Assembly (NCBI GenBank): GCA_903840265.1
Contig: CAIMFH010000190.1
Location: forward strand, 1-64,000
DNA length: 64,000 bases
DNA from: an uncultured Schlesneria sp.
Lineage (GTDB): Bacteria; Planctomycetota; Planctomycetia; Planctomycetales; Planctomycetaceae
Direction of reading: 5' to 3'
Shown: positions 1 to 64,000 of the stretch, piece by piece
Layout: the number at the start of each line of letters is the position of its first letter
Numbering within the stretch: the first letter of the stretch is position 1
Program-made: the position numbers and the translations under genes
Notes under the pieces: generated by a model
Told to the model about the DNA's origin: nothing
The model's input: only the letters and a program-made list of their open reading frames with translations
The model's database searches: none

Positions 1-343
1 CCAGTCAATCTCTGGACAAGCAATGGCCAATTTTTTTCCTAAATCACTCAAACAAAGATGCTTTTTGGTTCCTAAATGAGGGCATCTGGGCGACGATTCG
101 GTTGACGGGGGAGAGGTTCTTGCGACGCAAATATTTGCTGCCAATTGCCATACGACAAATTGTCGCACTTATATCGCCTCGTGTCGAACGGGATTTGGTC
201 GTCGGGAACTGGCTCATCCGTCAGATTGCCCCGACGCCAAATAACGCCCCTCCGGATTGGCTGTGAGCCAATTTTCGCGGTTACTGCGTTATTGGATCAG
301 TGGGGAGCGGAGTTTCGTTGCGGCAGCAGGCCAGCCAATCGAG

Positions 344-1741
344 CTACTCGTCCAGTAGATTTTCGCTCACTTTGACATGTTCGGGAACCTGGATGCCGCG
401 GTTGGCTCGGCAGTGGGCGATGGAGTTGGATTTGCCGGGGCCGGTCCATTTGATGCTGGCGGCGGTGAGTTTCTGTTCGCGGGTGTCGAGGAATGAGCAA
501 CCGGTGAGCATGGTTTCGGAACAGTCTTCGGCGTAGAGGCCGAACGGGGTTCCTTCCAGGACTTGCAGGCCGGTCAGGGTCATCTGGCGGCAGCGGATCA
601 GTTCGATCAGGCCCTGGCGTTTAATGGGGATCACTCCGGCGACGGTATGTTCTCCGGCTTGAGCATCCTGGATCTGCAGACCGGTCAGCGTGCAGTTCTG
701 GCAATCGACCAGACGGATGCCGGTGCAGAGTTCTTTGTCCTTGTAGTCGGGATTGTGGCCGAAGCAGTTCGCGCCGATCACGAGGTTCTGGCATTCTTCG
801 GCCAGCAGATTGCGATTGTGGCCGCTGTAGATGTAGTTGCCTTCAAACGTGATGCCGCGGGCGAGCGTTAGATGGACGTTGGTTTCCTGACTGCCGATCA
901 GGTTGCTGCTGATGCACCACATCCCGGTGAGATGCGCGTGCTCGGACGGGCCGCCAATAAAGCGGATGTTGGCTCCATTGGGACTGTAGGTCGCCTGGAT
1001 TGTGTTGCTGGAGATCGTTCCTTCGCGAACGGTTCCTCCCTGTGAACAATCGATGTAGATCTCGGCGGTGGGGACATCGGCGACTTCAGGCCGATTGAAG
1101 CCGCGATAGTTGTTGTATTCGATGTCATTGCCGGTGATCTGCAGATTGCGGATCTCGCTCCCTTCGATGCGGATACCACCCAGGCGGTTGTAGCTGATGT
1201 GGCTGCCGACGATGTTCGCCTGATGCAGATTGACCTTATCGAGCCAGACACCGATTCCGGTGTTGTGGTAGATGTGACAGTGACTGATCAGGACGTTGCG
1301 GCAGCGCCTGGTGACATGCACCGCGTGGCGGACCTTGCGGATCAGTACGCCGGTCAATGTCGGCTGCATGATGCCGTTGAAGCGGACCCCATCGGCTTCG
1401 GAGTGCTTCCCTTCAATCTCAATCTGACTGATCGTGGGCATTCGTTCGGACTGCCAGACTTCGGGCTTGAAGCTGTTGGGGTCCGCCGAGCCTTCGTGAT
1501 GACCGAGGAACTCGAACACCGGTCCGGCCCCGTGCATGATCAGCTTGGCCGTGCCGCCGGAACCGTGAATGGCGAGGCGTCCGGTCTTGGAAAGATCGAA
1601 GGTGATCGTGCGCGTGATGCGGTACTCGCCGCGAGGGAACTCGAGCAGGCCATCGCCGCCGTCGTGCAGGGCATGCTCGATGGCGGCGGTGTCGTCGGCC
1701 AAGCCGTCACCCATGGCTCCAAAATCGCGGACGTTGGTCAT
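344..1741 (-). CDS. Right-handed beta-helix / pectate-lyase-like protein
   Basis: Translation from the ATG at 1741 begins MTNVRDFGAMGDGLADDTAAIEHAL, the classic pectate-lyase/GH28-like N-terminal motif, followed by repeated short beta-helix-like N/G-rich rungs. The longer ORF start at 2047 overlaps the divergent MFS gene and is unlikely. Confidence 0.85.
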   Translation of the reverse strand: MTNVRDFGAMGDGLADDTAAIEHALHDGGDGLLEFPRGEYRITRTITFDLSKTGRLAIHGSGGTAKLIMHGAGPVFEFLGHHEGSADPNSFKPEVWQSERMPTISQIEIEGKHSEADGVRFNGIMQPTLTGVLIRKVRHAVHVTRRCRNVLISHCHIYHNTGIGVWLDKVNLHQANIVGSHISYNRLGGIRIEGSEIRNLQITGNDIEYNNYRGFNRPEVADVPTAEIYIDCSQGGTVREGTISSNTIQATYSPNGANIRFIGGPSEHAHLTGMWCISSNLIGSQETNVHLTLARGITFEGNYIYSGHNRNLLAEECQNLVIGANCFGHNPDYKDKELCTGIRLVDCQNCTLTGLQIQDAQAGEHTVAGVIPIKRQGLIELIRCRQMTLTGLQVLEGTPFGLYAEDCSETMLTGCSFLDTREQKLTAASIKWTGPGKSNSIAHCRANRGIQVPEHVKVSENLLDE

Positions 1742-1787
1742 CGGGTGGATCCTGTCGGAAAGTTGGCGAAGACGGAAAACGAAGAGA

Positions 1788-1810
1788 GTTATGCTGAAGC
1801 ATAACCTACG
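1788..1810 (+). repeat. Palindromic repeat family D, copy 1
   Basis: gttatgctgaagcataacctacg between the divergent beta-helix and MFS genes; identical 23-mer at 27401-27423. Confidence 0.75.
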
Positions 1811-1940
1811 TGGGAGGATACAGTTGGGGTGCGAAGACTGAAATTGTTGCAGACTTCGGAATGGCGATTTTGTAATTGGCGGACTCTGTGATACGATCCC
1901 GCTTCGACGCACGCGGGGTGATACGGAAGGCAAGACGATC

Positions 1941-3353
1941 GTGGCGAGTGTGGGGGCGACAGAGGCTGCAGCAGACAGCGCACAGGGCGAATTTGCCCCG
2001 CCGCCTCTAGTGAAGTCCCCTACCCTGAAGCGTGACCTGCGGTTCAACGTCGCCGATGGTGCCAGTTATGGCGTGATGGTGGGAGGCGGCGAAACCTATC
2101 TGCAGGCGTTCGTCCTGGCGATTGGATTGGGCGAAGTCTTTGTCGGACTGGTCGCCAGCCTGCCCGTGCTGATTGGCAGCCTGCTGCAATTGATCTCTCC
2201 GATGGCGGTGAGACATTTGAAATCACACAAGCAGTGGGTGATTTTCTGTGCGGGCCTGCAGGCATTGTGCTTCGTCCCATTGATCGCCGCGGCCGTGTAC
2301 GGGCACATTTCGGAAGTTGCCGTGCTGGCTGTCGCATCGATCTATTGGGCAGCGGGGTTGGGAACCAGTCCCGCGTGGAATACGTGGCAAGGGACTTTGG
2401 TTCCGCGTGAAATTCGAGCGAAGTTCTTTGCGAAGCGCTCACGCATCAGCCAAGCCGCCACGCTGCTGGGGTTCCTGGTGGGTGGTTTCGCACTGCAGTA
2501 CGGTAAGAACACAGGCGATCCCGCTCAGGTGCTGATGATCTTCTGCTGGTTGTTTGGGATCTCGTGCGTGTGCCGGATTTTGTCGACGGTGTGCTTGTGG
2601 GCTCAAAGTGAGCCGACGCCGATCCCATCGAACATGCGCTTCCTGACTCTTTCCGAGCAGTGGCGTAAGTTCTCACGCGGATCGTCGGGCCGCCTGCTGG
2701 TGTCCGCCGTCGGCATGCAGGTCGGTGTGCATGTCGCGGGGCCGTTCTTCTCGCCGTATATGCTGAAGGAACTGAAGTGGGATTACACTCAGTTCGCCAT
2801 CGTGCTGGGCGTGTCGTATGTCGCGAAGATTGCGTGCTTGCCGGCGTGGGGTCGGGTGGCTCATCGAATGGGCGCGCATCGGCTGCTGTGGATTGGTGCG
2901 ATTGGGATCGTCCCCCTGGCGGGTGGCTGGGTGGTGAGTGCCAACTACTATTGGCTGCTGGTGCTGCAGGTCATGGCGGGAGCCGCGTGGGGCGCCTACG
3001 AACTGGCGCTGGTGCTGCTGTTCTTCGAGACCATTCCGGAATCGGAACGAACCAGCCTGCTGACGGTCTATAACGTCGCGAACTCGGCCGCGCTGGCAGC
3101 GGGATCGTTGATCGGAGCGGGGATCCTGAAAGGGGTCGGCGTCTCGATTGTGGGCTATCTGTGGGTCTTTGCGGCGTCGACCCTCATTCGCGCGCTGGCC
3201 CTGCTGCTGCTGAGGCGAGTCCCAATGACGGTCGTGCTATCTGACAATGTGCCGGTGCGGACGCTGACGATTCGCGCCGCGAGTGAAACGCTGGACTCGC
3301 CCATTCTGTCCGGGCTGCCTGATCAGGTGAATGCGGCACCTGAGGATAAATAA
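1941..3353 (+). CDS. MFS transporter
   Basis: 470 aa with about 12 hydrophobic segments and major-facilitator-like organisation; GTG start at 1941. Confidence 0.85.
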   Translation: MASVGATEAAADSAQGEFAPPPLVKSPTLKRDLRFNVADGASYGVMVGGGETYLQAFVLAIGLGEVFVGLVASLPVLIGSLLQLISPMAVRHLKSHKQWVIFCAGLQALCFVPLIAAAVYGHISEVAVLAVASIYWAAGLGTSPAWNTWQGTLVPREIRAKFFAKRSRISQAATLLGFLVGGFALQYGKNTGDPAQVLMIFCWLFGISCVCRILSTVCLWAQSEPTPIPSNMRFLTLSEQWRKFSRGSSGRLLVSAVGMQVGVHVAGPFFSPYMLKELKWDYTQFAIVLGVSYVAKIACLPAWGRVAHRMGAHRLLWIGAIGIVPLAGGWVVSANYYWLLVLQVMAGAAWGAYELALVLLFFETIPESERTSLLTVYNVANSAALAAGSLIGAGILKGVGVSIVGYLWVFAASTLIRALALLLLRRVPMTVVLSDNVPVRTLTIRAASETLDSPILSGLPDQVNAAPEDK

Positions 3354-3388
3354 AAAACTCCCGAGGAAGATCTAAGCTTCCGCGGGAG
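3346..3388 (-). terminator. Rho-independent terminator oriented on the minus strand
   Basis: 12-bp stem with one mismatch (3358-3369 ctcccgaggaag / 3377-3388 cttccgcgggag), followed on the minus strand by TTTTTTATTTAT. The plus-strand side has no T tract. Confidence 0.6.
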
Positions 3389-3505
3389 CTCCGTGCGAAG
3401 GGACAAGATAATAGCAGTCGAACAACGGTCCACGAAGGACGCACGGGATGGAATACACGAGAGCAATGCGATCAAGAAACCGACAAGAACGATGAAATGA
3501 ACTGA
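3346..3505 (-). ncRNA. Candidate small RNA upstream of the orphan minus-strand terminator
   Basis: A TATAAAT -10-like hexamer on the minus strand (3510-3516) lies about 120 nt upstream of the terminator hairpin. No convincing minus-strand ORF lies between. Confidence 0.2.
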
Positions 3506-3627
3506 AGCGATTTATACCGGTCGGCAACGTGTTTGAGAATCCAAGTTCCCACGGAATTAACAATTGACCGTGCCGAGCGCATCATTTTGCGGCAGACGCG
3601 TTGTCTGACAGAGGTTGAACGGAAAGT

Positions 3628-4200
3628 ATGGTCCTCTCGATTCGATTTGAGCAAGCAGTGGCTTATGCGTTGATTGTGCATTCCGGCCAACTGCGGAAGT
3701 CGACCTCGATTCCGTATGTGTCGCACTTATTGGCGGTGGCAGGTCTGGTTTTGGAACACGGCGGCGATGAAGACGAAGCGATTGCCGCTCTACTGCACGA
3801 CGCCGTCGAAGATGCGGGCGGGCAGCCGCGCCTACAGGACATCCGGCAGCGATTTGGTGAACGAGTCGCGGATATCGTGCTGGGATGCACCGATACTGAC
3901 GTGATGCCGAAGCCGCCGTGGCGAGCCCGCAAGGAAGCCTACATTGCGCATCTCATGGAGGCATCGCCGTCGGCTCGGCTGGTGTCATGCTGTGACAAAT
4001 TGCACAACTGCCGGACGATCGTTTCGGACCTGTATGTCCACGGCGATGAGGTTTGGAAGAAGTTCACCGGCGGGCGCGACGGCACCTTGTGGTACTACGC
4101 CGCGCTACTGGCTGAATACCGCCGTCTGAAAGTTCCTCAGCATCTGGTGAACGAGTTGGCACGCACAGTTCAGGCGATGCAGACACTGGCCGCGAAATAG
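3628..4200 (+). CDS. HD-domain phosphohydrolase (SpoT/RelA-HD-like)
   Basis: HSGQLRKSTSIPYVSHLLAVAGLV...AIAALLHDAVEDAGG matches the HD metal-binding signature. Confidence 0.85.
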   Translation: MVLSIRFEQAVAYALIVHSGQLRKSTSIPYVSHLLAVAGLVLEHGGDEDEAIAALLHDAVEDAGGQPRLQDIRQRFGERVADIVLGCTDTDVMPKPPWRARKEAYIAHLMEASPSARLVSCCDKLHNCRTIVSDLYVHGDEVWKKFTGGRDGTLWYYAALLAEYRRLKVPQHLVNELARTVQAMQTLAAK

Positions 4201-4235
4201 CGGTACGGTGCGAAATTCCGGTCGCACCATCTTCA

Positions 4236-5252
4236 CTAGTATGGTGGTAGCGATGTTGTTTTGGATGGGGATAGCGATGTTGGCCCAGATTCGGGCGTCA
4301 GTGTCGCTGCTCCGGCAGAGACCTCATCGAGTTGATTCAGCAGATCAACGATCTCTTCATGGAGGCGTTGTGTCTGGCGGATGATGAGTGAGGTATTCGT
4401 CGAGCGGAGATTCCCCTCACGCGACAGGTGGCGTCCACCGCCGCCGCCGCCGGAACCAGGCGCCCCACCTGGTGCCGGCATGCCGGGGGCCGCGTTCCGA
4501 CGTTGTTCGGGCGGGGCGATTGGAGTCCAGGTATCCGGGGCGATCGTGCTGCGAATGATCTGGTCCAGTTCAGTCGGCGTCACGCCCTTGAGACGGGAGA
4601 CATCATAGACGCGGGTTTCAAAATGTTCGTTCGCCTTTGCCGCTAACGTGACGACAAGAACCTCATTCTTGATAATGTAGTCCAAGGCAAGCGGTTCCAG
4701 AATCATGGCGAGCGCACTTTTCAGTGTGGTGCCCGTCATCACCAATGTGACCTGCTGATCAGTCGCGACACCTTCATTCTGCAGAGCCTGCTTGTCCAGC
4801 CAGATTTCGATATGGTGCAGGTCTTCCAGATAGTTGAGCGCTTCCTCCAGTGGGTTGTCGGTGAAACTCACTTCTGTCGGGTTTTCCAAAGCGGCTTCGA
4901 TTTTCTTCACCAACGGGCTGCGCAGTTTGCGATCCCAATTCTTGGATGGTGCTTTCGGCAGAATCGAGGGAGCGACAGCGGCCGCCCCGTCTGCTCCAGC
5001 AGGCTGCTGCCCTTGTACCGGAGGCGCACCGATCACAATCGCCCCGTCCGCAATTGGCCGTGGTTTCACTGGCGGCTTGCCCGTGATCCCTCTTTCAGTA
5101 ACTTCATTCTGGTTGCCCGCCAGCACCGGGACAAAGTCGCCTTGATCATCTCCTTGTTGTGGATCGCCAACCGCGTAGGAAGCGCTAACACCTGCGACAG
5201 CCAGCCCCACAGTTGCAACTATTGCCAGGCAAATTTTTGTCAGCGTCGTCAT
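4236..5252 (-). CDS. Exported protein with STN/secretin-like domain (planctomycete type)
   Basis: N-terminal signal peptide; VSFTDNPLEEALNYLEDLHHIEIWLDKQAL...VTLVMTGTTLKSALAMILEPLALDYIIKNEVLVVT resembles secretin/TonB short N-terminal-like repeats; Gly/Pro-rich linker. Confidence 0.65.
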   Translation of the reverse strand: MTTLTKICLAIVATVGLAVAGVSASYAVGDPQQGDDQGDFVPVLAGNQNEVTERGITGKPPVKPRPIADGAIVIGAPPVQGQQPAGADGAAAVAPSILPKAPSKNWDRKLRSPLVKKIEAALENPTEVSFTDNPLEEALNYLEDLHHIEIWLDKQALQNEGVATDQQVTLVMTGTTLKSALAMILEPLALDYIIKNEVLVVTLAAKANEHFETRVYDVSRLKGVTPTELDQIIRSTIAPDTWTPIAPPEQRRNAAPGMPAPGGAPGSGGGGGGRHLSREGNLRSTNTSLIIRQTQRLHEEIVDLLNQLDEVSAGAATLTPESGPTSLSPSKTTSLPPY

Positions 5253-5647
5253 GGCAGCCAGTTCCTTCCCCGCGAGTTCCAGAGCGCGATGTCACCACTT
5301 CACAATCGCTTCCACGCCAGCCACATGACCGCACACGCCACAGTATCTCGACCAGCGATGGCTCGATCACCAATTCAGAGCGGGACATCAAATCGGTAGC
5401 GGTGTGAGGAAGTGTGACAGACATGGTCAGACAGTATAGTGCCTGCGGACCAAGAATTGCCGCACGAAATTTTTGGGAACGACCAAGAATTGTGACGATC
5501 CCAATGGCCAACACCGCGAAGGATTGTGAGCCTGAAAAATAGGGATTGACGGTGAAATGGGGATTCGGTGGATTAACCGCGTGGTGGCGGGCAAAACAGG
5601 AACTGTTCATCACCAGCCGAGCAGATCACTTCGCCTGACGTTCCATC

Positions 5648-5679
5648 ACACGCGGGGCGGTGCCCACGCGGCCAATCGA
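5648..5679 (+). repeat. REP-like intergenic repeat family A, copy 1
   Basis: acacgcggggcggtgcccacgcggccaatcga; near-identical to copies at 11307, 20014 and 32111. Confidence 0.7.
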
Positions 5680-5915
5680 AAACAGGCTTCACAGCGCTGC
5701 CGAAGAGGTTCGTTAAGCGTCGACGAGTAGCGTGTCGCTTTGCCGTTCGCGAAAGTCACGTGGGCTCATCAGGCATTTGCGAGGAATCGCGTGTTGGCGC
5801 GGACAGACAGGGAATTGGTCTGCCTCTCGCTTAAAGAGGGAGCACCGTAGCACTGTGGCAGACAGATCTGATCACGAATCGCAGTGATTCGCTCTGACAG
5901 TCAAAGCCGTCATTG

Positions 5916-6074
5916 CTATTGGAAGAAGTCTGCCAGCATGCCAAAGAATCCGCAGGCGTTCAGGCAGATATCGTAGAGGATGCCGCGCAGCAGGTTTCTG
6001 GGGCCATCGATCGACCAGGCGACAACGATGACAAATGCAAATGGGCTCGCTTTTTCGACAACGAGGTCGCGCAT
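5916..6074 (-). CDS. Putative small hydrophobic protein (52 aa)
   Basis: ORF from ATG at 6074: MRDLVVEKASPFAFVIVVAWSIDGPRNLLRGILYDICLNACGFFGMLADFFQ, preceded on the minus strand by GAGGAG with 6-nt spacing. Confidence 0.35.
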   Translation of the reverse strand: MRDLVVEKASPFAFVIVVAWSIDGPRNLLRGILYDICLNACGFFGMLADFFQ

Positions 6075-6344
6075 CTTCCACTCCTCTGGAAAATGAAGAC
6101 AAGTTGGCGGCCCGACAAGTTGTGTTACGTGAAAGCAGCAATTCAAAGATGTGACTGCGAATCGCTGTGCTTCCGATGTGACGCCGCAAACTTAGATTGA
6201 ATGTCGAATCTGTGCGTCGAAATTCTTGGATTGCGAGTGGCAAACGGCGACTTTGCTGGGGCGTCTGCCGACTGTGACGACTGTGACGGCGATAGGGAGG
6301 CCTACCGCGAGAAAACGGGCAAGAGACGTTGAAGCAGGAGATTT

Positions 6345-6376
6345 GGCCACGGATGAACCTGATGCGACACGGATTC
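6345..6376 (+). repeat. Repeat family B (CCACGGATGAAC...ACACGGAT), copy 1
   Basis: gccacggatgaacctgatgcgacacggattc; related to sequences at 11097 and 60841. Confidence 0.5.
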
Positions 6377-6572
6377 AGAGAACCCCGATGATTCGCGATG
6401 GGAAGGAAAGGACGAGCCGAACGGACCAGTGAGGGCACCAAACGGCTGAACTTCGACCACTGTTCCGGCACTTTGTTTGCGATGATCAGTGAGGAGGAAA
6501 TTCAACCTTAAGTTCGCAGTTCGAGAGACCCATTGCAAGTGGTCAGACTTTGAACGCCGGAAGGAGTAAACC

Positions 6573-6953
6573 ATGTTTCAGTTTATGAAATCCCGCCTGC
6601 TCGCCGCGAGTACTGTTGCCGCCCTGTTCGGAACCCAAGCTCTTTTGCATCAGGCGAATGCGGAAGACCCACCACCACCAAAAGCGGCGGAACTGGTCCA
6701 TCCAACGGGTGAGCACCACGTTTTGAATTCGTCACCTGTTTTGGATCGCAGACATTCTGATTCGGCCGACACTGAGGCACGAATCAGGAAATCAAGGCGA
6801 TATTACTATACGCCGTACGTTTACCAGCACCCCTACTACTATTATTACCCGAATACGAATCCTGGCATGACGACTGGTCCATCGATGTACTTCCCTGATC
6901 CGCTCAATAGCGTCTCGGGATACACAGCAGATGGGTTCGGTTACGGATTTTGA
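6573..6953 (+). CDS. Small exported Tyr/Pro-rich protein
   Basis: Start MFQFMKSRLLAASTVAALFGTQALLHQANA is signal-peptide-like; C-terminal YYYTPYVYQHPYYYYYPNTNPG; preceded by ggaagga and followed by an intrinsic terminator. Confidence 0.65.
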   Translation: MFQFMKSRLLAASTVAALFGTQALLHQANAEDPPPPKAAELVHPTGEHHVLNSSPVLDRRHSDSADTEARIRKSRRYYYTPYVYQHPYYYYYPNTNPGMTTGPSMYFPDPLNSVSGYTADGFGYGF

Positions 6954-6996
6954 GCCGTCGAGGTTCGGGCAACTTAGAAATCAGTCGGCCATTGAG

Positions 6997-7024
6997 CGGC
7001 GGTCTTTACGACCGCCGTTTTTGT
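6997..7024 (+). terminator. Rho-independent terminator of the 6573-6953 gene
   Basis: Perfect 8-bp stem cggcggtc-tttac-gaccgccg followed by TTTTTGTTT. Confidence 0.8.
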
Positions 7025-7037
7025 TTAGCCAGCTCGG

Positions 7038-7580
7038 TCAACTATTTTCCAGCCGCGCCATGGAAATGAGCATCACTTCCGGAAGTTCCGTGACACCGGC
7101 CTGACGCAGCATGTTCATGATTTGGGCCGTCGTGTACTGCGAGTGCGTACACACGTGCAGCAGGATATCGCTACGACGAGTCACAACGCGTTGTCCGGTC
7201 AGCGAAAACTTCTTCGGCACCAGATCTTCAAGTCGGTCTTGGACAAGCGCCTTCAGGTACGCCTCCCAACGATGATCCAGCGCGATCCATTTTTGTCGGA
7301 GCTCATCGATCGTTGTGATCGGTGAATGACCTTGTTGATTGCCAGGAATCATTCGAGGCAGGTCACCCGGAACAAGCGGTTCTTCATCGCCCAACAGAGT
7401 TTCGAGCCAGACGTATTCGGCAGCATACAGGTGGACCAGCGACTTCCAGACGGAACCTTGGCCAATCGGATAGACAGCCCTCAGTTGTGAGTCCGTCAAT
7501 TGGGAAGCGGTATTCAGCAGATTGAGATTCACCCAGACTCGGTGCTGGTGAAGTCGTCTGACTAGATCGATTGCATCCAT
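7038..7580 (-). CDS. DinB family protein
   Basis: 180 aa four-helix DinB/YfiT-like pattern: LVRRLHQHRVWVNLNLL...SVWKSLVHLYAAEYVWLETLLG...HVCTHSQYTTAQIMNMLRQAG. Confidence 0.8.
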   Translation of the reverse strand: MDAIDLVRRLHQHRVWVNLNLLNTASQLTDSQLRAVYPIGQGSVWKSLVHLYAAEYVWLETLLGDEEPLVPGDLPRMIPGNQQGHSPITTIDELRQKWIALDHRWEAYLKALVQDRLEDLVPKKFSLTGQRVVTRRSDILLHVCTHSQYTTAQIMNMLRQAGVTELPEVMLISMARLENS

Positions 7581-8027
7581 TTACTGCCTTCTTCAGATCA
7601 TCGTGGAATCGACTAAACCGATAGTGCGTGATGGACAGCTTGAATTCAAGCTGATCTCATTTCGAACAGGCCAGCGATGGCGGCCGCTGCACCGCTGAGG
7701 ACAAGCTGAATGGGATTTGAGTTCGGCGACCAAGCTGAATTATTCACGTCGGGTGCTGCCGTCACGAGACAAAACTTTAGATCTTGCATCGCCACCAGGT
7801 CCACGATCTACTGGATTCCCGCCTGTGCGGAATGACGCATTCGGCGGGTCCCGTGAACGATCCGCGCCAACTCGCTGCTCGCGCAATTCAAACTCACATG
7901 CTCCTGCATGCGGACTGACGTCTTCAGTTATCGATTGCCAAATGGTCGGCGGTTGGGGAATAATCCAAGCTGCCCGCTTGCTACTTCCCCCGCCTTGATG
8001 AGAGTTGCCGCACGGCAGCGTTACCAC

Positions 8028-11000
8028 ATGACTCACCGCTTGCGCTCTCTTTCCTTTGTTGCGATCATGATCTCGCTGTCGGCGTGGTTGCTTTGGGATG
8101 ACCCGTCAACGGCTGACGACAGGCCCGGTGTGGGAGTGACCGAGACGGAAGTCTCTAGCGACGAGAAAGAGTTTCAAGAGTTCGTCAAACCGTTGATTCG
8201 GCAACACTGCGTCCGGTGCCATAACGTCGACAACATGAAGTCGGGCATTCGCGTCGATCAGCTTTCGGCGAATCCCGAAGACCGGCAACTGTTCTTGTGG
8301 AAGGATATTCTCAAGCAGGTCGATGAGGGGGCGATGCCGCCGGATGAGGAGCCTCAGCCAAGTGATGACGAGCGAAAGAAGCTGACCGAGTGGATTCAGC
8401 GGACGATGACCGCCGCGATGGCTCGGAATACGCAGCGGAATGGCTCGGTCCGGCGACTGACGGTGTCGCAGTATCGAAACACGTTGCGAGACCTGTTGGG
8501 CCTGGATGAAGATCTGACCGAGGTTCTGCCGCCCGATGGGATCAGCAAAGATGGCTTCGCCAACAATGCTCAGACGATGGTGCTGTCGCCATTGCAGGTT
8601 GAGGCCTATTTCGACATCGCCGAAAAGTCGCTCGACCTGTGCATCGTCGATGAGCAGTCCAAGCCTGCGATTCAGAACTTTCGCATGGACCTGGGTCGCA
8701 AGATCAACCCCACCCCCTGCCCTGACAACTTGGTGTTGGGAGCGAACAGCTTTCTGCTGAACAACGCGGACTTCACGGTGACGCAACTGACTCCACAGAA
8801 GCCGTTCGCGTACGAGCCGTTTTTCATGCAGACGAAGTTCGATTTCATCGAAGGCTACGTCGGGAACGACACGATCCGCGAGTGGCGCAAGTTCGACAGC
8901 ATCTATCATGCGGTGTTTGCCTGCCTGCGCGGCTCGCCCGGATACCCGAAAGGTGAGGCGTTCCAAACGGTTCCTGAAGGGTTGCTGTTGCGACCGGCGA
9001 TCCCGAATTCTGAGATCTTTGGCGTCTCGAATACCTATGGCCCGATGGCGAACTTCAAGATCTCGTTGCGAGAGCTACCAGATCGCGGCAACTTTCGAGT
9101 GACGGTGAAAGCCGCTCGTTACGACGATGCCCTGTTACTGAATCCGTCGAGTGACGCTGCCGCAGGTAACACGGCCGCGAAGATGGTGACAGTCGACAAC
9201 CTGGAGAAATCTGCTGAATCCACGCTCACGATTCCCGAACCGGGCATTTATCAGATCGATGTTTCGCGCATCGCCGGAGAAAGCAAAGGGGTCTTTTCGT
9301 TACAGTTGGGCGAGCGACAGTTTGCGGGGACACTGCCGGATTACAAGAAGCCTGGTTCGAATGATGTGGTCACCCAATCAGCCAGTTCGTTCGCGGTGAT
9401 GCGCCTGCCGCAGGGGAGCACCAAGCTGGTTGCTCGTTACGGCGATAATTCGACGCTGAGGAGTCTGGTGTTCAGTCGGGTTGACGACGACAGCATTCTG
9501 GCCCAACGATTTAGAGCATTTGAAGGTCGCCTGCCATCGGTGGGAGTCTACATGGGGCTGCGTCGTGACTGCGGAAGTACTCTGGCGCGAGTGAGTACGC
9601 CTCAACCCGTGGCGAATGTATTTGGTGAGTTAACCTTCTCTGGCCCGATCAATGACTTTCCCAGTCCTGAGGTCGAGAAAGACAACGTCAACTACCTGGC
9701 GGGAATTCGCGAGATCGGTATTCGTAGCGAATACACCGATGGTCGCGATATGCCGCGCCTGTTGATTCGGTCGATCGAATTCGAAGGACCCTACTACGCG
9801 GAGTGGCCGCCGGTGCCGCACCGTAATATCTTCATCGAGTCGCCGCATAAGAACGAACCCGAGACGTACGCTCGCGAGATCATTCAGTCGTTCACGACTC
9901 GGGCCTTTCGGAGACCCGCTACCGACGACGAACAGGCCGCGCTTTTCAAGATCTGGAAGCAGACGTACGCCGAGAACCAGGATTTTTCACAGAGCATCAA
10001 GGACGCCCTGCTGGCCGTGCTGACGGCACCTCAGTTCTTGTTCCTGATCGAAAACAGTTCGGGCCCTGAACCCGAAGACCTGACAGATTATGAGCTGGCG
10101 GCGAAGCTGTCGTACTTCTTATGGAATACGGCTTCTGATCAACAACTGCTGGAGTTGGCGGCCAAGAATTCATTGCGTGAGTCGATCGATGTGCAAGTGG
10201 AACGGATGATCCAAGATCAACGCTTCGAGCAGGGGATGCAGCAGTTCGTCTCGCAGTGGCTGAGCCTCGACAAGTTCGACGTGGTGTCGATCGACGAGAA
10301 ACGATTTCCGAAGTTGAGTCGCGTGGCCAAAAGCCATTTGCGGCAGGAGCCAATTCAGTTCGTACGGCATCTGATTCAACACAACCTGCCCCTAAAGAAC
10401 TTGATTCAGGCCGATTTCATCATGGCCGATGAAGTGGTCGCCAGTTACTACAACCTGGGAGATCGTACCGAGAGCGGATTCAATTTTGTGCCGCTGAAGC
10501 ATGAGAACGAAAACCTGGGGGGCGTGCTGACCTCGGCCGGGATTCTGGCCGGGCTGTCTGATGGACGTGAACCCAACCCGGTCAAACGAGGAGCGTGGTT
10601 CGCTCGCAAGATTGTCGCCGAACCACCAGACGACCCGCCGCCAAACGTTCCCAAGCTGCCGGAAGATGACGCCGCCAAGTTGACTCTGCGGCAAAGGCTG
10701 GAGCAGCATCGCAATCAAGAAGGCTGCGCGAAGTGCCACACGGGGATCGATCCGTGGGGCTTGCCGTTCGAGAAATACGATGCGGCCGGCCGCTTCCGCA
10801 ATGAAGCTGTCGAGTCGTCTTCGACGTTGCCGGACGGAGCCGAGGTGAGCGACGTGAACAGCCTGAAGGCTCATCTGATCAACGACCGATTGGACCAGGT
10901 CGCTTTCAGTTATTTGAAGCATCTGGCGTGTTATGCCACTGGTCGCAGCCTGACCTACAACGAGCTGGTGTCTCTGCGGAAGGAAAGCCAGGAACTGCGA

Positions 11001-11069
11001 GCGCAGGGATATGGAACTCGCGATTTGCTGAAGTTCGTGGTGACGAGTGACATCTTCATGAAGAAGTGA
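8028..11069 (+). CDS. DUF1592/DUF1588/DUF1595-type cytochrome-c-like protein
   Basis: From ATG 8028: signal peptide, CVRCH and CAKCH (CxxCH) motifs, FTTRAFRRPATDDE, LSYFLWNTASDQQLLELA, GVLTSAGILAGLSDGREPNPVKRGAW, which are hallmark planctomycete domains. Confidence 0.92.
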   Translation: MTHRLRSLSFVAIMISLSAWLLWDDPSTADDRPGVGVTETEVSSDEKEFQEFVKPLIRQHCVRCHNVDNMKSGIRVDQLSANPEDRQLFLWKDILKQVDEGAMPPDEEPQPSDDERKKLTEWIQRTMTAAMARNTQRNGSVRRLTVSQYRNTLRDLLGLDEDLTEVLPPDGISKDGFANNAQTMVLSPLQVEAYFDIAEKSLDLCIVDEQSKPAIQNFRMDLGRKINPTPCPDNLVLGANSFLLNNADFTVTQLTPQKPFAYEPFFMQTKFDFIEGYVGNDTIREWRKFDSIYHAVFACLRGSPGYPKGEAFQTVPEGLLLRPAIPNSEIFGVSNTYGPMANFKISLRELPDRGNFRVTVKAARYDDALLLNPSSDAAAGNTAAKMVTVDNLEKSAESTLTIPEPGIYQIDVSRIAGESKGVFSLQLGERQFAGTLPDYKKPGSNDVVTQSASSFAVMRLPQGSTKLVARYGDNSTLRSLVFSRVDDDSILAQRFRAFEGRLPSVGVYMGLRRDCGSTLARVSTPQPVANVFGELTFSGPINDFPSPEVEKDNVNYLAGIREIGIRSEYTDGRDMPRLLIRSIEFEGPYYAEWPPVPHRNIFIESPHKNEPETYAREIIQSFTTRAFRRPATDDEQAALFKIWKQTYAENQDFSQSIKDALLAVLTAPQFLFLIENSSGPEPEDLTDYELAAKLSYFLWNTASDQQLLELAAKNSLRESIDVQVERMIQDQRFEQGMQQFVSQWLSLDKFDVVSIDEKRFPKLSRVAKSHLRQEPIQFVRHLIQHNLPLKNLIQADFIMADEVVASYYNLGDRTESGFNFVPLKHENENLGGVLTSAGILAGLSDGREPNPVKRGAWFARKIVAEPPDDPPPNVPKLPEDDAAKLTLRQRLEQHRNQEGCAKCHTGIDPWGLPFEKYDAAGRFRNEAVESSSTLPDGAEVSDVNSLKAHLINDRLDQVAFSYLKHLACYATGRSLTYNELVSLRKESQELRAQGYGTRDLLKFVVTSDIFMKK

Positions 11070-11096
11070 CGGGAACTGAGGGAAGAAGAGTTTTTA

Positions 11097-11128
11097 GCCA
11101 CGGATGAACACCGATTGAACACGGATGA
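11097..11128 (+). repeat. Repeat family B, copy 2
   Basis: gccacggatgaacaccgattgaacacggatga just after the DUF1592 gene. Confidence 0.5.
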
Positions 11129-11192
11129 GGAAGGAGTTTCGGGTAAGAAACGTTTTTCCGTTAGAGAGACGATCAAAAAATCGCGAAGTTAT

Positions 11193-11224
11193 CCGCGTGC
11201 TGACGCAGCGCAGCTCACCTGGAT
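11193..11224 (+). repeat. Repeat family C (CCGCGTGCTNACGCAGCGCRGCTCACCT), copy 1
   Basis: ccgcgtgctgacgcagcgcagctcacctggat; near-identical to 27353-27385. Confidence 0.6.
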
Positions 11225-11306
11225 CCCTTAGGGAGACCTTGTGTTCGTTTGAATGGAATGCATAAAATTACGTTGACTTGAATCATCGGCCGTGTCGCCA
11301 CGCCGG

Positions 11307-11338
11307 ACGCGCGGGGCGATGCCCACGCGGTTAAACGA
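11307..11338 (+). repeat. REP-like repeat family A, copy 2
   Basis: acgcgcggggcgatgcccacgcggttaaacga; can fold as CGCG-GGGC-GAT-GCCC-(A)-CGCG. Confidence 0.7.
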
Positions 11339-11378
11339 TTCCCGCCTACCCTGCCCTGCCTCGATTGGATTCTACCAC

Positions 11379-12713
11379 ATGACTAGCGTTCGACTTGATC
11401 GCCGATCCGTGTTGAAGGGCTTGGCTGGGGTCACTTTGGCGCTGCCGATTCTGGAGGCGATGGGGAAGGAAGTCGTGAATCAGGCGCCGCGACGATTCTG
11501 CGCGCTGTACACCGCGAATGGGATGTCGCTGCCGAATCCCAAGCATGCGATGCCGGAGTGGAGTTGGTTTCCGACGAAGGAAGGACGCGACTTTGAGTTT
11601 GGGAAGTCGACCGAGTCGCTGAGTCCGTTCCGCGACCAAGTCAGCTTTCTGGGTGGATTGCAGCACGCGAACGGCGGCAAGGCCGATCCGCATCTTTGTT
11701 CCGACATGTGGCTGACGGGTGCGCCGTTGCATGATCCGAAGCCAGGGACGTTCAACTCGGTCGCATTGGATCAGGTGATTGCGCTGCACACGAAGAAGTA
11801 TTGCCGACAGCCTTCATTGGTCTTGTCGATCGATGCGGGTGTCGGATTTCTGTCACGTACGGGAACGATTTCGTACAACCTGGAAGGGAAGCCGATCCCT
11901 GCCGAAAACAATCCGCGGCGCGTGTTCGATCGACTGTTTCGCGGCGACAAGTCGTCGTTGGAAGCGCAGCGCGAACAATTGCGGAAGCGGATCAAGTTGG
12001 TCGATGCCGTGCTGGAGAGTGCGAAGTCGCTGCATAAACAACTCGGCAAGTCGGACAGTGAGCGAATGGATCAGTATCTGACGTCGCTCGATGAAATCGA
12101 AAGCCGACTGACGGCGTCGGAGAAGTGGATCGATATTCCGATTAAGACTCAGGATTACAGCCATTTGAATCTGGAGGCAAATTCGGAAGGGGAACCGGGC
12201 GAATACTATCGCAACATGTTCGACCTGATCGCCCTCGCGTTCGATGCAGATATCACTCGGTCGGTAACCTTCATGTTGAACCGCGAAGACGGCATGGGAG
12301 TCAGTGATACGTTCCCGATCAAGCTGGGCCTAAAGCGAACTCATCACAATCTGTCTCACGCCGAAGACAAAGACGGTCAGTTGGCATTCGCGAAGTACGA
12401 CCAGTTCCTGACCGAACAGGTCGCTCATTTCCTAGGCCGACTCAAACAGTATCAGGACATGGAATCGAGCGTGCTGGAGAACACCATCGTGTTGTTCGGC
12501 AGTGGAGCGAGTACGACTCACAACCCAACAAACATCCCCACACTGTTGGCGGGTGGAACCAAGATGGGCCTGAAACACGGAACTTACTGGCGCAAGGCGA
12601 ATACGCCGATGTCGAACGTTCACCTGAGTATCCTGCGCTCGATGGGAATCGAAGAGGCGGCGTTCTCTGACAGTACTGGCACGATCGGCGAATCGATCTT
12701 CACGAAAGTGTAA
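11379..12713 (+). CDS. DUF1552 domain protein
   Basis: [28 protein letters not shown]...[19 protein letters not shown]...[18 protein letters not shown]; located directly after the DUF1592 gene as is usual in planctomycetes. Confidence 0.92.
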
Positions 12714-12884
12714 GTGATCTAACGCAATTCGATCGGATGACCAGCCTCACTTAGGCAAGCTTGTCGCCAGCGAAGAATGACGCCGCGCGCGTTGTTTGTT
12801 ATGTTCGTGAAGTCGTAAAACGAATTGAGCGACGGCATTGTCGATGCCGATGAAACTTGCTGCTTACAACGTCGAGATTTCAAT

Positions 12885-14327
12885 ATGCGATTTTGCTCCT
12901 TGTGGCTCTGTCTGGTTGCACTTGTCATCGGCGACCAGGATATTGCGTTCGCGCAGAAGCCCGCCTTGAACGACAGTATCAGTCGGCGTGGCGAAGAGAC
13001 GTGGGCTGTTGCCAAGCAGATCTGGCAGTTTGCTGAGCCTGGCTATCAGGAGACGCAGTCTTCGAAGCTTCTGGCGGATACGCTGGAAAAAGCGGGATTT
13101 GTCGTTAAGCGCGGTGTGGCGGACATTCCGACGGCATTCACAGCCACATACGGCGAGGGGAAGCCGGTCATCGGGATCATGGGTGAATACGACGCGTTGC
13201 CGGGGTTGTCTCAGCAGGCCGTTCCCGAGCAGTTGGCTCGTGAAGGGGCATCTTACGGACATGGGTGCGGGCATCACATGTTTGGGGCCGCGTCGATGTC
13301 GGCTGCGATCGCGATTGCTGAGCAGATCAAGGCGGGGCATCTTCGCGGGACTGTCCGTTTTTACGGGTGTCCTGCCGAAGAGGGTGGCAGCGGCAAGACG
13401 TTTATGGTGCGAGCCGGGTTGTTCAATGATTGTGATGCGGCCCTGCACTGGCATCCTTCATCGCGAAATTCGGCGGGAGACGGATCGTGCCTGGCACGGG
13501 CGGCAGTGAAGTTTCGCTTTAAAGGGACGAGTGCTCATGCCGCTGGTTCGCCTGATTTGGGGCGGTCGGCTGTGGATGCGGTCGAGTTGGCCGCTCACGC
13601 TTCCGAGTTGATGCGCGAACATACTCCGGACTTCACTCGGATTCATCACGTGATCACGGCCGGCGGCGGGGCCCCGAACGTCGTACCCGATTTCGGCGAG
13701 GTCTTCTTTTACCTGCGTCATCCCAAGGCAGAGATCGTGAAGGAGCTTTACCCACGGTTGCTGAGGTGTGCTCAGGGGGCGGCCCTGGCGACCGATACGA
13801 AACTCGAAGAAGTTTATCTCGGCGGAACGATGGAAATCATGGCAAACGAGACGCTCGCACAGGTGGCCATGAACAATCTGAAACAGTTGAACGATCTGAA
13901 GTACACGCCTGAAGAATTGGAGTTTGCCGCGCGGATCCAGTCAACTCTGAGTAAGCCGCTACCGCTCGATACGTTGACCCAGGTGTTTAACACCAGCACC
14001 GATGTCGGCAAAGGTTCGACGGATGTCGGCGACGTTTCCTGGGTCGTGCCGACGACCGGGTTCACCACGTCGTGCTATGTGCCAGGAACGGGAGCTCACT
14101 CGTGGCAGGCCGTCGCGGCCGGCGGAATGTCGATCGGTAAGAAGGGGATGCAGTTGGCGGCGCGAACCATGGCCGCCACCACGTGGGATCTATTTCAACA
14201 GCCCGAAACGCTGGCCGCCGCGAAAGCGGAATTCGCCAAGAGGTTGGAAGGTCGCAAGTATGACCCGCTGCTGCTACCCGGCCAGAAGGCCCCATTGGAT
14301 TACCGGAACTCGCCGGTCGCTCAATAA
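12885..14327 (+). CDS. M20 family amidohydrolase (AbgB-like), exported
   Basis: Signal peptide from ATG 12885; GIMGEYDALPGLSQ...GHGCGHHMFGAASM...YGCPAEEGGSGKTFMVRAG...SAHAAGSPDLGRSAVDAVEL, the M20/amidohydrolase signature. Confidence 0.9.
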   Translation: MRFCSLWLCLVALVIGDQDIAFAQKPALNDSISRRGEETWAVAKQIWQFAEPGYQETQSSKLLADTLEKAGFVVKRGVADIPTAFTATYGEGKPVIGIMGEYDALPGLSQQAVPEQLAREGASYGHGCGHHMFGAASMSAAIAIAEQIKAGHLRGTVRFYGCPAEEGGSGKTFMVRAGLFNDCDAALHWHPSSRNSAGDGSCLARAAVKFRFKGTSAHAAGSPDLGRSAVDAVELAAHASELMREHTPDFTRIHHVITAGGGAPNVVPDFGEVFFYLRHPKAEIVKELYPRLLRCAQGAALATDTKLEEVYLGGTMEIMANETLAQVAMNNLKQLNDLKYTPEELEFAARIQSTLSKPLPLDTLTQVFNTSTDVGKGSTDVGDVSWVVPTTGFTTSCYVPGTGAHSWQAVAAGGMSIGKKGMQLAARTMAATTWDLFQQPETLAAAKAEFAKRLEGRKYDPLLLPGQKAPLDYRNSPVAQ

Positions 14328-14504
14328 GAACAGCAGAAGCCGGCTCAACTACTCCATTGCGTCGACAGAATTCTTACGACGCTGTTATCTGGTCGATTTA
14401 CAGACAAATCGCTATTGCCTTGCGCCATTATGCGCAACAACATGGACCCGCACGTCCGGTATTTGTTGCATCTTCATCGACTCTCCACTTCCAAAGGGTT
14501 CGCC

Positions 14505-15430
14505 ATGGACCGCAGAGTTCGCGCTCGTGGGTTCACGTTGATTGAGTTGCTGGTGGTCATTGCGATCATCGCGGTACTGATCGCACTTCTCTTGCCAGCC
14601 GTGCAACAGGCGCGCGAGGCAGCTCGACGTTCGCAGTGTGCCAACAACCTGCATCAGCTGGTGACAGCGATGCATAACTACGAATCGACTTACACGTGCT
14701 TCCCACCCGGAAGCATCGGCCCCATGCAGGGCGACAGCAATTTTGCCGCTCCGTGGGCCGATCCGAGTGTGGGGGCTGTTGCCCGTGGGGTCACTTCAGT
14801 TGGGCCGCCATGATTCTGCCTCAGATCGATGGCACCAACGTTTACAACATTATCGATTTCACGGTGCCTGCCTACGTCTATTCGATCGTCGAGAATGGGA
14901 CTCAACGCGGTCCGGCGGGCGATCCAAAAAACAAGTTGGCTGCGACATCGATGCCACCAGTATTTGTCTGTCCTTCGGCTCCACGCGTTCAGCCGGCGAA
15001 TCAGAATAAAGATTATGGAATCAACGGCGGAACCGGAATCTGCTGTCCGGAAAGAGCACAAACGGGCATGAACGGTATTGGGTTCGTCAACAGCTCTGTT
15101 CGACTGGGGCATATCATCGATGGCACGAGCAATACACTGATGTTTGCCGAGTTGGCTCATACGACAAACCATAGCTGGCTCGATCGCAACACGGGCTCGA
15201 ACCCATTTCTGTTTGTGCATCATCCCTCGGAGGGCTATGTCGACGCGACAGCCCAGGATCTGCCTGACAATCACACGTACAACAACCGTGCGGCCGAGTC
15301 GCATCATGTGGGTGGTGTTCAAGCCGTCTTTGCAGATGGCCATCTCAAGTTCATCAGTGACAACATTGACACCAACACCTACATCAAGCTGTTCAGTCGA
15401 AACGGTTCGGAGGTCGTTGGCGACTTTTAA
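14505..15430 (+). pseudogene. DUF1559 prepilin-like protein, frame-disrupted
   Basis: N-terminus [38 protein letters not shown] in one frame (ORF ends 14813). The C-terminal part, [26 protein letters not shown]...HVGGVQAVFADGHLKFISDNID, is in another frame (to 15430). Switch at the G run 14771-14775. Confidence 0.85.
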
Positions 15431-15524
15431 GTCTGGCCGACGGTCCCGACGCCTGTCCGAGGACCGTTGTCTCGCAATTCCAAGCTCTCGAATTTCCCGA
15501 TCATTTCACACCAGGATCGCCGCA

Positions 15525-15974
15525 ATGCTGGGTTGGTTTGTCCAAAAGTCCCACCGCTCTGCCCTTTGGTTCGCCATTGCTTGTTGCCTTTTCTGTTCAT
15601 GTTCCAAAGCCACCAATACAGTGAAAGTTCATCGTGTCTCGGGAGTCCTCACCGTGAAGGGCGTGCCGGCACCAAGCTTTCTCATTCATTTCACCCCGGA
15701 AAAAGGACGACCCAGCACCGGCGCGAGCGACGCCAAAGGGGCCTTCGAGATGCGTCTGGAACGAGATCGGGCGGGAGTTGTCCCCAGTCAGCACAAGGTC
15801 TGGATCGAATACAAGCCGAGCAGTCCTGCGGAAGAAATGAAGATCCGCGAGGGGAATAGTCCGTTGTCGGCCGAGTTGCAGGAGGCACTCAAGAAATACG
15901 GATCTGCTGAAACGACGCCCTATCGAGTCACCGTCGACAAGGATCAAAAGGATCTGGCGATCAAGCTGGACTAG
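15525..15974 (+). CDS. Small lipoprotein, carboxypeptidase-regulatory-like
   Basis: MLGWFVQKSHRSALWFAIACCLFCSCSKATNTVKVHRVSGVLTVKGVPAPSFLIHFTPEKG has a lipobox-like Cys; follows the DUF1559 gene, a common planctomycete pairing. Confidence 0.75.
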   Translation: MLGWFVQKSHRSALWFAIACCLFCSCSKATNTVKVHRVSGVLTVKGVPAPSFLIHFTPEKGRPSTGASDAKGAFEMRLERDRAGVVPSQHKVWIEYKPSSPAEEMKIREGNSPLSAELQEALKKYGSAETTPYRVTVDKDQKDLAIKLD

Positions 15975-16117
15975 TGCGGGTCGCACTTACGTGTCGCGTT
16001 GAAACATGGGTTAGACGCCGTGGATAGTCTTGGTTGATCTGCGTGTCTTTCAACCACAACTTCAAATCGCTGGCATAGGCGGCAAACATGTGCTCCAGTG
16101 TTTCGGCACTTTCGACT

Positions 16118-16549
16118 TCAATGAACGGCTGGCCGACCCGAGAATTTGACAGGGCATTCCACGACGACGACGGCAGTGTTGCGGGTCGATTCTATTGAGC
16201 CAATCACGATGGCATCGTACCCCGTCTGACGGGTGTGGCCGCTCCAAATGAAGATGACCGAGCATCCGTTGAGTACCCATATCAAACATGCTGGTTGTCG
16301 CTTCGATCTTGCCGCTGATATGAAAACAGCGATTGCCGATCGTCGAAGTCGCCACCACCACTGTCGAATCGACCCCTTCACTGACATAGTGAACTCGCGA
16401 ATCGTATCCCAGCTCTCAACGTCATGGCCGAAGGTCGGCAGCCCCAGGGGAACTGCAGGGACGATGAGCATTGCGATGGGACACAAGCAGGCCAGTCCCG
16501 CGAGGTGGGCAGTTAAGTGAAGCCGGGCGAAACGTATCAAATTTCGCAA
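16118..16549 (-). other. Uncertain ORF, possibly with compensating frameshifts
   Basis: 143-aa open frame with a hydrophobic N-terminus. The middle third reads more protein-like in the alternative frame (DSTVVVATSTIGNRCFHISGKIEATTSMFDMGTQRMLGHLHLERPH). Confidence 0.3.
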
Positions 16550-16756
16550 AATCGACCAATATCTCTCAAGAAATCGCCTGATCGTGCCGACGGCGGCCGA
16601 AGCTGATCTTGTTGGCCCAACCGATTTTCACTACGTTTCCGCCCTCCAACTCCTTTTATCAATTCGCGGTTTGCCATTTCCCGGTCGCCACTCGCTTCGC
16701 TCGAAGTCGTGTGCTGGCCGAACGATATGATGCCCTCCAACATCTCAGGTTTAGCA

Positions 16757-18055
16757 ATGTTTCGATCGGTCGGGCTGCTGGTGCTCGGACTTGGCTTATG
16801 CGCCGCCTGCGGGTGTGCATCGGTCGGGACGGGTCGTAGCACGAAGCAGACCGAGCGTGCGTCCTGGGGACGGAGCCGTGTCGAGAAGGAATCGGTAACC
16901 AAAAATGACAAGTCAGCCGTCGTCTCCTTCCGAGCCCCTCGGCGCAATCCGGAAACGCCTGCCGACTCTAAAGATTCATCGTTCCCCGGCCACTCTGCAG
17001 AGCTTCCGCTCGTCTCTTCCGGCAGCTCTGATCGAGAATCTCTGGTCACACGGGCTGGATACGAAGACGAGTCGCCACGCACTCTGAATTCAAAAACAGA
17101 TTCGGTCGAGTTCGAGTCGGGCGTCATCGACGCTCATTATCGTTCGGACCGTGATGCCTCGGACAATCCGATCCAACTGCAGGGACTGCAAGCGATCTCG
17201 GAATCGATGGATGCCGAAGACCCCGGTGGAATCGACGAATGGGCGCAGCGACCGAAGGACGCTCCAGTTCAGCAGGCGGACTTGGATTCTCATGTGACCG
17301 GCGTCAGCCTGACCTCACACCAGGCCAATCCACCACCGAGTCCATGGCAGGCGGAACTCGACCAGTTAATCGTGCGGGCCGAACGCGAATTGGCCTCGTT
17401 GTCGCCGCGAAATGCTGACACAGCCGCAGAGTACCGCCGCCTTCAAGTGCATCTGCGCTTCCTCTATTTGCTGGCCCGGCATCCCGAACAAGCCCTGACA
17501 GTGATCCCCTCGCTCGACCCGGCCGATCAAGAGTATTGGCAGGAGATGGTTTGGGCGATCACCAATTCGCTCGATCCCGACGAACAGTTGTCGCCTCGCG
17601 ATCGAGCTGCTCACACGATCCCGCGGATTAATAATGCGTTGCGACGCCTGCGCGAGCAAGCCGATTTGTCGATTCGAAACAGTGCGTTCTGCGAGGAGAT
17701 CTCTTACTACGGCAACTACAAGCGGTTCCCCCGCGAAGAGTTCGTGCCGGGACAACCCGTCTTGCTCTACGCCGAAATTGAAAACTTCCGCAGCGAACCC
17801 TCCACGACTGGCGAGTACCGAACACTGCTGCGATCGCTGGTCGAAATTGTCGGTCCAAATGGTCAGATCCGCTGGAAAAAGAGCTTTGCGGCGACGGAAG
17901 ATCTGTGCCGCAATCCGCGACGCGACTACTTCCACAACTATCAGTTCACAATCCCCGATCGTCTGCCACTGGGACCTCATACCCTCAGGTTGACTGTCGT
18001 CGACGAGTTGAGCGGTAAACAAGCGACCAGCATGATCAAATTCATGGTCAAGTGA
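16757..18055 (+). CDS. Putative lipoprotein of unknown function
   Basis: MFRSVGLLVLGLGLCAACGCASVGTG has a lipobox-like N-terminus; long Ser/Thr/charged linker and a C-terminal beta-rich domain (QPVLLYAEIENFRSEPSTTGEYRTLLRSLVEIVGPNGQIRWKK). Confidence 0.7.
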   Translation: MFRSVGLLVLGLGLCAACGCASVGTGRSTKQTERASWGRSRVEKESVTKNDKSAVVSFRAPRRNPETPADSKDSSFPGHSAELPLVSSGSSDRESLVTRAGYEDESPRTLNSKTDSVEFESGVIDAHYRSDRDASDNPIQLQGLQAISESMDAEDPGGIDEWAQRPKDAPVQQADLDSHVTGVSLTSHQANPPPSPWQAELDQLIVRAERELASLSPRNADTAAEYRRLQVHLRFLYLLARHPEQALTVIPSLDPADQEYWQEMVWAITNSLDPDEQLSPRDRAAHTIPRINNALRRLREQADLSIRNSAFCEEISYYGNYKRFPREEFVPGQPVLLYAEIENFRSEPSTTGEYRTLLRSLVEIVGPNGQIRWKKSFAATEDLCRNPRRDYFHNYQFTIPDRLPLGPHTLRLTVVDELSGKQATSMIKFMVK

Positions 18056-18213
18056 TCGCGGTCGCCAATCGCGATTCAGGTCGCGACATCCTCGCCAAGT
18101 CCTCCGGTTATCAAAGTGACCTTCGCGCGGGACGACATTTCGGAATAATCCCCAGAGCGTGGTTCGATCGGACGGAATCCGCGCTGCTTTTTGGATTTGG
18201 GGGGACGCTGGTC

Positions 18214-19920
18214 ATGGATTCAGACCTGAAACCACACGATGGCGGGCATGCCTGGTGGCGCGAACGCGAACTTTGGCTGCTGGTGCTGCTGATGGGCGGC
18301 ATTTATCTGACGAACCTGGGTGGGATCACCATCCGTGGTGAGGAATCTCGTCGAGGTCGCATCGCGTGGGAAATGCTGCAGAGCGGCAACTGGCTGGTTC
18401 CAACCATGCAGGAACGTCCCGTCTTTTATCGGCCGCCGCTGCAAAACGCGTTGATTGCCGGTGTCGCTGCCGTTCACGGCGAAGTCGATGCCTGGTCACT
18501 GCGACTGCCGAGTGTCATTGCCGTCTTACTGTTGGTCGTTTTGATCTACGGCTATGGCCGCAGTTTCCTGTCCAAGTTGGGGGCCTTTGCAGCCGCATTG
18601 GGTTTCGCTTCGATGGGCCAGGTGCTGGAGCTAGGTCGACTGGGCGAGACTGAAGCAGTCTTCACGCTATTCGTGGCAGGTAGCCTGCTGACCTGGCGCT
18701 GGTGTCTGAATACGGGACGGTCTCCCTGGTTCATGTGGACGGCCAGCTATGCCTTGGCAGCCGCCGCGACCCTGACCAAAGGTCCACAGGCGCCGATGTA
18801 CTTTGTCGGTGGGGTCTGGTTGTTTTTGATCGTGACTCGCCGCTGGCGGATGTTGTTCACGCTGCCGCATCTGGCTGGTATCGCGGTCGCACTCGGCGTA
18901 CTGGCGCTGTGGCAGGTTCCTTACGCGATGCAGATGGGTGTGGCGACATCGTTTCGTGTCTATGTCGGCGATGTGGCCTCTCGTTTCGGCGATATGAAGG
19001 CCGCAACCGTCATCAAGCATTTGATTTCCTTCCCGTTGGAAATCGTGTTTGGATCACTGCTGCCTTGGTCGGTCCTGCTGTTGTGCTATGCCAGCCGACA
19101 GTTTCGACAGGACTTGGGACGACTGCGAGAAAACGCGTTGTTCCTGGCGGTCTGCATCGCGATCAGCTTCCCTTCGGTCTGGATTCCGGCGACGGCCAGC
19201 CTGCGTTACTACATGCCGATGTTCCCGATCTTCGCCTGCCTGGCGGGGATTGCGATTGAGCGGATTGCGGCTTACGCACCCAGCTCCATTTGGGTGAATC
19301 TGTTCACTCGGTATCAACGCACCTTGGCGTTAGTTGCCTTGGGGACCGGTATCGTGGTCCTGGTTGCGTCGATTGGAATTCCAAGACTCGATCTGGCGCA
19401 GTCGATCCCATTCGCGGTCGCGTATTTTGCGGCGTGCGCGATGCTGGCCGCTGTCGGCTGGTGGGCGGCTCGCAGCTTGACTCCGCGCGGAATCATGATC
19501 GGAATGACAACAACGGCCTGCTTCCTGGGGCTGACTTACAGCACACTGCTGGTCTTTGTGCGACAGAAGATTAGCGAAGACGCTCCGGGGGCGATCGCTC
19601 AGCTACGTGAGAAGCTTCCCAAGGGAGAACATCTGGTCAGCGTGGGCCCTGCGCATCACTTGTTTCTATTGCTGTACGGTGAACCAGTCAAGCACGTTCC
19701 GCTGGATCATGTCAGCGATCTGGATCAGACCGACAGCGATTACTTCTGCTTCTGGGTCTGGTCGGGTGGAGTCAAACCTGCCGACATCCCGTTCGCGTGG
19801 GAACAGGTGGCTGCGATTTCATGCGATCGGAACCGACGCAGCAATCCGATTGATACGGTCATTGTCGGTCGTCGGATTCGATCACCACAGATGGCGGCAC
19901 GACCTGATTCGCTGGAGTAA
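18214..19920 (+). CDS. Glycosyltransferase family 39 / ArnT-like integral membrane protein
   Basis: LTNLGGITIRGEESRRGRIAWEMLQSGNWLVPTMQERPVFYRPPLQNAL...LGRLGETEAVFTLF plus many TM segments; ATG 18214. Confidence 0.85.
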   Translation: MDSDLKPHDGGHAWWRERELWLLVLLMGGIYLTNLGGITIRGEESRRGRIAWEMLQSGNWLVPTMQERPVFYRPPLQNALIAGVAAVHGEVDAWSLRLPSVIAVLLLVVLIYGYGRSFLSKLGAFAAALGFASMGQVLELGRLGETEAVFTLFVAGSLLTWRWCLNTGRSPWFMWTASYALAAAATLTKGPQAPMYFVGGVWLFLIVTRRWRMLFTLPHLAGIAVALGVLALWQVPYAMQMGVATSFRVYVGDVASRFGDMKAATVIKHLISFPLEIVFGSLLPWSVLLLCYASRQFRQDLGRLRENALFLAVCIAISFPSVWIPATASLRYYMPMFPIFACLAGIAIERIAAYAPSSIWVNLFTRYQRTLALVALGTGIVVLVASIGIPRLDLAQSIPFAVAYFAACAMLAAVGWWAARSLTPRGIMIGMTTTACFLGLTYSTLLVFVRQKISEDAPGAIAQLREKLPKGEHLVSVGPAHHLFLLLYGEPVKHVPLDHVSDLDQTDSDYFCFWVWSGGVKPADIPFAWEQVAAISCDRNRRSNPIDTVIVGRRIRSPQMAARPDSLE

Positions 19921-19941
19921 GTCACAAGCGTCGTGGCTGTG

Positions 19942-20005
19942 CATAGGTCCCATCAGTCGTATACGTCCTATTTCGATGGGACGAATATGTCTGATGGGAC
20001 TTATG
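19942..20005. repeat. Long imperfect hairpin between convergent genes
   Basis: Outer arms cataggtcccatcag (19942-19956) / ctgatgggacttatg (19991-20005) pair over 15 bp with one mismatch. Inner arms gtccta/tgggac continue the stem. Confidence 0.65.
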
Positions 20006-20013
20006 TCTGAATC

Positions 20014-20045
20014 ACGCGCGGGGCGATGCCCACGCGGTCAAACGA
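20014..20045 (+). repeat. REP-like repeat family A, copy 3
   Basis: acgcgcggggcgatgcccacgcggtcaaacga, 3 nt from the glpD stop codon. Confidence 0.7.
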
Positions 20046-20048
20046 TAG

Positions 20049-21782
20049 CTAAAGGACCACGCGTCCGTAGTGTTGTTTCAATCGCTGAATGGATCGTTCG
20101 ATCGTCTGCGGTACGTCAGCGGCATCTAGTCGCCCAGTTGCGACTAGGCACTGCGCCAGATCTTGCAGCATCGCGTGTGTAAGCACGGGGGCGAAGATCA
20201 GCATCAAACGTCGCTCGACAAGGTCATCCAGCGTGGTCACCCATTCGTGCTGGATCACCCATTGGACGGTGCGACGCGACCACAGTGAATCGGCGATGGC
20301 GACTCGTTCGGTGGCGGCGACCTGTTTTAGAATCGCTTTCGTTTGCATTCCGTACAACGGCCACATCGCGGCGACTTCGGCGACCGTTGTATCGAAGTCA
20401 GAAGCCCACTGCTGCCACAACTCAGGCCAGGTGTGATGATCGCGTGGAAAGTCGACGCTACCGAGGATAGGGCGTCGATCCGTTGTTGCCTCACGTTGCT
20501 GACCCAGGTGCTTCAAGACACGGTCACTGATCTGATTTGCGACTGATCGGAACGTCGTCAGCTTGCCCCCGACAAGAGTCACCACGGGGACACCATGCAG
20601 GTGGTGTTCGGCGAGCGAGTGATCTCGTGAAACCGCGGCGTTGTTCGTGTCTGTCGATCGAGGCAGCGGGCGAACACCGCTGTAGTGCGACTCGATGTCG
20701 GATTGACTCAGCTTCAGTCCGAAGACCCCCTCGACGACGTTTACCAGATACTGCAGTTCTTCTGCTGACGCGACAGCCTCGTCGGGTGGCCCGGACCATT
20801 CTTCATCGGTTGTACCCACCAATACGGCATCTCCGAACGGCAGGATGAACGCCAGTCGGCGGTCGACGGTCTCGGCATAGATTCCTTGATCGCGGAGTCT
20901 CTGGATGAGTGTCGCGTTGCGCGTAACGAGGTGGCTTCCTTTCGTTCCAGCGAACATGGGAATCGTCGCGGCATCAATTCCTTTCAGCGTGAGGTCGCCC
21001 CAGGCTCCGCTACAGTTGATCACCATTTTAGGCTGCAAGGTGGCTGCAACCGCACCTTGATGATCGGCAACCTGGATCTTCGAATCCTGCCAGCGGATCT
21101 GTGCGTGAGGAACAATCTGAAATGGCAGGCCGCGTTCTTTGGCGATCGATTCCGCTTCCGCGAGCAGCGCGATGACGCACCGTTCCGGGAACCGCATCTG
21201 CGCGTCGGAGTATTCACACATCCATTGATAGCGAGTCGTGTCGATGCGCGGTTGCGCCGACGTGACAGAGCTATTCACGTCGGAAGAGTGACCCGCGACT
21301 GCTCCACGACTTTTGGGCAATCCGTCGCCCCACGAGAACAGGTCGTACATCCATAGCCCCATCCGTATGGGCCAATAGCCGCGCGGAGCTCGTCGCTCGC
21401 TTCGTCCCATCAGGCGGCGACCAAGCCGTGTGCGTGCCAGCTTGAAGAAACCTAGCCCTGATCGCAGCAGCCCAGACCAGCGTTTGTTCGTGGGGACAAA
21501 CAATCGCAACGGCCGTACGAACTGAGGTGCCAGCTTCAACAGCCTTTCACGCTCCGCCAGCGATTCGCGAACGAGGTGAACATCGCCGTATTCCAGATAG
21601 CGTAGCCCCCCATGAATCAGTCGCGACGACTTGGAAGTGGCTCCGCCCGCGAGGTCGCCCGTGTCAGCCAAGACCACAGGAACATTATTCAGTACGAGTT
21701 CTCGCGCCACAGCCGCCCCATGAATTCCACCACCTAAAATCAGGACAGGAATCGTAGATGGCAAAGGGAGATCAGCGGTCAT
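20049..21782 (-). CDS. glpD: FAD-dependent glycerol-3-phosphate dehydrogenase
   Basis: VLILGGGIHGAAVARELVLNNVPVVLADTGDLAGGATSKSSRLIHGGLRYLEYGDVHLVRESLAERERLL; ILPFGDAVLVGTTDEEW; VVTLVGGKLTTFRSVA. Confidence 0.9.
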   Translation of the reverse strand: MTADLPLPSTIPVLILGGGIHGAAVARELVLNNVPVVLADTGDLAGGATSKSSRLIHGGLRYLEYGDVHLVRESLAERERLLKLAPQFVRPLRLFVPTNKRWSGLLRSGLGFFKLARTRLGRRLMGRSERRAPRGYWPIRMGLWMYDLFSWGDGLPKSRGAVAGHSSDVNSSVTSAQPRIDTTRYQWMCEYSDAQMRFPERCVIALLAEAESIAKERGLPFQIVPHAQIRWQDSKIQVADHQGAVAATLQPKMVINCSGAWGDLTLKGIDAATIPMFAGTKGSHLVTRNATLIQRLRDQGIYAETVDRRLAFILPFGDAVLVGTTDEEWSGPPDEAVASAEELQYLVNVVEGVFGLKLSQSDIESHYSGVRPLPRSTDTNNAAVSRDHSLAEHHLHGVPVVTLVGGKLTTFRSVANQISDRVLKHLGQQREATTDRRPILGSVDFPRDHHTWPELWQQWASDFDTTVAEVAAMWPLYGMQTKAILKQVAATERVAIADSLWSRRTVQWVIQHEWVTTLDDLVERRLMLIFAPVLTHAMLQDLAQCLVATGRLDAADVPQTIERSIQRLKQHYGRVVL

Positions 21783-21946
21783 TCGATCAGATTCGCGATA
21801 GTGAAGGGACAAGCAATTCGAGGCTCGCAATCTGATCCACAATCTGGATATGCTGCGAAACCCAATTTAGAGGCATAATGTCTATAGTCATCTCTGGTCG
21901 GTCGACAACACATCTTAAGATATTTGCGACACGAAAGCTGGCCTGA

Positions 21947-23419
21947 ATGCATCGGCGATTTCGAGATTGGATTCGACCGTGGAATTGGTCGACTCGACGT
22001 TGGGCCTTCGTCTTAGTGGGCCTGATGTTGGCATCTCCGTTCTTGACTCGTTGGTACTGCCTGTGGCAGATCCCCGATGTGGCCCTGCCGTTTGACGAAG
22101 CGGAGTTTCTACGCGGCGAGGATGTGGCTGAAGAAGATGATGCATTCGTTGAGTATCAAGCAGCGATTCACACGTTCACCGCCAACCGTTCGAAATGGAT
22201 GATCAACGAAAGCTCTGCTGGCGACCCTTGGGATTCGGTCGATAAGGCGCTGGTACATCCAGATCAGCCACGAGATTCGAAGCTGGATGAGTGGGTCCGC
22301 AAGAACAGCATCACCCTAGACCATTATCGCCGCGGCGGTGAAAAGCCGCGGGCCAAGGGACCTTCGCTCCGTACGATGGACGACATCGACACGACGCTGA
22401 CGCCGCACAGTTATCTGCGGCGTCTGGCGAGATTGGCACGTGTGCAAAGCCTGATCCGCGAGGCGAATGACCAGGTCGACACCGCGTGGCAGTGGCTTCG
22501 GGCCATTCTGCAGAGTTCGCGCCACGCGGAAGCCACACGAATTGATGTCTGTCGTTCGATTGGGATAGAAATTCGGGCTCATGCATTCCAAGGAATTGTT
22601 CACTGGTCGCAGTCACCATTGGTGACTGCAGATCAACTGCGTTCTGCCCGAAAGGAAGTTCAAGTCGAGGCCACGCGGCGGACAACCCGCTCTGACTGCT
22701 CCAAAGGTGAATACTTGTGTAAACGCAATACCTTGCTTCGAAAGGACGCACCAGATTATCTTTTACCGTCATGGAATAAGGGGATCGCGGCGAACCCCGC
22801 CTGGCTGCCTTTGAAGCAGATTGGCCTCTGGTTTTTGGGACAACCGGAGGGAATGCTGCGGGTGCAAAGGCAATTGCTCGTCAACAACGGGCTCGCCATT
22901 GATCTGCCACTATCTCAACGCGCGGCCACCGTGCCCTGCGACAGCGCTCTGGTCTTGGAGGTCGCCGATAAACGAGTAAGCGGACAAATGAAGCCAGAGG
23001 CACTCGCTAGGGTACTCGATGATGCGAACTGGCGAGTAGAGGGGACTTCGTTGTCCGTCAGCAGACGCTACCTCGATGAGTCGATCCACCGCGACGAGAC
23101 GCGTCTCTTAGCATTGATAGTCGTGTTGGCGTGCCAAGAATATTACCGTGATCACACGGAGTTCCCTGCCGCAATAAAAGATTTGATTCCAGCTTATTTG
23201 GACGCAATCCCTAGTGATCCAATGCTCTCCTCTGTCGTTCCTATCACGTATCGACGCAATCCAGATGGAAATGCTGTTGTTGGGAGCGTTGACGAGAATG
23301 GGATCGATGACAACAACGTTACGACGGTCTTAGACCGACTAGCAAAAGATGTAGGCTATCTCATCTCGAAACCGTCGCAACGAAACCCCTCGGCATTGGC
23401 GCCAAGCAATATTCCATAG
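21947..23419 (+). CDS. Membrane-anchored protein with GspG-like C-terminal motif (paralog 1 of 3)
   Basis: Single N-terminal TM; IPDVALPFDEAEF...DDAFVEYQAA; C-terminal QEYYRDHTEFPAAIKDLIPAYLDAIPSDP...ITYRRNPDGNAVVGSVDENGIDDNN, the same architecture as the genes at 24419 and 25884. Confidence 0.75.
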   Translation: MHRRFRDWIRPWNWSTRRWAFVLVGLMLASPFLTRWYCLWQIPDVALPFDEAEFLRGEDVAEEDDAFVEYQAAIHTFTANRSKWMINESSAGDPWDSVDKALVHPDQPRDSKLDEWVRKNSITLDHYRRGGEKPRAKGPSLRTMDDIDTTLTPHSYLRRLARLARVQSLIREANDQVDTAWQWLRAILQSSRHAEATRIDVCRSIGIEIRAHAFQGIVHWSQSPLVTADQLRSARKEVQVEATRRTTRSDCSKGEYLCKRNTLLRKDAPDYLLPSWNKGIAANPAWLPLKQIGLWFLGQPEGMLRVQRQLLVNNGLAIDLPLSQRAATVPCDSALVLEVADKRVSGQMKPEALARVLDDANWRVEGTSLSVSRRYLDESIHRDETRLLALIVVLACQEYYRDHTEFPAAIKDLIPAYLDAIPSDPMLSSVVPITYRRNPDGNAVVGSVDENGIDDNNVTTVLDRLAKDVGYLISKPSQRNPSALAPSNIP

Positions 23420-23434
23420 GAAGACTACTCGGCC

Positions 23435-24388
23435 ATGAACGTGAAGAAGCCTACGCAGCGCTGCGGGAGGACCGTATCGACCGTCGATATTTCGGCGGAT
23501 GGAACGTTGTACCTTTGGGGTGGTGGATCACCGGGTGGCGATTGTTCCATATCGATCTGTGATGCCAACACTCACAAAGTCATGCAAAACCTGAAAGGTC
23601 ACAAGAAGCCAGTTCTGTGGGCTCGGTTTCTGGCAGACGGATCAGTCGTGTCATTCAGCTTTGATTCGCACGTCTGCCGCTGGACGAGGGATGGTGAGTT
23701 GGCGGCATCGAACGAAGTTCATCTTTCGCACCGTGCCGATGGTTTCGCGGTATCCAACAACGGCAAGATCGCCGTCTCTGGCGACTATCGCGGCGAGATC
23801 TCGGGCTGGCAATTGAAAGACGGCACACAGGCGTTCACGGTTCAGGATGAAGGGGCTCAGCGTCAAATCTGGGCCATCGCGATCTCTCCAAACAGCAAGC
23901 AGTTTGTGAGCGGTGGTGCTGGCGGCAACATTCGAGTCTGGGATGTTGCGAAGCGGAGCGAGAAATCGTGTGTGGAGCTAGGTCTGGGCCAACATGTCCA
24001 AGGGCTCGACTGGCACCCAGAAGGCAAGCGTTTCGCAGCGGCGATTGCTCCCGATGGTTCGGCCGCCAAAGGATCCAAGAGCCGAGTGGCCATCTTCGAG
24101 GGAACGAAGGAAGTGGCGTCGCTTTCGACAGGCGGTCATCAGCCGCAGTACTGCCGATTCAGCAGTGATGGCAGCCTGCTGGCCGCTGCGGGTGGAGGGA
24201 CAGACCGAGGTGGCAACGACTCGAAGGCGAACTGCGTGATTCATGTCTGGGAGGTGGAATCGGGCAATGAGATCGCCGCCTTCACCGGACATTCGGGACT
24301 GGTCCGAGACCTCGCATTTTCGCCTGACTCGAAATACCTGATGTCGGCGGGATGGGATGACACGTTGCGCACCTGGCAAATCGGCTAA
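23435..24388 (+). CDS. WD40 repeat beta-propeller protein
   Basis: Repeated GH-x(n)-WD-like blades: LKGHKKPVLWARFLADG, IWAIAISPNSKQFVSGGAGGNIRVWDVA, FTGHSGLVRDLAFSPDSKYLMSAGWDDTLRTWQI. No signal peptide. Confidence 0.9.
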   Translation: MNVKKPTQRCGRTVSTVDISADGTLYLWGGGSPGGDCSISICDANTHKVMQNLKGHKKPVLWARFLADGSVVSFSFDSHVCRWTRDGELAASNEVHLSHRADGFAVSNNGKIAVSGDYRGEISGWQLKDGTQAFTVQDEGAQRQIWAIAISPNSKQFVSGGAGGNIRVWDVAKRSEKSCVELGLGQHVQGLDWHPEGKRFAAAIAPDGSAAKGSKSRVAIFEGTKEVASLSTGGHQPQYCRFSSDGSLLAAAGGGTDRGGNDSKANCVIHVWEVESGNEIAAFTGHSGLVRDLAFSPDSKYLMSAGWDDTLRTWQIG

Positions 24389-24418
24389 GGATGTGGTGCA
24401 CCTGACAAGCGGATTGGG

Positions 24419-25870
24419 ATGAAGATGACGGCGAACATCAGTGAACCCAAGCAGACGAACGACAGCGAATCAGTCGCATGGTGGAACCCGCTGCATTGGC
24501 CCGCGGCGATCTGGGTGTTTTTGATCGTGTTGGGATTGATGACGAGTCCGTTTGTTATCCGGGCCTTCATGCTGGCTGGCATTCCTGACATGCCTGAGCG
24601 GTTTGATGAAGTTGCCTATTCGACGTGGGATGTCCCTGCCGCGGACGATGCCTTCACGTACTATCGAGAAGCCGCGGCTTTGCATCAACAGATCGTGACA
24701 GAACTTCGGTCCGGAGGCCGGACGGAAGTTCGTGAACCGGAAGATTCCTTGGCTGTGCTTAAGCAGGGTTGGACGGAAGCCACCGAACCGACGAAACAGT
24801 GGTTGGACCTGCATCAAGAATCGCTGGCCGTCTGGCGGCGCGGCACAGAGAAGGACCGGGGCCTGAATCTGTTGCCATCCAAACTGTCTTACACGACGAT
24901 TCTGAATCTCATCCAGGACCAACGAACGTTCGCGAGACTGGCGATGTTGCAGGAATCGCGAGCTATCAACGATGGAGAACTCGCCGAAGCCCATCAGTGG
25001 ACACGCGCCGCGTTTCGCTGCGGCGGACATACCAGCCATCGTGGCTGCCTTATCCAAGGTTTGGTTGGCGTCGCGATTCATGCGATCTCATCACAAGGAC
25101 ACGCTCATTGGGCCGAACAGCCTGGTGTGACCACTGAACAACTGCAGCAAGCTCTGGTCGAAGTTCAATCCGATGGCAAACTCTATGAATCGCTCTCCAA
25201 CACCTTGAAGTCGGAGTATCTCTCAACCAGGAACTCACTCCAATCTCGGGACTGGGCGAATCTGATTGCTCCAGTGAACACCGGTGGGCTGAAAAATATA
25301 GCCGGACCAAGGGCGATGAGATTGCTTTATTGGGTCGTTGGCGAACCGGAAGTCTCGATCCGAGTGTTTCGACAGATCCTCGCCAATCAACTGCCTGAGA
25401 TCGACAGGCCCATAGATTTGCGCCGCAAGATGGTCGGGTCGGGTACCACCATGCTGTTCGAGCCAGATCCTTCCATTTCGCAGCCCTCTGGCCAACTCGA
25501 GCCCGCAAGAATCGATCGAGCGATCAAGCGTTCAGCACTGACACGGATGCTGCTCCCTTCGCTCGCGCAAATCGATTCTGCGTTCCTCGCGCGACGAGGG
25601 CGGCAAGCGGCCTTGGAGGCTCTGCTGGCGGCTCAAGCTTACCGCCGCGATCATGGCGAGTTCCCCGAAAGTCTCGCTCAACTTGTTCCGAACTACCTGG
25701 CCGCAATCCCGGTCGATCCTTGTGATCCTGCCGGCGGCCCGTTGCTCTACCGTCGCGATGAGCCCACTAGAGCGGTCATCTGGAGCATGGGCGATGACCG
25801 CGCGGATGGAGGCGGCGTGATTGACGCCACTAACGGGCGTCCGGCGGATGTGGGTTTTGAGCTGAAATGA
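24419..25870 (+). CDS. Membrane-anchored protein with GspG-like C-terminal motif (paralog 2 of 3)
   Basis: N-terminal TM WPAAIWVFLIVLGLMTSPFVIRAFM; C-terminal AYRRDHGEFPESLAQLVPNYLAAIPVDPCDPAGGPLLYRRDEPTRAVIWSMGDDRADGGG. Confidence 0.8.
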   Translation: MKMTANISEPKQTNDSESVAWWNPLHWPAAIWVFLIVLGLMTSPFVIRAFMLAGIPDMPERFDEVAYSTWDVPAADDAFTYYREAAALHQQIVTELRSGGRTEVREPEDSLAVLKQGWTEATEPTKQWLDLHQESLAVWRRGTEKDRGLNLLPSKLSYTTILNLIQDQRTFARLAMLQESRAINDGELAEAHQWTRAAFRCGGHTSHRGCLIQGLVGVAIHAISSQGHAHWAEQPGVTTEQLQQALVEVQSDGKLYESLSNTLKSEYLSTRNSLQSRDWANLIAPVNTGGLKNIAGPRAMRLLYWVVGEPEVSIRVFRQILANQLPEIDRPIDLRRKMVGSGTTMLFEPDPSISQPSGQLEPARIDRAIKRSALTRMLLPSLAQIDSAFLARRGRQAALEALLAAQAYRRDHGEFPESLAQLVPNYLAAIPVDPCDPAGGPLLYRRDEPTRAVIWSMGDDRADGGGVIDATNGRPADVGFELK

Positions 25871-25883
25871 GTCGGAGAATTCA

Positions 25884-27332
25884 ATGACCTCAAAACAGCT
25901 TGTTGCAGCAGAACCGCAAGAAGACGGTTCATCAGTCGCGTGGTGGAATCCGCTCCATTGGCCCGCGGGGATCTGGGTGCTGTTGATCGCACTGGGGTTG
26001 ATGACGACGCCGTTTGTCATCCGAGCCATCATTCTGGCGGGCATTCCCGAGATGCCAGAGCCTTTTGACGAAATCGCTTATTCGACATGGGAAGTTCCTG
26101 CTATCGACGATGCCTTCACTTACTATCGAGAAGCAGCGGCCCTGCATCAGAAACTGGTGGCCGATCTGAAAGCACAGGGGATTACCGACATCCGTGAGCC
26201 GGAAGATTCTCTCCTTATCCTGCAGGAGGGCTGGTCTGAAGCAACGGATTCGACCAAGAAGTGGCTGGAATTGCATCAGGAGTCACTGGCCGCCTGGCGG
26301 CGCGGGACCGAGAAAGATCAGGGGCTCAATGTGCTGCCGTCCAAGCTGACAATCGACTCAATCTGGAATGTGGTCCAAGAGCAACGGAAGTTCGTGAGAC
26401 TGGCGATACTCGAAGAATCGCGGCTGATCGCCAGCGGAGAACTGGACGAAGCTCGACAGTGGGCTCGCGCTGGATTTCGTAGCGGCGGGCATACCAGCAA
26501 CCGCGGCTGCATTATGCAGGGACTGGTTGGCGTGGCCATCCATACAGTTTCTTCACAGGGGCTCGCGCGGTGGGCCGAGCATCCCGGCGTGACATCGGCG
26601 CAACTTCAGCAAGCCCTGGTCGAGGTCCGATCCGACGAAAAGCTGTATGAATCGCTATCGAATATTCTGAAGTCGGAATATCTCTATATGCGAAACGTGA
26701 CTCGATCTTCCGACTGGAATCTCGAGATTGCGCCGACTAATCCCAGCGGAGCCACTTCCGCAGCAGAGGCCAAGATCATGAAGATGCTGTATTGGACCGT
26801 CGGCGAGCCCGAAGTCTGCGCCCGCATCATGCGACAGATCCTTGCCAATCAGCTTCCCGAAATCGACAAGCCCATCGCTTTGCGCCGCAAGATGGTCGGA
26901 TCGGGTGCCACATTGCTGTTTGAACTTGATCCGTCAATCTCGCTGCCGGAGGGACAACTCGATCCTGCAGGGATCGAGCGAGCGATCAAACGTTCTTCGC
27001 TCACTCGGATGGTGCTGGCCGCGCTGGACCAACTCGATATCGCTTTTCTGAGACGACAAGCACGCCAAGCGACGCTCGAAGCGCTATTGGCGACGCAGGC
27101 GTATCGTCGAGACCACGGCGAGTTCCCGGAGAGCCTGGCTCAACTCGTCCCGAAATATCTGGCAGCAGTCCCGTTAGACCCCTGTGATCCCGCGAGAGGC
27201 CCCCTTCTCTATCGCCGCGATGAGCCGGCCAAGGCTGTCGTCTGGAGTGTGAGTCAAGACCAGGCCGATGATGGCGGCGACATCGACACCACAAAGGGTC
27301 TTGCGCCAGACTTGGGGTTTGAACTCAAGTGA
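25884..27332 (+). CDS. Membrane-anchored protein with GspG-like C-terminal motif (paralog 3 of 3)
   Basis: Full-length, high similarity to the 24419-25870 product (recent tandem duplicate); ends AYRRDHGEFPESLAQLVPKYLAAVPLDPCDPARGPLLYRRDEPAKAVVWSVSQDQADDGGD. Confidence 0.8.
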   Translation: MTSKQLVAAEPQEDGSSVAWWNPLHWPAGIWVLLIALGLMTTPFVIRAIILAGIPEMPEPFDEIAYSTWEVPAIDDAFTYYREAAALHQKLVADLKAQGITDIREPEDSLLILQEGWSEATDSTKKWLELHQESLAAWRRGTEKDQGLNVLPSKLTIDSIWNVVQEQRKFVRLAILEESRLIASGELDEARQWARAGFRSGGHTSNRGCIMQGLVGVAIHTVSSQGLARWAEHPGVTSAQLQQALVEVRSDEKLYESLSNILKSEYLYMRNVTRSSDWNLEIAPTNPSGATSAAEAKIMKMLYWTVGEPEVCARIMRQILANQLPEIDKPIALRRKMVGSGATLLFELDPSISLPEGQLDPAGIERAIKRSSLTRMVLAALDQLDIAFLRRQARQATLEALLATQAYRRDHGEFPESLAQLVPKYLAAVPLDPCDPARGPLLYRRDEPAKAVVWSVSQDQADDGGDIDTTKGLAPDLGFELK

Positions 27333-27352
27333 TCGAGGAGAGGCAAAGCCGT

Positions 27353-27385
27353 CCGCGTGCTTACGCAGCGCGGCTCACCTCGGAT
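27353..27385 (+). repeat. Repeat family C, copy 2
   Basis: ccgcgtgcttacgcagcgcggctcacctcggat, near-identical to 11193-11224. Confidence 0.6.
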
Positions 27386-27400
27386 GAGTGCATCGAAAAA

Positions 27401-27423
27401 GTTATGCTGAAGCATAACCTACG
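27401..27423 (+). repeat. Palindromic repeat family D, copy 2
   Basis: gttatgctgaagcataacctacg; perfect 8-bp inverted repeat with GA centre; identical to 1788-1810. Confidence 0.75.
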
Positions 27424-29323
27424 TTTTCGCGGCGGCTCGCTTTGGAATCATGGTGCTGAGTACGAGGAAGACTGCGGCCGAGCAGCAGAGCATGGCGAAC
27501 CAGTCGCCGAATCGGACGTAGAGGCTGCTACGGCTATCCAGCGGGACGGTGTGTACCAAAGCTGCGTTTAACTGCTTGTGCCAGGCTCCCGTTTTGGGGT
27601 CACGGGCCGTTGTTCGAGGTGGGGCGGGAGCGTTTTTGAGGGAGTCGCCGTCGATGAAGACTTCGGGGTCCAGGATCGCTCCGTCGCCATCGATGATCGC
27701 GCTGATGCCGGTGTTGACCGCTCGCACCATTGGCGTGCGACATTCGACTGCTCGGAAGGCGGAGGTGATCAGGTGCTGATCAAGTTCGCTCGATCCGTGG
27801 AACCAGCCGTCGTTCGTCAGGTTCACGAGCAGGTCGACGGGCTTGCCATTTTCGTATTCAGAGCCCGCGGCGACAACGCCGCGGACCAGATGCGGCACAG
27901 TGTCTTCGAAGCAGATCAGCGGAGCCATGCGCCACTTGCCGTATTCAAACAAGGCCGCCCCCTGCCCTTTGTCCAAACCCCATTCGCCGCGGTAAGGAGT
28001 GAATCCGCCGAGCCACGGCAACCAGTCTTTCAGGGGAATGTATTCGCCGAACGGAACGCGATGCATCTTGTCGTAACGTCCTGCCAGACCGACGTCGGGA
28101 CGGATGAATGCCGCCGAGTTGTACTGATGGACACGCTTCTCATCGGCTTCAGCCGCGTTGATCCCGATGACGAGGGCAGCGCCTGTCCGCTGGCTTTCGG
28201 TCGCGAGTGTCTTACGGACTTCTTCGTTCTTCCAGACAGCAGGGTTGGCGTACGGAGCGACTGCTCGCAGTTGTTCGTCGGTCAGGTCTTTCGCGGCACT
28301 CAGGAGTGGCCAGGGAAACATGGATTCGGGCCAGACAATCACGTCGGGCTGCTCTCGTACGGTCCAGGCCATCAGCCGCAGATGAGTGGTAAATACTTCC
28401 TGGACTGCTGGAGGTGCGACTCGTAACGATGCCAGGAAGTTGCCCTGAATTAAAGCCACTCGTGGTCCCGGCTTGAAGTCGGCCTGGGCTCGTCGCACAT
28501 AGCCGTAGGTGATAGTCGAGCCGAACAGCACCACCGCGGCGGCGACTTGCACCAACTGGCCCAGCGTCATCCCGGCGGCGGTCACGGGTCCGGTCGAGGG
28601 ATGAACCAGGCGACAGCGAATCAACCATGAATGTGGCACCAACAGCGCCAACGCGGCTGAGCAGGTGGCGATCACAAAACTGACGCCGTAGGCTCCGACA
28701 AGATCGCTGATCTGAATAAACTCCAACCAGCGATATTGCGAATGCCCCAGGTAGTACCAGGAGAATCCGGTCAGCAGATGAGCACGGGCAAATTCCAGCC
28801 CCGTCCAGACGACCGGGGCCGCCACGGCCAATGGGACCGACCAGCGATGGACGGCAATTCGTGAGATCGCGACAAAGGCGACTGCATACATGGCAACGTA
28901 CAACGAGAGGGCCGCCCAGGCGATGTACATCGTGGGATCGCCCAAACGCATCCATTGCAGCGTGGCTAACTGGCCCGCCAAGGCACTGAGATAAATGGCG
29001 CGATACATCCAGCGAGTGCGGTGTTCGATGCGAACTAAGAGCAGCAGCGGGACCAAGGCGATCCAGGCGAGCGGGCTGGCGTTGACGGGCGTGAAGCAAC
29101 AAAATAGCAACCCGGCGGAAAGCAGCGACATCCCCCATGCACCCAGACTGCTCGTGCGGAATTGATGCACGTTCTGAACCGAGCGAGCCGTCTGAATAAT
29201 GTCGCGCACCGATCGATCAGATCGTGTCGCTTGCCGCTTTTCATCCAACGTCATCATCGCTCCGGACATGAATCGGTCCTTCCCTGGAGATTCATCGCCA
29301 CGTACGCATTTCGCGTACGACAT
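27419..29323 (-). CDS. lnt: Apolipoprotein N-acyltransferase
   Basis: Multi-TM N-terminus plus nitrilase-like domain with the expected E/K/C positions: VWPES, YDKMHRVPFGEYIP, PLICFED. True start may be one of the internal Met residues. Confidence 0.9.
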   Translation of the reverse strand: MSYAKCVRGDESPGKDRFMSGAMMTLDEKRQATRSDRSVRDIIQTARSVQNVHQFRTSSLGAWGMSLLSAGLLFCCFTPVNASPLAWIALVPLLLLVRIEHRTRWMYRAIYLSALAGQLATLQWMRLGDPTMYIAWAALSLYVAMYAVAFVAISRIAVHRWSVPLAVAAPVVWTGLEFARAHLLTGFSWYYLGHSQYRWLEFIQISDLVGAYGVSFVIATCSAALALLVPHSWLIRCRLVHPSTGPVTAAGMTLGQLVQVAAAVVLFGSTITYGYVRRAQADFKPGPRVALIQGNFLASLRVAPPAVQEVFTTHLRLMAWTVREQPDVIVWPESMFPWPLLSAAKDLTDEQLRAVAPYANPAVWKNEEVRKTLATESQRTGAALVIGINAAEADEKRVHQYNSAAFIRPDVGLAGRYDKMHRVPFGEYIPLKDWLPWLGGFTPYRGEWGLDKGQGAALFEYGKWRMAPLICFEDTVPHLVRGVVAAGSEYENGKPVDLLVNLTNDGWFHGSSELDQHLITSAFRAVECRTPMVRAVNTGISAIIDGDGAILDPEVFIDGDSLKNAPAPPRTTARDPKTGAWHKQLNAALVHTVPLDSRSSLYVRFGDWFAMLCCSAAVFLVLSTMIPKRAAAKT

Positions 29324-29531
29324 TGCTCAAGCCATACCGACAATCGCCGGGCTTACCAAGTCATCTTAGTACAAGCCGAATTTCATGGGAACGGCGGTTT
29401 CTGCCGTTCTGCCTGGACTGACGGTGTCTCTTGATCAAAGACACGGCCTTGTCGAGGACTCCAAAACCGTGGCACCCCTAAGTCGCTGCCCGGTAATAAG
29501 AAGTGGCCTGTCACTGGCAGGTTCGGACGGT

Positions 29532-30731
29532 TTACCACGCGAACGTCTCTAAGCAGTCGCCGACTCCATATTGCCGCGCGGCACCTGGCAACAATGCCAT
29601 CGCGTTGGCGGCGACTGTCCCGCACAGGTCGGAGGAACCGTGCCACGGAACGAGCGTCACCACGGGGCCAGTCGGTGTCCAAGTCAATCGCGCGGGGTGA
29701 TAGGTGGGACGGTCGGCCCTCGCCGAGTGCGGATGCTCCAACGCGGCGGGCACTGCTTGCGGCCGTAGCGCTGGCTCGCCCATCAAGCGTTTTAGGGCTG
29801 TCCGGACAAACAGTTCGCAACAGACCAGGCTGCTGACAGGATTGCCGGGCAGGCCGAAGACGTAGTTCGCGGTCGTCCCTACTCTTCGCAGGCCGAACCA
29901 GACCGGCTTGCCGGGCTTCATTTCGACTTTGTGGAACACCTCGGTGATGCCAGCAGCTGCCAGTTCGCTCGGCACAAGATCGAGAGTTCCGGCAGAGACA
30001 CCGCCGGACAGGACCAGCATGTCGCATTGCAGCCCCTGCTCGATCTTGGCGCGTAGGTCGATTCGATTGTCGCGCGCAATACCGAGCGGAACGGCGATCG
30101 CTCCGGCGGCTTGAATCTGTGCCACGAGCATCGATTCATTGGAATTGCGAATTTGGCCCGGTCCCGGCTCCTGGTCAACGGGAACCAGTTCGTCACCGGT
30201 GGCGAGGATCGCCACGGTCGGGCGACGATGGACATTGACTTGAGCCCGCCCCAGTTCGGCCAAAGCCCCTATTCGTGAACCGTTGAGCTTCGTTCCAGCT
30301 CGCAAGACCACATCACCGCTTCGCACAGAGGTGCCACGAAGCACGATATTCGTCTGCGATCCTTGAGGCGTTACACGAACGAGATCACCATCCCGGGCGG
30401 TGTCTTCGATCTTGATGACGATGTCTGCGCCGATCGGAAGCGGTGCTCCCGTCATAATTTGACTGGTCTGCCCCGATTCGATCGGTCGTGTTGGAACCAT
30501 CCCTGCGGTGATGACTTCGACAACCTCAAGCGTCGCCGTCCCGTGGTTGAGATCAGTTGATCGAATGGCGTACCCATCCATCAATGATTTGTCGAAAGGT
30601 GGGGAATCGGCTGTGGAAGAGATGTCTTCTGCCAGCGTCAATCCCAGAGACTGCCCCAGCGCCAGTGAGACTGGATCGAGGGGCTTGACGGTGGCGAAGA
30701 GTCGATCGAAGGCGTCAGCAATGGTCAGCAT
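29532..30731 (-). CDS. moeA: Molybdopterin molybdenumtransferase
   Basis: From ATG 30731: MLTIADAFDRLFATVKPLDP...DSPPFDKSLMDGYAIRSTDL, TGAPLPIGADIVIKIED, VLSGGVSAGTLDLV, VFGLPGNPVSSLVC. Confidence 0.92.
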   Translation of the reverse strand: MLTIADAFDRLFATVKPLDPVSLALGQSLGLTLAEDISSTADSPPFDKSLMDGYAIRSTDLNHGTATLEVVEVITAGMVPTRPIESGQTSQIMTGAPLPIGADIVIKIEDTARDGDLVRVTPQGSQTNIVLRGTSVRSGDVVLRAGTKLNGSRIGALAELGRAQVNVHRRPTVAILATGDELVPVDQEPGPGQIRNSNESMLVAQIQAAGAIAVPLGIARDNRIDLRAKIEQGLQCDMLVLSGGVSAGTLDLVPSELAAAGITEVFHKVEMKPGKPVWFGLRRVGTTANYVFGLPGNPVSSLVCCELFVRTALKRLMGEPALRPQAVPAALEHPHSARADRPTYHPARLTWTPTGPVVTLVPWHGSSDLCGTVAANAMALLPGAARQYGVGDCLETFAW

Positions 30732-31045
30732 GGATGCCACTCTAACTTGAATGAGGATCAGGACGTTGAAGTTTAGGACGCCGGTCAGTGAGTTGAAAGC
30801 AGCGGCAATTGCCGATGATGGATCGAGCCCCCCGTTCTTGGCAGTGCAATCCCTAGCCATTCGATCCAAAACCCACCCGATTTTTGACGCACAACAATTC
30901 CACAACCAATTACAAAATAACACGTTACAGCGTAACAATGACTTACAGAAGCGAGTGGCAACCACTCTGGACTCGATCCTTACTTTCTGACAAACTTCGA
31001 ACTCTCCTTCCCAAAACACAAGTTGATTTCGGCACGGAAGCCACC

Positions 31046-32029
31046 ATGAGCGTGTCTGTCATCGTTCCCATTTATAACGAAATTGAGAACATCCCCTTGC
31101 TGCACACCGCGGTTTCGCGTGTCTTGCAGAAGCTGGGGCGGCCTTACGAACTGATCCTTGTCAACGATGGGTCCAAGGACGGATCGGGCGATGCGCTGGA
31201 GGCCCTGGCTCGACAGGATTCCTCGGTGAAGGTCATCGAGTTTCGCAAGAACTATGGCCAGACCGCTGCGATGCAGGCCGGGATGCAGGCGGCGTGCATG
31301 GACACCCTCGTGCTGCTGGATGGGGATCTGCAGAATGATCCCGAAGACATCCCGATGCTGCTGGCAAAGCTCGATGAAGGTTACGACCTGATTCATGGCT
31401 GGAGAAAGAACCGTCAGGACACATTCATTAATCGCAAATTGCCGTCGAAGATCGCCAACTGGCTGATCTCTAAGGTGACCGGCTTTCCTGTTCATGATCT
31501 CGGCTGCACATTGAAGGCGATTCGAACGGACATCGCCCAGGAACTGCAGCTTTACGGTGAGATGCACCGGTTCATTCCGATTCTGGCTCATTGGCGCGGA
31601 GCACGATGTGCGGAAGTGGTGACGAACCATCATCCACGGCGGTTCGGCCAGTCGAAATACGGCATCTCGCGGACGACGCGTGTCATCCTGGATTTGATGA
31701 CGGTGAAGTACTTCATCCAGTACGTTGTCAGCCCCATGAAACTGTTTGGCTCGATTGGACTGCTGTGCCTGCTGACCGGGTTTGTTTCCGGGGCGGTCAC
31801 CTGTTGGATGAAGATGAGCCAGAGTGTCGACATGACTGGCAACCCGTTGCTGTTGCTGACCGTGATGTCGACGATGATGGGCGTACAGTTCCTGTTCTTC
31901 GGAATGCTGGGTGAATTGTGTTCGCGGATTTACTTTGCGTCGACGAATCAGACGAACTATACGATTCGCCGCACGATGAACTTTGAGAACGCGGCGATCG
32001 AGATGAAATCACATCGTCGAGCGGCGTGA
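31046..32029 (+). CDS. Glycosyltransferase family 2 (DPM/ArnC/GtrB-like)
   Basis: [27 protein letters not shown]...[19 protein letters not shown]...[14 protein letters not shown] plus two C-terminal TM helices. Confidence 0.92.
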
Positions 32030-32110
32030 TCTTTCGGCCTTCCCAAAGAAAATGGGACCAGTAGGACCGATGAGACTTATGCGACGGTGGGCGTGGTGAG
32101 AACAAAGCTC

Positions 32111-32142
32111 ACGCGCGGAGCGATGCCCGCGCGGCTAAACGA
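32111..32142 (+). repeat. REP-like repeat family A, copy 4 (diverged)
   Basis: acgcgcggagcgatgcccgcgcggctaaacga. Confidence 0.65.
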
Positions 32143-32160
32143 CCGCACCGAGACATGACA

Positions 32161-33654
32161 CTATTCTGGCTTGGCTTCTTCGCCCTGTTGGGGGCGGATT
32201 GATTCGAAGTACTTGCGGATTGTCTGGCGATGACCGAGCGGGATTTGCTCGTTCTCCAGTACGGCTTCGCTCATCTTCTTGTACTTCTGGTAGACCTCTT
32301 TGTAGCCGCGTTGAGCTTCCTGGCGACCTTCCGATGACGAACTGGTTTCGAACTCCGAATCTCCTTCGCCGGCCGTTCCGTTAATCTGCTCACGATTCAC
32401 GCTGGCACCGAGATTGGTTGATTCGCCGTCGATGTTTCCGCTTTCGGTCATTCCATAGCTGGTACTCGGATTGTTCGATTTCTGCTTCTTTTTACCTGTC
32501 GCGTTGCTGTTCTTCTGGCAGTTGCCTTTGCACTCGGTGAGTTGAGTCAGTTCAGCATTGAGCAGATCGTTGATTTTCTTTTTGCGAGCTTGCTTGGCCG
32601 CTTTGTCACCCAGCTTCTTGGCTCCGCTCTTGGTGGCGTCTGAGTCGTCGCTTTCGATTCCTTCGGCGATTTCGTTGGCCGCTTCGCTGATCGATCCATC
32701 GCCAGCATCTCCTGATTTCTTAGCGGCCTTCTTCAGCTTCTCGGCGGTGTTGCGGGCTTCTTTGCGGTCGAATTCCAGATCGCTGAGATCGGCGAGTTCT
32801 TTGGCAGCCTTGTCGTATTTCCCTTCGGCCAATGCCTGACCGGCCCCTTCCAGTGCTTTTGCCGAAGCCATCGCTTCGCCGATTTCCTGAAGTTGCTGAT
32901 CCACCTGTTCGAGACTAGCCTGACTTTGAGCCGACTGGATCGCAGCCTGCATTTCCGAGATCTTGGCCAGCGCTTCTTTCACGTCGACGCCGGGTTCTTT
33001 CAGTTCTTCCGTCTTCTGCTTCAATTCCTTCAGCAGTTGTTCCAGTTCAGGGTCTGCATCCTTTTGGAATTCGTCTTCCAGTTCTTTCAGGCTGTCACTG
33101 ATCTCTTCGGCTTGCGCGACGATTTGATCGTCCGGTGCCGTCGGAGCGGCTGACAGTTCCTGGTTCTGCAGTGGAATGAATGCGAACACGACAGCGGCGG
33201 CAGCGGCGATCAAAGCACTGGGCAACAGTCGCGGAGCTGTGAATGGGGCTACCGCGTCGGGGGCGATGCGATCCAGATGCTGCATGGCATCGGCCAATTG
33301 CAGGTCTGCAAAGGATTGCTTGTCATAAGAAATCGTGCGATGAGAAAAATCCAACGCCGATTCGGTGCGATCTTTCAACTGATAGTGACGGTCCACCGCT
33401 CGAGCGGCGGCGATCCAGTTCGGCCGCGGCATGAACCAGATCAGGGCAGCCACCCCAGCCAACAACGGCCCGGCGCCCAATGAAATCAATGCGAACCAGC
33501 CACCTTCAACCCATCCGGCCCACAACCGAGCCGCTCCGCAACCGATGCCAAAGGCCGCTCCCAGCAGCAAACCACAAACGATCCAACCGGAAATCGATTG
33601 GAACAACTGACGCCGCTGGACAGGGTGCAACTTGGATCGAAGGGCTTCGGTCAT
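32161..33654 (-). CDS. Two-TM protein with long coiled-coil region, unknown function
   Basis: Two N-terminal hydrophobic segments, RAVDRHYQLKDRTESALDFSHR, third TM, then Lys/Glu-rich coiled-coil. Confidence 0.75.
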   Translation of the reverse strand: MTEALRSKLHPVQRRQLFQSISGWIVCGLLLGAAFGIGCGAARLWAGWVEGGWFALISLGAGPLLAGVAALIWFMPRPNWIAAARAVDRHYQLKDRTESALDFSHRTISYDKQSFADLQLADAMQHLDRIAPDAVAPFTAPRLLPSALIAAAAAVVFAFIPLQNQELSAAPTAPDDQIVAQAEEISDSLKELEDEFQKDADPELEQLLKELKQKTEELKEPGVDVKEALAKISEMQAAIQSAQSQASLEQVDQQLQEIGEAMASAKALEGAGQALAEGKYDKAAKELADLSDLEFDRKEARNTAEKLKKAAKKSGDAGDGSISEAANEIAEGIESDDSDATKSGAKKLGDKAAKQARKKKINDLLNAELTQLTECKGNCQKNSNATGKKKQKSNNPSTSYGMTESGNIDGESTNLGASVNREQINGTAGEGDSEFETSSSSEGRQEAQRGYKEVYQKYKKMSEAVLENEQIPLGHRQTIRKYFESIRPQQGEEAKPE

Positions 33655-34097
33655 GAATCACTCCTCTGGCCTTTTGGGCCATGCGTCCAATTCACAGATT
33701 TGAAAGAACCCAGAAATGGCTCTCTGGCAAATGATCGGCGCTGCTTAAGACAAAGCGTCTAAGAGGTTATCGCCCGAGATTTATTTGGGCAAGCACATTC
33801 TTTCTGAAATCGCAACCGGAAGAATTCAAGATCGGCGGTGTGGCGAGCCAACCCAATTGTGTCGCGTTTGGGCCACTGCCGTTGCGAGCGCTATAGTCGA
33901 TGTCGCTGCGCTCGATCATCCGTAGTTCTCACGGTTGTGATCCGCAGGGGCTGGTTTTTCGTACTAAGTTGCTAAAATCTGACCGGATATTATGTTCGGT
34001 GATTAGTGCGTCCGCAAAACGATGCAACGACACTTGCTGACAACGATTTGTGCAGCAAGTGAGAGTGACCCCTGCGGGCCAAAAAAGCAGGCTGCTC

Positions 34098-35546
34098 ATG
34101 GAACCACGATGGCTTTGGCCATTCGAACTTATCGAGAAAATCGGTGAGGGCGGAATGGGCGTTGTTTATCGCGCCCGTTATTCAGGCAACGACCGCATGG
34201 TCGCCGTGAAGCTATTGCCCCAGGAAGTGGCGGCCGATGCGGTGCTGCTCGCGCGGTTCGAACGAGAACTGGATGTCCTCAAGCAACTTCATCATCCCAA
34301 CATCGTCCGGTGCTTCGGCGGAACATGCGAAAGCTCGCAACGATTTTATGCGATGGAACTGGTCGACGGCGGAACACTCGGCGATCTGCTCGAAAAAAAG
34401 GGGCACCTCACCTGGGAGTTTGTGGTGGATTATGCCCTGCAGATGTGCGAGGCACTGCAGTACGCTCACCAGAACGGCGTGATCCATCGCGACGTGAAGC
34501 CAGGTAACTTCCTGCTGACGAAAAGCGGTCAGATCAAGCTAAGCGATTTTGGACTGGCATCGATCGCCACGACGAATCGCTTGACCGCGGCCGGACGGAC
34601 GGTGGGAACGATTCAATATATGGCTCCGGAGCAGATCCGGGGCAAGACCTTGACGGGACGCGCCGACCTGTATGCACTGGGCTGCGTGCTGTACGAGATG
34701 CTGACTGGCTTCCCGCCCTACTCCGGTGAGAACGCGGCAACGGTGATGCAGCAGCATCTGACGGGGCCGATCCCGCATGCGGCCGCGGCGGTTCTGGACT
34801 GTCCGCTCAAGTTGGATCAGTTGATCTGTGAATTGCTTAGTAAGGACGCCGATCAGCGTCCTGCAACGGCGGCGGAAGTCGGCTGGAGACTGGAAGAAAT
34901 TCTGCAGCCCGGTCGGCGCGTCACCGCCGTGGAGCCTGATTTTTTCTCGCCAGCCATCACGTCGACGAAGGTGTCGCCCCTACAGAACATCACGGCTACT
35001 CCTTCCGATGCGTCGCTTCCGGCGGTTGGTGCATTCGGTGGGTCGTCGATGCTGCCTTGGGGACTGGTGGCCGTCATGGTGCTGATTTGCGGGACGGTCC
35101 TGTTAAAATGGCGGGCAACTGAAGCACGTCTGACGCATGCCGAACGGCAATTCGTCCAATTGTTTCAGACCTCTGAACCGCCTACGCGTGTGGCAGCAGC
35201 GAAATCGCTGGCAGAATTCGGCCCTCTTCGTTCTTCGACAGTTCAGGCCTTGCGCGATGCGACCAAGGACACGAAACCCGAGATCCGAGTGGCAGCCCTG
35301 TCGACGTTGGCAAAACACGCTGCCGAGTGCCGATGGCTGCAAAATGAGATGCTGCATATCGAAAAGGTGGATGAGAACCCTGAGGTCCGCCATCAAGCGG
35401 GCGTCACTGTTCAGGCCATGAAAGACGCACCTAGCGGATGGACAATCTGGTCGTTTCTGTTCTGGGGATTCATCCTGGCAGTCGTTGGTGGACTGGCTGT
35501 AGTCGGTTCAACCATCTGGCAGCGATTGAAGCCGATCGCAGCGTGA
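34098..35546 (+). CDS. Serine/threonine protein kinase with C-terminal HEAT-like repeats
   Basis: GEGGMGVVYRARY (P-loop), VIHRDVKPGNFLL (catalytic loop), KLSDFGLA (DFG), MAPEQIRG; TM at about residue 315, alpha-helical repeats, second TM at C-terminus. Confidence 0.93.
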   Translation: MEPRWLWPFELIEKIGEGGMGVVYRARYSGNDRMVAVKLLPQEVAADAVLLARFERELDVLKQLHHPNIVRCFGGTCESSQRFYAMELVDGGTLGDLLEKKGHLTWEFVVDYALQMCEALQYAHQNGVIHRDVKPGNFLLTKSGQIKLSDFGLASIATTNRLTAAGRTVGTIQYMAPEQIRGKTLTGRADLYALGCVLYEMLTGFPPYSGENAATVMQQHLTGPIPHAAAAVLDCPLKLDQLICELLSKDADQRPATAAEVGWRLEEILQPGRRVTAVEPDFFSPAITSTKVSPLQNITATPSDASLPAVGAFGGSSMLPWGLVAVMVLICGTVLLKWRATEARLTHAERQFVQLFQTSEPPTRVAAAKSLAEFGPLRSSTVQALRDATKDTKPEIRVAALSTLAKHAAECRWLQNEMLHIEKVDENPEVRHQAGVTVQAMKDAPSGWTIWSFLFWGFILAVVGGLAVVGSTIWQRLKPIAA

Positions 35547-35674
35547 ACGTAGTTCATGTTCGGAACTCCACATCTTTTGATTGACATCATTGAGCAATCT
35601 CAACTGAGTGTTCAGAATGCGCGGAGCCAATGAACTGAGACACGACTGAACCGCCTTGATCTGGAGAACGGCTG

Positions 35675-36775
35675 ATGCAGCGTCTTCTTGCGATGAGTAG
35701 TTTCGGGCTTCTGCTCCTGGTGGTGACCGCAATCAATGCGGCGGAACCCACAGCTTCGCAACGAAACGTCGTCTACATCACGTGGGATGGTTTCCGCTGG
35801 CAGGAGTTTTTTGGCGGAGCACAGGAGCTATACATCAGCAAAGATGCCGGTGTCGCCGACGTGGACGGGTTAAAAAAGCGATTCTGGCGGGAAACGGAGC
35901 AAGAGCGACGCGAGACCCTGTTGCCATTTGTCTGGACGGTGATGGCCAAGCACGGACAGGTCTTCGGCGATCAGTCGAAGAATTCAATCGCGAAGATCCA
36001 GAACAAGCATAAGTTCTCGTACCCCGGCTACAGCGAGATGTTTTGCGGTTTTGCGGACGACGAGCGGATTGCCTCCAATGGGAAGTTCCCGAATCCAAAC
36101 GTGACAGTGTTAGAGTTCTTGAACGGTCGACCTGGATTCGAAGGCAAGGTGGCCGGGATCGCGACGTGGAATGTGTTTCCGTTCATTTTGAACGAGGAGC
36201 GGGCGAAGATCTATGTTCATGCCGGCATCACGCCGATTCCCGGAACCGAGTTGTCGGATCGACAACACTTACTGAACGAGATGATCAAAGACACGGTGGT
36301 CCTGTGGCCGGACAACCAGATCGATTCCATTACCATCCAGGCGGCTCGTGAGTACCTTCTTCAGAAGAAGCCGCGCGTCTTGTACATCGGCCTCGGGGAA
36401 ACCGACGAATGGGGACACGGTCGCCGCTACGATCGCTATCTGAGCGCTGTCCACAATTCGGATGACTTCTTGCGACGCCTCTGGGACTTGCTGCAAACCT
36501 TGCCCCAGTACAAAGACAATACGACGTTGATCATTTCGCCGGACCACGGCCGTGGCGGAACGATTCGCGATTGGACGGATCACGGTGCCAAAGTGGAAGG
36601 AGCCGAATTTGTGTGGATGACGGCGATGGGACCACAAGTCCCAGCACTCGGTGTCCGCAGCGATGTCGAAGTGTCACTCAGTCAGGTCGCAGCGTCAATC
36701 GCTCGCGCGGTCGACGAAGACTTCAACGCGGCCAGCCCCAAGTCATCACAGCCACATCCAGGGTTGTTCAAGTAG
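35675..36775 (+). CDS. Exported alkaline-phosphatase-superfamily protein
   Basis: Signal peptide then NVVYITWDGFRWQEFFGGA...YIGLGETDEWGHGRRYDRYLSAVH...TLIISPDHGRGG, with metal-binding motifs of the alkaline phosphatase/phosphopentomutase-like superfamily. Confidence 0.85.
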   Translation: MQRLLAMSSFGLLLLVVTAINAAEPTASQRNVVYITWDGFRWQEFFGGAQELYISKDAGVADVDGLKKRFWRETEQERRETLLPFVWTVMAKHGQVFGDQSKNSIAKIQNKHKFSYPGYSEMFCGFADDERIASNGKFPNPNVTVLEFLNGRPGFEGKVAGIATWNVFPFILNEERAKIYVHAGITPIPGTELSDRQHLLNEMIKDTVVLWPDNQIDSITIQAAREYLLQKKPRVLYIGLGETDEWGHGRRYDRYLSAVHNSDDFLRRLWDLLQTLPQYKDNTTLIISPDHGRGGTIRDWTDHGAKVEGAEFVWMTAMGPQVPALGVRSDVEVSLSQVAASIARAVDEDFNAASPKSSQPHPGLFK

Positions 36776-36820
36776 AGGGCGCTAAGTGATCAACTTCATC
36801 TGATCACCTGGCACTAGGAC

Positions 36821-39580
36821 TCATCGCCGCCTCACTGGCCACCACAGGTTGAAGTCGATTCTTCTGAGAGCAACGTCGAGAATGAACAGGATCAAAGCGG
36901 CGGTCGCCAAGTAAGGCCACAGGGGCGTCGTGCGCTGGACTGTGCGTGCCACCGAAGCGGCCTCGCGGGCCGAAGTGTTTTTTGAAGCTGTCGAGGACGC
37001 GGGCGCGAACAGGTCTTCGGGAAGCGGGTTAAAGCGTCCGGCCGTCGAATCTGCGAGAGACTTCAGCAGATCGTTGTTCGTAGGATGCAGCCGCAGTTCG
37101 TCTGGATAACCAACGATCAAGCCGCGTGTTTGCTGATGCAGTAAAGTGCCGCCCGCGGTCTTCTGAGTCAGATTGAGGTGATAGGCACCCGACGCTGGCG
37201 TGTCGAATTCGGCGACGTAACGTCCGGGGGCCGTTTGTTTCAGTTCGATTTTCCGTTGACCGAGTTGTGGATCGATAATCGTCGCCTCGGTCGTGGCTTG
37301 ATTCAGAAACTTTCCGGCCGGGTCGATGGCATCCATCGTGACGGTCGCTTTGCGACGATCTTGTTTCACATCGACGATGACTCCTTTCACATCGTTCTTA
37401 CGCATCGACTGCCGGATTACTTGTGCCCAGAACTTGCTGTAACCGGGCCACGTCAACCATTCGGCTCCCCAGCGGCTCTTGGCGTCTGACGTGAAAGCGA
37501 CTGTTGTTCCCAAGCCGTACCGCCACCAGGCCAACAGGGGATCACCTGCCTCAGTTGCCAGGATCAGTTCGCAAGTTGCCTTGGGGCGAGTGACCACATA
37601 GCCGAGCAGAAACGGGGCTGTTTCGAAATCGATATCGGCGAGTACTGGAGTTGGCCGCACGACTTGAGGCACGAATGGCTGTTCATTGATCGCGGACTTG
37701 CTGGCCGTCATGGTCTCTTTGGCGAAGATCTGGGGCAGAGAACTGGGATCGAGTGCTTCGAAGTAACGCCCCTGCCCGATCTTGGCGATTTCCTCCAGCA
37801 GCTTGGAATCACAACCTTCACCAACAGCCACGGTCGAACAGGTGATTCGAGCCGACGCCATGCTTTGCGCAATCCCTTCGAAGTGGCCGGGCGAGGAAAC
37901 TCCGTCCGTCAGCATGATGACATGCTTCAGCTTGGCGGTCGTTCCGACGAGCGTGTTGTAGGCCTCTTCCATTGCCGGGGCCATGGTCGTGCCGCCTCCG
38001 GCTTCGACGCGGCTGATATCGTCGATGATTCGAGCTTTGTTGGCTGCCGACTGCATGTCGCTGACCCAGTAAAAATTACCGTCGAACGCGATCACGCCCA
38101 ATTGATCACGCGGGCCAAGCAATTCGGCGGCACTCTTCGCGGCCTCTTTGGCCATCTCAATCTTCTCGCCACCCATCGATCCCGATTTGTCGATGACCAG
38201 CACCATTCCCAACGATGGCTTCTCTTTTTCTTTTTCGAAGTCGGATCGTACCGGCAGAATTTCTTCGAGGACGGTTTTGTAATAGCCCCCTAACCCGAAC
38301 GATTGATCGCCACCCAGCATCATGAAGCCGCCGCCCAGGTCCTGAACATAAGTGCGGGCCAGTTCCATCTGACGTTGCGACAAGCTGGTGGCCGGAACAT
38401 TAGAGAGGGCTAGCAACTCGTAGTTCTGCAAATCAGCCAGCGTGTCGGGCATCCCTTCAATTGGCCGCACATCCACTTCGATCTCTTCCTGCTGCAACGC
38501 CCAGACAAGTTGTTGAGCAAGCTTGGGATCGCTTTCAATCAGCAGTACGCGGGGTTTACCCGTCGTGAAGACCAGCCCCGATTCCGTGTTGTTGTCGAGC
38601 AGCGTGTCGGTCTTCAATCCGCCGATTTTCACCGTGTATTGAGCAAGTCGCTCGCCCGTGATCGACTGCTGAAATCGAAAGCGGTTCTCGCCTGATTTCA
38701 ACTTACGATTCTCGCTGTGCACCTTGTGGGCTCCGCGAAACACTTCCACCAAGCCTTCGTCTTCGTGATTCGAATTGATGACCACTTCGACATAGAACGG
38801 TTCCCCTTCGCGGACCTGTGCGGGGACTTCGACAGCCGCGACTTGCACTTCGGCATCGTCGCGAACTTTGAGCGGAACGGTGTCGATCGGAATCAACGTG
38901 GAGGACTTTGCGGCCTTCTCTCCCGCACGGGCCAACACGGACTTCGCAACGGATGCAGTTCCCAGTGCGGCTTGAAGTGCATCGCCGATTGTCTGGTTTC
39001 CATCTGTCATGATGACGATGCGCGGAACGTAGTCGGGTGGCATGGCCCCGGCTGCCGAGCGAATTGCAGCCGAGAGGTCCGTCGCATTGCGATCCAATTC
39101 AACTCCCAATGAGTTGGGTGCTGTTGACTCCGCCGCGCTGATTGGCGTTGGTAGTGCAAGCTTGGGACGTTCTTGCGAGAGTGATCCCGTCTGAGCGGCA
39201 AAAGGGAGGAACATCACCTTGTGAGTGCCACCCTGCCCTTCGGCGAAGGCTTTATCCAAATACTCATCGACTTGAGACTTTCGATCGGCGTCGGCTTTCT
39301 CGTTCGCGGTGGGATCCACTTCTTCCTCGGCAACGCTCAGACTTTGATCGATCGCGACGATGACAAATTGCTGAGTTGTCGGCCGCAGCAGCGTCATTCC
39401 GCTGAGCGCCAATGCCAGCAGCGAGACGATCACGCAGCGGGTCAGCAGCGACACCAGCAACTGACGAGGCGGGAAGTCAGACAGCGACCGGCGGAAGTAC
39501 CATACCAACAGCGGTACGACCATCAGCAGCGTGGCAATCCACCACGGATGGATCAATTCCAGTGATAACGATTCGAGCAT
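36821..39580 (-). CDS. VWA-domain membrane protein (glutamine-amidotransferase-like/VWA type)
   Basis: N- and C-terminal TM segments; MVLVIDKSGSMGGEKIEMAKEAAKSAAELLGPRDQLGVIAFD (MIDAS DxSxS); HVIMLTDGVSS. Confidence 0.88.
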   Translation of the reverse strand: MLESLSLELIHPWWIATLLMVVPLLVWYFRRSLSDFPPRQLLVSLLTRCVIVSLLALALSGMTLLRPTTQQFVIVAIDQSLSVAEEEVDPTANEKADADRKSQVDEYLDKAFAEGQGGTHKVMFLPFAAQTGSLSQERPKLALPTPISAAESTAPNSLGVELDRNATDLSAAIRSAAGAMPPDYVPRIVIMTDGNQTIGDALQAALGTASVAKSVLARAGEKAAKSSTLIPIDTVPLKVRDDAEVQVAAVEVPAQVREGEPFYVEVVINSNHEDEGLVEVFRGAHKVHSENRKLKSGENRFRFQQSITGERLAQYTVKIGGLKTDTLLDNNTESGLVFTTGKPRVLLIESDPKLAQQLVWALQQEEIEVDVRPIEGMPDTLADLQNYELLALSNVPATSLSQRQMELARTYVQDLGGGFMMLGGDQSFGLGGYYKTVLEEILPVRSDFEKEKEKPSLGMVLVIDKSGSMGGEKIEMAKEAAKSAAELLGPRDQLGVIAFDGNFYWVSDMQSAANKARIIDDISRVEAGGGTTMAPAMEEAYNTLVGTTAKLKHVIMLTDGVSSPGHFEGIAQSMASARITCSTVAVGEGCDSKLLEEIAKIGQGRYFEALDPSSLPQIFAKETMTASKSAINEQPFVPQVVRPTPVLADIDFETAPFLLGYVVTRPKATCELILATEAGDPLLAWWRYGLGTTVAFTSDAKSRWGAEWLTWPGYSKFWAQVIRQSMRKNDVKGVIVDVKQDRRKATVTMDAIDPAGKFLNQATTEATIIDPQLGQRKIELKQTAPGRYVAEFDTPASGAYHLNLTQKTAGGTLLHQQTRGLIVGYPDELRLHPTNNDLLKSLADSTAGRFNPLPEDLFAPASSTASKNTSAREAASVARTVQRTTPLWPYLATAALILFILDVALRRIDFNLWWPVRRR

Positions 39581-39616
39581 AAAAACGTCTCGTGTCAGGG
39601 ACAATTCCCGTGAGCG

Positions 39617-41623
39617 CTAACTGATAACTCGTCGCTGGTACATCACCCATTCGAGCGTCGTCAAAACCAATCCCGTCAGCAGTAACCAGAACCAGACAGG
39701 TCGCGAACCGAGGCCCGCCAGGACAGGCGAGGTCGTGACGGTATTCGCAAGGAGTTCTTCAGGCGGGCGAATATCTGACTCGGTGGCGTTTGCGAGATTG
39801 CAGGCAATCTCCAAAAGGGGCGATTCGTCTGCCTGTGTTTTGTCACTTATCTTTGGTGCGGTGGCCTTACCAGAATCTGCCAATCCCGGATCTTCAATAA
39901 TGCTCCAGACACCGCAATGGTCGAGGGGGCCGATCGTCATCCGTTCGATTGCTGGCAGCGGCTTGAGTTCGCCAGCGGGACTCTTCAACAGTAGCGATGC
40001 GCTTTTGGCGGGACGAGCAAAATCGCTGCTGGAAATCGTCGCCAATGATCCCGCGGCTAGCGATTCTCGCAAATCCTGTTTGTTTCCAGCGAACCAGTGC
40101 AGCGCGTTGGCCACGGTGATCGGGAACGCCGTTCGAAGCGGCAGATCTCCCTTATCGAGGTTCACCGTCAGCACCAGCACGCGACCTTCGGGACGATTGA
40201 CTGCGAAGAACAGAGGCTCCTTCGTCACCGCTTCAGCCAAGATCAGCGTCTGCTCAGGAAGGATTGGGGTCAATGCTCGCGCTTCGGGCATCAAGACATT
40301 GTCCATGCGGACGTGCGACATCAGCGGGCTGTCCTTGTCCTGCTTTGTCACGATCGGATTGGCGATCTGCTCACCAATGGCGAACAAATCCGTGGCGTTG
40401 GCGGGATCGATCACGAATACTTGGCCTGCAGGAAGCTTCTCCGGAGCCACACGGTGATAGACCACAACGGTGCCAGCAGGAACTGTGGCGGGAGCTTCAG
40501 CAACCACGGTCAGCTTTACGAGCGGATTGACTTCGAAGACTTTTTGCAGAAACAGATTGCCTGACGTGACGAGCAACACGGGTTGAATTTCACGTCGAGG
40601 CAACACAGCAGATGCCGTGTTGTCGGCAGCCAAGGCATCGTCATGCTTCAATGTTGCCAGCAGACGGCCCCCCGAAGCGGATGTCTTTTCGAAGACCTGA
40701 CTCCACTTGCCGCCGGCGTCCAACTTCAAGGGAACGACGTCGATCGGTTCATCGTTCAAGTCAACTTCGAACCGACATTCGACCGGTTGATCGGAGGCGT
40801 TGGTGACCTCCGCGAGGATTTCATAACCTAGCGGATCAACCAGGCTGCGACGAACCTGGAATTGAGTGATCCCCAAATTGGCGGCTCGAGTTCCGATGAT
40901 CTGCAGCTTGACCGGAGCTTGGGCGGTGGAGTTAGTTGTTGGAGACGTCGCCAGTGTGTCAGTTGTGCCAGGGGGCTCATGCCCCCCGCTCGGAGGAGCA
41001 AGAACGGAACTCAACTCTTCCACGCCGCTGAATCGACCGTCGGAGAAAACAACCACTTCCTGCTGCTTGCCGTCCTGCCGTTCACCCAGCAATCGGCGAG
41101 CCAGTGCCACAGCATCAGCAACCTGAGATGGCCCATCAGTCGTTGTCAGAGATTGAACGGCACTGCTGACCGTCTTCTGGCGAGACGTGAATCCAACAAT
41201 CACTTGAGGCTGTATTCCTGCAGCGACAAGAGCGAACTCATCGCGATGTCGCATCCCAGCGATCCATTGTTCCGCCTGCCGTTTGGCCTCAGCGAGACGA
41301 GTCGGTTTGACATCCGTTGCGTTCATACTCGCCGAGTTATCGACGACAATGACGATGCGCCGAGCCGAACGGGCTTCCCAGAAGAAGTAGGGATCGGCGA
41401 CCGCAAATGCCAACAGAGCCAACATGGCCAGTTGCAACAACAGCGAAACCAAATGCCGCAACCGCTGCCAGATCGAACGCGGGTTCTGCTCTTCGAGCAC
41501 CTGCGTCCAGAACATGACGGTCGACACCGGAAGGCGCCGTAATCGGATCTTCAAGATGTAGAAGATGACGATCGGCACACCAAGCAGCAGCCACAACAAT
41601 GAACCAGGAGATTCAAAAAACAT
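39617..41623 (-). CDS. BatA/aerotolerance-N-terminal VWA membrane protein
   Basis: MFFESPGSLLWLLLGVPIVIFYILKIRLRRLPVSTVMFW...RIVIVVDNSASMNATDVKPTRLAEAKRQAEQWI. Confidence 0.88.
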   Translation of the reverse strand: MFFESPGSLLWLLLGVPIVIFYILKIRLRRLPVSTVMFWTQVLEEQNPRSIWQRLRHLVSLLLQLAMLALLAFAVADPYFFWEARSARRIVIVVDNSASMNATDVKPTRLAEAKRQAEQWIAGMRHRDEFALVAAGIQPQVIVGFTSRQKTVSSAVQSLTTTDGPSQVADAVALARRLLGERQDGKQQEVVVFSDGRFSGVEELSSVLAPPSGGHEPPGTTDTLATSPTTNSTAQAPVKLQIIGTRAANLGITQFQVRRSLVDPLGYEILAEVTNASDQPVECRFEVDLNDEPIDVVPLKLDAGGKWSQVFEKTSASGGRLLATLKHDDALAADNTASAVLPRREIQPVLLVTSGNLFLQKVFEVNPLVKLTVVAEAPATVPAGTVVVYHRVAPEKLPAGQVFVIDPANATDLFAIGEQIANPIVTKQDKDSPLMSHVRMDNVLMPEARALTPILPEQTLILAEAVTKEPLFFAVNRPEGRVLVLTVNLDKGDLPLRTAFPITVANALHWFAGNKQDLRESLAAGSLATISSSDFARPAKSASLLLKSPAGELKPLPAIERMTIGPLDHCGVWSIIEDPGLADSGKATAPKISDKTQADESPLLEIACNLANATESDIRPPEELLANTVTTSPVLAGLGSRPVWFWLLLTGLVLTTLEWVMYQRRVIS

Positions 41624-41636
41624 AGTGATTGAGATG

Positions 41637-41689
41637 AAAGATGAAAGTGACGAGTAACGAGGTAAAACAAAAAGATGAAAGTGACGAGT
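41637..41689. repeat. Left boundary: two 19-bp direct repeats aaagatgaaagtgacgagt
   Basis: Perfect copies at 41637-41655 and 41671-41689. Confidence 0.9.
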
Positions 41690-41708
41690 GAAGAACGCGC
41701 AACAGTTG

Positions 41709-42086
41709 TCAGGTTTTACGTCTGGCGTTGACGGCAGTCCTTAGGCCACCAATGATCCGACTGATTTCGTCGGCAAGCGTCATTAGTCGTTGAAACTCCT
41801 CCGATTCGAGATAGCCCACATCGAGCGCGACATACAGCTGAGACCGGACTTCAGCGTTGGAACCTTTGGCAATACTCAAGAATCGATGGAAGTCACCCGG
41901 ATTGCTTCGTTCGTGGCCCTCTGCAATGTTTGACATTACCGACACCGCTGCCCTGCGGATCTGGTCCCGAAGTCCAAAATCACGCGCGAACGATCCGACG
42001 TTAGATGCAATATAGATCTCTCGTGTAAGAACACGCGTTTTCTGCCAAGCAATCAGGTCTTCAAAACGGGACGCTCTCTCACTCAC
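41709..42086 (-). CDS. Four helix bundle protein (S23 / 23S rRNA intervening-sequence family)
   Basis: [22 protein letters not shown]...[57 protein letters not shown] is the classic S23/IVP signature; GTG start at 42086. Confidence 0.93.
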
Positions 42087-42105
42087 TGCTTCTTAACCTT
42101 CTTCC

Positions 42106-42136
42106 CTCGTTACTTTCATCTCGTCACTTTCATCTT
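42106..42136. repeat. Right boundary: tandem ctcgt[t/c]actttcatc repeats, inverted relative to the left boundary
   Basis: ctcgttactttcatc (42106-42120) and ctcgtcactttcatctt (42120-42136). The latter is the exact reverse complement of aagatgaaagtgacgag in both left copies. Confidence 0.9.
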
Positions 42137-42141
42137 GCCTC

Positions 42142-43053
42142 TCAACTCACTGCGCCTGCGGTTCGCATCATTCGTAAGATCAGATCTTCAAAGTCAACTT
42201 CGTTAGTGGTCTGGGTACATCCCAAGCCGTATTTCTTGCCGTACCCCGCGACGCCCGCTTGGAAGCTATCGAAGACCTTGCGGTACTCTCGCAGGGCTCG
42301 TTCGGTGATTGTCACTTTGCGTACCGAGTCGGTTTCTGCGTCGACCAGTTCGATCTCACCAAGCATTTGGGGCCGCGCTTCAGCGGGATCGTGGATCTGA
42401 ACCAGATGCGGTTCGTAGGTGCGATGCCTGAGGAGATCGAGACCGCGCTCGTAGCCGTTCGGATCAAACAGATCACTGATGACAACGGCCAGGCCGCGAC
42501 GTTGTGGCCGGAGGACAAAGCTGTTGACGATGCGACCGAGATTCGTGTCGGTTCCCTGCGGTTCGAGTTTCTCTAGAAAGCGAAGCAGGGACAGGATGCG
42601 GTCTTTGCCGCGAGTCAGCGGGAAATCGGCGATGATTTCCTGCGAGTAGGCGATGATGCCGATGCGATCGAGATTTGACAGGGCGATATAAGCCAAGGCC
42701 GCAGTCACTTGGCGAGCCAGATCAAACTTGGGTGGATTGCCAAACCCCATACTGCGCGAGCAATCGATCAAAAAGTAAACGTGCAAGTCTTCTTCTTCCT
42801 GAAATCGCTTCAGCAGCAGATCGCCATGTCGAGCGTACACGTTCCAGTCCAGATGCCGGAAATCGTCGCCGGGGGCGTATTCGCGGTGGTCGGCGAATTC
42901 GATGCCGCCGCCCATCTGCTTCGTCCGCCGTTGAGCCAGAATGGATCCGCGGAAAACCCGACGCGATATCAGGGACAGGTATTCGAGCTTCTTCAGGAAA
43001 TCGCCGTCGAACAGCATGCTTCTGTGACCTCGCGACGAGTAGTCAGGATTCAC
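42142..43053 (-). CDS. DUF58 domain-containing protein
   Basis: RRVFRGSILAQRRTKQMGGGIEFADHREYAPGDDFRHLDWNVYARHGDLLLKRFQEEEDLHVYFLIDCSRSM. Confidence 0.93.
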   Translation of the reverse strand: MNPDYSSRGHRSMLFDGDFLKKLEYLSLISRRVFRGSILAQRRTKQMGGGIEFADHREYAPGDDFRHLDWNVYARHGDLLLKRFQEEEDLHVYFLIDCSRSMGFGNPPKFDLARQVTAALAYIALSNLDRIGIIAYSQEIIADFPLTRGKDRILSLLRFLEKLEPQGTDTNLGRIVNSFVLRPQRRGLAVVISDLFDPNGYERGLDLLRHRTYEPHLVQIHDPAEARPQMLGEIELVDAETDSVRKVTITERALREYRKVFDSFQAGVAGYGKKYGLGCTQTTNEVDFEDLILRMMRTAGAVS

Positions 43054-43062
43054 GACTTCTCA

Positions 43063-44055
43063 CTAGGCCTGTACGGCCTTCAAAATCCCCTCAACAACGG
43101 TATCGGTTTGGATGCCTTCGGCCTGACCCTCGAAGTTCAGGATGATGCGATGTCGCAGCACTCCTAACGCGACCGCCTTGAGGTCGTCTCGGGCGACATG
43201 ATAGCGTCCGTCGAGGATCGCCAGAATTTTTGCGGCGAGGATCATCGCTTGAGCACCGCGAGGGCTGCTGCCATATCTCACATATTTCCGCGTGATCTCG
43301 GGAGCCGTCGCATGATCGGGGTGAGTCGCCAGAACGAGTGAGATGCCATAGCGACGGACGTCGTCCGCAATGGGAATCTGTCGGGCCAGTTGCGACATTG
43401 CCAAGGCACGCTCACCTGCCAAGACGGGTTGAGCTCGTGGCGTCTTGGCTTCGGTGGTTCGGTCAAGGATCAGTTCCAACTGTTCGAGCGTCGGGAATTT
43501 GACGATCAGCTTATTGAAGAACCGGTCTAGCTGGGCTTCTGGCAGCGGATAGGTACCTTCCATTTCCAGCGGGTTCTGCGTCGCCAGCACGAAGAATGGT
43601 TCAGGCAGCTTGAACGTCTGGCCGGCGATGGTGACCGTGTGTTCCTGCATGGCTTCCAACAAAGCCGACTGCGTTTTTGGTGTCGCGCGATTGATTTCGT
43701 CGGCCAGCAGAATGTTGGTGAAGATCGGGCCCTGCTGGAATTCGAATTTCTTCTGCTTGTCGGGCGTCTCCAACACGACGTTCGTGCCCAGCAAATCGGC
43801 GGGCATCAGGTCGGGGGTGAATTGCACGCGATTGAACTTCAGGTGCAGGGCATCGGCCAATGTCCGGACCAGCATCGTCTTGCCCAGGCCCGGAACGCCT
43901 TCCAACAACACATGCCCGCCGCCGATCAAGCAGGTCAGCGTCGCCTGTACGATGTCGTCGTTGCCGACGATCACCTTGCCAATTTCGTCGCGAAGAGTTT
44001 TGAAATCGGCCCGGAACTGATCGCACAGTTGCTGCGTCTCGGCTGTCGTCGACAT
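43063..44055 (-). CDS. MoxR family AAA ATPase
   Basis: GGHVLLEGVPGLGKTMLVRTLADALHLKFNRVQFTPDLMPADLLGT...LLADEINRATPKTQSALLEAMQEHTVTI...ATQNPLEMEGTYPLPEAQLDRF. Confidence 0.95.
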   Translation of the reverse strand: MSTTAETQQLCDQFRADFKTLRDEIGKVIVGNDDIVQATLTCLIGGGHVLLEGVPGLGKTMLVRTLADALHLKFNRVQFTPDLMPADLLGTNVVLETPDKQKKFEFQQGPIFTNILLADEINRATPKTQSALLEAMQEHTVTIAGQTFKLPEPFFVLATQNPLEMEGTYPLPEAQLDRFFNKLIVKFPTLEQLELILDRTTEAKTPRAQPVLAGERALAMSQLARQIPIADDVRRYGISLVLATHPDHATAPEITRKYVRYGSSPRGAQAMILAAKILAILDGRYHVARDDLKAVALGVLRHRIILNFEGQAEGIQTDTVVEGILKAVQA

Positions 44056-44381
44056 GCGTTGAAACTCCGGTGACTTAGTGAGCCGCTCTGGATGATGCCC
44101 GAGCGGTGAATCGACACTGATGGGACTGAAGATGTTTGTTCAACGAGGTTCGCGAGATTCTGTCGCTGCACGCTTCCCAACGCAAGCGGATCAAGACAGA
44201 ATGCCTGACGCATGTCGCCGCACGATCGCGGCCAATCCGAGGGGGATAACGCCCGGTTCATTCCCGATGACGCGGAGCGTCGTCCACAATTCAATCCTTT
44301 CGATCGTAGATATCACTACCGACTTCAGGCCGAACCCAGACGGGTTGCTGGCCTTTTCTAAAAGCATCCGGAGTTCCTCCC

Positions 44382-47300
44382 ATGGTGTTCCTTCCCACTC
44401 GACCGCGAACGTGGATGGTTCTGGCTTGGACGTTCAGTCTGGCGTATTCGTTCCCGGTGATCGGTCAAGAAGCCGACCCCGAGGAAGTACAGGCGGTGAC
44501 GACGAACTCGAAGTTCGTGACGGTCCTGGAAAAGAATCCTCGCCGCGGCACGGCCCTCGACAAGGTCTATGGCTTCCATGTCGAACGCGGGACGCTGGAC
44601 GGTTTTATTAAGACTTATCGCGAAAAAGCAGCGGCAGCCCAGGGAGCCGCCGCCTCGTCGTCATGGATGATCGTTGGCTTGATGGAATCGCTGCGCGGTC
44701 AAGATGCCGCATCGGTCGAAGCGTTCAGCAAGGCCGAGGAACTGGACGACAAGAACTATCTTTCGCCGTACTACCTGGGACAAGCATTGGTTCTAGTCGG
44801 GCAACCCGACAAAGCCGCCGAGGCACTCGAACGAGCCATTCAGCGTAAACCGGCACCGGCCGATCAACTGGAAGTGTTCCAAGCGCTTGGCCGGGTTTAC
44901 CAGCGAGCCCAAAAAAATGACAAAGCGCTCGAAGTCTGGAATCGGTTGGAAAAGCAATTCCCCAATGACGCACGTGTGCAGGAGCAGATCGCCACGACGT
45001 TGTTGGAAGAGAACGAATTCACCGCTGCGTTGCCACGGTTTGAGAATCTGGCCAAGACATCCAAAGATAAATATCGTCAGTCACAGTTCCAGATGGAAGC
45101 GTCTGAGATCAAAGTTCGCTTGGGCAAGTCGGACGAAGCGATCAAGGAATTCGAGAAGCTCCTTGGACAATTGAATCCCGACAACTGGCTGTTCCGCGAA
45201 GTTCGGCGGCGAATCGAAAACGTCTACCTGCGGACCGACGACCAGGCGGGGTTGATCGGTTACTACGAAGCGTGGACAAAAAAGAATCCTGAAGATTTGG
45301 AAGCGATCTCGCGATTGGCTCGACTGCTGGCGGGTCTGGGTCGCGGTGCGGAAGCCCAGTCCTGGCTCGAAAAGGGATTGAAGTCGGCTCCTTCACGAAA
45401 GGAACTGCGAAACGCCTTGATCGCGCAATTGGTGTACGAACAGAAGTTTCCCGAAGCGATCGTGCAGTATGAGCAACTCGATAAGTACGAACCAAATAAT
45501 CCTGACACGCTGCGGGACTGGGGCCGCCTGATTCTGAAAGATACGAAACGCGACGAGGCAACTCGAAAGAAAGATGCCGGGACCGTCTGGCGTCGACTGA
45601 CAACCGCCAAGCCCAAAGATCCGCTGATCGCTTCGCAAGTCGCCGAACTATTTCGTCATGCCGAAATGATCGACGACGCATTGGCCCTTTATCGCAAGTC
45701 GATTGAGTTGTCCCCGGAATCGGCCCAGTACAAGGAATATTTGGGCGAGTATTTTCACTCGCTGCAGCGCAAAGACGAAGCGATGGCAACTTGGCGGCAG
45801 ATGGCCGAGGGGAAGGCCAAGACGGCCGCGAATCTGGCGCGTCTCGCGGAAGTTCTCGCGGGATTTGGCTACCTCGGTGAAGCGGTCGACGCGAACGCCG
45901 AAGCCTGCAAGCTGGACCCCAAGGAGATCAACCTGCAGATCAAGCAAGCGGATCTGCTGTCTCAAGCGGAAAAGCATGACGAATCGCTCAAGCAATTAGC
46001 GGTCGTCCAGAAGCTGGCGGCCAATGATGAAGAGCGCGAAGCATGGCTGCAGCGCGAGTTGAAGGAACTTCAAACGCTGGAACAACTGAAGGATCACATC
46101 GCGGCGGCCCGGATGGAGCTCGAGGCCCTCCCTGCCCCGGCATCTGACAAGGAAAAAGCGGCACGGTCAGAGAAGTGGTTCTGGCTGGCTCGGGCCCATG
46201 AAGCCGAACGTCAGTTGAAAGAGGCCGCGGAAGCGGTTTCGAAAGCGGCTGATTTGGCGCCGCAATCAGTTCCAATCCTGATGTCAACGGCTCGGATTCT
46301 TGAAGCACAACAGAATCTGCTGGCGGCCGTTGAGACTAACACCAAGCTCGCCGCGATCGATCGTCGCTACCGGACGGAGTACTTGAAGAAGGTGGCTCAA
46401 CTGGAAGTCCAGTTGGGTCGACGCGAGAAAGCGATCCAGGCGGGTCGTGATGTTCTGGCCGCTGCGCCCGGCAATCCCGAACTGTATGAATTCTTCTCGC
46501 AGCTTTGTTTCCAGCTGGGAGAAAACGAGGAAGGGCTGCAGGCCTTGCGGCGGTCTGTTCGCGTGAACCCAACCGAGCCCAAGGGCTTGCTGCTGCTGGC
46601 ATCGGCGCTGGGTGAACAGTTTCGCACAGGCGAATCGATCGAACTGTATTGGCGAGCCTTCGACAAAGCCAACAACTTGGAAGACCGCCTGTCGGTCGTG
46701 CCGCGGCTGACGGAGTTGTACCTGCAAACAAATCAATTCGACCGATTGCTGGAACGATTGGAGAATCGCCGTCGCGAGCCGAACCAACAGCGGGAAATGA
46801 CCATTTGTATCGCGCAGGCTTACCAATCAGCGGGTGACGACGGAAACGCGCGACAGGAGTTGGAAAAGCTGCTGACCGAAGACACGCGAGACACGCAGTT
46901 GTTGCAGCAACTGGTGAAGCTCTGCGAACAGGACGGCGATCTGGAAGCGGCGATCCGCTTCCAGCATCAGATGACCAAGATCGCTCCCGGCAAGGAAGGG
47001 ACGATGCGTCTGGCCCAGTTGCTGATGAAATCGGGTGATTCCGAAGAGGCGACGGCCTTGCTGACGCGAGCAACCGCCGACGAGAAGGATCCCGAACAAC
47101 TGATTAAGTCGGTCGACTCGCTGTTGACTCAGAAGAACTACGATCAGGTGCTGGGCATTCTCGAGCGGCTGGTTCGCGACCAACCCAAGAACTGGGAACT
47201 GCTGTATCGCCAGGGGGTCGCCCTCGCGTCGACGAAACCCGAAGAAGCAACACGTCGATTTGAAACCATTCTGGCGATGAACATCAATGATGATGAACAG

Positions 47301-50300
47301 ACGCTGATGGCAAAAAACCAAGCGAAAAAGAATACAGGGCGGCAGCGGAGTCCCGCGATCCAATTTCGCCAGATGAACCCGTTCATGCAACGCCTGCAGT
47401 ACACGCATACAATCCGCCAAGCCGTTGGGCTGGACCAGAACAACTACTACGGCGGCGGCTATCCACAACAGCAACAGTTCTGGGCTCCACACGATTTCGG
47501 CACGGCACGGCTGGCCAGTTTGGCCTGGTTGCAACTGTTCGCGAAAAATGCTGGCAAAGAAGAGGATTTCTTGAAGCAACGCCGGACGGCCGCGGAGAAA
47601 TCGACGGATCGTCGTCCCACCATCGATGCGTACCACCTGGCAGCATTGAGGAACGACAGCAAAGAGCAGTATGAGATTCTGAAGAAGCTGTCGCAGCAAC
47701 CGGGGGCCGACATCGGGATCAAGTCGACGTATCTGACTTTGCTTGGTTCGCGTGGCGGTCCTCAGGCGACCGCCGTCGTGAACGAGGAAACTGGTGAACG
47801 CGAAATAAAACTCGACCCACTGGACAAGGAAGAACTCGAACATGTCCTGGCGATCTACAAAGAGCTTGACGATGCCACATCAATGATGAACTACGGCCAG
47901 ACTTTCCTGGAGGTGGTCGCCGCCGAGCTCAAACGAGCCGGTCACACCGAAGATGCCGACCAGCTGTTTCAACAGACGTTGCAGGCAGCGAAGTCCCCCA
48001 TGCAGATTGCGTCGGTCATGGCGGGAACGATTCAACGCGGCGACTATGTGACGACGATGAAGCTGCTGGATCGGCTGGCCGAGATGAAATCGGACACTTC
48101 TGCGAACGCGACTGCTGGCGGCTACAACAATTATTCTCAGTACGTTTCCACGCCGCAGTATCAAGCGCAGATCCTGGCGCAATTGATGGCCAAACGCGCC
48201 CAGAAGAAGGAGCTCGGCGATGTCCTGGGACTGTGGGATCGATATCTGGCAATCGCGGTCACCAGACACGACGCCGACAAGAAGCTCACAGCCGCCACAC
48301 GAAAACGAAATGCCAACAATAATCCGTACGGCTCTCCAGGCTACTTTTATATCTGGCGAGGCAACAACCAGCAGCACGAGCAAGTCGACTTCCCCACTCC
48401 GAATGCCATCTATGATCATTCGTCCCTGCAGATGTTGCGACAAACATTCGCGGTCTACAAAGACGTCGATTCCACAAAAACTCTGATCGATCATTTCCAA
48501 CAGAAATTAAAAGACGATAAGACCCCGGCGCAGCAACAGATTTTCTGGAAGCTGGGACTCGGCTATCTTTTCTGGTGGAACGAGGACAGGGATGATTCTC
48601 TGACCGTGTTGACGGAAGCCACCAATTCGCTGGCCGGCGATGAAGAGATGGCGTTCGAGCTGGCTCGGCTGCATGAGAAGCGAGGAGATCCCCAGGAGGC
48701 ATTGGCAATCATCGAGGCGCTTCCGGCCGCTGATCAGCAGACGATGCAAAAGCGTGAGATTGCGGCCCTGCGACTGTCGGTCAATAGCGGAAACATCGAT
48801 CGCGCGCGGACCGCTGCCGAGCGGCTGTTCGGACTGCGCCTCGATTCCAATCTGCAGATCCAACTCTCCAGACAAATGCATCAACTCGGCATGCACGAAC
48901 AGGCGGAAGCAGTGCTGTCGCGCGCGGGACGCCAGGCAGGCAACAAGACCGATGTCTTGATGAACTTGATGCAGCAGTATCAATCGCAAGGTAAGAACGA
49001 CGTTGCGACTCAGATCGCTCATCAATTGCTGCGACGATCTGCTGGCAGCGCGGCGCAGTATGCATTGAATAGTGGACGGCGATCGGGACGCGACGACAGC
49101 GGAGCACGCCAGCAAGCGCTGCAGGTCTTGAAGCGCTCAGGCAAGCTGCCAGAAATGACCAAGAAGGTCGAAGATCAACTGGCGCACTCACCGAAGTCTC
49201 AAAAGCTGATCGAGACGCTGATTGAATACTACACGGCCGCAGACAATTCCAAGAAGGTGGCCGAATTGTCGGCGAAATACGCAGAAACGAAGGGAGACGA
49301 TCCGCAATTCCGCTATCAGTTGGCGATGCAACTGGTTCGAGACGGCAAGCACAAGGAGGCACTGGAACACTTTAAGGTCTCTCTCAAGAAGGATCCTCGG
49401 CTGCTGCGCAATGGATACTGGGAGATTCAGAATGCGTTTGAGAGCGCCGATAAACTGGATGACCTGGCGACCCTCTACGAAGAGATCGACCTGAAGTCGT
49501 TCCGACAAAGCCCCTACGAGCTGACCAACCTGATCAGCAATATGTCGCAGCGCGACAAGACAAAGGATCGATCGATCTCGCTGTTCAAGAAAGCCTGGGC
49601 GGATCTGCCGGACCAACGGGCGCAATTACTATCCAATCTGAACAGTGATGTGTTCTGGAATATGCCGGAGATCTACGACTACGCACGACAGGGCATTATT
49701 CCGACAGAGACATCACTCGCTCAAACAGGAGCTTGGACAGGGTTCGGCAATATCCAAAGTTGGAACAACGAAGGGAAGATGACCACGCTGCTAAGCCGTA
49801 TCCTGGCCATGGCGGCGCAGTCGACAAAACTGGACGCCTTAGCAACCGAGGTCGCAGAGGCTCGCGGCAAGCTCAAGAACTGGCAAGCGGGTGAACCGCT
49901 GCTCGCCATGATCGATTTGCGTCGAGGTCGAGTCGACGAAGGCAAAGCGGTTTTTGAAAAGTTGTTGCCGACCATGAAGGGGGTCCAGCAGGTCGGCTAC
50001 TACACGCATTGGGAGATCGCCCAGGAACTGATGGCCCATGAATCCTGTATCGACCTGGCTATTCTCTATCTTGAAGCCGCGACCAAAGAATCAGAGTTGA
50101 TGAACGGCAACGAGTTCACTTACACGCCTGGAAAAGCACTCGTGAACTTGTACCGCCAACGAGGACGAAAAGACGATGCGCGACGCGTCATCCTGAAGGC
50201 GATCAATGACAAGACATCTCGGAACTATGGAAACAGAGAATACGAAGTCTATCAAAAGCTTCGAAATACGATTGCGCTCGGTAAAGAAGTACGCACGCTG

Positions 50301-53300
50301 GGCTACCCTGTCGATGCGATCCGCCTGTATCAGGAAGCACTGTCAAGAGGCGAAGACCTGGTCACCGCGCAGCGCTATGGCGGCGACAACATCAAGAACG
50401 AACTGCAAAATGGCTTCAAGGCGGCGCTGGAAGAATTGCGACCGGAAACGCTACCAGAATTGCTGACGGGATCATTGGGTGCCGAGGGTAAAGCGGCAGC
50501 TCCGGTCGATCTCGTGCTGTTAGTGGAATCTCGCGATCTCGACAAAGCCAGCATGACGAGCGCCCTCGGTCGGCTACTGGCCGATCTTGCCAAGAAGCCG
50601 GGCATGCTGCCTAAGACACGGGACGCGATCGCCGATGTCGTTTCGAAGCGTCCCGAAGATCTGTCGGTGCTCATCCTGGATGTCCAACTGGCGATTTCCA
50701 CTGGTGATACGAACACTACCGACAAAGTTCTCAAGCAATTGACAGAGGTTCTCGCCCGCACACCTCTTGAGCCACAACCAGCCAAGGGGGGATTCACCGC
50801 GGATCAGAAAGCAGCGGCATTGCGGGAAACGGCACTGTGGCTGCTGGCTCGTGATTGCCTCAAGCTGGAAAAGTTGCGAGACAGCGGTGAAATTCTGGCG
50901 GCACGGGCCTTGGAGGCTTCGCGCCGGAACTCCGATAACGGATACACGATGGCAATCCTGCGGGAATGGGGTCAGATCGCGCTGGACGCAGGCGACAAAG
51001 AGACCGCGGAAAAGCGCTGGTCCGAGATGCTCGATCTGGTCATTCCAAGAACACCAACCAAAGGCAAGGATAAAGAGGAAAAGAAGACGAGCTGGCGTGA
51101 GCGGCCCGTTCCTCAGGGCGGAAAGGAGCCGCTGCATCTGACCCGGTGGGAGCAGATGCTGGCTCCGGTGATTGCTGCGCAATTGGCCACTCCAACACTT
51201 TCGATCCGGTCAGCCAACGCAACGCCCTCAACGGGCGGGACAAAAGGCAACGTTGTCACGTTGGTCCAATTCGAACAGGCCGCTCAGATCGCGACACTCG
51301 CTGCGGAGCACGGCTTGGCCGACCTCTCCGTCAAAGCAATCTCGCAAGCGTTACACGCGGGACCACCTATTGAGGTGATGCAGGCCGATCAATCGAACTC
51401 TTCTGGCTTTCCAACGATCGCGCAGCCGCAAGCCAGTGAACAATCGCCTGTGCTGCAGAAAGTGGAACAGCGTCTGACGGCCGTCGTGGCGCTTTGGCGG
51501 AAGAAAGCGGTCGACGATGTCGTCATCTATGAAGTGTTGAAGCACGCCGTGTTGCCGGAAACACGTCCGTTGGAGTTGTTTCTATATCCACGTCCGTTGG
51601 CCACCAATCCCAACCAGACGCCGCAGAGCGTCGGGTTGCTGTTGGTGCAGGCAGCCGTTCGGGCGAAAAAGGTCGACGATCTGAATGAAGCGATCGCAAC
51701 AAGATTAAAGCAACCACTGGGAGAATTGGCGGGACGAGTCCTGGCGACGCAACTGGCACTGGCAACCAACGATACGGCGGCTGTTCATCAGCAACTGGAA
51801 TTACTTAGTACACGCCTGAAGCAAGATTCATTGCAGTATTCCAGCGAACTGGCCTGTCACGTCGCTGTTCCTGCGTTGACCATGCCCGACCTTCCGGTGG
51901 TGGCCATCCCGCTGTTGGAACGTGCCATCGATCACTTCACGCAGAATATGCAACAGGGGCGAGCATCCTCTCAAGAGGAACCGATGCGGACATACCACTT
52001 CGCACTCGCGCGATTGCATTTCCGAGCCGGGAACAACGCCGCAGGCAAGAAGCATCTCGAAGACTACCTCGCGTTCCTGGTTCCGATGTATCGCAACTAC
52101 AGCGGGGACTATGGACAGCAACGCCGCCGCCAGGAACTGATGAAGATCGCGGCAGAATATGCTCGTGCCGGACTGCAGGCCGATTCCCTCGATTGCCTCG
52201 GTCAATATGCCGACCTGCCCGTGTCGCGGAACTACGGTCAGGACAGCCCCGGGCGAGCCGGGGCCTTGATCTTGAGTGGACTCGCCCAGATCCCCGCTGC
52301 CGAGCAGTACGAACTTCTCAAACAGTGGACGCTGCCGACCGCTGATCGGAAATCGTTACGCGTGATCACCTGTCTGCTCCCCACAGATCACGCTCCTGCC
52401 GAATTCGATACATTACGCGGCACAGCCCCTCGGGGAACTCGGCAAACACAATTATTCAGCACTGCCGACCTGCTGACACTAGCCGCAAACGAAGTCGGTA
52501 AGCTGGATGAACTTCGACAACTCGTCCTGCCACATGTCGAACAGAATCTGGAGAATGCGCGGTTCGTATTGTTGCTGATTGAGATCGGCAAAGGGGACGA
52601 ATCTGCGTCGGTTGCCTTCAACGCCTACCTCGATGAGCGTCGCAAGTCGCTTCCCGGTCAGGGGGACTACCAGAAGCGTCCTCAAGTCATGGATGCCATC
52701 CTGGCCCAGGCAGCGATGCGCGATCCGAGTTTGGCCGAGGCTGGCCGCCAACTGGAGTTGAACTTTTTCCTGCATGGATCGCGCGTGCAGGAACATCTGC
52801 TCATGGGACTGGCGCGCCACGATTACAACGCCAGCCTGATTGGGGAAGAGTTGGCCAGTCGATTGGATCACCAACCGACAAATACAGGACTGAAGCACTG
52901 GACCGCATCATCCACCGTCCCCGCACGCACTGAGGCAGCCGGAGCTGTGCCGATGTGGTGGATCGCGCAGGAAGGTTTGCTGACCCATATCTGCGGCCCC
53001 GATCAAAGCCACCTGTATTTCAAATACCCGCTGGCTGGGACATTTGAACTATCGTGTGAAGGCTGGTTTGGGGGCTGGGCCGAGGCAAATAGTGGCTTCG
53101 GCGGCTTGGTCTTTCAAGGACTCAACGGTGGATCGGATACCTCTATTTTCGCGATCGGTAATCGCGGAGACGCGGTACGCAAACCAGATCCACCGGAGAA
53201 GAGCGACCACTACAATCGGATCAAGCTGTCGGTGATGCCCGACAAGATTCAGTACACCGTGAATGGGCATCTGATTCACACGGAACCGTACTCGACGACC

Positions 53301-56300
53301 ACGTCGCCATGGTTCTTCCTGCAGTGCGATCGAGTCTGGCAAACGTGCTTCCGCAACATTCAGATCACAGGCCATCCTGAAGTCCCCGCAGAGGTGCGGC
53401 TGTCTCAAGGAGAATCCTTGTTGGGATGGAGTTCCGACTTCTACGGTGAATCACAACCACCGCGGACCCCGCCGACCAATGCTGCCAGCGACGAACGGGA
53501 GTACGACTGGTGGTCTACAGCAGGAGTCATTCATGGCCGTTTGATGCCGTCCAATGGCTATGGCAAAGCTCCTGTACAGCAAAGTCGATTGTACTACGGA
53601 CGGCCTCTGGTCGACGGTGATCAGCTGCAATACGAGTTCTGGTATGAACCCGGCGCCGGCGGCACTCACGTTCATCCAGCCTTCGATCGACTGGCAATGC
53701 TGCTGGATCCTGATGGTCTGAAATTGCATTGGATGACCGATGGATCAAATCCAGAAGATGCCTATGGCGGACTAGCCGCCGATCACACACTGGTGGAGGC
53801 GTCGATCCGACGTGATCCTGTGAAGCTGAAAGACAATGCGTGGAATCAAACTGTGATTTCCATGAAAGGTAATATCGTCACCATTCAGGTGAATGGTTCG
53901 GTCGTGTGCGAACGTCCACTGGAGGACGAAAACAGCCGACAGTTCGGTTTTTATCACGACAAGCATGCTACAGCTGTCAAGGTGCGAAATGTCACGCTGA
54001 CGGGCGATTGGCCGAAGGCCCTGACCGATGCGACGCTCGCAAATCTGCTGGCACCGTCGCTTGATCGAAACGATGCTGATCGTCGGACGCTAAGCCATGC
54101 GATAGAGGAGAAGTTCCGAGCCACCGATCTGGAGGGAATCCTGCTTCAAACGCGATCAATGCCACTCGCGGATCGTTATGAGTCGCTCAAGGATTGGGTG
54201 CTGCCAAATGTCGATCATGATGCGTTCCGGCTTTATGCGGACAACGCACCGGCCGATCCGCTGCCGGTCTCGCCAATCGTCTTGGCACCTGCCAAGCGAT
54301 CCACGAGCAAAACAGTCCAAAATAGCGGCGGCCAAACGACGCGAGTTCGTAGTGGTGGTGACCTGATTGGGCCGGCGTTGGATCTTGTCGCAGTGGCAAA
54401 GGAGTTGGGCAAACTCGACGAGCTGAGGAAACTTGTTCAAAAAGTTCCTCCCTCGTCGGAACAGATCGCGCGGTCGCGACTGGCGATGCTGGTTCTGCTG
54501 GCAATCGCCGTAGATGACCTGGAGCAGGCCGCAGCGGCGTTGAAAGAATTGACACCCGCTCGCGATAAGGGATTGTCTGATAGCTTGTCCATGACCGAAC
54601 GGTGGCCGGAACTTGTGGCCGCGTGGGAAGCCTCATACGTTCCCGAACTGTGTACTGCGGCGAATCTGTTGCTGGATCTGGTACTCGATTCCACCAATCG
54701 CAAAGGAGTTGGAACGTCCTGGGATATCAAAGTCCGTTCCGCCAAGCAGTATGCACGCGCGATGCAGGACAAAAACGAAGTTCTGCCAACGGCATCAGGA
54801 CGTTCGCCCAAAGGTCAATGGGCTCAGCATACGTTGACCAGAGCCTCCAACCGCGCGGCAGGGATGGTACCCCGATGGCAGTTCAAAGGAAGCGAATCGC
54901 TGCACCTTGGGGGTGAAGGTAACGATTTGATTTACTTCCAGTCGCCGTTGCGAGGTTCCTTTACGGTCGAGGGCGAGTTGTCGACATATGGCTGGCGCGA
55001 AGCCCGCATCATGTATGCCGCGCAGTGGGCTGGAATCCAGTACACGAACGAAGCCGCGGACTTGGGGAATCTGTACAGCCATTGGGTCGGTCCCAAGTTC
55101 GCCAAGAAGCTCGATCCGGTCGGCGAATGGTGTTATGCAAAATTAGTCGTCACGCCCGAAAAGGCCAGCTATTTCGTCAATGAACAATTGATCCACGAGA
55201 ACTTACTGGGCGACAACTGTGACCCTTGGTTCGCCATCTACAGTTTTCAGCAATTCGCGGCCTCGACGCGGTTCTTGCGGATTACGGGAGAGCCCGACAT
55301 TCCTGCGGAATTGCTGCTATCCAAGCGTGAAGATCTGCAGGGTTGGTGGGCCGACATGTATGGCGATGTGATGTCCGGCGATACTCCTGTGTGGAAAAAA
55401 GACGGCGAAGAGATCGTCGGAAACAAGATCGTCAATCAGGAAGGCCGCAGTCGCGAAAGCCTGCTGCAGTATCATCGCCCGATGCTGGAAGATGGAGAGA
55501 TTTCCTACGACTTCTTCTACGTTCCCAAGCAAACCCACATCCATCCGACTCTTGGTCGCATGGTCATGATGCTGGCCGAAGACGGCGTGACAATCCACTG
55601 GCTGACTGACGCACAATTCGAACGCGGCGGACTGGCCCCCGACAATTTGTTCATCGAACAGGAGCGCCGTCGAGGAACTGCAATGCCTTTGAAAGCGGGC
55701 GATTGGAACAAGATCAACCTGAAGCTGAAGGGCGACGTCGTGACCCTGACTTTAAACGGAGACACGATTTACGAACGACCGGTCGACTCAAACAACTTGC
55801 GCAACTTTGGCTTCTTCCGTTATGCGTGCGACACCGATGCCCGGATCAAGAACGTTGTCTATCGAGGCAACTGGCCCAAAACGCTCCCTTCGCTGAAAGA
55901 CCAGGAGTTGGCGGGCGACGATCCCCAGTTGGTCAATTTCAAAGACGGCGAATTGCCGGCAACATTCTCGTGGAATTTCCAAGGGAAGCGACCGGCCCAT
56001 TTGGATTTGATGGGTATCGTCCCGACATCAAAGTTCTCGCCCGTCGAAGGTGGCCTTAAAATCGAACGCGGTCGTGGCACAGACGTGGCCGCGAGTTCGG
56101 CAGGCATTCAATGGAACAACGTTTCTGTCGGCGGCGATTTTGAAGTGACTGTCGACTATCGCAATTTCCAATCCTCGACGAAGGCCCCCGGGCATACGGT
56201 TCCGCGAATCGAGTTGCTGTTGGGATTGGGAGGCCGATTCGGTCACGAATCGCAGGCCCTTTCCGTTGCTCATCGACGAAATTCCGAGAGCAAGATGGAG

Positions 56301-57950
56301 TTCGCCGCGGTGCAAGGTGTCCGCAGGGATCCAGCGAACCTTGACTGGTCCTCGAAGACCACTCCCACGACAACCGATGGGGGGCGACTTCGAATCTCAC
56401 GGCGTAGCGGAATAGCGTATTTCCTTCACGCACCGGCGGGCACCGACGACTGGACGCTGATCGAGCGCCGTCCGGTTTCTACAGAAGACATCAAAGAACT
56501 ATTCGCGGGCTTCCGCTCCGAAGACCTGGATTCGACGGGCTCTGTCGTGCTCACCAGTTTCTCGGTGCGAGCCAGGAACCTGATCTATGTCCCCCGATTC
56601 TCGGACGAAGACCTGCCTTCAAAGGTGACGTGGAATTTCCAGGGCACGCCACCGAAGGGGATTCAGGCCATCAACGTGAACGGCCCCAACAGATTCGAAC
56701 AGACTGCCGATGGAATGAAGTTGACTCGCCCCGATGCGCCGCGCCAAAACCGCGAACTGCTGGGATATAAATGGAGAGGCAAGTTGAAAGGAGACTTTGA
56801 AGCCACAGTTAGCTTTCGCGACTTCGAGTCGATGACCGACAAAACCGATTGGCAGATTCCTCGCGTCGAACTGCACACTCCGATCGGAGCGGATGGCTCC
56901 GCTTGGAATATCGCCAAGGCCGCGGTAATCGGTCACCAGCACAAGATTGATCGCAAGTGCATCGCAGAGGGGATCAGCGAACGGCAGTCTGACGGTGCGT
57001 TCTCCTGGAAGGCTTCCGATAGGACAATTCAGGAGACCAGCGGCCGGCTGCGAATCATCCGCGTCGGATCAACAATCCATACGCTGGCGGCACCCGGAAC
57101 AACGGAAGACTGGGTTTCGATGGCCACACGAAATGGATGTGACGAAGACATCAATACGATCTGGTTCAGTCTTCGCTCGGAAAGTGCCAAGTCTTCGGCC
57201 TCAATCAAACTCACGGAGTTTTCCATTCGTGCCAGGGATCTCGAATCGGATGTCGTCCCACTCACGGATGCCATGCCCTTACCTGCCCCTTTTAAGGCAA
57301 TAGATCTCCCGGCAAAGGTCGAATGGAACTTCCAAGGTGCACAACCGAATTCGATCACCAATTGGGGCCTCCGCAAGCAGAACTCCGTCGCAAGTCTGCC
57401 CGACGGAATCAAGATCCTGCGGAGCAATAAGATCGACAATACTGAAATAGCCGTTGGATACGCTTTGCAGGGAAGTCTGATCGGTGATTTCGAAATCACG
57501 ATGGACTTTCGCGATTTTGCTTCGACGGCAGTCCAGACCGATTGGCGAGTTCCCCGGGTCGACCTTAGCGCCTCAATCCATGCCAATGCGACTCCCGAAA
57601 AGTCCGCCAATGCGATCGGCGCGTCGCTGCGTCGCAATCAGAACGGTGATATCAAGCTGCTGGCAAGCCAGGGTGATGTGGGAGTGGACGGCAAGATCAA
57701 CTGGAAAGCCGCTGAATTGGCCACAGATCTCACCGGTTGCCGCTTGCGATTGGTTCGGCAAGGGGTCTCGATGTTCTATCAGTTTGCACTACCGGGCAGC
57801 GAATCCTTTCAGACCTTCGCCTTGCTTCCTGTCGAAACCGGGCCCGTGCGAAACGTCACGATGGGACTGCGTGCCGAAGATCTCGAAGCTAGCGGTGAAG
57901 CAGTCCTCACCAACGTGATCATTCGTGCGAAAGAGATTCAGTCAAAATGA
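44382..57950 (+). CDS. Giant exported TPR-repeat protein with C-terminal DUF1583-like modules (4522 aa)
   Basis: Uninterrupted 13.6-kb ORF; signal-peptide-like N-terminus; dozens of TPR-like helix pairs over about the first 2600 aa; duplicated and triplicated beta-rich modules at the C-terminus. Confidence 0.88.
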   Translation: MVFLPTRPRTWMVLAWTFSLAYSFPVIGQEADPEEVQAVTTNSKFVTVLEKNPRRGTALDKVYGFHVERGTLDGFIKTYREKAAAAQGAAASSSWMIVGLMESLRGQDAASVEAFSKAEELDDKNYLSPYYLGQALVLVGQPDKAAEALERAIQRKPAPADQLEVFQALGRVYQRAQKNDKALEVWNRLEKQFPNDARVQEQIATTLLEENEFTAALPRFENLAKTSKDKYRQSQFQMEASEIKVRLGKSDEAIKEFEKLLGQLNPDNWLFREVRRRIENVYLRTDDQAGLIGYYEAWTKKNPEDLEAISRLARLLAGLGRGAEAQSWLEKGLKSAPSRKELRNALIAQLVYEQKFPEAIVQYEQLDKYEPNNPDTLRDWGRLILKDTKRDEATRKKDAGTVWRRLTTAKPKDPLIASQVAELFRHAEMIDDALALYRKSIELSPESAQYKEYLGEYFHSLQRKDEAMATWRQMAEGKAKTAANLARLAEVLAGFGYLGEAVDANAEACKLDPKEINLQIKQADLLSQAEKHDESLKQLAVVQKLAANDEEREAWLQRELKELQTLEQLKDHIAAARMELEALPAPASDKEKAARSEKWFWLARAHEAERQLKEAAEAVSKAADLAPQSVPILMSTARILEAQQNLLAAVETNTKLAAIDRRYRTEYLKKVAQLEVQLGRREKAIQAGRDVLAAAPGNPELYEFFSQLCFQLGENEEGLQALRRSVRVNPTEPKGLLLLASALGEQFRTGESIELYWRAFDKANNLEDRLSVVPRLTELYLQTNQFDRLLERLENRRREPNQQREMTICIAQAYQSAGDDGNARQELEKLLTEDTRDTQLLQQLVKLCEQDGDLEAAIRFQHQMTKIAPGKEGTMRLAQLLMKSGDSEEATALLTRATADEKDPEQLIKSVDSLLTQKNYDQVLGILERLVRDQPKNWELLYRQGVALASTKPEEATRRFETILAMNINDDEQTLMAKNQAKKNTGRQRSPAIQFRQMNPFMQRLQYTHTIRQAVGLDQNNYYGGGYPQQQQFWAPHDFGTARLASLAWLQLFAKNAGKEEDFLKQRRTAAEKSTDRRPTIDAYHLAALRNDSKEQYEILKKLSQQPGADIGIKSTYLTLLGSRGGPQATAVVNEETGEREIKLDPLDKEELEHVLAIYKELDDATSMMNYGQTFLEVVAAELKRAGHTEDADQLFQQTLQAAKSPMQIASVMAGTIQRGDYVTTMKLLDRLAEMKSDTSANATAGGYNNYSQYVSTPQYQAQILAQLMAKRAQKKELGDVLGLWDRYLAIAVTRHDADKKLTAATRKRNANNNPYGSPGYFYIWRGNNQQHEQVDFPTPNAIYDHSSLQMLRQTFAVYKDVDSTKTLIDHFQQKLKDDKTPAQQQIFWKLGLGYLFWWNEDRDDSLTVLTEATNSLAGDEEMAFELARLHEKRGDPQEALAIIEALPAADQQTMQKREIAALRLSVNSGNIDRARTAAERLFGLRLDSNLQIQLSRQMHQLGMHEQAEAVLSRAGRQAGNKTDVLMNLMQQYQSQGKNDVATQIAHQLLRRSAGSAAQYALNSGRRSGRDDSGARQQALQVLKRSGKLPEMTKKVEDQLAHSPKSQKLIETLIEYYTAADNSKKVAELSAKYAETKGDDPQFRYQLAMQLVRDGKHKEALEHFKVSLKKDPRLLRNGYWEIQNAFESADKLDDLATLYEEIDLKSFRQSPYELTNLISNMSQRDKTKDRSISLFKKAWADLPDQRAQLLSNLNSDVFWNMPEIYDYARQGIIPTETSLAQTGAWTGFGNIQSWNNEGKMTTLLSRILAMAAQSTKLDALATEVAEARGKLKNWQAGEPLLAMIDLRRGRVDEGKAVFEKLLPTMKGVQQVGYYTHWEIAQELMAHESCIDLAILYLEAATKESELMNGNEFTYTPGKALVNLYRQRGRKDDARRVILKAINDKTSRNYGNREYEVYQKLRNTIALGKEVRTLGYPVDAIRLYQEALSRGEDLVTAQRYGGDNIKNELQNGFKAALEELRPETLPELLTGSLGAEGKAAAPVDLVLLVESRDLDKASMTSALGRLLADLAKKPGMLPKTRDAIADVVSKRPEDLSVLILDVQLAISTGDTNTTDKVLKQLTEVLARTPLEPQPAKGGFTADQKAAALRETALWLLARDCLKLEKLRDSGEILAARALEASRRNSDNGYTMAILREWGQIALDAGDKETAEKRWSEMLDLVIPRTPTKGKDKEEKKTSWRERPVPQGGKEPLHLTRWEQMLAPVIAAQLATPTLSIRSANATPSTGGTKGNVVTLVQFEQAAQIATLAAEHGLADLSVKAISQALHAGPPIEVMQADQSNSSGFPTIAQPQASEQSPVLQKVEQRLTAVVALWRKKAVDDVVIYEVLKHAVLPETRPLELFLYPRPLATNPNQTPQSVGLLLVQAAVRAKKVDDLNEAIATRLKQPLGELAGRVLATQLALATNDTAAVHQQLELLSTRLKQDSLQYSSELACHVAVPALTMPDLPVVAIPLLERAIDHFTQNMQQGRASSQEEPMRTYHFALARLHFRAGNNAAGKKHLEDYLAFLVPMYRNYSGDYGQQRRRQELMKIAAEYARAGLQADSLDCLGQYADLPVSRNYGQDSPGRAGALILSGLAQIPAAEQYELLKQWTLPTADRKSLRVITCLLPTDHAPAEFDTLRGTAPRGTRQTQLFSTADLLTLAANEVGKLDELRQLVLPHVEQNLENARFVLLLIEIGKGDESASVAFNAYLDERRKSLPGQGDYQKRPQVMDAILAQAAMRDPSLAEAGRQLELNFFLHGSRVQEHLLMGLARHDYNASLIGEELASRLDHQPTNTGLKHWTASSTVPARTEAAGAVPMWWIAQEGLLTHICGPDQSHLYFKYPLAGTFELSCEGWFGGWAEANSGFGGLVFQGLNGGSDTSIFAIGNRGDAVRKPDPPEKSDHYNRIKLSVMPDKIQYTVNGHLIHTEPYSTTTSPWFFLQCDRVWQTCFRNIQITGHPEVPAEVRLSQGESLLGWSSDFYGESQPPRTPPTNAASDEREYDWWSTAGVIHGRLMPSNGYGKAPVQQSRLYYGRPLVDGDQLQYEFWYEPGAGGTHVHPAFDRLAMLLDPDGLKLHWMTDGSNPEDAYGGLAADHTLVEASIRRDPVKLKDNAWNQTVISMKGNIVTIQVNGSVVCERPLEDENSRQFGFYHDKHATAVKVRNVTLTGDWPKALTDATLANLLAPSLDRNDADRRTLSHAIEEKFRATDLEGILLQTRSMPLADRYESLKDWVLPNVDHDAFRLYADNAPADPLPVSPIVLAPAKRSTSKTVQNSGGQTTRVRSGGDLIGPALDLVAVAKELGKLDELRKLVQKVPPSSEQIARSRLAMLVLLAIAVDDLEQAAAALKELTPARDKGLSDSLSMTERWPELVAAWEASYVPELCTAANLLLDLVLDSTNRKGVGTSWDIKVRSAKQYARAMQDKNEVLPTASGRSPKGQWAQHTLTRASNRAAGMVPRWQFKGSESLHLGGEGNDLIYFQSPLRGSFTVEGELSTYGWREARIMYAAQWAGIQYTNEAADLGNLYSHWVGPKFAKKLDPVGEWCYAKLVVTPEKASYFVNEQLIHENLLGDNCDPWFAIYSFQQFAASTRFLRITGEPDIPAELLLSKREDLQGWWADMYGDVMSGDTPVWKKDGEEIVGNKIVNQEGRSRESLLQYHRPMLEDGEISYDFFYVPKQTHIHPTLGRMVMMLAEDGVTIHWLTDAQFERGGLAPDNLFIEQERRRGTAMPLKAGDWNKINLKLKGDVVTLTLNGDTIYERPVDSNNLRNFGFFRYACDTDARIKNVVYRGNWPKTLPSLKDQELAGDDPQLVNFKDGELPATFSWNFQGKRPAHLDLMGIVPTSKFSPVEGGLKIERGRGTDVAASSAGIQWNNVSVGGDFEVTVDYRNFQSSTKAPGHTVPRIELLLGLGGRFGHESQALSVAHRRNSESKMEFAAVQGVRRDPANLDWSSKTTPTTTDGGRLRISRRSGIAYFLHAPAGTDDWTLIERRPVSTEDIKELFAGFRSEDLDSTGSVVLTSFSVRARNLIYVPRFSDEDLPSKVTWNFQGTPPKGIQAINVNGPNRFEQTADGMKLTRPDAPRQNRELLGYKWRGKLKGDFEATVSFRDFESMTDKTDWQIPRVELHTPIGADGSAWNIAKAAVIGHQHKIDRKCIAEGISERQSDGAFSWKASDRTIQETSGRLRIIRVGSTIHTLAAPGTTEDWVSMATRNGCDEDINTIWFSLRSESAKSSASIKLTEFSIRARDLESDVVPLTDAMPLPAPFKAIDLPAKVEWNFQGAQPNSITNWGLRKQNSVASLPDGIKILRSNKIDNTEIAVGYALQGSLIGDFEITMDFRDFASTAVQTDWRVPRVDLSASIHANATPEKSANAIGASLRRNQNGDIKLLASQGDVGVDGKINWKAAELATDLTGCRLRLVRQGVSMFYQFALPGSESFQTFALLPVETGPVRNVTMGLRAEDLEASGEAVLTNVIIRAKEIQSK
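52300..54025 (+). repeat. Intragenic module duplication, unit 1
   Basis: QYELLKQWTLPTADRKSLRVI...LYFKYPLAGTFELSCEG...SRLYYGRPLVDGDQLQYEFWYEPGAGGTHVHPAFDRLAMLLDPDGLKLHWMTDG...VRNVTLTGDWPKAL. Confidence 0.7.
54167..55888 (+). repeat. Intragenic module duplication, unit 2
   Basis: RYESLKDWVLPNVDHDAFRLY...IYFQSPLRGSFTVEGEL...SLLQYHRPMLEDGEISYDFFYVPKQTHIHPTLGRMVMMLAEDGVTIHWLTDA...IKNVVYRGNWPKTL, co-linear with unit 1. Confidence 0.7.
55945..57940 (+). repeat. Triplicated ~210-aa C-terminal modules (starts about 55945, 56608, 57303)
   Basis: Each starts LPA/S-x-x-WNFQG and contains GDFE(V/A/I)T(V/M)xFR(N/D)F, IPR(V/I)EL and ends L(T)xxSxRA(R/K). Confidence 0.8.
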
Positions 57951-58066
57951 TCAGGTAATCTGACCGCTTGGCGACAGCCCGTCATCTGCCGATTGCATTC
58001 ATGGCGTTGTCTCTGCAAGATCGTGATCCTCGCAGCGCAGGTTCATGAATTCAACGAGACTTCAGC

Positions 58067-59137
58067 ATGTCACAATATCGAATCGCCGTCATCGGCGGTG
58101 ATGGAATTGGCCCCGAAGTAACGCATCAGGCAATGCGAGCGGCCGACGCGGCTGTCGCACGTACTGGTTCCAGCATCGGTTGGACCGAGTTTCCCTGGGG
58201 CACTGACTACTACTTCGCCCATGGCCGAATGGCTCCGCCCGAGTTTCTCGATGAACTCGCCAAGTTCGACGCGATGTTACTGGGTGCGGTCGGGCATCCA
58301 CAGGTGCAAGACCATATCACGCTGAACGGCCTGTTGTTGCCGATCCGCCGTCGATTCGATCAGTGTGTCTGCCTGAGACCTGCCTACCTGTACGCCGGCG
58401 TGGAAAGTCCGTTACGAAACAAGCCTGCGGGCTCAATCGACATGCTGGTCTTTCGCGAGAACACCGAGGGCGAATACGCCAACGTTGGCGGACGCGTGTA
58501 TCAGGGGTCGGATCACGATGTCGCCATTCAGACATCGGTATTCACCCGTCGTGGCTGTGAACGAATTATTCGAGCGGCGTTTGAAAAAGCGGTGACTCGC
58601 CCACGCAAACGCGTCGCATCCATCACGAAGAGTAATGCTCAAGGCTATGGAATGGTCCTGTGGGATGACGTCTTTACTGCAGTCGCGAAGGAATATCCTC
58701 AGATAGAAACCGAATCCCTGTTGGTCGACCGCGCGGTCATGGAATTCGTTCGCCGACCGGAAAGCTTCGATGTTGTCGTCGCCAGCAATCTGTTCGGTGA
58801 CATCCTGACAGACCTTTCTGCCATCATCGTCGGCAGCATGGGACTGGCTGCCAGTGCCAATATCGATCCGACGCGACAGCACCCGAGTTTGTTCGAACCC
58901 GTCCACGGGTCTGCTCCAGACATCACTGGCAAAGGAATCGCCAACCCCTTGGCCGCAATCTTGTCGGCAGCGATGATGTTGGATCATCTCGGTGACGCGA
59001 AGGCGGCCCAGGCAATCCATCAAGCTGTGGGTCAGCTTCTCAGTGATTCCAAGACACGGACGCCAGATCTTGGCGGGATGGCAAAGACAGAAGAAGTGGG
59101 GAGTGCAGTCGCCGCGTTGATCTCAAGTGGAGCCTAA
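58067..59137 (+). CDS. Isocitrate/isopropylmalate dehydrogenase family, tartrate/D-malate dehydrogenase-like
   Basis: YRIAVIGGDGIGPEV...LRPAYLYAGVESPLR...DMLVFRENTEGEYANVGGRVYQG...NLFGDILTDLSAIIVGSMGLAASANI...FEPVHGSAPDITGKGIANP. Confidence 0.92.
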   Translation: MSQYRIAVIGGDGIGPEVTHQAMRAADAAVARTGSSIGWTEFPWGTDYYFAHGRMAPPEFLDELAKFDAMLLGAVGHPQVQDHITLNGLLLPIRRRFDQCVCLRPAYLYAGVESPLRNKPAGSIDMLVFRENTEGEYANVGGRVYQGSDHDVAIQTSVFTRRGCERIIRAAFEKAVTRPRKRVASITKSNAQGYGMVLWDDVFTAVAKEYPQIETESLLVDRAVMEFVRRPESFDVVVASNLFGDILTDLSAIIVGSMGLAASANIDPTRQHPSLFEPVHGSAPDITGKGIANPLAAILSAAMMLDHLGDAKAAQAIHQAVGQLLSDSKTRTPDLGGMAKTEEVGSAVAALISSGA

Positions 59138-59147
59138 AACAAATACA

Positions 59148-59249
59148 GAGTTGACCACGAATAACACGAATCTCCACGAATCAAAATCAAGTCCTCTAAC
59201 AAGACCGCTGTTCCTATTCGTGTCAATTCGTGAGATTCGTGGTCAACTC
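59148..59249. repeat. Long inverted repeat, CACGAAT family
   Basis: Perfect 15-bp arms gagttgaccacgaat (59148-59162) / attcgtggtcaactc (59235-59249), with two further internal CACGAAT/ATTCGTG matches. Confidence 0.8.
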
Positions 59250-59272
59250 TTCCCCTAAGAAATTGAACTACA

Positions 59273-59311
59273 GAACACACAGAAGATAGACTCTCTTCCT
59301 TCTGTGTGTTC
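59273..59311. repeat. Second adjacent inverted repeat
   Basis: Perfect 13-bp arms gaacacacagaag (59273-59285) / cttctgtgtgttc (59299-59311). Confidence 0.75.
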
Positions 59312-59354
59312 CGTGTATTTCGTGGTTCATATCTTCTAACCTGGCACTGAGGAA

Positions 59355-60691
59355 TTACTTGGCCAACGAGACACTCACGATCTCTTTGTCGTTGCGAGCA
59401 TAGACGTTTTTGTGAGCGAATGCCGGATGAGACCAGACGACGTCGCGGCGCTGGGCGGGGCCGGTTGGTTCCAGCAGGTGGGCTCGACTGATTTCCGTAT
59501 AGCCCTTGGGGGTCATCGTCGCGAGGATCAGGTCGCCCTGTTCACTGAAGAAGACGTACCGATCTTCGTGCTTGACGATGAAGGCGTTACCCCAGCGAGC
59601 GGAGATGCCGCTGGTCGGTTCAAACGTTGACCACAGACGATCCCCGTTCTTGATGTCCAACCCGCGGGTTTCTCCGTAGCTGTCCACGCCGTAGATATAA
59701 TCACCCTCGATCACGGGAGTGCTAATGATGCAATGCAAGGCATCGGTGATTTTTTCGTTCTGCCCGTGTCGTTTCCAGATCACAGACGCCGTTGGCTGGT
59801 CATGATCCAGCTTCATCAGCAGCGAGCCGTTGTAGAACGAACTGATCAGCAGTCGATCGCCGTCAACTCGCGGCGTTGCGACGCTTAGGCCCTGATTCGA
59901 TTCGAACGGCTGAGTCCAATACTCCTTGCCTGTGACTGGATCGAGGGAACAGAGAGCACTCGGATGCCAGACGATCAGTTGTCGCTTTCCACCAGCTTCG
60001 ACGATGACGGGTGAACTGTAGCCCGGGCCATGCGGGCCCTCGGAATCCAACGCGCGCCAGATCTCTTTGCCGGTGTCCTTATGGAATGCGACAACGGCGG
60101 TCCCCTTCCCTCCCACTTGGCAGATCAAGCGATCGCCGTCGAGCAGGAGGTTCGATGAATAACCCCAGACGGGCGATTGAGCATGCTCGTATTCGACCTT
60201 GAGCTGCTTGCCCCAGATCACATCGCCCTTGGCGGCATCCAGGCAGAACAGGTGCCCTTCGGAGCCAAGTGTGTACAGTCGACCATCCATCACGACGGGC
60301 GTGGTTCGCGGTCCGGCGGGGTAGCTGACTGTATAAGGGCACTCGTATTCGTGCTTCCAGATGATCGATCCGTCTTTGTCATCCAGACACAGAATGCGCT
60401 CTGAGGCAGGTGTGCGACCTCGCTTGAAGCCTCTTCAGTCCCCTGGGGCAGTTGCTTGTCGGTGACGTAGACTCGATCGCCAACAACCGCCGGTCCGGCA
60501 TAGCCGCCACCAATCTTGACTCGCCAACGGACTGGCGGCCCGTCCGACGGAAACTTGTCGACAATCCCCGTTTCACGCCAGACCCCATCTCGTTGCGGCC
60601 CCATCCACTGCGGCCAATCGTCCGCTTGAACGAGAGTTGCGCTGGATCCCAGGCAAAGGAACATCGCACCAACGAGTCGAGAAAACTTCAT
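59355..60691 (-). pseudogene. PQQ-like beta-propeller protein, frame-disrupted
   Basis: N-terminal ORF (from 60691) MKFSRLVGAMFLCLGSSATLVQADDWPQWMGPQRDGVWRETG...VTDKQLPQGTEEAS, then continuation in a different frame RGRTPASERILCLDDKDGSIIWKHEYECPYTVSYPAGPRTTPVVMDGRLYTLGSEGHLFCLDAAKGDVIWGK. Confidence 0.85.
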
Positions 60692-60840
60692 CACTTCGCC
60701 TCGGAAAAAAATCGCAGAACATTCACAAATCACATTATGCCAAGTTCGCCTACGGAGAGCGCGGCTTCCCACATTGATGCATACACCTGCCAGAGCCTCA
60801 CCTTACAACCTTTCTTCGTCTACCCGCAATCCGCCCCGGA

Positions 60841-60865
60841 TCTGTGTTCAATCCGTGGCTACACG
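60841..60865 (-). repeat. Repeat family B, copy 3 (minus orientation)
   Basis: Reverse complement reads gtgtagccacggattgaacacagat, related to the 11097 copy. Confidence 0.45.
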
Positions 60866-60926
60866 ATCGTCGATTTTCCGCTATAATCCCGCCGCGACGA
60901 CTATTCTTTGACGGGGATTTTGGCTG

Positions 60927-62717
60927 ATGGCAGTGTTATTGCAGATTCGGGACGCTCATAAGAGCTATGGCGAGCAGGTCTTGTTAGACGGGGCAGACGC
61001 AACGCTGCCGGACGATGTGAAAATCGGATTCATTGGCCGCAATGGAGCTGGAAAAAGTACGCTGCTACGCGTGCTGCTGGGTGACGAAGAACTGGACAGC
61101 GGCGAAGTCATCCGCCACCCCAATCTGCAGATCGGCTATCTTCGCCAGCATGACCCCTTCCTGCCCGGCGAATCGGCCCACGATTTTCTGATCCGCGACA
61201 GTGGCCAGCCGGAATGGAAATGCGGCGAAGTCGCTGGCCAGTTCGAACTGAAAGGTCAGTACCTCGACGGCCCGATCGACAAGCTCTCGGGCGGTTGGCA
61301 GACGCGCGTCAAACTGGCGGCCTTGTTATTGCACGATCCCAATCTGCTGATGCTCGACGAACCGACCAACTTCCTAGACTTGCGAACGCAGATTTTGCTC
61401 GAGCATTTCCTGCGAAACTTCCAGAAGGCCTGTCTGATCGTATCACACGATCGAGCATTCCTGGCAGCTACGTGCAGTCATACGCTCGACCTGACGCGCG
61501 GTAAGCTGACGATGTATCCCGGCAAGATCGATGGCTATCTGAACTATCAGAAAGAGCAGCACGAGCACGTCGTCCGGTCGAACGCGGCGATCATGGCCAA
61601 ACGCCGCGATCTGGAAGTTTTCATCGCCAAGAACAAAGCGCGGGCCAGTACGGCCACGCAGGCACGCTCCAAAAGCAAGCAATTGGAGAGACTGGAACTG
61701 GCCGATGTCGCTGCCGACGAACCAACCGCCTGCATTCGCGCACCGCAAGTCGATCCGCGCAACGGTGCCGCGTTTCGGTGCCGCGAGTTAGCGGTCGGAT
61801 ACGGCGAACGACGTGTCGCTGATGGCATCACACTGGAAATCGACCACGGTTCGCGAGCAGCCATCGTCGGGGACAACGGCCAGGGAAAAACGACATTCCT
61901 GCGAACCGTCGTCGATTCGCTCAAGCCACTGGCTGGCGAGACGAAGTGGGGATTCGGCTGCGATATCGGGACTTATGCGCAACACGTTTACACCAGTCTG
62001 TCTGACAAGCAAACGGTGCTGCAATACCTGGAAGCTAAAGCGGCTCGGATGACCAAGGCCCAGACGATCCTCGATATTGCGGGGGCGATGCTGTTCCGCG
62101 GCGAAGCGGTCAACAAGCCGATCTCCGTGTTATCCGGGGGCGAGCGGGCTCGATTGTGCCTCGCCGGACTGCTGCTCAGCCAACACAATATTCTGGTTCT
62201 CGACGAACCCGGCAACCACCTCGACGTTGATACCGTCGAAGCAATGGCACAGGCTCTGTGTGATTACAAGGGAACTGTGATCTTCACGACACACGATCGT
62301 CACTTTATGAAACGAGTCGCTACGTGTGTGATCGAGGTTCGCGATGGCAAGGTGACCAACTACGGCGGCGGTTATGACGCGTATCTCTATGCCGTCAACA
62401 AAGAGATTGAGGAAGGCGAGCGAGAACTGGCCAGCCGCATGAGCAAGCCACCTGCCGAAGCGCTGAAGACTGCGGCAGCCGCCGTGCGAGTTCCGAAACG
62501 CGATGAGCGAACCGTTCGCAAAGAAATCTCGACTGTTGAAAAGACGATTGCCAAACTGGACGATCAGAAGAAGAAGTCCAGCGCTCAGTTACTTACCACT
62601 TCGGACGCTAAAGAAGCACTTCGACTGCACAACGAAGTCGAAGCACTGACGACCCAACTCGCTGAAGCTGAAGACAAGTGGTGTCAGTTACAGGCGGAGG
62701 TTGAAGCCGAGTGGTGA
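60927..62717 (+). CDS. ABC-F family ATP-binding protein
   Basis: Two ABC cassettes: GRNGAGKSTLL, LSGGWQTRVKLA, LLMLDEPTNFLD; GDNGQGKTTFL, LSGGERARLCLA, ILVLDEPGNHLD. Linker between and C-terminal coiled coil; no TM. Confidence 0.93.
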   Translation: MAVLLQIRDAHKSYGEQVLLDGADATLPDDVKIGFIGRNGAGKSTLLRVLLGDEELDSGEVIRHPNLQIGYLRQHDPFLPGESAHDFLIRDSGQPEWKCGEVAGQFELKGQYLDGPIDKLSGGWQTRVKLAALLLHDPNLLMLDEPTNFLDLRTQILLEHFLRNFQKACLIVSHDRAFLAATCSHTLDLTRGKLTMYPGKIDGYLNYQKEQHEHVVRSNAAIMAKRRDLEVFIAKNKARASTATQARSKSKQLERLELADVAADEPTACIRAPQVDPRNGAAFRCRELAVGYGERRVADGITLEIDHGSRAAIVGDNGQGKTTFLRTVVDSLKPLAGETKWGFGCDIGTYAQHVYTSLSDKQTVLQYLEAKAARMTKAQTILDIAGAMLFRGEAVNKPISVLSGGERARLCLAGLLLSQHNILVLDEPGNHLDVDTVEAMAQALCDYKGTVIFTTHDRHFMKRVATCVIEVRDGKVTNYGGGYDAYLYAVNKEIEEGERELASRMSKPPAEALKTAAAAVRVPKRDERTVRKEISTVEKTIAKLDDQKKKSSAQLLTTSDAKEALRLHNEVEALTTQLAEAEDKWCQLQAEVEAEW

Positions 62718-62817
62718 TACGGTGATGCATCGCCAAACGTGAAATGGGTAGACCTCGCCCGCAACTTGAAGACCCAATCTCCTGGCGAGATTGGTGACAC
62801 CCGAATCGTAAGCTCGG

Positions 62818-64000
62818 CTAACCACGTCGAGCCGGCCGCTTACTAAAGGTCGCGCAGACGTCGGCAATTTTACCCGAATCTTCCAAAGCGACATGGAACC
62901 GTTGATTGCCTTCCAGCCGATGCACTGTCATGTGATACGCGGCACTGACTGATGCCAGGTACGGCCGCAATTCTGGTTTCTGCGGAATGCGGAGTCTCCC
63001 CCATGAGCCGTCGCCCAGATAGACGACGCCGTGTTTGTCCTTCAGTCCGTTCACCAGAGGATGCGTTCGTTTGAACGTGTGATCATGATGTTCGAGAACT
63101 GCGTCGACATTGTAACGTTCGAACAGCGGGCACCAGTTGATTCGCTGTTCTTCACCCGTCCCAAATTTACCGGTCGCCCCTGCGGGTGCTCGATACGATG
63201 GATAGGCCGGGACATGATTGGCGACGATCAAATGCGGTCGCTGCTGCCGTTCGGCGAGTGCCTGCGATAGCCAGTCTGTTTGCTCTCCGGCAATGGGAGC
63301 GATGTGGTCGGTGTCCAATAAGACCAGGCTCAGGTAGTCGCCGATATCAAGCACGCCGTAGCTGGTTTCCGAAAAGAAGCCGTCGAAAACGCTTAGAAAC
63401 TGTGGTGCGTCTGGTCGCAACTTCTTATAGCCGCCGTTGACCTCATGATTGCCGAAGCAGGCCAGCAAGGGGATCATTCGCCCTTCGGGATCGACCATGT
63501 ACTGGTGATAATTACGAAGAAACTGGGTGAAGGTCGCGGGAGACTTGCCATTGTCATAAGCAAGATCGCCTGCCATGAGCGTGAAGTACGGTTCTTGTTT
63601 TGCGGCCATGATGTTGGTAGCAATCGCCTGCGAATTCGCACCACTGTCACCACCCGACACGAACTGGATCGTATTCGTCGCCTTAGCAGGCATCGTTCGA
63701 AAGCGAAACTCTTCGTCGGAGTTACCCAGGTGGAACTGATACTCAGTCCCAGGATTAAGATTCGTCAGTTCACAGCGATACACTTTGAGGTCAGTGTTGG
63801 GATACGGTTTGATGATCGCCTTCGCCGGCTGCCAGAGTGGATCCTGTAGTGTGGAATAGAATACCGTCGGTAGTTCGATCTTTTCGGGACCAATCCACTG
63901 AATCGTCATCGTGGTGGTCGGATCCCGCTGCCAAGTGAGAAATAACGTGTCCGGACCGCCAATCGGGCGACGAACATTCGCCGGTCGAGTCGCATCGGCA
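62818..64000 (-). CDS. Metallophosphoesterase / purple-acid-phosphatase-like protein (5' end outside window)
   Basis: VSGGDSGANS, TLMAGDLAYDNGK, ACFGNHEVNGG, IVANHVPAYPS, VLEHHDHTFKRTHP metallophosphatase motifs; frame stays open upstream of Met 63909 (GGPDTLFLTWQRDPTTT). Confidence 0.88.
   Translation of the reverse strand, partial: ADATRPANVRRPIGGPDTLFLTWQRDPTTTMTIQWIGPEKIELPTVFYSTLQDPLWQPAKAIIKPYPNTDLKVYRCELTNLNPGTEYQFHLGNSDEEFRFRTMPAKATNTIQFVSGGDSGANSQAIATNIMAAKQEPYFTLMAGDLAYDNGKSPATFTQFLRNYHQYMVDPEGRMIPLLACFGNHEVNGGYKKLRPDAPQFLSVFDGFFSETSYGVLDIGDYLSLVLLDTDHIAPIAGEQTDWLSQALAERQQRPHLIVANHVPAYPSYRAPAGATGKFGTGEEQRINWCPLFERYNVDAVLEHHDHTFKRTHPLVNGLKDKHGVVYLGDGSWGRLRIPQKPELRPYLASVSAAYHMTVHRLEGNQRFHVALEDSGKIADVCATFSKRPARRG

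Follow-up and report, generated by a model that had tools for sequence, protein, structure and literature searches.

A probably recombining tandem array of predicted membrane-anchored planctomycete proteins with a GspG-like C-terminal domain, interrupted by a non-conserved WD40 gene

The window analysed here, 64,000 nucleotides of a contig from an uncultured Schlesneria sp., contains a cluster of four plus-strand genes that is flanked by glpD on one side and lnt on the other, both on the minus strand (Table 1). Each of the four opens with ATG, and the gaps between them measure 15, 30 and 13 nt. Genes 1, 3 and 4 are paralogues, homologous over their full length, and gene 2 encodes a WD40 protein in which hydropathy analysis found no hydrophobic segment; in all of this the preliminary description, spacing included, was accurate. 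A search for promoter- and terminator-like sites found none above chance that would split the cluster, which makes it plausible that the four genes form a putative operon.

Table 1. Features of the glpD-lnt locus, in window coordinates
Feature	Position	Strand	Basis
Gene 1, family protein, 490 aa	21947..23419	+	ORF; homologous full-length to genes 3 and 4
Divergent mosaic interior	22169..27084		Identity profile, change points and segment dS against RYN_441
Gene 1 GspG-like domain, ~residues 377-475	23075..23371	+	Alignment; hhalign
Gene 2, WD40 beta-propeller, 317 aa, without TM	23435..24388	+	Pfam WD40 1.1e-25
Gene 3, family protein, 483 aa	24419..25870	+	ORF, homology, tree
Gene 3 N-terminal hydrophobic segment, ~residues 25-48	24491..24562	+	Hydropathy; low-confidence model helices 29-53
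Gene 3 GspG-like domain, residues 383-483	25565..25867	+	hhalign; shuffled controls
Gene 4, family protein, 482 aa	25884..27332	+	ORF, homology; sister to L004:5974-7419, tree 100/98
Gene 4 N-terminal hydrophobic segment, residues 32-50	25977..26033	+	Hydropathy
Gene 4 GspG-like domain, residues 382-482	27027..27329	+	hhalign; shuffled controls

At the protein level, identity is 70% between genes 3 and 4 and about 31% between gene 1 and each of them, over nearly its full length (pairwise E values among the three, 1e-51 to 0). An N-terminal motif (IPDVALPFDE, IPDMPERFDE or IPEMPEPFDE, followed by DDAF) and a C-terminal block (Y-RDH-EFP---L-P-YL-A-P-DP...YRR...D), both of which had been noticed earlier, are visible in the alignment and largely invariant. 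The single N-terminal transmembrane (TM) segment that had been assigned to every paralogue stands for genes 3 and 4, which pass the hydropathy threshold, but is less clear for gene 1, where the corresponding segment aligns with those of genes 3 and 4, is less hydrophobic and falls below a simple hydropathy threshold for a TM segment. In near relatives, alignment and hydropathy show a shared layout: one hydrophobic segment near the N-terminus, then a middle that is helical, and finally the C-terminal block; in more distant relatives the match begins at about profile position 50-60.

The window also contains other genes away from this locus. A planctomycete cytochrome-type multidomain protein (PSCyt1, PSD2-5, PSCyt3) lies at 7908-11069 (+), and two neighbouring genes with VWA domains, one of which also encodes an N-terminal BatA domain, occupy 36821-41623 (-). 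A single ORF of 4522 aa at 44382-57950 (+) carries DUF1581/DUF1583 domains and long arrays of TPRs; no tandem DNA repeats were found within it.

Searches of Pfam and NCBIfam assigned genes 1, 3 and 4 to no family, PADLOC models of anti-phage defence systems gave no match to the family proteins, and a literature search found no description of the paralogue family. Homologues are nonetheless widespread: of 60 related genomes, 41 contained a match to a profile of genes 1, 3 and 4 at E<=1e-5, and of 350 genomes drawn from across the phylum, 65 contained a match to a 46-member profile at E<=1e-20. Judged from these searches, the family appears to be planctomycete-wide, unnamed and undescribed. Two or three of its genes often stand in tandem, in neighbourhoods that differ from locus to locus, and tandem copies are present at ten further loci. 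The association of a family locus with glpD and lnt is partly conserved in the genus. At one locus (L045, G009:C25) a lone family gene adjoins glpD in divergent orientation, and lnt and moeA lie close by.

The paralogues had been described as having a GspG-like C-terminal block and no N-terminal prepilin motif, and for the last ~100 aa of the family profile comparison supports a resemblance at the level of sequence. Aligned with hhalign, this region from 46 family members matched a set of 25 planctomycete T2SSG-type proteins (filtered for a prepilin motif; L107 and L108 among them resemble other pilin-type proteins) with a probability of 97.1 and an E value of 1.4e-10 over 92 columns in register, a match that takes in the helix ahead of the motif block, and the portion from GEFP onward gave 95.2 by itself. 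The likeness could be convergent, a short Pro/Asp/Gly-rich motif reflecting neither common descent nor a shared fold, and this would fit with the failure of more general searches. None of the window proteins scored over the Pfam T2SSG cut-off (the best of the 46 members reached 12.4 bits, E 0.17), and a profile search of the PDB with the family returned chance matches only, GspG not among them. AlphaFold models computed from five-sequence alignments had a pLDDT of 42.5 at full length and 53.1 for the C-terminal region; the topology of the latter (a long helix, a short helix and a beta hairpin) is in keeping with a pseudopilin, albeit at a pLDDT of 53, and a Foldseek search of the PDB with such low-confidence models, which found no match, is for that reason uninformative. 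We nevertheless regard convergence as unlikely, given that some 92 columns, the preceding helix included, align in register, and that the likeness is missing from every control: other segments of the family proteins gave probabilities of at most 0.3 and a reversed control 0.1, and none of 100 controls in which the match columns were shuffled came near (best score 17.4, as against 57.6 for the real profile). A bridging protein also exists, L131 (in G053), a TM-anchored relative of 361 aa that scores 57.9 bits with the family C-terminal profile and matches Pfam T2SSG at E 0.002, with a T2SSG score that lies just under the 21-bit cut-off alone and reaches it only by the addition of neighbouring pieces. 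This sequence (L131:1827-2912, minus strand), whose tail matches both profiles, should be of use for an improved profile.

Resemblance to GspG does not make these proteins pseudopilins. The prepilin motif was absent at the TM segment in all 46 members examined, and two matches to a prepilin regular expression in two relatives fall at positions 68 and 86, neither at a leader. Two genomes with strong family members (G050, E 2e-38; G057, E 2e-70) have no T2SSG match at E<=0.05, a result that leaves room for a divergent GspG, and others (G010, G014, G041 and more) possess GspG and no family member. Because the proteins carry no prepilin leader, and because the family and recognisable GspG occur without each other, we conclude from sequence comparison that they are not pseudopilins. 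They might still belong to the type II secretion (T2SS) machinery as accessory components, the tail docking on the pseudopilus, as the GspG-like tail itself and the presence of a T2SSG protein in 53 of 60 relatives would allow. This is quite improbable in view of the same independent occurrence of the two, and at the loci read, where neighbours are incompletely annotated, no recurring neighbour gene points to a gsp cluster. The GspG of the source genome is encoded on a different contig from the array. Two of the T2SSG matches (G015:C1:1277766-1278101 and G021:C1:4599681-4600016) lie within longer open frames, one of 456 aa and the other of 613 aa; counted from its prepilin motif the G015 protein has 138 aa, and its 456-aa frame may be a mere upstream extension.

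In the sister species, Schlesneria sp. RYN_441 (L004), which is the nearest sequenced relative, the flanks are the same, but the interval between glpD and lnt contains just a pair of paralogues, separated by 9 nt, and lacks a WD40 gene. Gene 1 clusters with the first RYN_441 gene (L004:4489-5961) with support of 100/100. Flanking genes of the two genomes differ by a dS of 0.39-0.47. Inside gene 1, near 22140-22170, identity drops abruptly from about 90% to about 64%; it recovers at 27084, inside gene 4, to about 91%, so that the divergent interior is bounded by breakpoints at about codons 65-75 of gene 1 and codon 401 of gene 4. In gene 1, dS is 0.39 for codons 1-64 and 1.82 for the remainder. 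Measured against the second RYN_441 gene, it is 0.44 in codons 16-75 and 1.56 in codons 76-400 of gene 3, and 0.73 in codons 81-400 and 0.36 in codons 401-482 of gene 4. Flank-level values (0.36-0.44) are found only at the start of gene 1, the start of gene 3 and the end of gene 4, with 0.7-1.8 in the remaining interior, and both change points beat all 200 codon shuffles (lnL gains of 34.9 and 16.7, against maxima of 7.6 and 9.4).

The second RYN_441 gene combines the anchor of gene 3 with the tail of gene 4, both at flank-level divergence, as expected if recombination between genes 3 and 4 had removed one copy there. Our reading is that RYN_441 may have lost a copy in this way, with further exchange in the middle, and this agrees with the tree, in which the gene 3 lineage predates the separation of gene 4 from the RYN_441 gene. 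That genes 3 and 4 are recent tandem duplicates was considered and rejected, as the tree pairs gene 4 with the sister-species gene and leaves gene 3 outside. Family proteins outpace their neighbours at other loci too, and the divergent interior might on that account reflect relaxed or fast evolution in place, with no recombination. We give this explanation little credence: synonymous sites are also two to four times more diverged, with abrupt steps within genes, and relaxed constraint on the protein would not yield synonymous steps of this kind. The array has instead probably been reshuffled by recombination inside its paralogues, a conclusion drawn from two genomes only, which cannot give the direction of exchange. 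Three other sets of loci were compared, and there the dS of family genes equals that of the flanks or exceeds it by up to about three times, a moderate divergence at most, and the idea that mosaic evolution is a general rule at every locus was dropped; the mosaic is clear only at the glpD-lnt locus and should not be generalised.

The closest relative of the gene 2 WD40 protein, a 56% identical protein in genome G015, is encoded among other genes and away from any paralogue. It was the only close relative in a search that scored the leading candidates of each genome, with distant WD40 proteins left out of the count, across 171 genomes of the taxonomic family and 350 sampled phylum genomes. At the other fetched loci of the paralogue family no relative of gene 2 adjoins a family gene. 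PADLOC gave gene 2 a partial match only, to PDLC02919 (HEAT-ARM_XIII) over residues 51-171. The proposal that the WD40 protein and the paralogues make up one system finds no support in the comparison, as their adjacency is not conserved in RYN_441, in G015 or at the other loci. A dedicated four-gene system, in which a cytoplasmic WD40 propeller would scaffold or regulate three membrane proteins, could draw on the shared strand, the gaps of 13-30 nt, the lack of an above-chance terminator inside the cluster and the purifying selection on gene 2 relative to its G015 counterpart (dN/dS 0.15). Set against a WD40 gene that is missing from the sister-species locus, has one close relative in a further genome, not beside a family gene, and has no counterpart next to the family elsewhere, such a system is highly improbable. 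What lies here is a small, probably recombining array and an unrelated propeller gene, with no conserved four-gene system. The best reading of gene 2 is that of a recent passenger, at most co-transcribed with its neighbours; its gain in the source genome would be simpler than repeated loss. It has no import beyond that genome.

Taken together, the observations are explained, with moderate probability, by a tandem array of a phylum-wide family of tethered, non-polymerising, GspG-like docking proteins that undergoes tandem recombination and carries the WD40 gene as a passenger. A short stretch at the N-terminus of each family protein would lie in the cytoplasm, followed by a single TM anchor, and the periplasmic part would consist of a helical (TPR-like) middle and a C-terminal domain that is homologous to the globular half of GspG, the major pseudopilin of the T2SS, without its prepilin leader. 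The proteins would sit singly in the inner membrane without polymerising, their GspG-like domain and helical middle would serve as periplasmic protein-docking modules, and recombination between tandem copies would exchange blocks within genes and change copy number. Judged from the architecture, a tethered periplasmic docking or scaffold role is the most likely one, a view that we hold with moderate to low confidence. More tentatively, and somewhat doubtfully, we speculate that the GspG domain has been reused as a non-polymerising, membrane-tethered docking domain and that the arrays of this large family use homologous recombination to reshuffle blocks of anchor, middle and tail and so diversify binding. 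If the link to GspG holds, a pseudopilin domain would have a use apart from pili, as the terminal domain of a tethered protein, and many planctomycete "hypothetical proteins", of a family that is spread over the phylum without a Pfam or NCBIfam model, would gain a name and a testable fold.

Among bacterial WD40 propeller proteins, gene 2 is an ordinary single propeller, unusual only in its position. The DUF1559 proteins of planctomycetes form large paralogue families with pilin-type features; the family described here is likewise a large planctomycete paralogue family, and no DUF1559 match was found in any of its members. Compared with GspG itself, the family proteins are long (about 480 aa), place the TM anchor at a distance from the C-terminal domain with a helical middle, and have neither the prepilin leader nor the GFTLxE motif. 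What they share with GspG (T2SSG, PF08334) is the helix, FP-x-L-P-YL-x-x-P-DP, YRR/Y and an S-x-G-x-[ND]-x-x-D-D loop, all in register. Alteration of the aspartates of the GspG calcium site impairs T2SS (PMC10574481), and the acidic S-x-G-x-N-x-x-D-D loop of the family aligns with the region of that site, a correspondence at the level of the alignment.
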